Below, piece after piece: positions 1 through 64,000 of a stretch of 64,000 nt of DNA. The DNA lies in NCBI GenBank assembly GCA_002118135.1, contig BDIU01000275.1, forward strand, positions 168-64,167, written 5' to 3'. The notes beneath the pieces are model-generated. The model searched no databases, was not told the DNA's origin, and was given only the letters and a program-made list of their open reading frames with translations. Each line of letters starts with the position of its first letter. Within the stretch, counting starts at the first letter, position 1. Both the position numbers and the translations under genes were made by a program. This DNA is from Trebouxia sp. TZW2008. Its lineage: Eukaryota > Chlorophyta > Trebouxiophyceae > Trebouxiales > Trebouxiaceae.

Positions 1-1173
1 CTGAATCTGAAATTCTGTTCGTAAAGCCCGAAACGAGGAGCTCGGCTCCGAAACCACTGTAACGTGCTGAGATACTTGCACAGCAGAGCTTGAGCGTTAT
101 TCCGAGAAGGCCGTGTGTAGACACACCAGAAGTGTTGTCTCTTATCTGATGGACCGATCGGCGGTTAGGCACGATCTCACTTGAGCATGTGATCTGAGTT
201 AAGATACACACTCACTAGGACAGAGCCTAGTCTGTTACATGCACACTCAGAGACCGTGCTCATGTGACATTGGTGCATACATCTAACACAAGCCAGGCTT
301 CGTCTCTTTAGACGGTATAGGCGTTTTTGCAAGACTATATGAGACGTTGTCTTTATGGTCCCCTGTTTGGTCTCTAAGACAGTAATTATAGTTGACACCG
401 GCAGCACAGTTGCAGAGTTTCATCAAACCAACCACCCGTACTCGACATGCATGACTGGATTTCTGTTTGGAGGTCACCGCTGTCTCATGGCCTCCCTAGA
501 GGCGTGCTGCATTGCACTGTCAAGACAGCATCTCGCGGTCATTCCCAGCATGAACTTCATGCAACCAACAAGGCAGGAAGGGCATGCTGGATTGCCGTCA
601 CCCAAATTCGAGAAGGTGAACTTTGTCACAAAATGTCTTTGGAATCTGAGCTTGCGTGTCAATGGGACACCTAGCAATACCGTCATTGCATCTTTAAACA
701 TGCATCATGCCATGCAGGCTGCAGCAAGCCCTTTGGAGGCTCTCAGTTGCAGCGCTTCTCCAGAGGAAGATGACACTGCTGCTGAAGATGATGCAGATGA
801 CCGATACACCGATACTTGATCTCAAAACAGCTAGCCGTGCTGGTGTGGAATGTTTCAAAGCAATATTGCAGCAAACTGTAGAACGAGCCCTTAGCCAAAC
901 AAGATGTCAGATTGAGAAGACACCTTAGTTTTAAGGCGGTTTGTATACGAGCCATGTAGGCTATTCTTGTGCAAGAATTGTTTGCAGATTGACTCCCTCT
1001 TAAGTCACCAGTTGATGGGTATAACTCCCTCTTATGGTAAAGTGCCTTGAGTCACAGTCCTGTAAATTGAACGGCAACAACATGGCAAACGTGCTTTTAA
1101 GTTATACATCTACGCTGATCTATCATGATACAACGAAGTTCGTGAATTAGATCAATGCTACTTATGATCGAAA
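1..1173. other. No gene supported
   Basis: No coding region can be supported here. An open frame of about 150 codons on the + strand (355-819) ends in an acidic Glu/Asp tail. It has no recognisable domain and no splice-linked partner, and could be the end of a gene entering from the left or chance. Nothing resembling an RNA gene was seen. Confidence 0.4.
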
Positions 1174-2490
1174 TCAGGGTGACTTACAAGAAAATGTAGC
1201 AGAGACGTCATGCCTATTGCAGCGTACTTCAAAAGCTAGCTGGGCAACCTCCACAGCTGTGGGCTCGTCAATAGGCACAATGCCATGAAGCCAGACTTGC
1301 CTCAGGCTCTTGACTGATGCCAAACTCCTCATGTCTCGAGCTACGAGGTCTGCACCAGTCAATTCTGCAGAATGCAGTGAAATCAAGTGATGCCATTCAA
1401 ACTCTAATGTGAATTTGCCATTACCAAGGGGGCGATCTGATCCTGTTTCATCTGCTATGTCCAATTGCAGAGTCCTGAGCCTTGTCACGACACTCACGCA
1501 TTCAGGAAAGCTTGCAGACTGAGCATTCAAATTCAAAACTTGAAGCGACGGCACCTGTGACAGCCAGTTAAATTCCCAAAGTTCAGACTTGTCAAGGACA
1601 ATACCAAAGCTACGAGAGTATCCCAAGCGTATCTCGGCGAGATCCGGCAGCATCTGCATGTCACGCAGAGTTTCCAAAGACTTGCTTAAAGGCCCATTAT
1701 CCTCAAGAAAATGGCAGCAGCTCAATTCTGCAGAGGCATCCCCAGCACCAATGCAGCTTTCATGATAAATGATCGTCTGCAACTGAGGGCATGCTGTCAC
1801 ACCTTGCTCATGGAACCTTAGAACGTTAGCTTGGGTCAGCTCAATCTTTTTGAGCGATGTAACAATGTGTAGTCTTGCTTGCACTTAGGATTTGCATTGT
1901 ACAAATTTGGGCCTGTTAGATGGGCTGCTGCCTCAAGACCGCAGAAGCTCCCGTAGGCTAGCTCCAGATATATCAAGTTTGGCAATGCTTGCAAGGCATC
2001 CAATTCAAGAATGTTGTCATCATGGTCTCTCTGATCCTCCCAATGCTCAGAGGGCTTCTCAAGCACACAGTGTGTTATGGTCTGGAATGTTGATAACAAG
2101 GGCACTGCGGTGTCGTCAAGCGGGCCAAAGGCGTGCAGCATTGCCAGGCGACAATTAGAGGACTGCAAGGCGATAAGTAGGGCCTCCAGCCAAGGACTCC
2201 ACAAACTCACTTTCATGTTTGTGATTGTAGTCCGATGGCACCGGATCCAATTTGCAACAGTGGCAAGATGGGAGCTTTGAAACGCGAGGCCTATCCATAT
2301 GCTGCTCCACAAGCCCTCATTCTCTACGAATGCCCTGTTGCAGGTTTGGCAAATCAGGCGCAAGCGTGGATATGAACACAGATTGGCTTGTTGCCCCGCA
2401 GTGTATTGATCACCAAGCTTCCATGAGCTGCCTGTCAACTTCTGAAAGACAGAAGCCCAAAGGTTGGGGGGAAGCTGCTTGTTGCATGTG
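1174..2490 (-). CDS. F-box/leucine-rich-repeat-like protein, reading frame broken
   Basis: This is probably a substrate adaptor of an SCF-type ubiquitin ligase. An F-box-like start (LPPNLWASVFQKL, then a YPRLRLICQTCNRAF block and an ENEGLWSSIW block) lies near 2470-2300, with an insert between its first and second parts. Leucine-rich segments follow (LPNLIYLELAYG; LPDLAEIRLGYSR; VPSLQVLNLNAQ; VTRLRTLQLDIAD) to a stop at 1174. The first half runs in one frame to 1836 and the second in another from about 1884 (SLKKIELTQANV). The switch falls inside an LRR, and no GT-AG intron of normal size explains it. It is a frameshift, a sequencing error, a very short intron or a decaying gene. The true start is not found. 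A 21-bp triplet repeat abuts the F-box on the 5' side, perhaps at an acceptor site. The F-box assignment rests on pattern only. Confidence 0.5.
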
Positions 2491-2539
2491 GCTGCTTGCT
2501 TGTTGCATGTGGTTGCTTGCTTGTTGCATGTGGCTGAAA
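2477..2539. repeat. 21-bp tandem repeat, three copies
   Basis: The core GCTTGTTGCATGTGG recurs at 2477, 2498 and 2519, a 21-bp period that keeps reading frame. It lies directly 5' (on the - strand) of the F-box segment and could code for a seven-residue repeat or lie in a leader intron. Confidence 0.8.
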
Positions 2540-2545
2540 CTCATC

Positions 2546-3065
2546 AATCCACTTTTAGATGGTTCTGCAGTCCCAATGTAAATGTTATTCTCACAGCAAA
2601 CCAGTATATGCTTCGCACCAGGCTGTGTCTTCATCAGAATCCTTGACCCGACTGGTGTACCTCGGCTTTTGACACAAACAGAGGGACAGGATCACGATCG
2701 AAGCCGTTTGTGTGCGGAGACCGCCTATGCCTGCAGCAGGCTTGTTCGCAAGTGGTGATCGTATTTGAGAGGAGAAAAGCCACCGCTTTGGTCAGATGAG
2801 TCTACAGGTGTTTGCAACATGCGCTGGTCTGCACGACGCCATGACAAACACACACAGCCCTTGCAGGAACTATTGAACAGGGCGTAATCTTGTCGGCAAG
2901 TCTGCAATAGTTCACTCGGTTGGCTTGTCATAGAGCATAGGGGCGAAGAGGGTCGCCATATACGTTCCAAGATTGCCTGCAGCAAACACTGCCTTCTCAC
3001 ACGGCTTGCCGACGTACACGGTTGATCTCTTCTCTTTTAGACAGACTTGAGAGTGACTGCATAGG
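2546..3065. other. Region 5' of the F-box gene, no gene seen
   Basis: Short frames only. This may hold the promoter or first exon of the F-box/LRR gene, but no start codon with a matching splice donor could be identified. Confidence 0.3.
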
Positions 3066-3070
3066 TACTA

Positions 3071-3150
3071 CGCGCGGCGCGTAACGCGCCCTTCATACCA
3101 AAGGTGCCATTTCAAATTGCACTAGGATATCGGCCGCGCTTCGCGCGGCC
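3071..3150. other. Two GC-rich perfect hairpins
   Basis: GGCGCGT-A-ACGCGCC at 3076-3090 (7-bp stem) and GGCCGCGC-TTC-GCGCGGCC at 3132-3150 (8-bp stem, 3-nt loop) lie 41 bp apart in otherwise GC-moderate DNA. They sit just outside the left edge of the satellite. The function is unknown. Confidence 0.75.
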
Positions 3151-3179
3151 TACAGCATTGCAGAATTGCATTATTTGGA

Positions 3180-4376
3180 CTCATAATACTGCTGAGACGT
3201 CAGAATAACATCTATGCAAGCGTGCAGTTTTGCTTTGTTGATAATCAATCATTGGCAACATCCGACGATTAATGCACCGCCACATACTGCTTTGCATTGC
3301 TTTTGCACGACTTTGCGTTTGATGCGTTGCCTCACAATGCATTGCGCTGCAATGTATTGCAATTGTACTGCATTGCATTGTCTCGCATCGCATTGCATTT
3401 CTTGGATTGTTTGACGCTACATTGCACTGCACTGCATTGTCTGCACATTGCCTTGCGCTGCATTGCATCGGATGGCTTTGCACTGCATTGTATTGCTTTG
3501 CTTTGCTTTGCACGCCTTTGCATTGCATTTTTTGCACTGCCTGATGTCACACTGAATTGCAATGCATCGCATGACATTTCACTATATTGCCTAGCATGGC
3601 ATTATACTGTCCTGCATTGCTTTGTTACTGCTTTGCATTGCTCTGCCTTGCATTGCCCTGGTTTGCCTCGCCGTGTAATGCTGTGCATTGCATGACATTG
3701 AATTCAGCATCACACAACATCAGCAATAGAGTCATTCTATGGCATTGCATTGCTTTGGAGTCAGCAACATCAGCATCAGACAACATTGCATTGCCTTGCA
3801 TTGATCTTGATTGCATTGTGTTGCATTGCATCATTGCTGTGCTTTGCTTTGCCTTGAATGGCACAGCTCTGCATTGCGTTGCATGTATCAGGTCGCCTGA
3901 CATTGCTTGACAGTGCACTGCACTCCTTTGCACTGCATTGCGTTGCATTGCATTGCATTGCTTTGTTGTGCATAGCTCTGCACTGCTTTGCATTGCCTTG
4001 CATAACATTACATTGCTTTGTGTTGCGTTGCTATGCCCTTCGTTGCATTGCATTGCTTTGTTTTGCACTGCTTTGCATCGTACTGCATTGCATTGCTTTG
4101 CATGGCTTTCTATTGTGCTTATGGTACTGCATGACGTTGCATCGCATGGCATTGCACAGCTTTGCTTTGCATTGCAGTGCTTTGCATTGCACAACTTGGC
4201 ATTACTTTGTGGTGCTTTGCTTTGCATTGCATTGCACAGCTTTGTTTTGCATTGCAGTGCACTGCACTACATTGTATCGCATGGCTTTGCATGGCTTTGC
4301 ATGGCTTTGCATGACATTTCTGGCATTGCATGACATTTCTGGCATTGCCTGACATTGCATAGCACTGCATTGCCCT
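3180..4376. repeat. Degenerate pentanucleotide satellite, left block
   Basis: About 1.2 kb is built from GCATT/GCTTT pentamers with point changes, strongly strand-biased: the + strand reads as GCWTT throughout. Long open frames rich in Ala, Leu, Cys, His and Ile are a by-product of the 5-nt period and appear on both strands, so they are not genes. Confidence 0.9.
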
Positions 4377-4661
4377 GTTGCTGACACTGCACATGTCTAC
4401 AAGCGTTATACAGTGTAACACAATCACATGCTCTGAATTGCGTTGGAAGGCGGTGTCACGCCATACAATAAACATACAGCAAAATCACTTCAAATGCGTT
4501 GACTCAGACAGTCTGAGGCTTCAAATGGATCCTATGAACACAATGCACATAAGTCTGCTGTTGTGTCAGCCACTGCTAAGTGCCATCACTTGATGACACA
4601 GAGTGATGTTGTATTCATACGCCTGATGTTGTGTCTTGCTGAACATGACGCAATGCAAAGC
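4377..4661 (-). repeat. Inverted repeat, left arm (about 285 bp)
   Basis: Reverse-complemented, this arm matches 5699-5980 over its whole length with scattered differences. Shared blocks include GTCAGCAAGACACAAC-type, AGCAGTGGCTGA, GTATGGCGTGACACCGC and AATTCAGAGCATGTGATTGT. The satellite next to it (4662 to about 4780) is also in reverse orientation, so the arm and its satellite flipped together. Confidence 0.85.
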
Positions 4662-5698
4662 CATGCACTGACACAACATTGCAATGCATAACAGTGCCGG
4701 CAAAGCACGAAAATGCAATGCAAAGCAATGCACCTTGATACAATTGTATAAGGCAATGCATTGCAAAGCAGCAACAGTGCACTGCTTTGCCTTGCACTGC
4801 ATTGCAGTTCATTGCTTTGTACTGCATTGCATTGCATTGCATTGCACTGATTGCTTTGCTTGACGCTGCATTGCTTTGCATTGCACAGCTACGCTGCATT
4901 GCATTGCGTTGCATTGCATTGTACTGCGCTGCATTGCTTTAGGGCAGTCATTGTATTGCCTAACATCGCATTGCACTACATTGCATGGCATTGCTTTCTT
5001 CTGAACTGCTTTGCAATCGTTTTGCATTATCCTGCACTACTTGCGCTGCATTGCATTGCGGTGTTTTTTATTGTTTTGCGCTGCATTGCATGGCATTGCA
5101 CTGCACTGCATTGCATTGTATCATTTCTTATGGCTTTACATTGCTTTATTGCATTGCCCAACATCACATTGCACTACATTCCTTTGCTTTGCTTTGCTTT
5201 GCTGTGCTTTGCTGTGCTTTGCTTTCCTTTGCACTGCTATGTACTGCATTGCGTTGCATTGCTTTGCATGGCTTTGCATTGCACTTATGCCATTGCCTAA
5301 CGTTGCATTGCGTTGCCTTGCACTGTATTGCTTTGCTTTGCTTTGCTTTGCTTTGCTTTGCTTTGCTTTGCTTTGCTTTGCTTTGCTTTGCTTTGCTTTG
5401 CACTACATTGTTGTGCTTTGCATTACATTGCGTTGCAGGGCAATGCACTGCATTATACTGTACTGTATGGCATTGCATTGCATTGGATTTATGGCATTGC
5501 CTGACAATACATCACATTGCATTGCACAGCTTTGCTGTGCTTTGCTTAGTACTGCATTGCTTTGCACTGCACTGCACTGTTGTGCTTTGCATTGCATTGC
5601 ATTGCATTGCATTGCGTTGCATTGCGTTGCTTTGCGTCGCTTTGCATTGCTTTGCTTTGCAGTGCTTTGCTTTGCAGTGCATTGCGCAGCTTTACATT
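4662..5698. repeat. Pentanucleotide satellite, right block with orientation switch
   Basis: From 4662 to about 4780 the satellite reads AATGC/AAAGC (reverse strand). From about 4785 onward it reads GCATT/GCTTT. A nearly pure TTTGC run of about 15 copies lies at roughly 5326-5400. The switch point near 4780 is the centre of the large inverted repeat. Confidence 0.88.
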
Positions 5699-5980
5699 GC
5701 GTCATGGTCAGCAAGACACAACAGCAGGCGTATGACTACACTACCACTCACTGTCACCAAGTGATGGCAAGAAGCAGTGGCTGAGACCACAGCAGACTTG
5801 CCTGCGCTATATTCATAGAATCCATTTGAAGTCTTGGACTCCTTGTGTCATAGATTTGTGCAGGACATCAGCTTTGCTTTTGTTGTATGGCGTGACACCG
5901 CATTCCAATGCAATTCAGAGCATGTGATTGTTTTGCATTGCAACCTATAGTATTTGTAGGCGTGTGCAGTGTCAGCAATA
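5699..5980 (+). repeat. Inverted repeat, right arm (about 282 bp)
   Basis: This is the partner of 4377-4661. It follows the satellite in the same order as the left arm does when read on the other strand. The unit [GCWTT satellite plus about 280 bp tail] is therefore present twice, head-to-head. No coding capacity, terminal repeats or target-site duplication were recognised. Confidence 0.85.
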
Positions 5981-6977
5981 ACAAGCAGATTGTCAGTTCA
6001 GAGTCGAGTCACCTCATACAGGCTCGCTTGGAGTCATTCGGTTACGCTTCAGCATGAGCAACTCGCGTGACTCTTGCCGATACCGAGCATCCAGGTGGTC
6101 AGGATTGTGATGTGCTCTTGCTTGGACTGACAAGGTTCCCGTGGGTAACCGAAGTTTGTTGAAGGCCGTCGCCAACATTAGGTGGTGTACCCGTCCTCAA
6201 TGACGTGAGCAACTGGAATATGTTCTCATTGCGACAGCGTCTTCCGGCATTGACTGACAGGCGACCTTCTGCCGAAGCATGCCGCGTCACTGATACAGCA
6301 AAACCAGCGCAGCGGCACAGGACGCTCGCGAACAGACTCCTGCTGCTATCAACACGTGCGTCTCATTCCCGACACCAACATCGGGACAAAACACGAGCGG
6401 TGGCAAAGGCCGATCGACGATCAGGACGACATAGGACAAAAAGGAACGGGGAACGATGGATTTACGAAATGAATCGGTCCCGAAAGGGAATTCGGGGGAC
6501 GTAACGAGCGTCGAGTTCATAAAGTCAAGAATGGTCACATCTTGCGCTTAGTATTAGATTCAAAATGAATTCGAATCATGACCCATAGCCTCACACTCTA
6601 TTGCATAGCACAAGGCTCATGAAACCATCTAATCAGCCCGTCATAGAAGCAGCTCACTTGACTGACTCTCAGCCAATCAGACTGACTTGGGATCATGGTG
6701 GTGATCCGAAGTCCTACATCTATACCTATGCTGAAGGTATGATCATCAGCAGCAAGCTTGACAATGTATTACGATACAAGCTTGCTGCTCATGAGTGCAC
6801 AACGATGACAACTGACAGACGCTAAGCAGTGACTGTCCCTTCCTTCAGGGCTTGATAGGTGCTGCCAAAATTGTTTCATGGCCGTGATGACTGACCTTTT
6901 GGTTTGCAGCATCGAGTTTCGTAAGCCAGTCATGGCAAACAATAATATGGCTCCCGTGTTGTCCCCTAATAATCATG
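5981..6977. other. Non-genic stretch with one strong hairpin
   Basis: No gene is supported. Frames of 80-100 codons at 6205-6538 are Arg/Ser-rich and match nothing recognised. A perfect 13-bp inverted repeat (AGCAGCAAGCTTG, 6748-6760 and 6777-6789, 16-nt spacer) lies about 190 bp downstream of the 3' end of the prenylcysteine oxidase gene. Confidence 0.5.
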
Positions 6978-9900
6978 TCAAAGCTCAGCCATTGTTTGCT
7001 GCTTCTTGATGCTGTCTGGCAAAGAGACAATTGTCTGGTTCAAGGCCTGCTGAACAAGCAGTGCACTGTTCATTGCTGACACAGCCGAAATCTCCATGCA
7101 AGAAGCAGCATTCTCCAATGCATTGCTGTAAAACAGCCTATCGGCAAGCTTGAAGGGGGCAAATTGCTCAGGAGGCTGAAACTTTGGGTATGCATACCAG
7201 GGGAATTCCCCTACCACCTGATGCTGTCCAAAGATACGGTCCAAGTCTGCCTTCTGTAACGGCACTGAAGAGAATAGTTTGTACAGTACAGACTTGTCTG
7301 GAAAACGCTTAGCAGGTGCAATGGAGGAAAATGGCGTCCCAGCGTGCTCAGTGACCATGATGCTTCCTGCAGAAACAAGGAGAAAGAAAGACCAATGCCA
7401 TCAGGCTCAGGAAAGGAGCCTCTGTGAGTGTAGGCAAACCCAGGATGCAAAACGCCGCAGCATGGACGCAACAAACACAATACACATGTTGTTTGCAAGC
7501 ATGCACTCAAGCACAGGTGTCACGCATCCATAAGCAATGAACAACATGACTAGCAATGTGATCTTCAGCAGCAGGTTGAATGCATCGCTGAATCCCAGCT
7601 TGACACATGCTCCAGTGAGCAAACATGATGCCATTGACTGTCTCCTGCAACCAGAAGCAGGACGATACAGCTTGTGCATGCAGCATATTTGAAAGCACGT
7701 GACCCACAGTAGGGCCCCCCACATCCAAGACCACAAATTGCAGTGCTTTGGCTGTTGAGTCACCCAGCAAGCTACTACCAGTTGTGTTGTGCACAAATCC
7801 GAATGGCATTCCATAAGCTGTGCAGGCTTGAGGCAGTCGAAGCCACAAGTCATAATTGCAGAGACATGTCCGCAGCATGGCAGCTTTCAACACTTCCAAA
7901 TCTCCTCATTGCTCAGGCCTTTGCTCCAACCATGATCACAATCACTTCACAAATTGCTGTGCTGAACAACATGTGGCAGAAACAGGCACAAATCAGCCTT
8001 TTGTGCATACGAGGTGTTTCAAGAGAAAGAGTAGCTTCTGGTGCTTTGTTGAGACCAAAGTAAGACCAGTTGAGAGAGCCTGTCACAAAGGTAACAATAT
8101 GATTGTATCAAGAGGAGGTGTTGCAAAAGGGAGTATACCCTCTGGCGCTCGATTGAGGCCAAAGTAGGACCCATTGAGGGAGTCTGTGACAACAGTACCA
8201 TCATGATCATAAGAAGAAGAGGCGTTGCAAAGGGGAGCGTACCCTCTGGCGCTTGGTTGAGGCCAAAGTAGGAGCCGTTGAGGGAGCCTGTGACAAAGGT
8301 GCTGATAGTTGACTGGAATTTGCGTGGCGGGAGGTGTGGCAGATCAACGCCTTTGAACTGTATGTTGGTCAGTTCCAGAGGAGTGGCAATCACAACGGCA
8401 GCAAAAGGGCCAAACACCTGCTCCAGCACACAGCACTTGCTACAGCTTCTCCTGTGCCATATTTTGTTCTGAAACAGTTTTTGAGCGCTGAGCATGTGGC
8501 ATGTTGGTGAGGTTCACAGCTCCCAGACTGCAACAGTACAGTTAGCGCATGTTATGACTTGTTTTGGGATGTTTCCTGACCACTGAGAATGCGGCATGTT
8601 GCTGGCTGATCACAGATCCCATGTGCTACAGCATCCGATCACGTATGGAAGACGCCTGACAATGTATCTGCAGACTTGGCGTTCAACATGCACACCATTG
8701 TGACCTAGAGCGCATACTTACTATGGCTGGACACTGCCATGTTGACAGCATACAAGTTGCTTACACGCATGGAACAAATCGATGGAAGGGAGCACAAAGG
8801 CAAAAGCAGTATAGGAGCAAGTTGGAAGCAGCGGCAGACCTTTGTTTCGGAGCCTTCAGTGGCTTCAATTTGATAGGTTCCATCTGGAAGTCTCTGTATT
8901 ATCGTGACATTTGCATGGTGCAAATTTGCATGTGCATGATCCAGCAGCTTTTCTGGGACTTGCACATTGCCGCCTTCAATCTTGAACAGGTCGTTGACCA
9001 CTGTTGGCAGCATTGACACCATGCCTGCACAGCATCACCTGGATTTGCCCACAATGTCAATGCTACATACATCTCGGCACATGCACAGCTGCCACATGCA
9101 TTTCTGAAGGTGCACATGTGAGGCTGCTCAAAAGGCTGTCTTTCGACTCACAAGGGAAAGCTTGGCCACGTTGGTTGCAGCGTTGCAGAAGCAAGCAGTG
9201 TCCGATGTTTGAGAACATGCTGTGGTCTGCTCATTCATGCTGTGCAAACTGATACAGATGAGTCAAGATCAAAGCTTTGACACAGGCTGATAGGGTTTCC
9301 ATTTTCCATCATGCACTCACCAGCAAAAGCATTCAGTCCGCTGTCCTGATTGTAATTGACTCTGTTGACTGCTGCAACCACTTCTGTGGCAAAGCGCCGG
9401 GCCACTGTGCTACTGCCCAAGGACTCCTGCCAGCATGAATCGTGTATCAGTGGAAGACAGACAGGTGACACTGCTATGCTGCTCATGCTGGCAGATCCGA
9501 GAAACTGTGATGCATGCTGACTGCATTGTGGTGGACCTGTTCAGGTGCTCAACCAGCTCTCTGGCAGCTCTGTGAACACAGAATAGGGAGAGCTGCCAGG
9601 ACAGGGATAGGGTCTGCCTAGAACTAGCTGCAATGCTCAGCCAAGCAATTGATGTATTGGAAACTGAGCATGAGCATTGGATGTGCACCTTGTGAGCATG
9701 TGACTGTTGTGAAAGGGTTTTAGATCAAGATGGCTGCTGAACAATTTTGCAGTTTCCCTAGGAAGGCTCATGTATGAATGTAGCTGAGCGCTCAGGCCAG
9801 TCTGGCATATTCTTAAAAAGACGGGGTTTAGGTAAATCCTGACAAATATATACACAGGACAAAGGGGCTGCTGCATCTACACTGTCCTATACAGCAATGC

Positions 9901-10965
9901 ATGAGCTCAGTCTTCTGCTGGCACAAGTGCAGCATCGACTACAACAAGAGGAAGGGTTGGCTTGCCTGACCTTGAGGTAAGCATGCATGCTCTGCTGCGT
10001 GAGATCATACAAGTCCAGCTCCTGCAAGAACGCTTCTGGGGTCTCAAAAGCGCGCCCTTGGCTTTGCAGCTCGTACAGCTTCAGGAACTTTTGCAGCATC
10101 TGTTTGGGGGCTTGAAACTTGAAGTAAGTCAGCCAGTAGCGGCGGATTATGCGGTACAAAGTGACAAAGGACCAAGGACTTTCTTGGAAGACAAGCTTTG
10201 AGCCGTTAAAGATGCTGAAAACGTCTTCTGTGGAGCCCTCAGGAGGCACTCTCTTCAGTTCAAGCTTATCAGCTGCATCCCTGCAGCTCATGATGCTCTT
10301 CCAGTTTCAGACCCAGAAGCAGAACCCTTAGGTCAATATTTGCAGTAGTGTCAGTGCTGGGTGATGAACTAGTTGTGTGGATATGGCAAGCAAAACATTG
10401 ATTGATCTTGCTCTGGCAGAGCTGCAAGTCTTTCTGCACAGCTGCAGTCACGCAAAACAGCAGGAGCAGACTGAACTTGGTTTACCTGACATAGTAGTTT
10501 TTGGCAAAGACTATGGAGGCACCAGCTTCAAAGGCCTGCAGAGCCATGCACAAGGTGTGACTGCTTGTTGAGTTACATAGCTTGCATCTGTAGGGGTGCT
10601 CCAGGAAACCAGCTTACATGGCCTTGAAATTGGAATGTCTGCACCCTGCCACCGATGTCATGACCCTCGAATCTGCGCGGCGATCAAATGATAGACAGCC
10701 CAAAATTTGCTGCAAAGAGCTGACAGGCATCAGCAGGTTGATCAGACTGTCGCCTCTGTACTCACACATGCAAGTCTACGCTCTGATTGAGCAAACCTCG
10801 CAGATGATGCGCTATGAAGGTTCCGCCAATGCCTGCACCGACAATGGCGACACCCGGGCTGCGGTGCTGCTTGTCATACTGTCCGCTGAGGCGTCCAACG
10901 TCTGATGTGAGCCCTTTTGCTTGCCATAGCAGCAAAAATGCTGACACCAGGCAGACGAGTTTCAT
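6978..10965 (-). CDS. PCYOX1: Prenylcysteine oxidase (FAD-dependent lyase)
   Basis: The enzyme cleaves the thioether of farnesyl- or geranylgeranyl-cysteine during turnover of prenylated proteins; it is a secretory/vacuolar flavoenzyme in other eukaryotes. Eight exons join in frame: 10965-10766, 10672-10618, 10535-10486, 10280-9971, 9426-9321, 9024-8840, 8417-8243 and 7366-6978. They give 489 residues, close to the animal and plant enzymes (about 500). An N-terminal hydrophobic signal peptide (MKLVCLVSAFLLLWQA) precedes the FAD-binding motif VAIVGAGIGGTF and the GGRV segment. Later family blocks are visible: FEAGASI, ESPWSF, NQDSGLNAFAG, VVIATPLELTNIQF, SLNGSYFGLNQ, and the C-terminal ADRLFYSNALENAASCMEIS. 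The next gene starts divergently 598 bp away. Intron 7 holds decayed copies of the end of exon 7. Exon phases agree at every junction. Confidence 0.93.
8040..8345. repeat. 104-bp tandem triplication of an exon end
   Basis: Equivalent positions recur at 8048, 8152 and 8256, an exact 104-bp period. The copy nearest the exon is the functional end of exon 7 with its donor (E-G|GTACGC). The other two lie in intron 7 and still spell SLNGSYFGLN- and SLNWSYFGLN-like peptides, but in other frames because 104 is not a multiple of 3. The middle copy keeps a GTATAC donor; the far copy has lost it. Confidence 0.9.
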
Positions 10966-11563
10966 CGTATCACAGTTTCAGGGCAATCACATCGTCCTTC
11001 ACGGCGCTGTGCGGAGCCCAGGCTGCCGGATTGTCGGCATGCACGCGATTCGTGTTTAGACAAGACGCGAACGAATGCAGTGTCAGCTTTGTGGCATAGT
11101 TGCACACAGTTCAAGCACCTGTGACAGCGACTGGCTGGATTGCGCACACGGCAATGCTGCACGCTTGTGACCATGTCCAGCTGAACATGCAACTTCCGCT
11201 GATTAGTCAAGGGAAGATGACATGAAAGCCCCAGTCAAACGCAGTCAAGCTGTCCCGCCGGGGTTTCGTTCAAAGTGCTTTCGTATCAGCAAAGCTACGA
11301 CATACTCGTCGAGCCATTGGCGATGCAGGGAGCAATCGCAAATCTACTGTGACCACGTCTGCGCTGCTGTAGCGAGCTGCCGTGTTGTGAAGTCAGCTCT
11401 GCTGTTCACCAACCTGGCTGCAATCGATCTGTCTGGTGTGTCAGTCAGGCAGTAGGACCGAGTCTGGCAGCAGCAGTACGCTACAATACTTCAGACGGAG
11501 TGTGCAAAGAGCTGCAGCAGTGGCTGACGAGGCTACGAGGCGAAGGAGCCTTGAGTGACATCG
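10966..11563. promoter_or_regulatory. Divergent intergenic region, prenylcysteine oxidase / MAP kinase
   Basis: 598 bp separate two start codons pointing away from each other, so both promoters must lie here. No TATA box or other element could be assigned with confidence. Confidence 0.5.
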
Positions 11564-14489
11564 ATGTGTGAGGAAATAGACAGGCAGGTTCTGCGGAAGT
11601 ATGATATCGAGTCCAAGCTTGGCAAAGGGGTAAGATTCGACCACATGCTGTCAATATCAAATCTTTCTAGAATTTCAACCATATGGTCATCTGAGCATTG
11701 GTTTTGCAGGCATATGGCATAGTGTGGAAAGCGATAGACAAGAAGACCCATCAGACTATCGCACTGAAGAAAATCTTTGATGCCTTCCAAAACTCCACAG
11801 ATGCCCAGGTAAGCTTGCACACATTCAATGCAACACAAGCATCAGGCACACACAGGCAAAAGCGCTTGCATGCTTAATGACTGGCGACACAGCACAAATT
11901 TAGGCTTGATGCATTGTGACCTGTGCTGTGTTCCTCGCAGAGGACCTTCCGGGAGATCATGTTTCTGCAAGAGCTTGGCTCACACGAAAACATCATCAGG
12001 TACTGTCAGGCTTGGCATATTAGCTGTTTAACTGCAGCACATCTTTGCCCTACCTTTGCCCAACCTTTGCTGCGCCGGCAGACAACCAACTCAAGCTGTT
12101 GAATGTTTTGCAGATTGCAGAACGTGCTCAAAGCTGAGAATGACAAAGACATCTACTTGATATTTGACTACATGGAGACAGATTTGCATGCTGTGATACG
12201 AGCCAACATTTTGGAGGACATTCACAAGTCATACATCATGTATCAGCTGTTCAGGGCGCTGAAGTACATGCACTCAGCAGATCTGCTGCATAGAGATATC
12301 AAGGTGAGCTCGCCTGAATTACAAGAGATGCTGTACATTGACTCCCATTCACATGCCTTTGCACAAGCACAAACGGTTGCGCATGATGCTGCATCTCGTC
12401 CCAGGCTGAGTTTAGCAGACTATATAATTGGTTGCAGTCCTGCAGAGCCATGTACTTACACCTTGAGCATGAGCAAGCCTCCTGTCATAGCCAAAATTTG
12501 CGTGCTCACGCATGGCGGATTGCATATGCTCAATTGACTGACATATGTACTGTATGTGCTACAGCCCAGTAATCTGTTGTTGAACAGCGAGTGCTTGGTC
12601 AAGCTGGCAGACTTTGGGCTGGCTAGGTCTGTTGCTCAGCTCAGAACAGAGCTCAATCCTAGCTGCATCCTCACAGACTATGTTGCAACGCGGTGGTACC
12701 GTGCTCCAGAGATCTTGCTAGGCTCTGCCAAATACACTACTGGAGTGGACATGTGGTCAAGCGGTAAGCCCAAGCTGAGCAATCTGCACCTGCAGGGCGT
12801 TGATAAGCTTCTGCATCAGATCATGGCAGATGCAGCTCTATTGCAGAGGGTCGTGCTCAACACTTGCAAGATGCCATCCTTGCATGCAGGCTCCAGCCAA
12901 ATGCAAAATGCTATGACTGTGCATGCAATTATGCATTATACAAAGCTTCATGATGCTGTGCCAAGTGCAAAACAAAATACCTTGATTCTTTGCCTCATGT
13001 GCAGCAAATTTGTGCTGCTGAGTCTTAAGCAAGCATTATGTGCAAAAGTGCAGCACCAGCTGACTTAATATAAGCTTAGGGACCCCAAAGCTGTGTCTGC
13101 AATGCAGGGTGCATATTGGGGGAGCTGCTGGGTGGCAAGCCCATGTTCCCTGGGGCCTCCACCATGAACCAGCTGGACAAGGTCGTTGAGGTTACAGGTA
13201 ACTTCATGGCATCACAGCTTACCTCAAGCTTTTCACCTCGCTTTGCATTACTATACATGACATTGCTCTAAGTTTTGCAGTGCTGCTGCACAGCTGACAG
13301 CGCTTGATGCAAGCAGTGAAAGAGGTCAAACGTGTGCAATACTTTGTTGCATGTCGTAGCCCAATCCTGCAAGCTGGCATACAAATGCAATCATACGTAC
13401 AAGCTTCACTCCAATATTGCATATTCTTCCTTCCTTTTGCTGGCCAGCTCAGCAACAGGTATGCAACAGAACAGATGCTGGGAGCTCAACTAGTACTGCA
13501 GAGGCAATCAACTGTCCTCGACATTGGCATCTGCTGTATATACGTCAAAAATGCTGCAAACCCTCATATGTCAGAAATCTGTGTTTTACGCTGTTTGCAA
13601 GAATTCAGCAGAATCGACTACAGTAGGGTAGTTGCTGCCAGTCAGCTGTGCGCACATGAAGAGGTCCTGCTTCATCATCTTGTCTCTCAGCCTGCTTAGC
13701 AGCATCTTGAACCATAAGCTACTCAATGACAGGCATATCCGCCATTGACAAATGGCCATCTTAGCAAGTCCTTCAAGATGCATTGCAGCAACAAGCTATG
13801 CTGCATGCAGGTGTCCCATCGCCTGAAGACATCGAGGCTGTACACTCTCAGTATGCTAAGACCATGATGGAGACGATGCTGCGGCCCAACTGTGATCCCA
13901 ACAAGCTGCAGCGCATGTACCCCCATGCATCAGCAGACGCACTGGACCTCATGCAGAAGCTGCTGCAGTTCAACCCTGACAAGCGGCTGACTGCTGAGGA
14001 AGCTTTGCAGCACCCATATGTGGCGCAGTTCCATAACCCTGATGATGAGCCTGTTGCGGCAGGACCCATCACCATCTCTGTTGATGACAACAAGAAGGTA
14101 CTGGCGCAAAAGTCCCCTTCAACAAATGCCTGATACTGTTTGGCATGCAAATTGTTTGAGGCAGTCCTGATGTTGCCCATGTGCTTCACCTCTGCACACG
14201 TCAGAACAAACTGTGATTGTTCAAACTTTACCACTGTCACTTGTTTGATAAATGGCAAGACAACAGACTTGTAGAAGTAGCTGTTCTTATTGGCATGTTC
14301 GAGGTGTTTGTGGCTGTGCAGATATCCATGCTTGAATACCGAGACAAGCTGTACAATGAGATCTTGAAGCGCAAGAAAGAGCAGCGAAGACTAATGAAGG
14401 GCAGGGAAAGAGAACCAGGGACTACCAGCAGCAGCAGGACGCGTTCCACCAGGCATGCCCGGCATAGCGACGGTAGCCGTTACAGATAG
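11564..14489 (+). CDS. MAPK15: MAP kinase, MAPK15/ERK7 type, TDY activation loop
   Basis: A serine/threonine kinase. Members of this class act at cilia/centrosomes and in autophagy in other eukaryotes. Eight exons join in frame: 11564-11629, 11710-11808, 11941-11999, 12114-12303, 12565-12763, 13108-13197, 13811-14097 and 14322-14489. They give 385 residues. Seen in order: glycine loop [21 protein letters not shown] lysine, catalytic HRDIKPSN, DFGLA, activation loop [27 protein letters not shown], and [38 protein letters not shown] is typical of ERK7/8. Animal ERK7/8 carry TEY, whereas this has TDY. WSSG replaces the usual WS-hydrophobic-G. The tail is basic and Ser/Arg-rich and short compared with animal MAPK15. 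A TGTAA, the usual green-algal polyadenylation signal, lies at 14610-14614. Alternative: another MAPK subgroup with TDY. Confidence 0.93.
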
Positions 14490-15071
14490 CAGCATATGTA
14501 TTGCACTCTGCATTTCACCGCTCAAGTGATTTCGTTTTCCTGTTTGTCAGCAGCTCCAAGCGTTGTATATTTGATCTGTTGCTCTAGTTTGCAAAGTGCT
14601 TGGGTCCTGTGTAACATGCAAATGGACGTGCTTGCACAGCATGATTTCGAGCAGCATATATTGTCAAGCACTGTCCGAGATGACAATCCCGAAAACCTTT
14701 TGCTTCAAAGCTGAGCAATCCTAAAGAAAGACCAAAATGCAAGCTATGCACCAGCAGTTACACACTCACGAGTACCACCAACATCTGGCACATCAGGAAG
14801 GTTGGTCACTGCAGAGCGTACATGTTTTTCGTTGCCTGACATCGCTGCATGAACCAGTCAGGCATGTGTCATGTTGAGTCATATGGTAATGCAGGACTCT
14901 TAAGCTGCATGTATATTGGTGACATTTACCTTGCAACCCCAGAAACTTTGAAGCATTACAAGCCATGAACGAAATTATGCAAAGCAACGCAAAGCATCTG
15001 CAGTTGCAGTAACAAAAGGAAATTCCTTTCAGTATGTATAGAGTGAAATTATGATCTATGGCCTTGATACG
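14490..15071. other. Convergent 3' region, MAP kinase / TAF11
   Basis: Two genes end towards each other here. It should hold both 3' UTRs. No further gene was seen. Confidence 0.5.
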
Positions 15072-16045
15072 CTACAGCCTCAGCTTTTTGTTTGCTGTCT
15101 GATGTGGGACCTTTCCAGATAGGTGGAGCTGCTGGTAAGCCATGCGATAGTGTATGGGCTGCAAGGGGGCCCTCTCTCCGTGCTCATGGGCAATTAGGGA
15201 TGCTGCACCATCAGCAGCACTTCAAACAGACCCATAGGCTAGCAAACTGTTAGCAGTGCAATGTTCACCTGTCTCTACAATCTCACCCACATAGACCTTT
15301 GCCAACCCACGGACTACTGTCACCATGTTCTTGCCAACATTGTGCCCACAGATGGCTTGTAAAGCCTGCTCAACACGACAACTGTTGAAGGTACCAACTG
15401 CAGGAATGCGCACTCTCAACATGCCTTTCGCACCCTCTTCAAGTTTGCACCATTGAGTCCAGAACGCCGATAGGTCTCATACCTATCTATCTGTTCGTCA
15501 GTCATCAGGCCCATGATGATTCTGCAGGGCATTCAGAAAACAAGGCTCTGCAGGTGAAAAGCTATTCCTAGCAAACACGCAACAACAGTTCGCTGCTCAA
15601 TGATAGAAGTGGCTTTTGGTCCTCTGTACAACGTGACAATTTCAGAAGTCATGCCTGGTACGGTCGTCATCTTCACGTTTGATGTTGTTGTCCTGCTCCT
15701 GATCTTGCTCTGCAGCGCTTTCCTGTTCAGCGTCTTGTTCAGCCGGTACAGAATCTATCTGTTCTGGTCCACTTCTGTCTGCCTCGTCTGCACGCAGCAG
15801 GATCAGGATCAAGGTGTGGTTACGGTGTCGGAAAGCCGGCACGCTGCTGCCAGCGATCTTGACGTGCCTTCGGCAGTTGTGGCAGGTCCAGGCGCGACGT
15901 CGTCGTTCGCATCCTCATCTTCGTCTGCAAACAATGCGGCGCCAAGAGCATCATCTTCGTCGTCATCATCGTCGTTCTGTGTGCTACTAACAGCGCGTTG
16001 ACTTTCGTCGAGTGCTTCTGAGTGACTTGCAGATGCTTCACTCAT
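15072..16045 (-). CDS. TAF11: TFIID subunit TAF11
   Basis: A histone-fold subunit of the general transcription factor TFIID, which pairs with TAF13. The last three exons are clear and in phase: 15521-15434 (MTDEQIDRYETYRRSGLNGA), 15365-15269 (ALQAICGHNVGKNM, then AKVYVGEIVET) and 15202-15072 (ASLIAHEHGERAPLQPIHYR, then the final helix and stop). These match the conserved TAF11 C-terminal histone fold. Upstream, a start at 16045 opens an Asp/Glu-rich leader (SSTQNDDDDDEDDALGA). A second acidic segment lies near 15803-15645 (SVPAEQDAEQESAAEQDQEQ). The joins exon 1-2 and exon 2-3 are not solved: frames require introns near 15810 and 15640 whose donors are non-standard. Acidic N-termini are usual in TAF11. 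It shares a 317-bp divergent promoter with the RGG gene. Confidence 0.88.
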
Positions 16046-16362
16046 CTACGAGAACTGCCGCATCCCCCGGGTCGTCGAAGTACATGCGCAGAATGAGTTC
16101 TGCGCTGCGTTGCCTTGCATTTGCGTTCGACGAGCACGGGCTGTTGTCTGAGTGAGAGTCGAGCCAGACCGTGCTCACAGGAGGTCAAGAAGAAGAATGA
16201 CACAGAGCACAGAAGCAAAGGCAAAGCGATAGCGACGAAAGCCTTTGCTGCCGACAGCTTTGCGGCAAAAGTGAACCCTTGCGAGCGCTTCTCGACCTGC
16301 TGTTTTAGCCCTACACGTACCTGATGCATCGACGTTGTATTTATTGAGTTGATTACCCAAGC
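16046..16362. promoter_or_regulatory. Divergent promoter region, TAF11 / RGG-protein gene
   Basis: 317 bp lie between two start codons in opposite directions, the shortest divergent spacer in the window, so the promoters probably overlap. No specific element was identified. Confidence 0.55.
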
Positions 16363-19300
16363 ATGGCCGACGTGGCGTCGCAGCCCCCAGGCGAAAGCCC
16401 GTCCGATGCGCAGGCAGCCGCGGCTGCTAGGAAAGCTAGGCGCAAAAAGACACGCTGGGGTGCAGATGTAGAACCTGCTCAGGAAAACAAAGACGTAGCA
16501 CAGGCAGGCAGCACTGAGATCCCTACAGTTTCTGGGCCTGCTGTTTCGGCCAATGCCCCACTACAGCAGGAGATTAGCGGTCTCAAGTTGAACTCCTCTG
16601 TGCCGTCAGGGACGCCAGGGGACAGCCAGCCTTTCAGTGCCTCAGCTGCTGGACAAGCTGCAACAATACCTACGTCAGCTAGCGATGGAGCTGCTGCAGC
16701 TGCATCAGCACTCCCTCCATGGTGAGCTGCTGCAGCAATTTACATGCTAAAAAGATTTGCTGTCAAAATGTTCCGCAGCTGGCGCCTGGTGTCCTCCCTC
16801 TGTCGTCAGCTTTGACTCAGCCTGATGTTGCACGCTGCAGGTCAGCCGGAGCGCAGGACACACAGGCTAATGGAGCTGCTGAGGGTGATGTTTTGCCTGG
16901 TCCTCCTCCAAAGCCACAGCCATGGGGCCCTGCAGCTCTTGCCAGCGGTGCTCATGCAGTACACCCTGGTGCACCATATCCCGCTTATGGTGCTGAGTAT
17001 TATTTTCAACATCCTGGAGGATATGCAGCTCCACATTTACACCCACCAGCCGCAGCTGCTTTGCCTGCAGCAGAAGATGACAGGTCAGCCATACATCAGG
17101 CCCTGTGATCTCACTTGCATCTATGTGATCTCAGGTATATCCCTCCTATCTGTACTTCTGCAAATGGAAGTGTTTGTTGAATCTTTTTCTACAGAGTGCA
17201 CAGTACTGATACTTGCTCATGTGTGTAACTGTCATGTGAAAGCGCAAGGAAGCAGCAATCAGACACCAGCTAGGCAGCGCCATGCATCGCAGATTTTAGA
17301 CAAACCCTGAAGTGGCAATGAATATAATCTCCTGCTGATCATCAAGCCTGCTTCAAATGGCAGAGATACGTCCTGGCTGTGCACAGAGCACAAAATACAG
17401 CTCAAGCCATCCTCCACACAAACTTGAATTACGTTGTCAGTAGTGTGTACCTTGTAGTATGAAGAGCATTGCAGCAGTGATGCTTTTTTAACATGCTTGT
17501 GCAGCAATTCCTCCACTTCAGGTGGTATGCTTATGTTCACAAACATGTGGTCAATCATGCACAATGATGATGCCTTCATACACCATCTGAATGGGCGAGG
17601 TCTTTCCTATACTGCTCATCAGTCAAAGGCTCTTGGCCCCAAAGCAGTAAAGGACTGCTTTAGACTCACCAGTTATGCATTGACAAGCTCAACAGATGCT
17701 GCAATCTTCTGACTCTGCGACAAAATCAGCCAAAACTTCTTGCAATTCTGGCTTTGATCAATGCATGATGGCGCATGTTATGAAGCATGTTCTGGTAAAG
17801 CAGACGGTGACTGGGTGCTTTTGTAGCAAACAGTTTTGCAATCTCAACATCAGTTTGACCCAATGAAGACTCGATCTTATATCCGTGCTGATGTCAGCTC
17901 AGTTGCAAGTGTGCAACTACACTCTGACTCTTACATGCTCAACAACAAAGGCACACTTGACAATTGTGACCACACTCAATCCAGACAGCTCAGCCTGTCG
18001 TGCAACAAAGCCAGTCTTGCTGTGCTGCGGATGTGCAGGGCTGCAGGCCATTTCGCTGTGCTTCTGTAGTTTTGCTTTCACCAAATCATCAGCCTCATTT
18101 CCTGCTCCTGCTGACCCAAAAGGCAGCCGCACGCAGCCTTTGTCATCATGTGGCGCTTCATGCTGCGCTGTATGTCATTCTGCTGTGCTTCAGGCCTCCT
18201 GGTGTAGATGGGGAAGATGCTGAGGACGGCCCCCCAGGTGCTGAGCCCACCCCTGCACCTGCTGCTGCTGCAGCTGCCTCCCCAGCTGCTGTGCCGCCTG
18301 CTGGGGCCTTGCCAGGTGAGACCTGACAGCTTCTTCTGATGCGTATGTCAAGCATTCAGCAAAGCAGCCTCACGCCTGTCTCAGGTCAGCTTGCCTAACC
18401 AGGCGCTAACACAGGTAGCTTTCACCAATGTCTAAAGTTTTTGGGTATTGTTTCAGACTGATACAAATGCCTTTGGGTGTTGTTGCAGACTGATCAACAT
18501 GCATCGCTTTTGTGCAGCACCAGCCAGGCATGTATTACATGTTGTCCGTGACTGATGACAGAAACATCAGAAGGGTCAATAAGCATATATAGTTGATGGC
18601 CTGTTTGCTGCAGCTATAGAAGAACCACCAAGTCATAATTGCGCTACAGATTTTGCTTTGCAGTGAGTACATGACATGTTTCAGGATCCAAGCAATGCAG
18701 CAAGACAACAAACATCTGTTGCTCTGCTTGGCATTTGTAACAAGTCACGTGTACACTGCAGGCAAGAGAGTGCTACATATTCCATGACTACCAAACTATG
18801 TAGAAATTGCAGTGATTCTCTTCCAGCATGCAGCAAAAATATTGCACCAAAGAACATAAGAGTTATCAACTCACCTGCTCAGCTTTCACTCAGTATTGCT
18901 GATCAGTGTTGCCTCATGTGGTCAGGTACACCAGGCAGTCTTGCTGGCGCATCAGCCACTGCATCTCAGGCAGAGTCTCAGCTGCCAGGCCCCCCTGCTG
19001 CCCACCCTCACCCCCACCCTGCCACAGCACCCCCCTCCTTCCCCACCACCTCAGCCCCAGGGTCAGCGCCCTACCCCTCACCCCAAGCAGCAGCCGCCCC
19101 CTACCCTCAGCCTTACCCCCACCCCTACCCCCACCCCCAGTACCCATATCATGCGCCTGCTGAAGCAGCAGAGGCAGAACCTGGGCCCCCAGGGGCAGAA
19201 GAAGAGCCTCAGGCCCCAGGCACAGAGGGAGAGGGTCAGGCTGCCAACCCCTATGGGTACCCAGATGGGTACATTGACCCTGCGTACGCTTACCAGTACG

Positions 19301-22300
19301 GTAGCTACACAGACCCACAGACAGGCTACACCTACCCATACGACCCACAGCATGCATATGGGTATGACCAGAGCTACTATGGCTACGCACAGTACGCACA
19401 GACAGCTGAGGGCCAGGGGACCGAGGACAACCCCCCTGGCGCCCCAACAGGGGACCCCGGCCCTCCAGCAGGCTCACCTAAGAAGGAAACCAGGGCAGAA
19501 GCTGACGGCAAGCCCTCCAAGCCTCTGCCGCCAGTCGTTCAAGTGAAGCTGCCAAAGCAGTACTACGAGAAGATGCAGGCCAAGAAGCGTGAAGAAGAGG
19601 AGCGCCGCCAGCAGCAGATCGCCCAGCAGGCAGCTCAGGCTGAGGCCAGGCGCAAGGCAGCTGCTGAGGAAGCAGAGGCAGCAGCTGCTCGCCGTGCACA
19701 GCTCGTGGAAGCCAATGGCAATGCTGCAGAACAGGAAACAGCTTTTAAAGACTTAGATCCTGAAGACCAGCTGCTTGCTGCGTCCACTCCAGCAGAGATC
19801 AGGGCGGCCAGAAGAGCCATCAGGGCAAAAGAAGAAGCACAGAAGAAGGCGGCAGAGGCAGAGAGGCGTGCTGCTATGCCCCAGCCTGATGTACGGGATG
19901 ATGAGATGAGGGATGCAGATAGGGATGCTCCCATGCAGCATGAGAGAAAACGCCGCACCAAGAGCAGGTGAGTTCAGCTTTTGCCCTTGCCTGCTGTGTT
20001 GACATCCATGTCAGCAGAGCGCCTCATGCCTGTCCCCTGTTTGGTATGGTCCAGATCTCTCAGTGGGGTCACCAGCGTCAATCATCATAGCTCTGAGTGG
20101 CTTTTGCTGCAGTTTCCTTGTGTCCATGTTGCTGTTGGCACCACCTACTTATGACTACGTCATTAACACCATTGCAGCTCACGTCATTGCTGCAGTAGGT
20201 ATTGCACAACATCACTGGTCTTGATGTCGGTCCTCTTGGCTTCCTTTGTAACAAAGGCTGCCCTACAGTCTTGCCAACATGACTTGCAATCACTGCGCTG
20301 CTTCACAGTGGTCTCAAATTGTTGTTGTGCTTTTGAGCAAGTTTCCCAGTGATGGTGGCATGAGAAATCAGGTCACAAAATGTACACAGCAAAGACTGGC
20401 AGCGCTCAACCGCTGCTTAGATTGCCGCACTGCTGGTTGCATTGTGAAGGCACAAGGACCACAGGGACAGTGTGGTCGATATCAAGGCCAACAGCAACTA
20501 GTTGTGTGCATTCAGTGTTGGCTGACTTGAAGTGCTGTGTGCAGGTGGAGGGATGATGATGACAGGGATAGTGAGGTGAATGTGAGAGCCAGCAAAAGGC
20601 GGAGGGCGTCGCCACCCATTGAGGACCGCCCTAGTCGCCTACCTCCTGTGCGGGAACCCTCTGAGTCACCTCCACCCTTCATCAGGGAGCCTCTCATCCA
20701 CAGGTACAGTATTGATCATAGGCTCTATGTTACCTTGACCTTCATCAGTCAGCCCTCACACACAGGCAAAGTGCTCTGAGTTGTGTCCCCTTCATCAGGA
20801 AGCCCCCTCATTCAATAATACACAAATTTGCTGACTCTGAGCTGCATCCCCCTTCATCAGGGAGCCCCTGACTCACAGCTACAGTGTATATGCAGGCTTA
20901 GATACACGCTCATGTATAGGTATTGTGCATATACAGGCTCGTTTGCTGCAGTTGTGTGCAAGCTATGCAAGTTGCCTCTTTGTCTTGCTGGTCAGCTTTA
21001 CAGACACGCTGTGTACAAGGTCCAGGTATGTCCTTGTGCAAATGCTGCTGCCACAACTTGACTTTGTAGCATACTGGAACAATTGTGAGCAACAGTATCT
21101 GCAGCATCTGAAGATGCATGGATTTGCTGCCCAAGGTGCCAAGCGTTTGTTGCTGTAGTAGAAGCTTTGGTGGGCATCATTTTGAAATCAAGCTGTCTGC
21201 CAATTGGAAGCACAGGCATGCCAGACCATTGCTCACCAGCCATGCTGCATCTTTCTTACATGTATTGATGGTACTTTGCTGCTTCTTCAAGACCCCCATC
21301 TGCAGTGTAGTTAGTGTAGATACGCGCATGTTACTCTGTTGCTCTGTTGCCATCATACACTCAAGCAATCTTTGACCTGGGGATAAGAATACTCACCCAG
21401 ACGATCTCAACTTGAGGCCCTGTTCACTCAAGACTGTTGCTTTACCCATGCAGCAGTAGAGCCATAGCTCTCAGAAGTACAGCCAGCAGCATCCTTGGGT
21501 CTGCCAAGGATGGGTCTCCACCCTCGGCTGACACAGTACTGTTGCTGGCTGTGCTGCAGAGAACTACAGCTGTCTGTATTGACCCCTGTTGTTGCTAATC
21601 TGCATGGTACAAAGGCTGGAGGGTGTTGTGACAACATAGTGACTGACGCCATGAGGGCTGCGTCCATCTATAACAATGGCCAATGAGCCAGCGCACCTGA
21701 AGTGTTGACACCCACAATGCTCACAGTGGGGTAGTGGAAGAACGGACAAGGAGTCGCTTGCGTTGAGCTTATACAACTTGCAGGCTGATGAGGGCTTGGC
21801 ACAGGTCCCCACCCAGGCAGCAGGCAGGGAGCCTTCACCTGAGCATATCAGTATTGGAATCAGGGAGCAGCGGGGCTACCGTGTGCACAGTATCATTCAC
21901 GACTATGACAACATGAGGGTCGACAAGATGTGCACTATTGCAGATCTCCACCCAGGCGGCGGGCACCAGGCAGGGAGCCTTCACCTGATCGTATCAGGAT
22001 CCGCAAGCCCAGGGGTTACCGGGTGCGCAGGAGCCCCTCCCTGTCCCCCTCTCCCGCCCGCTACACCCCTCAGCCCCCTCAGGAGCATGAGCCCCAGCCT
22101 CTTCCCAAGCCACAGCCTACAGGTACTTATCTGAGTCATAGCATAAGCATAATGCTGCGATATGTGGACAAGTTGTATCTACAGGTGCTCAGCTCACTTG
22201 TGACATACCCATATGGGCAGGTTTGGGATGTCTACGCGGTCAGGCGTCATGTTAAGAGCCTGTGCGAGCAGAAGCAGCTAGGGCTTGCTGCTAAGTCTGT

Positions 22301-24352
22301 GCTGTCAGGTATCATGACAGGAGCCTGTGTCAGCAGAAGCAGCTAGTGGCTGCTCTAGGAGCATCAAGCAGCAGGATGCTGTAAGGAGATCAACTTGAGC
22401 TGCATGCATGCTCATCTCTGGCCAGCATGAGCAGTGCAGTATGACCCTGCCAAGCAGATATTTAAGCCATCATGGTTTGTTGCTGACAGTTGTACATGTG
22501 GCAAAGGGCCAGGACTTTGTCAAGTTGTCCATCATTTGCTGCACCTCCTGCTTGGCAGCTTGGCGTCAGGCGCACGGCTACAGCGTCTGCACCTGGCTCA
22601 GCGTATGTATGCCATTCATCCCACGTCAGCATGGCGCTACGACAACAATAAGATATGGTCTGTGTGCGCTGCTGCATGCACAATCTTGCGTAGAACATCT
22701 GAAGAGCCAACTCTTGTGCCTGGTTCATGATGGTTGCAGGGGCTCTGCTGGTTTTACCACTGTCTAGAGCACCTGCTGCATGTCATTGACCAGGCACAAG
22801 AGGCAGCTCTGCAGCTCTGTTCAAACTGGTGTCTGCAGAAAGGCATGCACAGTGCGTGCTGCTAGGACGGTGAAGCTGTAGACGGTTGCTGTGAGCATTG
22901 CATTGCTGCCAATTCACACTGAATGCTTGCCATGCTCGTGCCGAAGAAGAGAAGGCGGCAGCAGAGGCAGAGGCAGCAGTGGCTGCCAGAGAGGCAACTC
23001 CAGAGGTTTCTGAGGAGGGTGAAATCCCAGTGGACGCAGAAGAGATGGAAGAGCTGCAGTCCAAGGCGCAGCAGCAGGCTGCCAGCAAACCCCCCCAGGC
23101 CCAGACCCACAACCCCTCTCGCAGGCAGGCTGCTGATCGGGGCCGTGAGAGGGGTGCTGACAGGGACCGAGGGGTTCCAAGCAGAGACAGGCAAGCCCCT
23201 CAATGCTGAACGCCTCTGTTACTTTCTGTCTACAATGTCGCCTGAGTCTGTAGCACGTGCTTGGTGACTTGTGTAAGGCCAGGCCCCTCCCGCACCAACA
23301 AAGTCTTTGTTGAGTACATTTACCACAGGGTTTAGGCAGTACCCCAGCTGCTGCAGTTGCAATGACTGTTGCTTTGAATTGAACCCTTCTGCTTGTTCTT
23401 GCATGCAAACCTCATCAAGACAGGCAATGCCTCCCATAACATACCGATGGTCAGCACAGATGCACCTACCCTGTCATTTCATGCTTTGCTTACCAAGGTC
23501 GTGCTTGGCCAATGCATGCAATGCATGGGTGCTGTGCACGCCCGGCAACCTTGTGTTTTGCCAACCAAGCCGCTGCAGGTTTCAGCTTTCCGCCATGCAG
23601 GTGCTTTGGTGGCAGAGGAGAGAGGGTCACTTGCAGACACAGCGGCAGAGGTCATGGCAACAATAACCTTGACTGTGACAGTAGGTTTGACTTTGTGCTT
23701 GCTACGGCGCTGCACTCAGACCTTTTGCACTGTGCAGATTTTCTGGTGGCAGAGGAGAGAGAGGCAACCACAGAAACAGCAGCAGAGCTCATGGCAACAA
23801 CAACCTAAACTGTGACAATAGGGTCGACTTTGTGCTTGCTACGGCGCTGCATGCAGACCATTTGCACTGTGCAGGTTTTCTGGTGGCAGAGGAGAGAGAG
23901 GCAACTGCAGACACAGCGGCAGAGGTCATGGCAACAAACCTTGACTGTGACACTAAGAGTAACTTTGTGCTTGCTAAGACGCTGCACTCAGACCGTTTGC
24001 ACTGTGCAGGGTTTCTGGTGGCAGAGGAGAGAGAGGCAACCGCAGAAACAGCGGCAGAGGTCGTGGCAACAACAATTTTGAACGTGACAACAGGGGTGGC
24101 TATGACAGGCCCAACAGGCCCCGTGACAACTACATCAGACCCCCACCTGGCTTGGTTCCACCAGGCTATGGCCATGTGCAACAGTCGCAGCAGTACGATG
24201 AGTATGAGGACTACAATGAGGGTGGTTCATATGAGGAAAATATATATGCACCACAAGCATATGATGCACCCTATGGCGTTTATGGCTCTGCCTTAGGCAC
24301 TGCTGCTGGCTCTGGCGGGGTATATGGCCAGTACAGCTCGTATATGGGCTAG
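16363..24352 (+). CDS. Low-complexity RNA-binding-type protein (Q/Y-rich, RS-like, RGG)
   Basis: Not recognised as a named gene. Eight exons join in frame: 16363-16721, 16841-17083, 18194-18315, 18926-19967, 20545-20703, 21944-22122, 22947-23190 and 24010-24352. They give 896 residues. Order: a basic KKTRWGAD motif near residue 30, similar to the N-terminus of splicing factor SF1. Then Ala/Pro-rich and Pro/His/Tyr-rich segments. A Tyr/Gln/Gly-rich prion-like stretch follows (about 345-400). Next comes an Ala/Glu/Lys/Arg coiled-coil-like region (about 450-560), then Arg/Ser-Pro segments (SKRRRASPP, RRSPSLSPSPARY; about 600-700). An acidic stretch precedes a C-terminal RGG-type box (SGGRGERGNRRNSGRGRGNN) and a Gly/Tyr tail. 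No RRM or KH domain was seen. The architecture suggests a spliceosome- or mRNP-associated protein that could condense with RNA. Intron 7 uses a GC donor (ACAG|GCAAGC). Three sets of exon copies lie in its introns. Confidence 0.8.
20680..20890. repeat. Intronic echoes of the end of exon 5
   Basis: TTCATCAGGGAGCC-type sequence occurs at about 20688 (end of exon 5), 20791 and 20852, with spacing of 103 and 61 bp. The second and third copies lie in intron 5 and have lost the CACAG|GT exon end. Confidence 0.75.
21805..22030. repeat. 146-bp duplication of the start of exon 6
   Basis: GCAGGGAGCCTTCACCTGA occurs at 21824 and 21970. The right copy is the used exon (REPSPDR...RGYRV). The left copy keeps an acceptor but carries a 7-bp deletion (CCCAGGCAGCAGG against CCCAGGCGGCGGGCACCAGG) that breaks the frame. 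Confidence 0.8.
23595..24085. repeat. Four tandem copies (137/137/135 bp) of an RGG exon
   Basis: GGTGGCAGAGGAGAGAG starts at 23608, 23745, 23882 and 24017. Each copy has its own upstream acceptor (TGCAG) in the same phase and would encode an SGGRGERG-type peptide. The last copy is the start of the terminal exon. The earlier ones could be optional, mutually exclusive or decayed exons. In the third copy the frame meets a stop after the Gly/Asn run. Confidence 0.9.
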
Positions 24353-25221
24353 TCTCAGTCAGCGTGCCCAAATTGAACCAGACTAGACACAGCAGTGGCT
24401 CTGCGAATGTCTTGGGCCTGTCTGTATGCAGCGTCTGTGAGTGCACGTCAGACTGATCATACAGCTGCTGATTGGTTGTACCCTGTGATGGTTTCCATGC
24501 AAGACTCAATAAAGTTGACGGCCTGACATTGTCTGCAAGTATTTGATTAAGACCATTGTGCATTTTGCGTTAGCATTGCACCACACCAGATACGGCTGCA
24601 AGACCTGCTTGAGCCAGAATGCAGCAAGGTGTACTGAAAATGCCTGGCTCAGGCTGAAGTAAGTACTGTACAATAATACAATTTACGCCGCTGGGTTAAA
24701 AAACAGGACTGCAAAGAACAAAGGCTTCCTTCTCAGCTGAATTTTGAACACTACCATGCAAGCCTATTGCGACCTACAGAGGAACAGGCAGCTGACATGC
24801 ACATCAGCTTTGATGGAGCACCGACAGCATGTGATACTGGGTGGCTCCAGCTTGCACACTATGCTGTATTGTTCTTCCACTTCCTGAAGTTGCAACATGA
24901 AAGAGGCTGCATTGTCAGGATGTGAAGATTGTCAAGATAACAAGCAGCAATGTCTTGTATTGAAAGCTTGACGATGTTCTCTCTGTATGAGACTCAAAGG
25001 TCACTTGGGCATGAGAGTATCTGCGACACCACTCACACCTAAGCTGATGCGTATGCCGCAACACTTCGCACAGAGTATAATTGTTACAGTCGATGATCTC
25101 TCTGTACGTTAGCTGCAGCTTCAACTGCTGTAGAGGCATTAGGTCTGCCGTCTGCTGGTCAAAGTCTGGCTGATACTGTTACTCGTCCACACCAGTTGTG
25201 GTGTTCAAGTACTGCCTGTCA
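24353..25221. other. Convergent 3' region, no gene seen
   Basis: The RGG gene (+) and the oxidoreductase paralogue (-) end towards each other. No coding or RNA feature was recognised in the 869 bp between them. Confidence 0.5.
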
Positions 25222-27631
25222 CTACCAGACTGAGTAACCACCGTCAATGACCATGTTGGCTCCAACCATGTAGCTGCTGGCGTCTGAGGCCATGAACACC
25301 ACAGCTGCCTGCATGTCAGCAACCTCTGCCAATCTGCCAGCTGGAATCTTGATCAACCATCCCTCTCTGAGGGCTTGCACAGCCTCAGCCTGTGCAACAC
25401 CCATCACTGTCAGCCAATGAAATCCAATTTAAGATCCTCCTGGTACCAACCTTGAGGCACTTGGTTTGGGGATAATCTTTGTTGCAAGAGCGATGCAATT
25501 GAGGATCTTTGACAATCAGTCCACCCCGACTGCAAGGGCAGTCCTGAGTAAGCATGATAAGTATATCAGGACACGTGTCTTGAACAGATGCAGTGATGAT
25601 ATCAACAAAACGATGTAGTACCAACACAAAAACACATGCTACACAGCAGGGTATGTTTGGCAGTGCGGTCAGTACCTCCAGCTGAGGTGTGTTGACATAG
25701 CCAGGGGAAAGGCAATTGACATTGACGCCTCTGTCAGCCCACTCACAACCCAGTGTCTGGGTGATCTTTACCACAGCTGCCTTGGAGGCATTGTAAGCTG
25801 CCTGCTTCTGTGGGTGTAGCACACACAAGGCAGTCATGCTGGCCATGTTGATGATCTTGCCATAGCCCTGTGCTAGCATGTGCTTGCTCTCAGCCTGTAA
25901 CAGCAGACAGTAGTGCCTGATTGCAGACAGTAGTGCCTGATTGATAGGCACTAGTGCTGTCACACTACAATCCTTGCACGCAGTCACTGATTGATGTGTA
26001 CACACCCACATCTGCATGGCCAGCTCAGTGCGTATTCAGCCATGATTCAGCCAGGTTAATGATCCAGCCATAGCCCTGTGCTAGCATGTGCTTGACCCCA
26101 GCCTGCAACAGCAGACAGTAGTGCCTGATGGGTAGGAGCGACAGCAGGCACTAGTGCCTGATCAATAGGCATTGATGCTATCACGCTATGTCCATCACAC
26201 ACAATCACTGATTGCTGGATACAATGGCACGTCTGTATGGCCAGCTCAGTGCATATTCAGCGCATTCTCAGACAGCATTGGTTCATGCTACAGCCATTGT
26301 TTTGTGTGTTGTCATTACTGTTTGGTGGTCAAATAGGTGCGCCAATGTAGAGCTGAGAACGACAGAAGCATCTGAATGTTCAGGTTATAAGTGCATTGAA
26401 TCTTCAACATGGGATCAGCATGCGCAGTACCAGTGCCCATTCAAAGGTAATGCTTTGTGGAGGACAAATGTTTTGTAATGACCAATCAACTTCGTAAAGG
26501 ACGCACTATGGTCACCTGACAGCACAGGAAAAGCCCCTTGGTGTTGACATCAAAGACTTGGTCCCATTCTTCCTGTGTGGTGTCCTCAGCAGCACTGTTT
26601 CTGAGGACGCCTGCATTGTTGACGGCAATATGTAGTCCGCCAAAGCGAGCAATGACAGTCTCTACCATCCTGTGCGCCAACATGGCGATATCACAACTAT
26701 CATTGTACAGCATAAGGAGGCAATCAGCAAGCACCCAAATTGCAGTGTGCAACACAAAAAGCTTGTTTGCAGCATGCATGCATGGCTTGTTGCTTTGCAG
26801 ATTTGCAAGCCAGAGGTGACATAGATCAATCCTGCTGACCAAGTGCTGAGCAGAGTATGAGCATGATCTGTATCTGCGATTGATTGTGCAACAACCAGCA
26901 AAGCCAGCAGGAAGCAACAAACCTTTGGCAGTCCAGTTTTTGACTGACATCTGCTTGGATAGCAATGCTGCTGACGCCCTTTTGTTGCAATTGGTCACTG
27001 ACAATCTGAGCTGTTTTGAAATTTATGTCAGCAACAGCCACATTAGCTCCTGCCTCGCCCAGCGCATGTGCCAACGCCTTGCCAATGCCTTGACCAGCAC
27101 CTGCATGATAATAGCACCCGGCACAATTACAACTAGTTTTGCATGTACAATTAGTTAGCACAATTCTTTTTTTTTGCTTCTACACAACAGTGTCCAGGAC
27201 CCTTTCGTGCATTGTTTATGAGCATGCACGCAGACGTGCATGCTTGAAGGGTAGCTTACCTGTGACGAGAGCCACCTTATTTTCAAGCTTGAATCGCTGC
27301 AGGATGGAACCGTTCAAATCGGCAGCTGACTCTCTGGAAAGGATTTGTGGATGCCTGTCGGCCCTGCGAGTATTTCACAGGACGCTGTTCGCTACGCTTG
27401 CTGCAGTACTGAACGATAGATCAAGCTCCCGCGCCATTGTCACACATACTTGGTTTGGGATGCAGAGGTCGGTTCACTGCTCGACAAGACCTCGCAAGCC
27501 TGTCGCACGAGAGTCTGGACAACGTCCAGACTTTGATCGGCTGATGCCTTATGCAAAAGACCAAGCGCTTCTGCTGCGCATCTGTCGGCTTCATGTCCGA
27601 CAGCGCTTTGGCGTTGAATACCCGATGCCAT
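25222..27631 (-). CDS. Short-chain dehydrogenase, MT-less paralogue of MT-Ox
   Basis: A classical NAD(P)-dependent short-chain dehydrogenase. Six exons join in frame: 27631-27450, 27363-27260, 27100-26923, 26669-26516, 25894-25676 and 25389-25222. They give 334 residues. Motifs: VALVTGAGQGIGKA cofactor loop, VNNAG, the INMASMTA catalytic serine, YNASK (Tyr and Lys), and a VIDGGYSVW end. Exons 3, 4 and 5 have exactly the lengths of exons 7-9 of the fusion gene at 29353-33259 (178, 154, 219 bp) with the same phases and about two-thirds identical residues, so the two are tandem duplicates. In place of the methyltransferase it has a 90-residue leader with two predicted helices (EALGLLHKAS and VVQTLVRQACEVLSS). 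The substrate is unknown; it probably acts on a cyclitol or sugar-derived ketone like its paralogue. Part of exon 5 is duplicated upstream in intron 4. Confidence 0.88.
25861..26262. repeat. 208-bp duplication: exon 5 edge plus intron
   Basis: CATAGCCCTGTGCTAGCATG starts at 25861 (inside exon 5) and again at 26069. On the - strand the outer copy has an acceptor (TTGCAG) and reads KHMLAQGYGWIIN before diverging. A 20-bp tandem (GCAGACAGTAGTGCCTGATT type) lies inside the inner copy near 25903-25942. Confidence 0.85.
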
Positions 27632-28367
27632 GACTTTACCGAGACTGAGATGACGCTCGAAGTCAAGTCAAATTTCCATGCCGCTGAATGTAATTGCAAA
27701 AGCTTTCGTAGTTTCGCGAGGTCTAGAACAGGTGCCGACATTGCAGACTATGCGCAATCAATCGTTTTCAGATCGGTGCTGCGACTTCAGCGTTTCGGTC
27801 AACTTCCAAGATTAGTCAAAACGGCCAGAGTGAGACAATGGCTCAACCTGATGATTGCGCAGCATTCAAAGCTGCAAATAAAAGCAGTGCCATGCCGCGG
27901 AGGTGCAATGCCTAACTAATGCGGAAGATACTACTCGACATATGGTGTGCAAGCATGATTGTTGTGACATGAGCAGAGAATTTTGGTGGTGTTTTGATCC
28001 TTGTGGGTCCCTGGAGCTTGCCTGAAAGATTTGTCTTATTTGGAAAGAGGCCAGCAAGGTGCATGAAGGCATTGAGCAAGCCAAGCTTGTATGTGCTATG
28101 TCGAACGACCTGGAAAGCAAATTGATGTGGCATGAAGAAGAAGCATGCACACCGCCGGAATGAAGGGCGCCATCTCGCTCTGCATGTTGCTAGCTGATGC
28201 GATATAGCAAGCGGGTGCAAAGCTCTCTACAGGACAGGCAACTTCTCTAGTACAAGACTTGTGTGCCAGCGTTCCCAAATAAGTCAGCCAGCTTGCAGCA
28301 ATTAACCGCTTGCAAGCACTGCGTAGGAGCTGTGATCACTAGTCATCAGGTCACTGGCGTTCGCGCC
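27632..28367. promoter_or_regulatory. Divergent region, oxidoreductase paralogue / TBCA
   Basis: 736 bp separate two divergent start codons. No gene or clear element was seen within it. Both 5' UTRs and promoters are expected here. Confidence 0.45.
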
Positions 28368-28854
28368 ATGTCTGACGCAAAGAAGCAACTGAAGATCAAG
28401 ACTGGAAGCGTAAAGCGGCTAAGCAAGGAAGTCGTCATGTACAGAAAGGACGAACAAACAGAGTCTGACCGTGTGGCTCGGATGAAGGCGACAGGCAGCG
28501 ACGCTTCAGACATAAAGCATGCGGTAAGCTGCAAGCTGTCAGTACACCGCTGACGTCAAATTTGCTTTGCATGCACTCTCATTGACGCGAAGTCCTGCCT
28601 GTCTTCCAGGAACAGGTGTTGGCTGAAGCAGCTATGATGGTGCCCGACACCCGGCAACGCCTGGAAACAGCACTGGCAGACTTGCAGCAATGCTTGGTAG
28701 GGAGAAAAGTCTGTCAATCCGCTCACACTCTTTTAAAACACTTTGGGCAATCACTCAAGTTGATTTGCAGACGCAGAGCACCAAGCTTGAGGACAGTGAA
28801 GAGTACCAGCAAGCCAAACAAACAGCTACAGATGCTGAGTTGATCTTGGCGTAA
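28368..28854 (+). CDS. TBCA: Tubulin-specific chaperone A
   Basis: This protein captures quasi-native beta-tubulin in the tubulin folding pathway. Three phase-0 exons, 28368-28523, 28610-28696 and 28771-28854, give 108 residues, the normal length for the family. The sequence KQLKIKTGSVKRLSKEVVMY is the typical start. The AEAAMMVPDTRQRLETAL segment and the EDSEEYQQAKQ end complete the three-helix bundle. The gene lies between the two oxidoreductase paralogues on the opposite strand. It has no functional tie to them and was probably caught between the copies when the duplication occurred. A possible TGTAA polyadenylation signal lies at 29100-29104. Confidence 0.95.
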
Positions 28855-29352
28855 TGCTGCAAGGTGCATGCAGCCACACAAACATTCCAGCTGACATTCA
28901 TATGAGGAGACATGCCACACATGCGACACTTGCAGTCCCCATAGCATGGCCCAAGCACCCACAGCATAGATGCACTGAATGCAGCCACCTGGCGCAATTT
29001 ATGCTGTCCGTCCATGACTTGCCTACAAAGCGATCTAGCAGGCCAATCGTGACCACAATGAAGTGCACTATACTCTACAGCAGCCTAGGCCTTGTAGTTT
29101 GTAAGGCCTTGTACTTTGTACTGTCACTGCTGTTTACATACAATTTGCAATGGCAAGCTGGTGACTGTGGAACAAAAAGTCACTGGCTTTCATCACTGCA
29201 AACATTGTCTTATTGAAGTGCTTGCAGAATCAAATCTGAAACCTGCTATGGCTGGACAAGCAGAATGAACTGTATCAAATGCTGACTACTGACACTGCTA
29301 AGACAACCTTGCAACTGGGTTGACTTCCACTACACTACTGACACCACTTTGA
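28855..29352. other. Convergent 3' region, TBCA / MT-Ox
   Basis: 498 bp between two converging genes, expected to contain both 3' UTRs. Nothing else was recognised. Confidence 0.5.
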
Positions 29353-32300
29353 CTACCAAATGGATTGACCACCGTCCACGACAAGGTTGTGACCAATCAT
29401 GTAGTTGCTTGCATCAGACGCCAGGTACACAATGGCAGCCTGAAGATCTGTAACCTCTGCAAGTCTAGCAGCAGGTATCTGTGCCAACCAAGTCTCTACA
29501 AGTGGCTGAAGGTCCTTGGATTCCTGCAAAACAGCAATGCGCTGTGAGCAAACACCTGGTGGCACAACAATCTTCCTGTGTCAAACAAGCATATTAAATT
29601 GAGAGTCTGCTTCCATCAAGGGTAAATACATGAGCATATTGGGATACTAGCAGGCGGTAGTGATCATTAGGCAATGGCAATCAGCAGGATTTAGCAATCA
29701 GCAACAAGATACCTGAATCAGAGCAGTGTTGACAATTCCTGGGGATATGCAGTTGACATTGAGACCTCTGTCTGCCCACTCGGTGCCCAGAGTCTGTGTG
29801 ATCTTGACAACTGCTGCCTTGGATGCATTGTATGCTATCTGCTTCTGAGGGTGTGGCACTAGCAGAGTTGCCATGCTGGCTGTGTTGATGATCTTGCCAT
29901 AGCCTTGTGACAGCATGTGCTTGCCTTCTTCCTGCAGTTACCAGCACAAACATGAGCTGATCTGTGCCTTGACTCAGTCACCATCACCAACACAGCACAT
30001 GAAGCTCAGTGCTAGTATTGTGGCTATCTTGAACAAAGCTTACAATGGTTGCGCTCTGATGAGTAGCTGCAGCTCTAACAGTATTGTTTGCAGTAGCCGA
30101 AACTACAGCAGTTCTCACAAGTGATGCTGATGCTGTCTCACAACAGTGTACACAGTTCGAATGCTACACATAACATACGAGCCCATGTGTTTGCATACAT
30201 GGCCTGAGCATGTGCATGTTTGCCCACCTGACAACACAAGAAGACGCCCTTGGTGTTCAGGTCAAAGGTGAGGTCCCAATCCTGCTCAGTGGTATCCTCA
30301 GCAGCACTGTTCTTGTTGATGCCAGCATTGTTGACTGCAATGTGCAGCCCACCCAACTGAGACACCACAGTCTCAACCATCCTGCACATCATGCAAAATT
30401 GGTCAGAGGAAAGGCTGCAAACTTCTGCCCTGACTTGCTCAAGGGTATCTGCTGCAGCATGGTTGCAGAACATGGTGTGATGGCCATGTTTTATTCACTC
30501 TACAAGAAGACAAGTCTAGATTGCAACAGACACGCCCAACCCCTGGCAATAGCCTCATATTGACCCTGAAAATGCAGTAGCCTCATATTGACCCTGAAAA
30601 TGCAGTAGCCTCGTATTGAGCCTGAAAATGCAGAAGCCAATGCTGCCTCACAACGTCAACAAACATACCAATGTGACAACAAACAAGCAACAGCCTGTTA
30701 CGGAACAGCAGCACGGCTTACTTCTTGCAGCTGTCCTTCTTGGTGACATCTGTCTCAACAGCAATGCTGCGGACGCCTTTGCTACGCAGCTCCTCAGTCA
30801 CGATTTGCGCCTTTTTGAAGTTGATGTCCACAATGGCCACCGAGGCACCTGCCTCACCCAGGGCATGTGCAAACGCCCTGCCTATGCCCTGACCAGCACC
30901 TGTGTGACACCAATTAGTCCTTGAATTGGTGCTCCGCATTGTCACCATAGCTGAATGCTGGCTTACGGGCATTGACACCATTGCTCACATTCAGAGCGGG
31001 ACATAACTGCATGCCCAGCACAACCTTTTGACTTGTGTGCTGACGCTCTGGTCAAGTCACAGGCCTTGAGGTTAAGTCTGACTGCAGCATGCGCAACAAC
31101 TGCAGACTCACAACAGCTTGATTTTATTTGCAAGCAGGCATACCTGTGATGAGTGCCACCTTGTTATTTAGCTTGAAGCGCTGTGCAATCAGGTTGTTAT
31201 GTAGACCAGTCATGACATCGTCCACATCGCCTGTTGGCTGCCTGCACAACCCAAACAACTAAGCGCCAAAACGAGCAGTCAGATGGGCAGTGCTGATTTG
31301 CACTTATGCTTGGAACACAACACAAGTCACACACTCTTGAAAAACAATTGACGGGCAAGACCAACGCTGCGGCTTGAGTTGCTCACAGAGCAATTGAACA
31401 CTTGTGGGCATCAGAAGAGCAGGCAGGCCGACACAGGCTGGACATTGCTGTCGCAGGCAGGAACTGAAGCTGTACCTTCTTTGCACAATGTTCACGCCGT
31501 CCCTGAAGGGCAAGGCAATGACCTCGACCCGCTTGTCCTTGATGACGTATTCATTGAACTCCTTGATGGCAAGGGCCATCTTGTCACCACTGTCACCAGG
31601 CGCATACACTCTTCCCTGCCGACATTCAAACATGCTTCAGCTACAGCTCACAGCAGAAACGGTGGATACATGCATGTGTTATGAAATGTCATGCAGGCAG
31701 CTCATAACCATATCTTGCACACAGCACAGACTTGTGTGAGAAAGCAAAGTGATAACATGGCAACTTGAAGGGTCAAAACTGGCAGCATCAAGCTAGCAAC
31801 ACTTTGATTGTGGTGCTAGCATCATAGCTTTTGATCAGGCACAAGGGGGAGCCTTGGTGGATCACTACTGCGACGCACCTTCATCAGTGCATTGTCTACA
31901 ACAACAATGCCCCCAGGGTTGATGAGCTGGTTGTCCATTAGCTGCTTGTAGTATCCAAGGTAGCCTGACTTGTCAGCATCCAAGAAAGCGATGTCGAAAC
32001 GCTCGCCGCGCTTCTGAAGCTTCTCAATGCTATCTGTGGCTGAGCCAATCAGCACCTCAATCTGTTTGCTGACACCAGCAGCATCAAACTTGGGCTGAGC
32101 TAGCTCAAGCATGTAGGGCTCAATCTCCAGGCAGTACACCTGCATGCATACACAATGCAAATCATCATTACATACCAAAAACAACACCTCCACACACTCA
32201 GAGCCATTGCAATCATGCTGTGTTCAAGGTTGCTGTGCACATGCTGAGACTGTGCCATAATAGAAACACTCTGTTGACATTGTCCCCTGTTGGGTCCCAG

Positions 32301-33259
32301 TGATAGTCCAAATTGATTGAAGGAAATGCTGTGGCTGTGCCACAGTTTACAATGGACGCTTGAATCCAGGAATAAAATGGTCAAGGTGGCAGAGATGAGC
32401 ATCCTCAGCAAGCATCTAGCTTATACATCAGATCGATGCATAGGTGATGTGTTGATGGTGTGTTGATGGTGTGCAATGGGGTCACAGGCAGGGTGTTGCT
32501 CACCTTTCCATCCTTAGGAATGACCTCGGCCATGGCTAAGCTAGATGTGCCTGTGAACATGCCAACTTCTAGCACTGTCTTGGCGCCTGTCAGCCTGACC
32601 AGTGACTTGAGAAATGAGCCTTCCAAAGCTCCAGCACAACACTCCTTCTTCTGATGGAACTGTGTCTTTTTCTGTGCAGCATGAATGAAGTTTCAGTTGC
32701 GCGCGTGACATGACATGCTCAATTCCAACATAATTGCATGCAGCGCATGCCTTCAGCCAAGACACAATGCAAGCTGACAAACACCAATGTCAGATGATCA
32801 GTGCATCTGGTGCACAGATTCATGCTGAGCAATAGTGTGCAGCTCATTAAACCGTCAATGCTGAAGATATATATGCATGCAAGCCACAGCCATCAAAACT
32901 CAGTCAAGCTTACCTGCTCATATGCTGAGTCCCAATCATGCTTCATGGAAAGCTCGATGAGACTTTGGCAAACCTGCACCAGCAAGGCATTAGCTCGAAT
33001 CACATGACATGCAAAATTTGCATTGGCAGCTGATCATCTATGCTAAGCATACCGAGGACGGAGGCGTAGACACGGATTCCATGTATGAATCCAATCCCGA
33101 AACGACATCATAAGCTTTCTGAAGCTGCGACTTCACATCGGCAACGTTCTCAGCTGCGAGTGCGCTCTGCAGCAGCGCAGTGATGACCTCCACGGGCGTA
33201 TCAGGCTGCCCACTGGCATGAATATCACTGCTCTTCACCGCCCCATTCGCAGAAGCCAT
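29353..33259 (-). CDS. MT-Ox: MT-Ox: methyltransferase-oxidoreductase fusion
   Basis: In fish this bifunctional enzyme turns 2-epi-5-epi-valiolone into gadusol, using S-adenosylmethionine and NAD+. Ten exons join in frame: 33259-33053, 32973-32914, 32671-32504, 32139-31879, 31615-31476, 31241-31144, 30899-30722, 30381-30228, 29931-29713 and 29523-29353. They give 551 residues. Residues about 90-278 are a class I O-methyltransferase of the CCoAOMT/MysB type: AGALEGSFLKSL, SAM motif VLEVGMFTGTSSLAMAE, FDIAFLDADKSGYLGYY and GGIVVVDNALMKGRVY. A linker (about 279-301) leads to a classical short-chain dehydrogenase: VALITGAGQGIGRA, VNNAG, the catalytic serine in NTASMATL, YNASK and the VVDGGQSIW end. 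An N-terminal helical leader of about 65 residues precedes the methyltransferase. It starts 556 bp from the EEVS gene, divergently. The alternative, two separate genes, is weakened by the exact phase match across the joining intron and by the lack of a good start for the second half (only an in-frame Met in the linker). Confidence 0.88.
30551..30634. repeat. 28-bp tandem repeat, three copies, intronic
   Basis: AGCCTCATATTGACCCTGAA recurs at 30551, 30579 and 30607 within intron 7 of the MT-Ox gene. Period 28 bp, with few differences. Confidence 0.85.
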
Positions 33260-33815
33260 GACGCAAAACTTCTCACAATAGCTCAACAGCACTCAGATAC
33301 CGTGCTGCGGTGCCGTCACGCAGTCAGACCTAGCTCGCAGCGACGGGATGAACGTAGCCACGGAGGGGATGTTGAGGATGCGTGGCCGCACGTGAGTTGT
33401 ATGAAGTCGATAAGTGTGGCATGTGAGGCAAGTGATTGCACGGAGCCGCGCCACGGAACGCTGGGACGGCGTAAAGTATACGGCAATCCAGCGGCTCGGT
33501 GACATGGCCCCTCAGAATGCCTTAAAGTACGTGGTTCGTGTCCAATTTGTCGACGTGTCTGCCTACTACATATGTTACGTCGCTTGCCTTCCGAATTCCC
33601 GTTCACGCACACGGAATCGTGGCAGTGGCTTTACACAGCGAGCTTGTGTCAAAGTCGGCATCTACAAGTGCAACTTTCATCACGAGCAGCATCACACTGC
33701 ACCTTTGCAGCTTGTAGATCCGCGCCTTTAGATCTGACAGTGTCGGTCCATCGGCCTGCTATTCGCATCCGCTGAGGCTTGCTCTGTGCCGACTTTTCTC
33801 GCTTGATCTTGAACA
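33260..33815. promoter_or_regulatory. Shared divergent promoter region, MT-Ox / EEVS
   Basis: 556 bp lie between the start codons of two genes that act in sequence in one pathway, so co-regulation is likely. No light- or UV-response element could be identified by eye. Confidence 0.6.
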
Positions 33816-36800
33816 ATGGTGTCTTCCGCAATGCTTCTTGGCAGCACTGCACCTACCTGCTTCAGTAGCACATCCCAGAACTTGAGCTCAAGGTATGTTG
33901 CAAGCGCTGCGCTCAGTCGCCTGGCTTGTCTGCTGGTTACGTCGGGCAGTCGGGCAGTCTCAAGCAGCAGGCATTGACAAGCTCCTGACGGCTTCAGGTC
34001 TATCAGCTCAAGGCTCAGCGCACTCCGCCGGCCATCACAGACCAGCAACGGTGTTGATGGCTTGCGGCTTAAGGCAGTAGCGTCAGCAAAGCGCCCGTCA
34101 GTAGCAGCGACAGGCCGGGCTGCAGCGGTCGACGAGATCATGGTTGCAGAGCCAGCGCCCGCGACCCCTGCAGCAGCATCTCCTGTTGAGGACAATGTTT
34201 GCATGTCAGGGCTTAACGGACTGACAGCCGGTGGCGTTGAGGGACTCGACTCGGTATGATGCATTCAAGCATGCATGCCTCCAGCTTCTGCAGGCTTCCG
34301 CATTTGTATACTGCAGTTCCATCATAGCCATCTTGTGTACTGTTGTTGTTTGCAGTCATGGAGCACATTGTATTCGCAGAGTCTAGTTCACTTAAAGCAT
34401 CTTGCATGTTGCCCGCCATCTATCTGCTCATGCCCTCAACTGAATGCTGTTTGCAGGGTGTCTTCCATGTGGCGGCACAGCAGCCAGTCCTATACACAGT
34501 CCAAGAGTCTTTGGACCTGCTATCTCTAGACAACAAGGTATGATCAGGCACAAGCTGTGCTTTTGCAGCAGTAGATTAGCCTGCAAAGTCTGCATGCGGG
34601 CGTTGCTGAATTCTGATGGCATGCATGCCAATGTACTTTGTACTTGCAACTGACATCCTTCTCTTGTGTGCAGTCACTGTTGCGTGGTCTGCTACCAGAC
34701 TCATTTCCAGCCAGATTGGCAGCAGAGCCTGCCAAAGAGAAGCAGAGGCGCTTCATCATCATTGATGAGGTGGTGCATGCCACTTACGGTGACAAGCTTG
34801 AGCAGGTATTGAGTTGACCCTCTTGTCTTGCCTTACATAACGTTGATCAGCAACACAAGCGCTCGCAAGACACTGCGCTATACTGCCATCTGACAATGGG
34901 TTTTTGAGACCTGAAGCTTCTCAAAAACAGCATTGTGATGTGTCAAACTTGCATTTTGATTGAACGTAGCAGAATCCATCACTGCTTGTTTGCTGGGTGT
35001 GTCTCAAGCTTTGTAGGTAAGAGTCCTTGGCTTTCTGCAATGGTATAAAGTTGTTAGTCATGTCAGTGTGGGCCATCCTGGCGCTGGGTAGGTTTGTCTC
35101 TCTCTTCCTTTGGATTCTGTGCATGTGCAACATGGTGAACTACCAAGAAGTGTTACTCTGACTTTTGTTACGTTTTGACTCTCCAGTTGGCCGGTATCAG
35201 AGGATAAGCCAAGTCCGTGGCAGTTGGAACAGAACAGGACGGAGCATCTCACAAGGCAACTCATGCCTAACAGTCTTGGTCTTGGGCCCATACAGATTTG
35301 CTGACTTCCCAAATCTGCAGCTCTGTTGACCTTGCCTCTTTTGCAGGTATCAACTGTTGTGAAGGTGAGCAGTATGATCTCACAGTTGTGCTGTTACGCA
35401 GGGTTCAGGTCTAACGATGTCTGTTTCACTGTCTCTTGCTTTGTAGGCAGCATGTGCAGCACATGCTGCACCATTGTCACCTGTCAGGAATGTAATCCAA
35501 AGTGATCACATACAAATGTGCCCCATCTATCTTCCTTTACTGGTCCCGCCGTTTCAAGCCACCCTTGTGCTGATGCTTCACATGTCAGCTGTTTTCTGGC
35601 TTTGTAACAGCCAATTAGCTGTACTTGTTGCGACACCTTTCCACACACCCTTCCACCCTTTTGCCTGAAGAGTAGTCAGAACACTCATTGTGCAGATGTG
35701 ACCAGCTTTGTGCTCACACTGACAATCTTCTTACATGGTGCGACCTTGTGCAGTACATGAAGCATCACGGAGTGGAGTATGAGATTCTGCCTCTTCCCAC
35801 TTGCGAGCCCAACAAGAGCTTCAACCTGATCTTCAAGGTAGCAGAGCGCCTGGAGGCCTTCAAGCTGAACAGGTGAGCTTTAGCTGTCCTGCATTCCAGC
35901 TTCACTTGTGCTGCTGTGGCCTATTGCATGTCTTGTTTCCTGTTCAGCATGCATATCATGTTGCTTGGTATCTACACCATTTTATGTTGCTGCACCAACT
36001 GCTTGCTTGCTTGTTTGCATATGTCATAGCATTGTCAATGTCTGCAGTTTGCAGCTGATGGGTTGTCCTGTTCGCTGAGCAGCTCACTGAGCACTTGCTG
36101 ATTGGGTGCTCATTTTTCGTGCAGGCGTAAGGAACCTATCATTGCCATTGGTGGAGGTGTCTGTCTTGATGTTGCTGGTCTGGCAGCTAATCTATACAGA
36201 CGCAACACACCCCTCATCAAGATTCCCACCACAGTCATGGCCGCTGTTGATGCTTCAATTGGCATCAAGACAGCAGTCAACTTCCATGGCCGCAAGAACA
36301 AGATGGGCACCTACTGCCCACCTTTGGCTGTCTTCATTGACAAGACTTTCCTGAAGACCTGTGGTGACAGGCACCTCAGCAATGGGTCTGCTGAGATTCT
36401 GAAGATGGCTTGCATCAAAGACCGTGAGCTGTTTGAGCTGTTAGAGAAGCACAGCAAGGAGCTGATTACAAGCAAGTTCCAGGTAATTGCAAACGTCCTG
36501 CTTCTGTCTGCCGTCTGCACTTCATATTGTGACTGGCTGGTGCAGTCGGCTGGTGCAGTTGGCTCACATGTAGTCTATGTTCAATGCTGTGCACTATCTT
36601 CCTGTGTTTACTTGTGCATTTTCGACAGCTTGCCAGCAGCACGTGTTTGCCACATGTTGTGCGGCTGCATCAATGCAAGTTGCACCGCTTTCTGACGCTT
36701 CTGTCTTGTTGACTGACACCATTCTGGTGCTGTAGCACTTGTGGCTGACATCTGTTGTTGCTGTATCGTCAGATATCAGTCTGCTGCTGTAGCTGTTGTG

Positions 36801-37688
36801 TCTGACGTCTACTGTTGCTGTGTAGAGTGAGGAGGCTTCCACAATCATGAGAAGGTCCATCCAAGGCATGCTTGAGGAGCTGGAATACAACCTGTGGGAG
36901 CACATCCTCAACCGCCTGGTGGACTATGGTCACGCCTTCTCACCTGAGATTGAGATGGCAGCCCTGCAAGGCGAGGAGGCCATGCTATTGCACGGAGAGG
37001 CAGTCAACATTGACATGGCTCTGACCACTCAGCTGGCATACCAGAGGGGCTACATCAATGCTGATGAAAGGCGACGAGTGTTTGGAGTGATGAGGCAGCT
37101 GGGTCTGGCCTTGTGGCATGATGTCTGCACAGATGATGTACTCATGCAGGCAAGCCTTCTGATGTTTTTGTATATTGCATCTGCTTGCAGTGCTGCATCA
37201 TGCTGCTGCAGTGTTATAGCTTGCTCATATCTGCAGTTATTTCAAATGCGTGTCATGAGTGTCCTGCCTGTGCATGGGTCTGAGGTGCTGCTGTGTTTGC
37301 TGTGTCTTGCCTTGCAACAACAATCAGGCTTTGTATCGTGTTGGTCTACACTCAGTTTGCAGATTGAATGTAATTGCAACACCAGCTTGTTTGTTGAGTC
37401 TGTTGTCTGATTAGATTACTGCTGTTGCAGGGTCTTGAGGACACCACCAGGCAGCGTGATGGTATCCAAAGAGTGCCATTCATGAAGGGCATTGGTGAGG
37501 CAGTTTTTGTCAACGACATCACCAGGGATGAAGTTGTGGAGGCAGCCAAGTATGTGAGCCAACTACACCAAGACCAACTGGCGGAGGCTGCTCACAATAA
37601 CGGTTACCTGGCCAACTCTATCACTCCTCTGGAGCCTGTACCTCAGTCTGTGAAGCAATACATACGGGAGCCTGCTTTGGCTCACTGA
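33816..37688 (+). CDS. EEVS: Sugar-phosphate cyclase, EEVS/DDGS type, plastid-targeted
   Basis: A member of the dehydroquinate synthase-like superfamily that cyclises sedoheptulose 7-phosphate to 2-epi-5-epi-valiolone (EEVS) or desmethyl-4-deoxygadusol (DDGS). Eight exons join in frame: 33816-33892, 33998-34253, 34457-34537, 34674-34805, 35754-35872, 36125-36482, 36826-37149 and 37431-37688. They give 534 residues. The first 50-60 residues are Ser/Ala/Arg-rich with few acids (MVSSAMLLGSTAPTCFSSTS; SSRLSALRRPSQ; LKAVASA), a plastid transit peptide. Catalytic part: YGDKLEQYMKHHGVEYEILP, NAD-binding IAIGGGVCLDVAGLAANLYR, PTTVMAAVDASIGIKTAVN. The likely metal ligands are Glu in GSAEILKMA, His in DYGHAFSPEIE and His in LLHGEAVNIDMALTT. 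It ends with EAVFVNDITRDEV. EEVS is favoured over DDGS only because MT-Ox is its neighbour. Intron 7 has a GC donor (CAG|GCAAGC). Intron 4 holds a possible 18-nt in-frame microexon (35347-35364). Intron 6 shows a 57-bp duplication of its acceptor region. Confidence 0.92.
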
Positions 37689-39139
37689 CTGATTCTAGAT
37701 TAGATTTTTGTACTTGTAGAAGACTAGGAAGTCTGCAGTCGCTTATGCCATACGCTTCCATTTCTTTTTAGCCCTGATTTGAGGCCTTTAGCCCTGATGT
37801 TAGGCCTGATTGCACCCCCATGGCAACACCTGCAGCGCTAAATTTTGTATTTGATTGGATATGGCTTTTGAAAGAGTTTCATTGCCAGCCTGTGCTCAAT
37901 AATGTCTGACGGTCTGGGATTGCTAGTGAATTGGTGACTGAGTCGATACTCAAGGTCTTGTCCAGCGTGTTTTTGCAATACCCATTTTGCCTTGACCCGA
38001 CAGCAGAGTACATGTAGTTGGCTGTCAACTAGCTGTACTGAAGTGAATACTACACTTTGTAAGCATTCCTGCTGTCTTGGTCATCTCCTGGCTAGCTACC
38101 TCACCTTTGCATTGCATCAACCTACTCAGCTGAGCATAGCCAGCACTTGCTCACGTTACCTTTGCAATTCATCACTTGGTCTAGTTGAGCATAGTCAGCA
38201 TATGCTGCCTTCTGCATTTCATCACTTGGTCTAAATGAGCATTTGCCTGCCTTCTGAAGCCTCACAGAGCAGTACATCTCTGATAGTTGCAAGCTTTGTT
38301 CTGTGAATGACTGTGCCGCATGTGCATCAGCTTGATGTGATCATGTTATATCTTCTCATACTGCAGTAGCCACTGAACCACATGCTCTCGCTACATGCTG
38401 CATGGTTACATTGCAAGGACTCAGTGCAGCTTGCTCTGAATGTGCCCAATAATAGGCGCAGGTCACGCGCTGATATACTGAACTATCATCTGCAAAGCAA
38501 TTGTCAATGACTTGTAGCTATGGGATGATGTTGCCATCCCTGCATGCCTGATTGCTGCTTTTGAGAATTACTTGCAAATGATTTGTTTGTGCCATCTCAT
38601 ACATTCATCTCCCTTGCGTTTGTCTGCTCTGCTTTCGGAGCCACTTTGCAACATCTGTTTCTTCATAACTTGTTGCAATGTCTTCAGCAGTCTGTCCCTG
38701 AACATCATAAGAGCAACTCAGGATATAGCACCGTTGTGCATTCATCTTGACAACTTATGCAGAAGCTTGCAAAGACCAATATGAGCCATAGTTGAAGATC
38801 TAGATTTGAAGATGCTGGGCTGTTGTTTCCCTGCTGCATGCATACAAGCCAGCCAGCAAACAATACCTTCATTCAGGCATGCAACAAAATGCATGTGCAT
38901 AAGGAAACAGTTTCAGTAGTTCCCTGCTGCACGCATACAAGCCCAGCAAACAATGCCTTTATTCAGGCATGCCACAAGATGCATGTGCGCAAGAAAACAA
39001 TTTCAGCATTTCCCTGCCGTGTACATGCAAGCCAGCAAACAACACGTCCATTTGAGCATGTGGAGAGAGAGTGCTGTCAAGAACAGTGAAGCAATCACTC
39101 TGATGGCAGTAACATGAGTGATCAGTGCAGATGCCCAGA
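37689..39139. other. Convergent spacer, EEVS / ankyrin gene
   Basis: About 1.45 kb with no supported gene. Its right part is a 93-bp tandem repeat (38827 to about 39060). The rest shows short direct repeats such as GCATTTCATCACTTGGTCTA-type at about 38170 and 38215. Confidence 0.5.
38827..39060. repeat. 93/90-bp tandem repeat, three copies
   Basis: TTCCCTGCTGCATGCATACA-type sequence begins at 38827, 38920 and 39010. It is open in one + frame because the period is a multiple of 3, but a coding role is unsupported: Cys/His-rich, no domain, no splice context. Confidence 0.85.
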
Positions 39140-42100
39140 TTACAGTGTTGCACAAATGCCATACTCAGCAACATTTGACAGCACAAGGGCGGCAGCTTCA
39201 GCAGCAGCATCAGCCACAGATGCTATCGACTTTGTAACAAATTGCTGCGGTCCAATCCATATGCATTGACTTTGGCACTGGTGAATATCTGCAGAAACTC
39301 CTTTGCCCAAGATATATATAACTGCCATGTTCTGAGGCCACCCAACACTTAGGTGATGCATGTCTGAAGCACTCACATCAAGATCTGTTGCATTGATGTC
39401 AGCTCCAGAGGACACCAAGCTCTTCACAATGACCAGATCCCCATTCTGACTGGCGTGCATCAAGGGGATGTGACCCTGTAACAGCCAAAATTTATAAGCT
39501 GAGCATAAGCTTGAATTCATCTTTCATCGGATGGGGCAGAAGGCTCACGTGGCTGCTTGTGCCGTCAACATTTGTGACCTGCAAGAGCCTGCTAGTGAAT
39601 CTCAGGTATATCAGATTCATAGCCTAAGGAGCCACTATAGCAAAGGGGTTGCGCTCTAAATGTCAGCGAGCGCTGCTGCTAGGCTATGAACCTGTTACAT
39701 CGGGAACCTGTTATATGAGGCTCAAGTTGGCGTAGTGTAGATCAGCTTTGTGACCTGAACAGCCACGTTTGCACATGAGAAGGCTCGGTTTGAATGTTAT
39801 GCAACTTGCTTAGTCTGAACTACTGAGTATCAGGTCTCTTCATCTGAGCTGCACAACTGCAACAGCGCAGACGGTAGTCAGTTGCTCCAGTACAGACCTA
39901 GCTGGGCCTGCTGAGCCTGTCTAGCACACCTTTGGGATGAGATGAGATGAGATGAGATAAGATGAGATGAGATGAGATGAGATGAGATGAGATGAGATGA
40001 GATGAGATGAGATGAGATGAGATGAGATGAATGCAGAAAGCTACACATTTGCACGCAAGCATGGCTTCAGCATGCTCAAAGGAACTGATGTGGGTGCCAA
40101 GGTCTGTCATGTCACTCTTGATGTTGCACCCAATGAGCAAAAGCTGTATGCATTGCAACCTGGCGGTGCTTGCTGGGACTTTGAACAGGAAGACCAATGA
40201 GTCACATTTGACTCTCTACCCCAGACCACAAACTCTATCAATTGATTGACTGAACGTGAACCTACAAGAGCGAGCTACTGGTTGATGCCTTCCTGCAATA
40301 CGCCAAGCATTGCATTTGATGCTGGCTTTGGACAATCAATGCAGGATCAATCCAGTATTTGGATCTTTGCTCAATGAGATCTTATTTTTGCTGCCCTGCA
40401 ACAAAAGAAGGGCTTACCTCAGCTGAAGTGGCTTCAAGAAGGGCAGTGAGGTCAGATTGAGGAAGGCACTGCCTGAGCATCTCTTCCACAATGCTGCTGT
40501 GACCTGGATTGCAAGCTAGCAGCAGAGCAGTCCAGGCGCCGCCGCTCTGAGGCAAGCCATTACCCAACGTACTGGTGCTTCTCACCTGCAAGTGCCGTGT
40601 CTGTTTCTTTGGCTTTGTCAGAGGGTTGTGACAACTCCAAGAAGTAAAATGGTGTATAGAGAGATTGCATCGTGCCTGCCTGTTATCAGTATTGTGAAGA
40701 CAGAAACTTCACCAAAAGTGCACATCCAAGAATGCACGCCTGAACAGTAGCTGTTTCTCTGCTGCGGCAAGACAAATTTAATGCTTTCCCTGACATGTTT
40801 GGCGACTTGTAATTGACACAGCGTGCCTGCCTGCCTTGACAAGCATGATAAGCATCCAAGTTAAAACTACCCGACAGGCTGAATCACCATTTGATCACAT
40901 CAGTATGACTCAGTCCAGCGCTTTGCATGCTGTGTCGACAGATGACACCTGCAGATGTCAGCTGTGCAGGTGTGTAAGCCTATGGCATGTACTCACCTGA
41001 TGGCGCATAATCTTGGCAAGTTCTGCTTGATCTGTAGTTTGAGCTAGAGTGGACTTGACCTTGCCTAAGTTGCCTTCTAGCACTGCCAGGATCAATGGTG
41101 AGTACCCCTGCACACATGTCCCCTTGTTTAGCACAATAGACTCTGCTCAAGGCCGAAGCATGGGAACTGAACCATGCATGGACTAGCATTGACATTAGTG
41201 CAGAAGACACAACAGTAGAACAGCTAGCAGAAGCATGGACAAGCATGTGTGATCAGAATGATGCCTTGGACTTGCAAGAGTGACTGTCTTGCAAAACTCT
41301 GTCAGAGCGCTGGGGTTTTATTTTTGCCTTCACACACAGCAGGTCAGTGCACAGCAATTAGGTGCAGAGGATTAGTGCAGTCAGTACCACAGGAGAGCTG
41401 TAACTGCAGTACTGTGACAGTTGCAGCTCTGCTGTGGTATGCCAAGACAGGTTTGATGCAGTCAGTCAAGCTTGCTGGCCATGTATTGCATGATAGCTTG
41501 TGACATAATGGTGGAACTTGTGCGTCAGTAGACAGCTGGAAAGAGGATACAGCCCTGCTGTGCTGTGCACACACAGGCTTGATGCAACTAGGCAAGCTTG
41601 CATATGCAATGAATTGACTGGAACAGTGTTGAAGCTGCTCACCATGACATTGCCTGTTGCATCTGCACCATGCTCCAAAAGGACTCGAGCAATCTCAAGC
41701 ATGTGCTCTTCCAGCGCATGCATGATGGCAGTCTTGCCCTGTTACAGCACACACAGTCAGACAGACAGACAGTCAATACAGATTGCTGACTGTGCTCTCC
41801 CAAGGCACACATGATGGCGGTCTTGCCCGGGCACAGCACACACGATCAGACACACAGTCAGTAAAAGCTCCTTGACATGCTCTTCCAGCAAACACATGAT
41901 GGCACTCCTGTCTTGTTGCAGCATGCACAACTGGACAGACAGTCACCACACATGCTTCATGGCTGACATGCACACGAGTCATGCTTGACTGCAGCTGCAG
42001 CAAGCAGACTTGAGCTGTGATGTCACACAATGCTCATGTATTGGCAGCTGTCAGGCATGCGTCAGACGAGGCAACGAGGCTGACAGCATGCATAAAGGTC

Positions 42101-45100
42101 ATGATCAAACGAGGCATGCAGTCTGCATGAAATCAGCATGCAGATGTATGAGGACCTGACCCTGCAACAAGTGCATACAGTAGCTGCAAGATCCCCCTTG
42201 GCAGCACCGCCAGTTTTCACTTCGGTCACCTTGTTGACATTCATGGCTGCTGACACGCCTTACAAAGCTGCTCTGAAGTTTCATGTCAGCAATGCACACA
42301 ACCCCAAAAGAAGGGATTGTGACCAGCTCACCTGGCCGTCAGGAGCAGCCACATCAGCTGCTTTGGAGAGCAGCAGCCCGACAGCTTCAGGCTCATTGCA
42401 CTGACAAGCCTCTATGAGAGCTGCTGCTTGCAGCCTTAACAAAGCTCCCCATACACTGATGTCAAGAATGCACACACTACCTCAAAGGCGTGGTCACTGG
42501 CTCACCTGGCTATCAGCAGCAGCCACATCAGCCCCTTTTGACAGCAGCAGCCTGACAGCTTGAAACTCATCGCACTGACAAGCCCCTATGAGAGCCGCTG
42601 CTTGCAAGCTTCACAAAGCTGCCTGTACCTTCACTGTCAAGAACGTACATACTACCTCAAAGGCATGGTGAGAGGCTCACCTGGCTATCAGCAGCGGCCA
42701 CATCAGCCCCTTTTGACAGCAGCAGCCTGACAGCTTGAAACTCATCACACTGACAAGCGCCTATGAGAGCCGCTGCTTGCAAGCTTCACAAAGCTGCCTG
42801 TACCTTCACTGTCAAGAACGTACATACTACCTCAAAGGCATGGTGAGAGGCTCACCTGGCTATCTGCAGCGGCCACATCAGCTCCTTTGGACAGCAGCAG
42901 CCTGATGGCACCAAGCTCATTGGACTAACAAGCCTCTATCAGAGCTGTCACACCCTGCACCCCACACCATACCCGATGGATCAGTCAAGCATTCAATTTA
43001 TCTGCCAAGCATTTGTGTGACCTTTTCTGCCAGAGGCCAACTCCATCTGTTCTGGGCACAGTGCCACAGGCACAGTAGCAAACAAAAGTACTGTGTGTGT
43101 TTTGTGGGCTGATAACTATGCCAGCTACTTGTCAAGCTGAGACATATGCATGTGTCTTGCAGTCAGGCAGATTTGCTCAAAGCATTAGCCCCCGTGTTTG
43201 CCTGCTTGCCATGGTAAGCAGCATTGATGCTCCAGCACAGCATGGTATGTAGTCTCTTGAAAACAAACCCCTACTGCTTGCTGATATGCTGACATTGGAG
43301 CATGAGCTGGTGAGACAGGACCAACAACACACACACCCTCCCACCTGGCTTTCATGCTAGCGGGTGTAACAAGTAGTACTTCTTCAAGAAAGCAAGAAAG
43401 CAAGCAAAAGTGATACTGCTTTCAGGAAAGCATGAGCCGGGCTTACTTCAGTATTGCACCTCATCATCAGCAGCATTGACATCTGATCCATGGGACAGCA
43501 GCGCCCTCATGATGCCAATGCCCCCCTTGTTAGCAGCAATCCTCAAAGGGCCCCGTCCCTGCACAATTTAGTGACAAAAGGACTGTTCAGCTTCGTTGCT
43601 ATGCACACAAAAGACGGCCTGAAGACATTTAAGGGAATGACACGATGGCTGTTGCAGAGAAGCACATGTGCACACTTGCGGACGGCATGCTCGCTGGTAC
43701 AGCCAAACAGGCAGAGACATTTGGGACGCACCGCCACAAGCCAGGGAAGCAAATGATGTGTCATGTGCATGTGCTGTCGACTGACCTTCTTGTCTGTGTC
43801 TGCCACAACAGCGCCATGTGATATGAGCACTTCAAGAGCCTTGTCATTGCTTTCATGACATGCCCAAAACAGCGCTGTCCACCCCTCAGATACTCCCTGC
43901 AGTCACAGTGCTTGCTGAATCTCACATAGCATGACATGATAAGATGGTGGTGTGCGTCAACCGAGCATCACAGCAGCACTCAATGCAGCGATTGCTGAAA
44001 AGCACGCAGCATGACAACAGCCATGAAGGAACATGTGCAAAAGTTTTGCAGATCATGATGTGTGCCAAGCTTGGTCACAACAGCAACTGTCACTGCAAGT
44101 TGCTTGCACGGACAAGCAGAGCAAGCATGCATTTGCAATGTGTTGGCAATGGCTCATGTCATCAGTTCTCTTGTGCTGAGAGAGTCATGTCTCACAATGT
44201 GCAGGTTCTTGAGCAATTGCTTTACAAGATGCTGTTGCTGCACTGAATGCTGACGTTGTCAGTCATTGGCTTATACTGTGACTGGCAAATGCAGGTCCTA
44301 TCTGTGCCATTCCATTCATGACATGCAGCAATGGCAGTCAGCATGTGTGACTCACAGGTGTCTTGTCTCGGGCGTGAACATCGCCTCCATGCTTCAGCAG
44401 CAGCTCCAGCACAGCAGTATCATAGTTTGTACAGGCAGCCATCAGGCATGTGAATCCCTGCATTGCATTCCCAGAATACGCAAAAGAAGTCACGCAGCGA
44501 AGTAAACGCTTAAGTACCAGTCACCTGACAAGGTCACAGCATTGCCTGGATTGAACCTGTATACCTCACAGTCCTCATCTTTGCATGCACAATGAAATGC
44601 ATCTGAACAGGGAAAAGCACTGCCCTAGTGACGCTGCATACCTCATTATCTTCTGCTTTGGCAATAGAGGCCTTGTGTGCCAGCAACACCTCTACTACCT
44701 GAAGTCGTCCATGCAGAGATGCAAACCATAAGCATTCCTTCCCTGCAACCATCAAGGACAGGTGTCAGTGCTTCAAGCAGGTGTCATATTTGCTTGAGAC
44801 TGTCATGATCCCTTCAGGTTTGTTTGCAGGGCAGCCAATTCAACTGGGTGACGAACTTTGGCTTAAACTGCGCAACCTGCGCTGGTGGCAATGTATGAAA
44901 CATGAACAAGTGCTGGCCCAGTGAGAGCAGCGCACCCATGTGCATCATGATGGCAAAGCATGATCAGGAACTTCCACCAACCCCTTGTCAATGAAGCCTT
45001 GTCAGCAAAGTTGTGGGAGTGAAGCTGTGTCATTGACAGCAAAGCATACCCGTCTCTCTTTTGTTTCAGCCTCAGCCCCTTGAGCCAACAACCATTGGAC

Positions 45101-48100
45101 AACATCTTGATGTCCTTCTGAAGAAGCGCGCATCAGCGGTGTCTTTCCCTGTAAGCAGTGCAAGGGCCTCACATCTGCACATGGGCTGCTCAAAGCCTCA
45201 CCAGTATCAGCTGCAACAGCTGCATTCTGTGTGGGCGCAAGCGCTTGAGTTGATGACCATGTAGACAATGCAGAAGTTGTTGGAGACACATACAAGTCAG
45301 GCAGCCCTGTTTGTACTGCTGAAGATTTCTGCTAGCATAGACAGCACAAGTGCCCCAGTAGCTTGGTAGAGTGATGCCCTACGATACAGAGCCTTTCCAG
45401 GCTTGTTGATAGCATGTTTGGTATGGTCATTCAGCAGCTGGCGCGTCGTGCAACACTGTGTATCAAGTGATTCTATAGCTAGTGCAGTAGGCTTAGGTGG
45501 TACCTCACTGTTTTGCATGCTGGTGTTGGCACCTTCTGATGCAAGCTGCTTGGCGCAGTCTAAATGGCTGTTGGCGCAAGCCATGATGAGTGGTGTGTCG
45601 CCCTGCAGAGAGTTCGTACTGTGTCAGGCATGCCAGGTTGCAGAACACACTTCAAGGAGGCGTAGGCACCATGAAGGATGCACATGACGGAGGTGCTGCT
45701 CATGAAAAGGACATGGACAAGCTGGCTGGCCTGGAGAACATGCGCAATCATGCACAAGATGAGCAGTAGAATTTTCAATGATTGCACCTGCAATGAAATT
45801 TTGGCAGCCTTAGGCTCAAACAGAGGCACTGAGCAGTCGGCAAGGTGTGCAAATGACACACAGAGATGCACAGCATCAGTGGACCTAGTCCTATGTATCG
45901 CATGAAAGGCATCTGTGTCTGATGGAGATCTGCAGCCAGATTGTTTGGCACATCAAAAGGAGTTGTCCTGACCTCAGAATTCTTGGCATCCACAAAGACT
46001 TGATGTGACATGAGCAGCTTGACGACTTTGGCATACCCATTGAGGGCAGCATTGTGCAAAGCAGTATCTCCCTGCAGGTTCAAGGCTACAGGTTCAACTC
46101 CTTGAGGTCATGTAAATGAAGATTGCTTGCAACAGATGCAGCAGCATGAGGAATGATGGCTTCATCAGCAAGGTGATGACTGCAGTGCCACATAGTATAT
46201 ACTGGCCAGTGTGCGGGTGACTGCATAGCATGCTAGTGCATGCTGGTGGGCTAGCAGGGGACTTGTGCATGGCTGTGCAGCTGTGTTGTGTGTTTGGTAA
46301 GAGCGCTGATGGCTGGCAGTGTGTTTGGGTGACTGCATAGCATACTAGTGCATCTCTTGATTACCAACATCTTGCAGGCAGCCATGCATCCGTCGCATTT
46401 CACTTAACGTGATGTAAAGGCATGAATATGAGTTTTTAATGTGTAAATGTAAGTGTATAGGCAATAGTATGCATGAGTGACCTTTGCTGCACAACAGGTG
46501 CAGGCTGTCATGGCCAATGTTGGCAAGAACAATAAGTCCCCAAATTGTTAAACTGTCAATTGACTTATTAACTGAGGTTAATGACCTCCCGCAGGTGGTT
46601 TTGCCTCATTTGGCAGTGCAGGCTAATAAGTCCAGGCTTATTAACCTGTTGATTGACTTATTATTAACTGAGGTCAATATGAACCCCAACACTTATTAAG
46701 GGTTAGTGACCCAACACTGGTCATGGCTGCTGTGCATAGCACAGGACAAGCTTGGGCAGACTCAAGACACCTCATCATCAGCATCAATGACCTGAGCACC
46801 GTGAGCCAGTATCAGCTTCACACTTTCAGTATGTCCATGCATGAATGTTTGTATGTCCACCATGCCGCAGTACAGGCTGCCATGACTGCTATGCGCTACA
46901 CAGGTGATGCCTGCCAAAAACACACTTTCTCTGCATCAAAAGGGAACACACCTCGTCATCAGCATCTGTGACTTGAGCGCCGTGAGCCAGTAGCAGCTTC
47001 ACACTTTCAGTATGTCCATGCATACATGCCAGCAGCAGTGGGGTCCTTGCCTGCACACACTCACAGCAGGACTGACACCGTTTCACAGCAAGATTGCTCC
47101 TGTGGTATAGCAAGCATGGCGTCAGGTGCAATGCAAAACGGCCAGAAAGCAAGTGTAATGCATGTGAATAGAGTTTAGCAATGGTTGTGAGGCGGCCAAT
47201 GGTCAACAGTAATTTTGTGGAATTAGGACGCACAACTACACGGACAAGTTATTGTGAGGGCAAAGCATTTGGGGACCGATCACTACTATCTGACTGAAGT
47301 ATTGCTTCTGAGTAACGAAATTTTGATGCAAGGGTCATCTCTAAGGGAGCAATCACAGAAATTGCATGGAACAAAACACTGTACCTCATTGTTGGCCATT
47401 GTGCTGTTGGCCCCAGACGACAGCAAGGCTTGTACAGTCTCTGGTGACTTCTTGACGCTTGCAAACATCAGAGCGGTTCCTCCCTGCAGGACAGACCAGC
47501 AGCAAAAGATGAGTCATGGACATGAAGGCAAGGCTCTAGCAGGAAGCTGCCACAGCGTCACAATGCAGATGAAGATGCACGGACATATCATGACATGTGC
47601 AATTCGAACAGTCCCTGTGACGGAGGAGAAATCACAAGTGGCTGCGCAATGGCTACGTGAATCCCATCAATACTGTGATGCATATCATGCCTGGTACTTA
47701 TTGCCAGAGTGTGACAGCGAACTGAGCAGACAGGAAGACCTCAGATGTTTGTTGTAGCTAAGACAGACCTGTGAAGTTGCACAAGACGAGGGCATCAAGC
47801 TTCTATGAGTTGTGCTACATGTGTGCACAAGGGCAGCCAACAGCACTGATGGTGGAAAGTGAGGATGACGCGGAAGCAGAGGTGCATTCAGCATCAGACT
47901 TGCAGATAGCTAAGCCAGACCTGTGAGGTTGCGCAGGACGAGGGCATCAAGCATCTATGAGTTGTGCTACATGTGTGCGCAAGAACAGCCAACAGCACTG
48001 CTGGTGGTAAGTGAGGGTGACACTTAAGCAGAGGTGTGTCCAGCAGCAGGCTTGCAGATGGATGACAAAGAGCCCTTTGATGTGTTACCGCATCAGTCTG

Positions 48101-49720
48101 GGCATTCACATCAGCTCCAGCAGACAGCAGGAGCTTGACTGCCTCTAGGTTTTCTTGCATGCATGCATACATCAAACAGTTGTACCCCTGCATGACAAGA
48201 CACAACACATGAGACACAACAAACTGCACAGCTGATGATGCAATAAAACAGGTCTACATGCAAGTGTTTGGGTCCTATGCAGATGTCAGCATGCTCAACA
48301 CGTGTCACTTAACCTCAGTCTTTCTGTGCCAAGTTTGATTGCGTGACGCTGCACCATTGATGTGTGCATACTGCACTTATGTGCTGCCAGCTTTAAGGAC
48401 GTCCTATGACTTCCACATCTCTACAGTATTAGCACTGCTGTTGCTGTGGCATCTAGGAGATCATTTGAGGCAATACGCATGCATACTAGGTTCAGCAACA
48501 GACAAAGTAAGTACAGGTAGGTACTCACAGTCTCTTCTGCATTGTCAGCAGAAGCGTTCTTTGACAGGAGCTAAGACAGCACAGCTGTGTCGCTGTTTGC
48601 TGAAGCATACCACACAGCAGCTCTGCCCTGCAACACCATATTACATGGCTTTCAGTCATTGAATGGTGAACTGTGGACCCCCTGAAAGGTCTCTAGCAGG
48701 ACATCAAATGTAAAGGCTAAAATTTAGGCAGATGCTCATCTCGTCATCATTCACATGTTGTCCAGCAAGATGCTGTGACCCTGCTAAGTGCACACAGAAG
48801 CAGTTAACTGCCTCTAAGCAATTTCATCTAGTGTCACTTTGAGCCAACACAAACTGTCTGAGGGAAGTTGTACTAGGTGACCGGAAAGACTGTTGCATGT
48901 TGCTCACCTTGCCATCTGTAAGGTTCACATCAGATCCTTCAGCAATGAGCTGATCTGCAATGCTGACATGCTTTCCCCTCATAGCGTACATCAAAGCAGT
49001 CAGCCCCTGCAGTACTGCAATCTGTCACCAATGTGTGCATGTTGACCTTGATCATGTGTCTACTGTCAAGTTGGCCATATTACGGGACCAGGTGAGAGCT
49101 GGCAAAGAATATGTATGCAGAGCTAGCTGAAGAAGAGGCTTACTGCTGAGTCTTGAACGTCAATTGCTGCTTGCGCAGACAGCAGTATTGTGACTTCTTG
49201 CGTGGTACCATTGCAGCATGCTTGCATCAGTGGGGTAGAGTCCTGAACAGGCATATGACAGGATTGAGTTGCTGATACAAACACAACATGCCTTGTGGTA
49301 TGCCAAATCTTAAAGGAAAATGAGAAACGAAGCCACATCTGCTACTCCTGAGTAACATATTGCATCACAAGGTTGACGCCACTGCAAACAGTATCTCAGA
49401 GGTTGCAGTCCTGGTGCAGTGATAGAAGCAGAGACCCTCCCTCAGGAGGTGTGGATACTTAAGCTCTCTTGCAATGCTCAGGGAGCCTCGCAGAGGCTGA
49501 TTTTGTGCACAGCGGTGCGTGAGTCAGTCGCTAGTGAATCTACCTTGCAGCACCCATCGTCTGACCCTTCCTGGTCGCTGTCGGACTCATCTTCATCGTC
49601 TCTATTTTCGTACTCACTGCTATTGTCGCCATCAGAGCTCTGACTGAGCTCGTCGTCAGTTTTATCGCCGGCGTCGTCTACCGGCTCTGGGTCCTGTCGC
49701 TCCTCGTCGCTCGCACGCAT
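39140..49720 (-). CDS. Ankyrin-repeat protein, about one repeat per exon
   Basis: A scaffold-type protein of unknown partner. An acidic leader (start 49720; DDELSQSSDGDNSSEYENRD) is followed by about 18 ankyrin repeats of 33 residues. Most lie on a separate exon of about 99 bp that begins with Gly and ends just before a GT donor in phase 0. Clear examples: about 49243-49143 (STPLMQACCNGTTQEVTILL), 49007-48908 (LTALMYAMRGKH), 48187-48087, 47484-47383, 47052-46953, 46072-45974, 45605-45507, 45150-45050, 44742-44642, 44460-44355, 43559-43461 and 39475-39377 (HIPLMHASQNGDLVIVKSLV). The end is an Ala-rich tail (SVADAAAEAAALVLSNVAEY) with stop at 39140. The 48630-48529 repeat looks frame-damaged. 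I did not chain every exon, so the start, exon count and the possibility of two adjacent genes remain open. An exon at 50025-49880 (MTNKELAEGLARECLRTAL) may belong 5' of it. Confidence 0.78.
39936..40030. repeat. (GATGA)n microsatellite
   Basis: Nineteen GATGA units with a single variant (GATAA at 39956-39960), in an intron of the ankyrin gene. It is pentameric like the 3-6 kb satellite but unrelated in sequence. Confidence 0.97.
41640..41915. repeat. Echoes of an ankyrin exon start, 87-bp spacing
   Basis: The GKTAIMHALEEH exon start (CATGATGGC on +) is seen at 41721, 41808 and 41894. The first belongs to an intact ankyrin exon (ending in LEHGADATGN). The other two lie upstream in the intron and keep only the repeat's first 12-15 codons. 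Confidence 0.8.
42327..42960. repeat. 175-bp exon-plus-intron tandem array, four copies
   Basis: CTCACCTGGC (the donor side of an ankyrin exon on the - strand) starts at 42327, 42501, 42676 and 42851. Each unit carries an ankyrin-like exon (ACQCDEFQAVRLLLSKGADV) and its intron. The two central copies are almost identical, so this expansion is recent. Confidence 0.9.
46540..46700. other. AT-rich intronic insert with internal duplication
   Basis: ATTGACTTATTAACTGAGG-type sequence occurs twice (about 46558 and 46651), and TTATTAACCTG/AATAAGTC motifs recur in both directions. The base composition differs from the rest of the window. It may be a remnant of an inserted element; no ends were defined. 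Confidence 0.5.
46770..47052. repeat. 181-bp duplication of an ankyrin exon
   Basis: CCTCATCATCAGCATC at 46770 and CCTCGTCATCAGCATC at 46951 start two copies. The right one is an intact exon; the left one diverges after about 80 bp. Confidence 0.75.
47756..48060. repeat. 152-bp intronic tandem repeat, two copies
   Basis: AGCTAAG(A/C)CAGACCTGTGA starts at 47756 and 47908, and most of the following 150 bp match. It lies wholly inside an ankyrin-gene intron. Confidence 0.85.
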
Positions 49721-51079
49721 GGTGTACCTGTCAACGCTGTTGTTGGGTCGATGTTGTATCTCGACGGTCGCGACACTGCAGACCCCAAGTCAGAAGTGCA
49801 GAGCTGCAGAGGGCGTAAGCTGCAGTTGCGAACGCGCTGTGCAGTAGCTTGGTGTTGCCTGCTACTGATCAACCTGACCTGCTTATGAAGGCCAGTGACG
49901 CTGCGCAGCGAGCTGGAGCCGGTCGAAGCGATGTCAGCGGAGATGTTCATGTTGAGATTGCTAAGCTGTAGCGCCGTGCGTAGGCACTCTCTCGCAAGCC
50001 CTTCAGCCAACTCCTTGTTTGTCATGAAATGTTACTAACGACCTCGACGGGACAGGTGCGGGCACTGTGGGGCACGAGCCTATCTTGGCAATAATTGTTT
50101 CGGTGCTGGCAGTCCTTTTTGACGGTGGCATTTGACCTGACAGCGTTCAATGTAAGGCATCTGGTACCAAGTCCATCCTTGATCTGCTGCATTATGCATG
50201 ACTGCACAATCTGCAGTCCTTCTGGGACAGGCCAGCCACGTCCACATGAGGGGGTACAGTCAGCTGGGTGGCTGCGTCAGCTTGCTGCAGGTCAATGATG
50301 ACTTTGAAGCGCTGCAGAATGTTTGCAGAATGTTACTAACGCTGCTACCTTGCATTATGACTAACATTACTAATTGTACAGCAAGCAGAAGATTGTATGC
50401 CCTTTATGTTGCATACGGCGTGCTGCAGGCAAATGTAGCCCAACGGCAACTCAGCCGAGCAGTAACAGACAACAATGGTCAAGACTATTTCTCCCTGTAA
50501 AGCTGACAGCTCACAATCGATTTTGAAGCTCTGCAGACTTTAGAGTCTTGAAGTTCTCAGATTGAAAAGTTGTGTGAGCAGATCTGGACAGTCATTGTGA
50601 CACACCAAGTGTCTATGTGTTTGAGCATTCACTGTTTGCTGTACAGTAGTGAGCGGTGGCAACTGCTGTGGCGCATGATACTGTGGTCACAGTGTGTGGG
50701 CCACCGCAGTTACCATCTGTGCTGTACTGTCAAGTCAAGACGTCCACTTACTGACTCTGACAGCACTGATGTATCACATAGCTGTCCCCACATCATGCAT
50801 ACATGTCTGTGTCCCGATCTGGTGAGTCAGGATGAGGCTCAGAGACCTATGTACTGCTTAAATGACAGATCTATGTGCATGTCCTACACTGCATTGTCCA
50901 GTAGATATGACCAATTGGCCAGATGCCTTGGTGTGTGCATTCAAGGCCAATTGAAAGCATCACATGCAACATAATGCTGAGTCAGTAAGAGTGGCTGTGG
51001 TCTTTCGTCGTAGTGTTATTGCTAATCTTAGCACAATGGGCACCAGATACGTCAATTCAAGAAGTGGTCACAGGGCTGC
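49721..51079. other. Spacer, ankyrin gene start to cytochrome c6A end
   Basis: About 1.36 kb. A - strand open segment near 50025-49880 could be a 5' exon of the ankyrin gene. Otherwise no gene, RNA or repeat was recognised. Confidence 0.4.
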
Positions 51080-51676
51080 TCATTTCCACTTGAGTGCAGC
51101 TTGATCTAGCACATACTGTGACAGCCGTTGTATGTCCTCGTCTGGAATTCTGGGCCCAAAAGTGCATTTGCCCTGCAATCCACAGAAATGCAGAGCAGTG
51201 GGTATTGCTGAAAAGCCCCCCAAAATGCTGTATACGCTCATGGCAAAGCAATTTCTGATAGCACATGTGCTTTGTGACAGCAATGGAGCTATCAGGAGGT
51301 GCATAGGTGCATCGCATGATCAGAAGGTGATGAAGCATGAAAACAATGTATACACGGCTTACCCGGGGTGAACATTCCTTTCCATATCCTGGCATTTTCC
51401 CTTTGCCATAGTACACTAGCTTGTATATGGCATCAGTTGTTGCTGCTCCATTCTTCTGTAGGTCATTCGTTTGAAGGGACGCGCCCCCCTGAACAATATT
51501 GCCTCCTCCAGCATGACAGCCTATCTAGCACACGGGCTCCAAAGTGAACTCTTGCTCGCAAACACACAATGTGCTGTGAGACAGGAAGCGGATCAAGCAG
51601 CACATCTACATTTTGCAGCAGCAAATCAAGCTACACTGACCTACACAGCCACTCCGCTGAAAGACCTCAGCTGGCT
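51080..51676 (-). CDS. Cytochrome c6A, thylakoid lumen (5' end unresolved)
   Basis: A haem protein of the thylakoid lumen found in plants and green algae, related to cytochrome c6. Three exons are in phase: 51676-51641, 51520-51363 and 51172-51080 (stop). Joining the first two restores the haem-binding CVGCH, whose codons span the intron. The exons continue HAGGGNIVQGGASLQTNDL, YKLVYYGKGKMPGYG (axial Met in KMPGYG), and KECSPRGKCTFGPR. That last stretch is the extra loop with two cysteines that separates c6A from c6. The protein ends LSQYVLDQAALKWK. Upstream exons for the bipartite transit peptide are missing. A segment ending near 51862 with a GTAAGC donor has the right phase but no start codon. 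Its function is debated (thiol oxidation in the lumen has been proposed). Confidence 0.92.
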
Positions 51677-52296
51677 CTGCAGCATGAGAGCTGCTAGCCA
51701 TCAGGCAAGAGAGGGCGAGGGCAAAGCAGGAGCTTTGTACAGTCTGCACAGCTGCAATCACAAAGCTGTATCTGTTATTTTGTATCAGCTGGAGTCATTC
51801 ATGCAGGCCGGCTGCCTGGCCTGCTGCGACAGCGGGCACGCTTCTCGCTTACCTCGCGAAAGCTGCTGACTGCTGACGGGCCTGCTTGTAGCTTCTCGGC
51901 TGCACCTTATGCGCGTGCAAGCATGACGTCTACTGCAACTTTGACTTCCCTGCGACCACAGCAGATTCGAGCACCGCTATTCGGTCTTGTGAACCTCGAT
52001 ACGGATCAAGCGACGACTAGCAAACCTGTAGCAGACTCGTTGCCTGTGCACATGGGATTGTTGACTGCATTGGAATACAACTGTGCACGCAATGCTGCCA
52101 GAGTGCACCGGGTTGCTGTTGTCAATATGCAGATGAGGTGTGATCCGCACTGCGCGTTGCTCGCTGCTCATACGAAATTTATGAGGATCGTCTTGTGACT
52201 AAACGCTGCAGAGCTGCATTCGGTCAACGTGGAGAGAACAGGACATTGAGCTCTGAACAGCGATCGCAAGACACACTGTTTGTGCGATCTATCGAT
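51677..52296. other. 5' region of cytochrome c6A and of the next gene
   Basis: This should contain the transit-peptide exons of cytochrome c6A and two divergent promoters. I could not fix a start codon. Confidence 0.4.
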
Positions 52297-53705
52297 ATGG
52301 CAATTGCAGACAAGAACGCACTTGTGGTCGGTGGCAGCAAGGGTGTGGGCCTGGCGGTACGCTTGTGCTGCTGACCTTTGACGATAATCGCACGCTGTCG
52401 ACATGGCGCTGCTGTGTTTGATGCTGACGTAGTAGACGAGATGATGTCATGTTGAGGTTTGCATGCTCATCTGCAGCTGTGCCGCCTCTTGAAGCAACAG
52501 GGGTACCAAGTCTATGCAACATGCCGAACTAGCACAGACGCACTTCAGGCCGCTGACGTTCAGATCATTACAGGTACAAAGCTGTCACCAGCTAGCACTC
52601 ACTTTGCTTATCTAAATGCAGACCTTGAATGCAGGCGTTGACTTGGAGGACGACAATTGCCAGATCCCTATTTTGAAGGCTATTGGGCAGCAAAAGATCA
52701 GCCTTTTGCTAGTTGTAGCTGGACTACAGTACTATGACACATTGCAGACAATCGACAGGAAACAAGTCAGGCAGCAGCTGGAGGTGAATGCTGTTGGACC
52801 TCTGTTCCTAGTCAAAGCATTGCAGCAGAACTTGACCCAGGATGCAGCGAAGGTGTGTGTGTTACTAGCTGACTTTCATCAACAGACTTCTGATTGCTGC
52901 AGCAAAAGCAATGTTTCCATCTGTACCCTACAGGTTGTATTGCTTGCAAGCAGAATGGGATCGATAGAACAAGTTGGATTCACTGGTGGTGCAGTGGTGA
53001 GTGTGATGTGTGAATTCCTATATGGTGACATGCTGCATTGACTTTTGATGTCGACCTGTTGTTACACATGCAGTATGGCTACCGTATGGGCAAAGTTGCT
53101 CTGCACATTGCTGGAGTGACGCTAGCTAGAGACTTGAAAGAAATTGGCATCCCTGTGGGTCTTATACACCCTGGAGTGGTGAGTCGCCAATTCTAGAATC
53201 AGATCTAATGCTGCTTCTTGTCAGCTTGCATATTTACCTGAATGCTGCCCTCTACATTTCAACTTGCCTGCATCAGCAATGAGATTGCAGCTGTCTGATG
53301 CATGACACGCATTACAGCGCACAACACAAGATATGACACTGTAGGACCCATTTTAGTGATTTTACAAAAGAAGTACAGAAAAGTGTACGCATCATAACGG
53401 GAGCCTTTTTCCAAAGAGGTAGCCCGGGATTCCCATCACATCATGTTACAAATGTCCTGTATGTTGTACAGCACAGGGTTCGCTTTATGTGCAGTTACAA
53501 CCTTTGTTTTGTTCTTGTACAGGTCAACACAGAAATGTACAATGCCCTGCAAGTGGCAAAGAATACACCAATGGAGAAGCGAGGTGTAAACACACTGACT
53601 CCTGAGCAAAGTGCTGAAAGAATTTACAAGCTTGTGCAAGGCCTGAACCTTGATAACACAGGCTCCTTGTGGGATGCTGACAAGGGCATTCCCATTCCTT
53701 GGTGA
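52297..53705 (+). CDS. Short-chain dehydrogenase/reductase, C-factor-like
   Basis: A small NAD(P)-dependent oxidoreductase of unknown substrate. Six exons join in frame: 52297-52356, 52477-52573, 52635-52852, 52934-52996, 53074-53178 and 53523-53705. They give 241 residues, usual for the family. Motifs: ALVVGGSKGVGLA cofactor loop (Ser in place of the second Gly pattern), VVAGLQ in place of NNAG, VNAVGPLFLVKAL, VVLLASRMGS with the catalytic serine, YRMGKVAL with Tyr and Lys, and IHPGVVNTEM. Overall it resembles bacterial C-factor/carbonyl reductase-like SDRs rather than the two MT-Ox-type SDRs at 25-33 kb, so it is not part of that duplication. It converges with the transporter gene. Confidence 0.9.
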
Positions 53706-54593
53706 TTGAAATATTTGGCATAGCTGTTCATTGATTAATTTTCTGTCTTGAGCATGCAAGTTGTGTGACAGTGTGACAGTGTCAGGTTGACAATGGCACG
53801 CAACCAGTTCAGAGTGTGTAGTATCTGACAGTGAAAGCAGTGCTGACGCTCACCTTCAATGATCTGTTCTTGTTTGGCAAACAGTCAGAAGGTTTCTTGA
53901 CACGCAATCTCGATGAATTACACTTCTGACGTCGACCACAACTGCGCCAGCCAGTCAAGAAAGCATGCATCAAAAATATTGTGCTTCAGACTCACGCCGC
54001 CTGGTGGCTTGGTCTGTTGACTTGAACCAGAATGCTGGGCCAGACATCACCCAGTGTAAGCATATCAAGTGCAGACATGCACAGCATCAAGCCTATGATG
54101 GTCTCCGCCACGGGCGGACGGCCTCAAGGTTCTGTTTCTGTTGAGTGTACGAGGTGTCTGCCATGATGCAGCAATTTGATTACTGATTGCTTGGTCGTGA
54201 TTGACTACCTGGTCATGAACCTGACAGCAGGATTCACACTGACAAGCAGCATCTGGAGAAAGGCAAGATCAGGTAACGTTCGAGCATAGAAGACGTTGGG
54301 CTTACGTGTCTCGCAGCAGCTTACTGCAGAACAGCATGCATCACACAGCGCTACTGCAGAACAATCAAATTTGATCGAAGGGTTCCTGAAGCATTTTTGC
54401 TATCATATTGGCAATCTGCAAATATCAAGCTGAACATGTGTGCAGATTCTGAAGCTGGTACATATCCACCGCGTAGTACATAAAAGACTTTTTGTACTCA
54501 GTGTTGGGAAGAAATCATCAGTACTGCCTAGCTATTGAACTTGAGTTGTGAAACAATGCAGCATAATTTTGACTAGAACTGCCACAGGCAGTA
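53706..54593. other. Convergent spacer, no gene seen
   Basis: 888 bp between converging genes. A short run AAAGACTTTTTG at about 54484 could form a weak hairpin. Nothing else stands out. Confidence 0.45.
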
Positions 54594-56012
54594 CTAGTGT
54601 ACAGGCATGGAGTCCCCACGACTGGCAACAAGGCATGCAATGACAAGCAGGGCACCCCCAAACCAGCCCCTGACCCCTAAATGTTGCTCAGCCTTATTGA
54701 CAAGTCCAGCAAAAGCCACAGAAATGAGTGGATCAATAGCAAGAATGATTTGACCATGACTAGCACTGATGCGGGACTGAGCCTCAATTTGAGCAATCTC
54801 TGCAGTTGACCATGGACCGATAGCAGGCCATAACAAAATCAGCCACGCTACTGGATTATGCCATCCAGCCCATATTGACAAGACCGACTGGCCTATTGCA
54901 ACCTTGTATATGACATCAGAAAGTAACCACAGGAGAGACATGCCAGCCATGACTGTCAGCTTTGCAGCAGCCAGATCAGTGGCAGGAAAACACGATGCAT
55001 GGCGACTTTGACGCACCATGACAGCAGACCAAAGCACCGCAGCACAGATGATCAGCAGATCACCCAGAATGCTCACATGACTGATGTACGTGTCACTGTC
55101 AGGTGACTGATTGGCAGGATCAACAGGGTCTGTGCTGATCAGGACACTGCCAGTGAACCCAAGTACTGCACCAGCCCACATGGCCTTGGCAACTGAAATG
55201 CCAGCTAGAGTAGACAAGATGGGTGTTGATACAATTGAGGATCTGAGCAGAAAAGCGCCCCTGCTGGTTGTAGCCAGAGCAAACCCAATGATGGTCACAG
55301 CATTCGCTGTGAAGGTCAGCAGGCCCAACTCAAGCCCACCAATGCGCACATCGTCAGTTGACCAGTTCAGCAAACGTGCCATCTGGTAGCGTAAGCCTGA
55401 CTTTGGGTTGTCTGAAGCATTGGACTCGATGCTGAGACTGAGGGAGTGACCTGTGGCTGCCTCTATGTCATTGTCAGGAGTGCTTGGGGCCTTGGTTGTG
55501 TCAGACGTCACCAGGGCAACTTCTGTTGCTTCAACCTCTAGGTGATCAAGAGGGGGCAAAGCCTTTCTGACTGGGTGACTGTCTGACTCCTTTGCGGGCG
55601 TGTGCTCCCCATCAAGCTCAGCGGGTTTTGAGTGTTGGTCAGGATCTTCGACATGGCTACTGTGTCTGTTGTGCTCAATTAGCTCTTGTGTGTCTGCGTC
55701 TGAGTCTGAATGTACAGGCGGGGTTTTCTCCCTAGACAAGCTTGCCTTTTGCCTGTTTCTGGCTACTCTGATGAGGTAGCTGATGGCTTGAAGTATCACA
55801 GCTGCTAGGCCAGTCTGAGCAGCTGACAAGACGGGAGCATCTGGTGGTCCAGGCGAAGTGTACAGATATCGCAATGCTGCAGGATTGGAGCCCCAAAACA
55901 ATGCAGCCACAAACATCAGTAGCTGGCCGATTGTGCTGGCTCTTCGTTTGAGCGCTGTCTGAGCTGATGATACATGCTGAGACTCAGGTTGATTTACAGC
56001 GCCCTCGGACAT
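54594..56012 (-). CDS. EamA/DMT-family transporter, intronless
   Basis: A drug/metabolite-transporter superfamily protein of the EamA type (about ten membrane helices in two halves), 472 residues in a single open frame. The first half opens with LLMFVAALFWGSNPAALRYL. After the second hydrophobic segment there is a long acidic, Ser/His-rich loop (about residues 95-215), which is unusual. It continues with LLTFTANAVTIIGFALATTS and GAVLGFTGSVLIS. The second half carries DLLIICAAVLWSAVMVRQS, LIMWPAI-type helices and the last SVAFAGLVNKAE and GALLVIACLVASRG segments. Substrate unknown; plant relatives export amino acids or other small metabolites. It is the only long intronless gene in a window where every other well-resolved gene has introns, which hints at retroposition or transfer. 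It is divergent from L-galactose dehydrogenase. Confidence 0.88.
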   Translation of the reverse strand: MSEGAVNQPESQHVSSAQTALKRRASTIGQLLMFVAALFWGSNPAALRYLYTSPGPPDAPVLSAAQTGLAAVILQAISYLIRVARNRQKASLSREKTPPVHSDSDADTQELIEHNRHSSHVEDPDQHSKPAELDGEHTPAKESDSHPVRKALPPLDHLEVEATEVALVTSDTTKAPSTPDNDIEAATGHSLSLSIESNASDNPKSGLRYQMARLLNWSTDDVRIGGLELGLLTFTANAVTIIGFALATTSRGAFLLRSSIVSTPILSTLAGISVAKAMWAGAVLGFTGSVLISTDPVDPANQSPDSDTYISHVSILGDLLIICAAVLWSAVMVRQSRHASCFPATDLAAAKLTVMAGMSLLWLLSDVIYKVAIGQSVLSIWAGWHNPVAWLILLWPAIGPWSTAEIAQIEAQSRISASHGQIILAIDPLISVAFAGLVNKAEQHLGVRGWFGGALLVIACLVASRGDSMPVH

Positions 56013-56604
56013 GCTGTCTGCCCTTGACGCTGCCCGCTGTTCAAGGTGACTGCAGAGGGCAAACTCTCTTTTTGCACCCGCCTACAACTGTGATGACGAA
56101 CACGAGCAACTGAAACTGTCAATCCATACCTTGACTTGGCGCGCCGCATGCAGCCAACAAACGGAGCTGTCCATAGACAAACGTCACTTCAAATCCAATG
56201 TCAGGATCGCACACCGGTCGATACACTCTTTGCTGCCCAAACCAGGCAGATCATGGCATACAAGGTCTCACCAGGACATGTTAGGACTTTGCCTGATGAC
56301 TAAATCAGCAGCATCGCAACGCTGCCTGATCTCAGCGCAGCCAGGCTGGCTCGGCCACGTCGAGAGAAAACTTGTAATCAGCCACGAAAAATGTAACGCA
56401 TGCGCACCACTGCAGCGCCACGCTCTGCAATCTGCAGTCCTGCAGCTCGTCCATTGCGGCCTTCCTATCTGCTGTTGGTGCGTTCTGTTTGCTTCAGACT
56501 GTTTCGCTGATCGAACTGTTTTACCGAGGCGATATCTTGAAAGGTTGTAGCCGTACGTGCTGATCTTGCTCCGGGTACTCGTCAACACTTTGCACGACAA
56601 TATC
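56013..56604. promoter_or_regulatory. Divergent region, transporter / L-galactose dehydrogenase
   Basis: 592 bp between divergent starts. Both promoters lie here. No element was assigned. Confidence 0.45.
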
Positions 56605-58976
56605 ATGGTACAAGCACCGACGCAGCTGCCGAAGAGGGCTCTTGGCAAGACCGGCGTGCAGGTGTCATGCATTGGCATGGGCTGCAGCCCCTTCGGGCAC
56701 GCATACGGGGTGAGCATCGCTGACTGCATGGAGGCAAGGATCGGATTCGGATTTGTTGAGCTGCCGCAAGCAATACATGGTTTTTGCGCAGTCGCCAGAC
56801 GAGGATGCAGCAATGAAAGCTGTAGACGAGGCTTTCAAGCGCGGCGTCAACTTTTTCGATGTTGCACCTTTCTATGCCTCCGGCGATGCTGAGCGGGTGA
56901 GCGATTTATGCCAAGTCCATCAACTTGATGTTGTCCCTTTCATTGCTGCTTGTGAGATGCTGGGTCATCCAGATCGACGACATTTACATGCGTTGCAGTT
57001 GTTAGGACGAGCCATCAAGCACCTGCCTCGAGACCAAATTGTTGTTGCAACCAAAGTTGGCAAATATGTGGCTGGAGAGCCTGCAGACTTCAGCGCAGCC
57101 CGTGTCACAAAAAGTGTACATGAGTCCCTAGAAAGGATGCAACTCAAATACATTGACCTTATTCAAGTCCATGACATCGAATTTGCTGAGGACATGCGTC
57201 AGGTAAGGCATGCATTGATGCCATCCTGCATAGTCATAATTGCTACGCATCACTTGCCTGGAAAGATTCAGTATCTGCACATAACTGCCTGCTGACAATG
57301 CCAGAAGGTCTAATGACACATTGCAAAGCTTACTGGCCTTTGCATGCCAGCAACACATTGTGCAGCATGCATACCCCTCTAATAAGTCATGCATCTTGCA
57401 GATAGTCAATGAGACCATTCCAGCGCTTCAGAAGTTGAAGAAGGAAGGCCTTGTCAAATTCATTGGCATCACAGGCTATCCTTTGGATATCTACACATAT
57501 GTGCTAGACAGGTAGGTCACGCATTTTGCAAGGACCTGAGCGTCCTCAGCACACGCACATCCTACTCAAATTGACAGGCAATCATGCACACATGCTGCTG
57601 ACTACAAACTTCATTGCCACTGCGTTTGAGCTTTCCAACAGCTCAAGGAGTCAGTAGCCCTGTTTGCGGATGGTTTGCTGCATGCTGCATTGTATGATGG
57701 CGTCAATGTGACACAAATCGCAAAAGAGTCTATGCCTCAAGTTTTGAATTGCTGCGTGCAGGGCACCAGCTGGTGCTGTTGACACCATTCTGACGTACTG
57801 TCACAACAATCTGGCTGACCAGACGCTGCTGGACCTGCTGCCATACCTACACGAGAAGGGAGTAGGAGTTATCAGCGCCTCCTTCTCTTCAATGGGCCTT
57901 CTAAGAAAAGAGGTGAGCGCCTTGCAAAGCTGACGAGCATGGAGTAGTCGTGCTTGCTGCCGTTCTGCTGTCGTTCTGCAGATTACAACTCACCAGATAC
58001 TGGTTTGGTGCCTGTCTTGATGCCTGCTACATGTCCTCCAGCAGATTGTTGTCCTGGCATTGGCGCTGCCATTATTATCCCAGCGTTCCAACAGCCAAGC
58101 AACGTTGGCTTTGAAGAACCTGCACACATCATCTGTCACCTGTCGCGACAGCTGTTGTGGCATGCACCTGGCTCAACACCAAACGCTCAATTTAATTTCC
58201 CCATTAGCATGTTGCAAGACATATTGACATTGCGTATCTGCAGGAGGAAAGCAAAGAGTTCAGCATCATGCTTGGCTTGTGACTGCAGGGACCTCCAGAC
58301 TGGCATCCAGCACCAGCGCCTGTGAAGGAGGCCGCAGCCAAGGCTGCCAAACACGCCCAGTCCAGAGGCACCGACCTGGCCAGGCTGGCCATCACAGAGT
58401 TTGTCAGGTAACAACTTGCAGCACCCATACTTAGCATTGCTCACTGTTCGTCCAAGTACTGTTACGTAAATTGCAAATGCGAAGGATTTATGCCTCCGCC
58501 AAGATGTCGAGTCAAGTTGAGTAGGTCTGAAGTTGTTTGCGACTGAGGATGTTTTGATAGCTTGCTGTCTGCAAAACCAATGCTTTGCAGCATTATGCTT
58601 CACTTTCCACATGCGTGTCCGCAACGATCGTCCCAAGGTGCAGGCACATGTCTTGAGCTCCATATGGAGCATTGCTCAGTGATTTTGACGCTGTGATCCA
58701 CCGTTGTGTTGCAAAGAAAAGCAGAATGTTACAAAACCGCCTTGTTCAAGTATGTAAGTTTGGTCTTGCAGGACTGAAGGCATATCACTCAACTTGATGG
58801 GCATGGCGACTCCTCAGGAGGTAGACACAGATGTGCAAATCACTCTAGAGGCCTTGGGGGTGGTACCATCAAAGTCTGCAGCTCTGGATGCTGAAGTCTT
58901 GCCGGAAGTGAAAGACATATTCAAGCCCGTCATGAACACTACATGGAAGACTGGGCTGCAAGATAACAGGAAGTGA
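56605..58976 (+). CDS. LGALDH: L-galactose dehydrogenase
   Basis: Oxidises L-galactose to L-galactono-1,4-lactone with NAD+, the penultimate step of the plant/algal ascorbate pathway. It is an aldo-keto reductase acting in the cytosol. Seven exons join in frame: 56605-56709, 56792-56896, 56999-57202, 57402-57511, 57762-57912, 58289-58407 and 58772-58976. They give 332 residues, close to plant L-GalDH (about 320). Family blocks: LGKTGVQVSCIGMGCSPFG, NFFDVAPFYASGDAE (catalytic Asp and Tyr), IVVATKVGKY (Lys), the HDIEFAEDMRQIVNETIPAL stretch, KFIGITGYPLDIYTYVLDR, VDTILTYCHNN, LLDLLPYLHEKGVGVISAS and GPPDWHPA. The last block, common to L-GalDH, rules out most other aldo-keto reductases. Confidence 0.95.
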
Positions 58977-59842
58977 TACTGTCAGGCACACATTGCAGCA
59001 CTGCCCTAATGTGTTGTGTGCAGACATGGCAATCAGCACTTCTGATAGTCAGCATTTCGTTGTGCTTAGCATTTGCTAGCAACATGAGTCACAGTGCAAA
59101 GGTTATGGCAATGTGCAGCCTGCTTGTTTGGCTTGTACTGCTGCAACATCACATCATATCATAGTGATGTTTCAGGACCTTAGAGATCAGTGCAGGAGCA
59201 GTGCTAGTGATGAGTGCCAGTGCCAGTGCAAACTTATACGTATTGCAACTGTCTACAAGGATTGCAGCCTTTTTGTCAAGCATGTTCTGAAGTGCTTCAG
59301 GTTGCTTCCTCTCTCTGTTCCTGATTCAGCCTGATGTTACAGAGTCTATCAGTACAAGTTTATGTAAAGATTGGCTGTCACCATCAAGCTTTTTTCAAAT
59401 TGTGCTTCATTATGCTCATATGCAAGTTTGCATGACATTGTGCAAAGGCGTATACGTATTGCTGACGTGCTCTGAGAAACTCTGCAAATGCATGCAATGA
59501 GGTAACATGAACATCGAGACTTTCTTGCTTCAAGGCCCGTTTGTGTCAATCATAATGCTTGCCATCGATAGTCATGGCCTTTGCACTGGACTTTGCAGCT
59601 CTGAAACCAGTCCAGGCGTTGAACCGGCCTTGTTGCGAATTTTGACGTAAAGCTCGACCCGTTCTGCTGGGCCAACGAAATCTTTGCGACCGGTATTTCT
59701 GATGCACCGGTTCTGGCAGCAGTGTGACTTGCATTGAGCGCTTATGTTGCAGGTCCTTCAGCAGCTCGCTGTATGTACGTGAATAAGGGCTGAACCCGGG
59801 GTCAAGGCTTTCGGGGCTGCCACCGCGGTGACCTTCCGAGAC
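58977..59842. other. Spacer, no gene seen
   Basis: 866 bp between two genes on the same strand. A TGTAA at 59363-59367 is a possible distal polyadenylation signal for L-galactose dehydrogenase. No further gene was recognised. Confidence 0.4.
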
Positions 59843-62800
59843 ATGCTCGCCGCGCAAAACGTATTGACAACCCGCAATCTGTGTCCTGCGCATCGGCAAA
59901 CCTACAGCAAAGCACCGATTGCCTGTATTGGTCGGTCGGTTACCCTCAGCAAGCCCGTAACTGCCTTTCGGAGGTCAAGCAGTCTCTATAGCTCCTGTAA
60001 GCATAGCAGTAGCAGGCATCAGAGACGTCCGCACAGAAAGTTTCGGTGGCGCTGCGAAGCTCTTGCAGCTGACGCTACTGCTGATAGTCTGATCACTCCA
60101 GAGTATGCCATACCCTTGAGCTTGATGAGACAGCAGGACTTCAATAGCATTTCATGCGTTGTTGAAGTCTGTCTGCGTTGCATCAGACATCTCACATTGG
60201 AACTGTACTTGCAGCACCAAGGAGACAAGACAGGTTCCACTAGTGAAAAATCCTCAGCCACGAGGGCCGCTAGATGACAAGTACATTTGGGGCCTGATTT
60301 TCAGACAAAAGTCCCATCTGGTGCTTGCAGGTAAGCTGCAAAGTTTTCATATTGCGCTTGATAATGCACGTGCCTCAGTGGATGCAAGAACGGCAAACAC
60401 AAGGCATTGTTTGCAGCACTCGTGACTTGCTTGCAGGGGTGTCATTGACCATTGCTACTCTCTGCAATTTGGCATCCCCAGTGGTGACAGGAATACTGTT
60501 TGAGACTCTGACCAAGGGACAAAACTTCTCCCAATATCCCAAATTCTTGGCTGTGTTGGGGACGCTATACATTGTAGAGCCTCTAGTGACACGAGTGTAC
60601 ATCAAAAACGCATGTGCAGCTGGCGAAAAGGTGAGAACTGCAGCAGAATGTCACTCTTACATTTGGCAGACATTCGTGGCAGCTTTGCACTCCAGCAATG
60701 CCTTTGCAGAGTGTCTGATCACTTTGCAAGCTGGGGCAATGCTACAGGAAATCTGATGCTCTTGCACAGCAGACGCAGCAACAGCATAGACTGCCTCATG
60801 CATTGTTGCCATCTGCATATGCCTCAGAGGTTGTGTGTAGGCTGCATACACACACACAGGTGCCAAGCATGGTACACAGTAGCATGATTGACTGACAATC
60901 ATCCGTTTATTCTTTGCATCATGCAATATTGAGGCGCGCATACACCCTGCTTACAGCGTTTGCTGGCTGAGCAGACATACACAGGTGGCAAAAACAGAGA
61001 ATAGTAACATAGCTGACTGCAGAAACCTGTTGCTTGCAGGTTCTGGCTGCCCTCCGACTAGAGCTGTTCAGAACGCTGCTGCTGCAGAAAGTGGAGTTCT
61101 TTGACAGGCATACCACCACAGAGTTGACGTCCCTCCTGTCAGTAGAGCTAGACAACGTCCGCAGCTTTGTGTTTGGCAATGTGTCAAGGGACAGGGGTCT
61201 GAGGGCGATTTTAGAAGCCTCAGGCTCAGTTCTAGTGCTGTTTGTCCTGTCATGGCGTCTTGGGCCTGTTCTTGGTCTTGTTATTGTGTCCACAGCAGTC
61301 ACAGCAGCCTTGTACAGACAGCAAACTAAGGACGTGGAGAAACAGAACTCCCAAGCACTGTCACACATGGTTGGCATTGCCGATCAGGCGTTTGCAGCTA
61401 TCAGGACTGTCAGGTGAGCCCAACTCACTCTTTACAGAGTGAACAGCATCATGCATCACAAAATTTCACAAATGCTTTACCTAGCGCAATTGATGCATTG
61501 TCAATGACTATGCGACACAGCTCAACATGTTCAGCCCTGTTGTGGCGAGTGCTGTAGGGAAACGTTGATGCTTGCAGGCTGTTGATCATTGCATTCCTTT
61601 CCGCTTCCACTGCAAAGCACACACTCAGCTGCTGCCTAGGCGACTGGTTAGCAATCAGCATGACTGATGGTGTGGCAGCATTCTACATTCTTCTGTACTT
61701 CAGGTCTTTGGCCAGAGAAGCCTTTTGCATAGCATGCTTAGCATGCACTTAGAATGAGATCAATGATTGATGCAGGTCTTTTGCTGGAGAAGCCTTAGAG
61801 CGGGAACGCTTTGGAGTCGATGTGCTTGCATCCTTCCACAGTGGAGTGGGCTTTGCGAAAGCCAAGGCAAACGTTGAGAGCCTCAACAGGTGCAGCCCTA
61901 TCTGCAGTTTCCTGAACAGTCCTCAGCAACAACAGCTTGTCAAATCTACCAAAGATACCTGCCACACTTGTTTCACACTGTTTCCAAAGGTCATGCTAGC
62001 AATTCTCACAAGCATGCCTGTTGGTACCATGCATCAGCACAAGATATGCTTCAAATCAACAGTGTCAGGTGCCAGTCCATGTATGACTGCCTCCAAGAGG
62101 ATATTGGCAAGAGACTGAGCAGAAGCTGTTTCTGTTTACATGCAGCACCTGCAGCCCTGTGATGTCCCCCTGCAGCTGCAAAACCATATCCACATCTTAG
62201 CAGCTCAATGTGGGCGCGCTTGATGCCTGATGCTGTGTTGTGCAGGACAGCGATACATTGCTCATTGTTTGCTCTGTATGGCCTAGGAGGCCTCCTGGTG
62301 CAGCGCAAACTAATTCCAATCCGAGTGCTGCTGTCTGCAATTGGGTTCACTTTCAGCCTGGTGTTTGCCACTCAGGGTGTGGTGCAAACCCTGGCCGACA
62401 CACGCAAGGTCACATCCTCCATTCAAAGGTGCCTTTGCAACCCTCTATAAGCTGCAGAGTTATGCACTTGATTTCAGTTGCAATCGAGTGCAATTCAGTT
62501 GAGTTGCAGTTGAGTGCATTCCATCAATGAATGTTGACTTCAATGCTGATGCTGTTGCACGAGACACTGTCTGGCAGCGCTGTGCACCTTGTCACGCAAA
62601 CCAAGATGTTGTGTGACCTCTGTGTGCATCTGGAATTCGGGCTGTTTTTGAGTAGCAGCAGGCATGAGGCATGCATAGCTTTTTGACCTCTGTTCAAAGA
62701 GTGCCACGCAAAGCCCTAGCAGGTTTTACGATGAAGTGTGGCTGGTTGCTTTCTGTACATCCGTCCTTGTCAACTGATATTTCAGCAACGTGCGATCCCT

Positions 62801-64000
62801 GCCAGGCACAGTTGCATGCTCTGCACCTCTTGTTGCATTCCTCATTGCCTCCTCTTCCATTCATATGGATAGACCAGCCATGAAGTTGGTGGAGTCCAAC
62901 ACAATCAGCAAACTGTGCATGCAAGTCTTGTGAGGCAGTTGGTGTGCACAGGGTGCAAGAGCTACTGCTGCAGTCTCAGCCTGACCCCTCAATGGCAGGG
63001 GCCCTCCCCCCCGGCGCATGGTGGGAAGCTAACCCTCGCTCACAAAACAGCAGTCAACCTCCCCAGGCAAGCTGTATAAACACGTAAAAGCAGTTGTGCC
63101 TTCTTCTGTTGTTCTGCATGTGCTGCATGCTCTGTTGACATTGACAGCCAATGGTGCCAAGATGCAGTCCTGCCTTCTGCTGTCGTTCTGTATTTGCTTT
63201 ATGCTCTGTTGGCACTTACAGGCAGGGCAACAGGGCAATCATGCCTTCTGCTTCTGCTCTCTCTATGCTGCATGTATTTGGCACACACAAGCAACATCAA
63301 GCATGTTTTGAGGCTGGTGCTTCACTGCATAACGACAGATTGTATGGAAACTTCAGTGCATGCATGCTCACCACCTGTCAAAAAATAATGTTCTGGCCAA
63401 GCAATGCGAGACTCATGGCTTGATCAGGCAAAGAGAAACCTGTGCTGTCTTGTTCAGGTGCAGGCCTATGGCCCAAATGCTGGCGATGCAGCTTTGCTTG
63501 CAGCCAAGAAAGGCCCTCTAGAGCTGCGGGAAGTACATTTCTCATATCCATTGCGGCAGAATGCGCCAGGTACGTCTTGCTTGGGTAGTGCCACCAAGAG
63601 AATATCATCTTGCACCTGCTGCAGTGTCAGCTTTTGCAGCTTATGCTGATTCATGCACACTGCTGCGTCATGTTACGCAGCTTGAAGCAGTACTGTTGCG
63701 ACGCGTTGCTGCCCGTGTGCTGCATCTTGCTGTCCAAAGCTGAGGACTCTGCCACTAGCATTGACCTGCGCTGTCTGTGAACGCATTCTCAAGTTTGGCA
63801 AGTTCACGTCATATGCAAGTCAAGAAACCACAAAATCGAACTGCCCAAACGACTGCAGTGCAAAACTTTGCCAAACACATGTCTTGGTATATTGTTATAT
63901 TTTCATGCAGTGCTGAGAGGTCTCGATCTCATTCTGCCCCGTGGAACCATTACAGCTGTGGTGGGAAGAAGCGGTGCTGGCAAAAGCACAGTTGCTTCCC
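59843..64000 (+). CDS. Half ABC transporter, TAP/ABCB type, plastid-targeted (partial)
   Basis: An ATP-driven half transporter that must dimerise. The gene runs off the right edge. Nine exons join in phase: 59843-60102, 60230-60330, 60437-60630, 61040-61413, 61776-61889, 62246-62428, 62952-63066, 63458-63569 and 63911 to the edge. The first exon is a Ser/Arg-rich plastid or mitochondrial targeting peptide (TAFRRSSSLYSSCKHSSSRH). The membrane domain follows (GVSLTIATLCNLASPVVTG; KVEFFDRHTTTELTSLL; SHMVGIADQAFAAIRTVRSF). After a divergent linker (VQELLLQSQPDP) comes the nucleotide-binding domain: LELREVHFSYPLR, LRGLDLILPRGTITAVVG, and Walker A GRSGAGKSTV at the edge. Walker B and the signature motif lie beyond it. 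It resembles plant chloroplast ABCB proteins. Intron 7 has a GC donor (CAG|GCAAGC). Confidence 0.9.

What the first reader, a model, noticed from the sequence alone, without database searches (positions are those of the whole stretch)
29353..37688. Gadusol-type sunscreen gene pair (EEVS + MT-Ox) in an algal genome
A sedoheptulose-7-phosphate cyclase-like gene and a methyltransferase-oxidoreductase gene lie head to head. In fish exactly this pair makes gadusol, a UV-absorbing antioxidant. In cyanobacteria the related mysA/mysB pair makes 4-deoxygadusol for mycosporines. Here both genes are intact by exon phase and family motifs. No ATP-grasp (mysC) or ligase (mysD/E) gene lies within the window, so the product may be gadusol itself rather than a mycosporine. 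The pair as such is known from animals, and I believe algal homologues have been noted. The new part is the local arrangement and the extra paralogue.
Basis: partly seen in the sequence, partly recalled or inferred. Interest (0 to 1): 0.93.

Follow-up and report, generated by a model that had tools for sequence, protein, structure and literature searches.

The report
Lichen alga sunscreen gene pair
A green alga of the lichen-forming genus Trebouxia carries, side by side, two genes like those that fish use to make the sunscreen gadusol; such pairs are already known from other green algae, but here a third, amino-acid-attaching gene lies elsewhere in the genome and the first enzyme has an active-site change shared with the algal and chytrid relatives that were examined.

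Summary
A 10-exon MT-Ox gene (33259 to 29353, minus) and an 8-exon sedoheptulose-7-phosphate cyclase gene (33816 to 37688, plus) lie head to head, 556 bp apart, in a Trebouxia genome. The cyclase has a leader of about 95 residues. Tree, residues and fold place it with EEVS rather than DDGS/MysA or DHQS. The pair in green algae is already published (Coccomyxa 2015; a four-gene neighbourhood 2020). Best reading: gadusol is made and then joined to an amino acid, as in prasiolin. Against: prasiolin was not found in cultured T. arboricola (PMC5947255). New here: the site of ValA His360 is His in 84 of 84 other rows and the one fish row, but in none of 35 algal and chytrid rows among the 120 best hits (Gln457 in the window), so the product needs a test; and an Ox-only duplicate of MT-Ox lies next door. 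New member of a known kind.

The parts
29353..33259 (-). MT-Ox gene: methyltransferase (Methyltransf_3) plus short-chain dehydrogenase; exons 33259-33053, 32973-32914, 32671-32504, 32139-31879, 31615-31476, 31241-31144, 30899-30722, 30381-30228, 29931-29713, 29523-29353; 551 aa
   Evidence: Splice model in frame; P0121 100% identical; Pfam PF01596, PF00106, PF13561 on P0121; keeps 226 of 307 residues invariant in 13 fish rows
33260..33815 (.). 556-bp spacer between the two start codons (shared promoter inferred, not tested)
   Evidence: Gene models
33816..37688 (+). EEVS-type sedoheptulose-7-phosphate cyclase gene; exons 33816-33892, 33998-34253, 34457-34537, 34674-34805, 35754-35872, 36125-36482, 36826-37149, 37431-37688; 534 aa
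   Evidence: Splice model; Trebouxia orthologues; tree; fold search of orthologue P0001 best hit ValA 4p53
33816..34253 (+). two 5' exons coding the N-terminal leader (about 95 aa before the SGLNGL motif); plastid transit peptide inferred
   Evidence: leader composition; residues 1-68 of the P0001 model have pLDDT under 50
37452..37454 (+). codon for Gln457, at the column of ValA His360
   Evidence: codon place worked out from the exon table and the sequence
25222..27631 (-). Ox-only paralogue of MT-Ox, 6 exons, 334 aa, no methyltransferase domain
   Evidence: Model and 190 of 330 identical columns with MT-Ox; Pfam SDR only; shared intron positions; 71 of 83 universal Ox columns kept

Best explanation
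The pair is the first half of a gadusol-core sunscreen pathway in a Trebouxia photobiont. The cyclase turns sedoheptulose 7-phosphate into 2-epi-5-epi-valiolone, perhaps in the plastid, where the Calvin cycle supplies the substrate; MT-Ox oxidises and O-methylates it to gadusol; a MysC-type ATP-grasp enzyme coded on another contig then joins an amino acid to gadusol, giving a prasiolin-like oxo-mycosporine. The genes, their families and the open frames of the two window genes are shown; each chemical step, the compartments and the end product are inferred from characterised relatives.
For: Intact gene models. Cyclase inside a green-algal plus chytrid clade, apart from DDGS and DHQS; of 26 columns that separate six bacterial EEVS-type rows from 11 DDGS rows (one of them a gap in DDGS) the window has the EEVS residue at 22 and the DDGS state at 0 (counted); model of P0001 closest to ValA. 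MT-Ox 51-55% identical to the fish rows listed; the zebrafish enzyme makes gadusol from 2-epi-5-epi-valiolone (PMC4426668). ATP-grasp gene on C283, 64 of 71 near-invariant MysC columns kept, nearest to algal ATP-grasps that include the one of the published cluster. Prasiolin of another trebouxiophyte is a gadusol core plus glutamate (PMC4698291). Fish EEVS and MT-Ox with bacterial mysC and mysD made gadusporines (as told in PMC7826186). Full-length protein hits in contigs too short for the introns (P0122, 1944 bases; P0002, 2092; P0004, 1970) suggest that both genes are transcribed in close relatives (inferred).
Against: Prasiolin was not detected in Trebouxia arboricola SAG 219-1a nor Myrmecia bisecta SAG 2043 (PMC5947255 Table 1). 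Gln457 replaces the EEVS His. The ATP-grasp gene is not linked to the pair in this assembly, and its first 70 or so MysC-aligned residues were not modelled. The O-methyltransferase of the published neighbourhood was not identified. I saw no assay of a green algal enzyme; PMC7826186 calls them untested. Plastid targeting is weak: chytrids, which have no plastids, have leaders too.
Confidence: 0.65

Rival explanations
1. Gadusol itself is the end product; the MysC-type gene serves another pathway or is not expressed together with the pair.
For: ATP-grasp gene unlinked; prasiolin not detected in T. arboricola; fish make gadusol with the same two enzymes.
Against: The ATP-grasp is close to the one clustered with EEVS and MT-Ox in other algae; it shares a contig with the cyclase in K. 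nitens, Myrmecia and Coccomyxa viridis, judged by equal contig lengths, and has the next locus tag in Chromochloris (inferred).
Confidence: 0.2
2. The algal and chytrid cyclase is a separate sub-class whose product differs from 2-epi-5-epi-valiolone (another stereoisomer or an already dehydrated ring), and MT-Ox acts on that.
For: His360 site not His in 35 of 35 algal and chytrid rows and His in 84 of 84 others plus the fish row, among the 120 best hits of 817; positions 211 and 219, near the metal Glu in sequence, also changed; the 35 rows and the window form one clade.
Against: Leu267 and Asp281 kept in 35 of 35; MT-Ox partner conserved with fish; gadusol core found in green algal MAAs.
Confidence: 0.13
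3. Relict or decaying locus.
For: No prasiolin in the one Trebouxia strain of PMC5947255; the ATP-grasp gene has stray exon copies in its introns.
Against: Open frames and splice sites throughout; 87-91% identity to the five closest cyclase rows; transcript-like copies in relatives.
Confidence: 0.02

Closest known systems
EEVS + MT-Ox gadusol pathway of fish (zebrafish LOC100003999 and zgc:113054; Osborn 2015, PMC4426668)
   Same: Same two enzyme families side by side; MT-Ox 51-55% identical to the fish rows listed
   Different: Cyclase has a long leader and Gln instead of His at the ValA 360 site; the one fish cyclase row groups with cyanobacterial EEVS rows in my trees, not with the algae; PMC4426668 sees no evidence of MAA enzymes in fish
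Green algal gadusol-core MAA neighbourhood (Foflonker and Blaby-Haas 2020, PMC7826186)
   Same: Same EEVS, MT-Ox and ATP-grasp families, in Chlorophyta and Klebsormidium
   Different: Here the ATP-grasp is on another contig, the O-methyltransferase was not identified, and an Ox-only duplicate of MT-Ox lies next to the pair
Cyanobacterial mysABC(D)
   Same: ATP-grasp of MysC type present; methyltransferase domain related to MysB
   Different: Cyclase is not DDGS; no MysD found; methyltransferase fused to an oxidoreductase

Membership tests
[quoted passage not shown]
   Window row in a 21-row algal plus chytrid clade (95/94); 10 DDGS rows behind a branch of 3.5; DHQS rows apart, on long branches. 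Its position among bacterial EEVS is not resolved
[quoted passage not shown] numbers are chain 4p53 minus 6, inferred) | tested here: met
   E312, H377, H397; also kept in DDGS and DHQS rows, so not specific
[quoted passage not shown]
   L360, D374; 35 of 35 algal and chytrid rows; their role is recalled
[quoted passage not shown]
   Gln457; no His in 35 of 35 algal and chytrid rows. Its role in the active site is recalled from Kean 2014 and Asamizu 2012, which I could not read (for the first)
[quoted passage not shown]
   The list is not in the passages of PMC4426668
[quoted passage not shown]
   Needs an assay
MT-Ox | N-terminal methyltransferase fused to C-terminal SDR | tested here: met
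   Pfam; fish identity 51-55% over 93-98% of the length
MysC-type ATP-grasp (contig C283) | Near-invariant columns of MysC | tested here: met
   64 of 71 columns; no Pfam family at E 0.001, as for many rows
Published algal MAA neighbourhood | EEVS, MT-Ox, ATP-grasp and O-methyltransferase clustered | tested here: not met
   EEVS and MT-Ox clustered; ATP-grasp on another contig; O-methyltransferase not identified
DDGS / MysA | DDGS-specific residues | tested here: not met
   0 of 26 separating columns

The most novel reading that the evidence does not exclude
Green algae and chytrid fungi share a distinct class of sedoheptulose-7-phosphate cyclase, marked by loss of the His that the other EEVS-type rows carry, whose product or mechanism differs from bacterial and fish EEVS, so that the algal gadusol core arises by an unrecognised variant reaction.
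Probability: 0.13. Interest if true: 0.62.

Novelty: new member of a known kind. Interest (0 to 1): 0.4.

Why it matters
Trebouxia is the most frequently met lichen photobiont (abstract of PMC11523091). This genome has cyclase, MT-Ox and ATP-grasp genes, and named Trebouxia proteins of the first two families are in the database (four cyclases, one MT-Ox in the listed hits), although the one Trebouxia strain in PMC5947255 showed no prasiolin. That makes a clear test: do these algae make a gadusol-core compound only in UV light or in the lichen, or something else? The active-site change shared by the algal and chytrid rows also warns against naming these cyclases EEVS by similarity alone.

Tried and rejected
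Rejected: (1) DHQS or DDGS identity for the cyclase. (2) 'No mysC': true for the window, false for the genome. A first try with Pfam ATP-grasp_4 gave only two sub-cut-off hits on C229 (E 2.7e-4 and 0.001), where MysD also had weak hits (E 0.045 and 0.062); I did not follow these up. The C283 protein has no Pfam hit. (3) MysD: no hit in the genome at E up to 1, but the tool warns that an empty answer without a positive control shows nothing. (4) The published O-methyltransferase: I had no algal sequence; the only further SAM-motif family seen in at least 3 of the 80 cyanobacterial mysA loci (13 of 80, ORFs of 120 aa or more) gave no hit in the genome, and I cannot say that it is the same family. 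(5) The minus-strand ORF 33728-34264 as a gene: antisense to cyclase exons. (6) My first 456-aa cyclase model: replaced by 534 aa; the searches used the shorter form. (7) Placing the Ox paralogue in the tree: unresolved, long branch. (8) A phage search found nothing.

Rows left out or capped: one search used the 120 listed rows of 817 found. One search used 31 green, 4 chytrid, 6 bacterial and 2 cyanobacterial EEVS-type rows, 1 fish row and 11 DDGS rows. One search used 12 algal rows and 104 others (many unnamed) and left out P0242, P0246, P0250, P0252 and P0257 (mostly last-exon fragments). Several of the 35 'algal and chytrid' rows are unnamed metagenome or transcriptome rows, counted there because they fall in that clade without intruders (support 0.95). 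Only one fish cyclase row was in the list.
Full report
What is there. The window is bases 168 to 64167 of contig C261 (73,420 bases) of a 68.5-Mb assembly in 527 contigs. Best named protein hits are Trebouxia species; assembly size and a window GC near 49% fit published Trebouxia genomes of 63 to 74 Mb and 49.6 to 51.1% GC (PMC11523091, passages). The genus is inferred from this. The MT-Ox gene runs from 33259 down to 29353 in 10 exons (551 aa); P0121 is identical to it. The cyclase gene runs from 33816 to 37688 in 8 exons (534 aa). The genes are transcribed away from each other from a spacer of 556 bp.

Which cyclase. In a 45-row tree the window protein falls with three other Trebouxia rows (100/100) inside a green algal plus chytrid clade of 21 rows (95/94); ten cyanobacterial DDGS rows form a separate clade on a long branch, and the DHQS rows, the genome's own partial DHQS from contig C40 among them, lie apart on long branches. 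Of 26 columns at which six bacterial EEVS-type rows and 11 DDGS rows are each fixed and differ (at one of them DDGS has a gap), the window carries the EEVS residue at 22 and the DDGS state at none (counted). An AlphaFold model of the orthologue P0001 (mean pLDDT 80.7) has ValA, 4p53, as best PDB match (E 1.2e-35, 45% identity), ahead of DDGS (33%) and DHQS (27% and less).

The departure. The four columns where the window differs from both are ValA 179, 211, 219 and 360 (my numbering, chain 4p53 minus 6). At 360, among the 120 best of 817 hits, His is present in 84 of 84 other rows and in the one fish row, and in none of 35 algal and chytrid rows (19 Ala, 6 Gln, 5 Thr, 2 Gly, 2 Cys, 1 Leu). The 35 rows and the window form one clade without intruders in a 124-row FastTree tree (support 0.95). 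I recall from Asamizu 2012 and Kean 2014 that Leu267, Asp281 and His360 help to set EEVS apart from DDGS; [quoted passage not shown] In the DHQS alignment the site lies beside the Asp-Lys-Lys stretch of DHQS. [quoted passage not shown] So the name EEVS rests on kinship, with one site against it.

The rest of the pathway. A cyanobacterial MysC (from the Nostoc sp. HK-01 plasmid cluster) has no hit in the window but finds one gene in the genome, on C283:32398-36096, minus, in four matches that cover MysC residues 71 to 464 (best E 2.3e-48). The N-terminal part was not modelled. The joined 393-residue protein keeps 64 of 71 columns that are at least 97% conserved in 104 rows outside the algae. 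Its best full-length relatives are algal: Myrmecia bisecta, Chromochloris Cz11g05110, Klebsormidium KFL_002160080, Coccomyxa, Elliptochloris, Apatococcus. Cz11g05110 is the query from which Foflonker and Blaby-Haas built their ATP-grasp network. If C261 and C283 were neighbours, the gene would still lie about 60 kb or more from the pair (my arithmetic). By equal contig lengths the ATP-grasp shares a contig with the cyclase in K. nitens, Myrmecia and Coccomyxa viridis, and by locus tag it is next to it in Chromochloris; in Elliptochloris the contigs differ (inference). MysD was not found (no positive control). So the genome offers gadusol plus one amino acid, which is what prasiolin is (PMC4698291, passages).

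Against it. PMC5947255 (abstract and passages) lists no trace of prasiolin in Trebouxia arboricola SAG 219-1a and Myrmecia bisecta SAG 2043, though Myrmecia bisecta too has cyclase and ATP-grasp genes. The genes may be silent in culture, or the product may be another.

Compartments. The cyclase leader (95 residues before the SGLNGL motif; 6% acidic, 24% Ser plus Thr, 18% Ala) looks like a transit peptide, and residues 1-68 of the P0001 model have pLDDT under 50. But the four chytrid rows have leaders of 61 to 106 residues too, with 8 to 15% acidic residues against 3 to 12% in the green rows; two green rows have short leaders (8 and 24) and 6 of the 35 rows had no match to the motif. So a leader alone proves little. 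Fish rows align over 93-98% of MT-Ox, which leaves little room for a leader there.

The paralogue. The 334-aa protein next to the pair is identical to MT-Ox at 190 of 330 aligned columns and lacks the methyltransferase. Three introns lie at the same column and phase as in MT-Ox, and a fourth at the same phase one column off: most simply a duplicate that lost its methyltransferase exons (inference). It has the NNAG, INxAS and YNASK motifs (roles recalled) and keeps 71 of 83 columns that are invariant in the fish, algal and chytrid Ox domains compared; the 12 changes include Asn393, Thr439, Ala443, Pro448, Leu493, Ile494, Leu500 and Pro502, near the Ser motif and after the Pro-Gly stretch. I infer an active dehydrogenase with another substrate. 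Its nearest Ox domain by identity is P0124 (71%), and its place in the tree is unresolved.

What is known. Osborn 2015 named Coccomyxa and Aureococcus as having EEVS beside MT-Ox (passages and one section). Foflonker and Blaby-Haas 2020 proposed a gadusol-core MAA pathway in green algae (passages and sections). A 2026 paper on Asterarcys lists O-methyltransferase and ATP-grasp candidates, and an Adh_short domain among those drawn (passages); I guess that its O-methyltransferase is an MT-Ox. A 2026 Klebsormidium paper annotates gadusol by mass, with a fragment not ruled out (passages). Three Trebouxia or lichen-alga genome papers do not hold the words mycosporine or gadusol in their main text (PMC11523091, PMC11126685, PMC12712428). 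Searches of the open-licence library (listings) showed me no account of this pair in Trebouxia nor of the His360 change; most subscription papers are not held, and supplements were not searched.

Verdict. The gene pair is real and of a known kind. The shared loss of the His and the mismatch between genes and reported chemistry are the parts worth a bench test.

Noticed in passing
P0032, P0035, P0040, P0108 (cyclase) and P0144, P0158 (MT-Ox): Chytrid fungi (Fimicolochytrium, Rhizophlyctis, Thoreauomyces) have cyclases in the algal clade, and the first two also an MT-Ox; PMC4426668 (2015) knew only Aureococcus and Coccomyxa outside vertebrates.
   Followed up: partly
P0089 (Danionella): The one fish cyclase row groups with cyanobacterial EEVS rows (Gloeocapsa, Tolypothrix), not with green algae; long branch, one row, so only a lead against transfer from green algae to vertebrates.
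   Followed up: partly
L026 (C283:31501-41500) and L020 (C40:135500-140500): Introns of the ATP-grasp gene and of the DHQS gene seem to hold stray extra copies of exon pieces, some with stops.
   Followed up: no
P0007, Myrmecia bisecta: The cyclase is predicted fused to a Nudix hydrolase domain; may be a gene-model error.
   Followed up: no
P0037, P0086: Cyclase rows fused to a ROK-type sugar kinase.
   Followed up: no
window 3181-5784: Overlapping ORFs rich in Ala-Leu-His-Cys repeats on both strands; looks like simple repeat DNA.
   Followed up: no
window 51057-51524, minus: Open frame with a c-type cytochrome match (PF13442, just over cut-off), possibly cytochrome c6.
   Followed up: no
window 54594-56081 minus; 56714-57295 plus; 61013-61417 plus; 12103-12537 plus: Neighbouring genes: EamA transporter, aldo/keto reductase, ABC transporter membrane part, protein kinase; I know of no sunscreen role for them.
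   Followed up: no
L111, Ketogulonicigenium vulgare plasmid: A protein annotated 3-dehydroquinate synthase sits beside eboE and pairs with a Gloeothece row, apart from the DHQS pair: an EboD-like cyclase.
   Followed up: no
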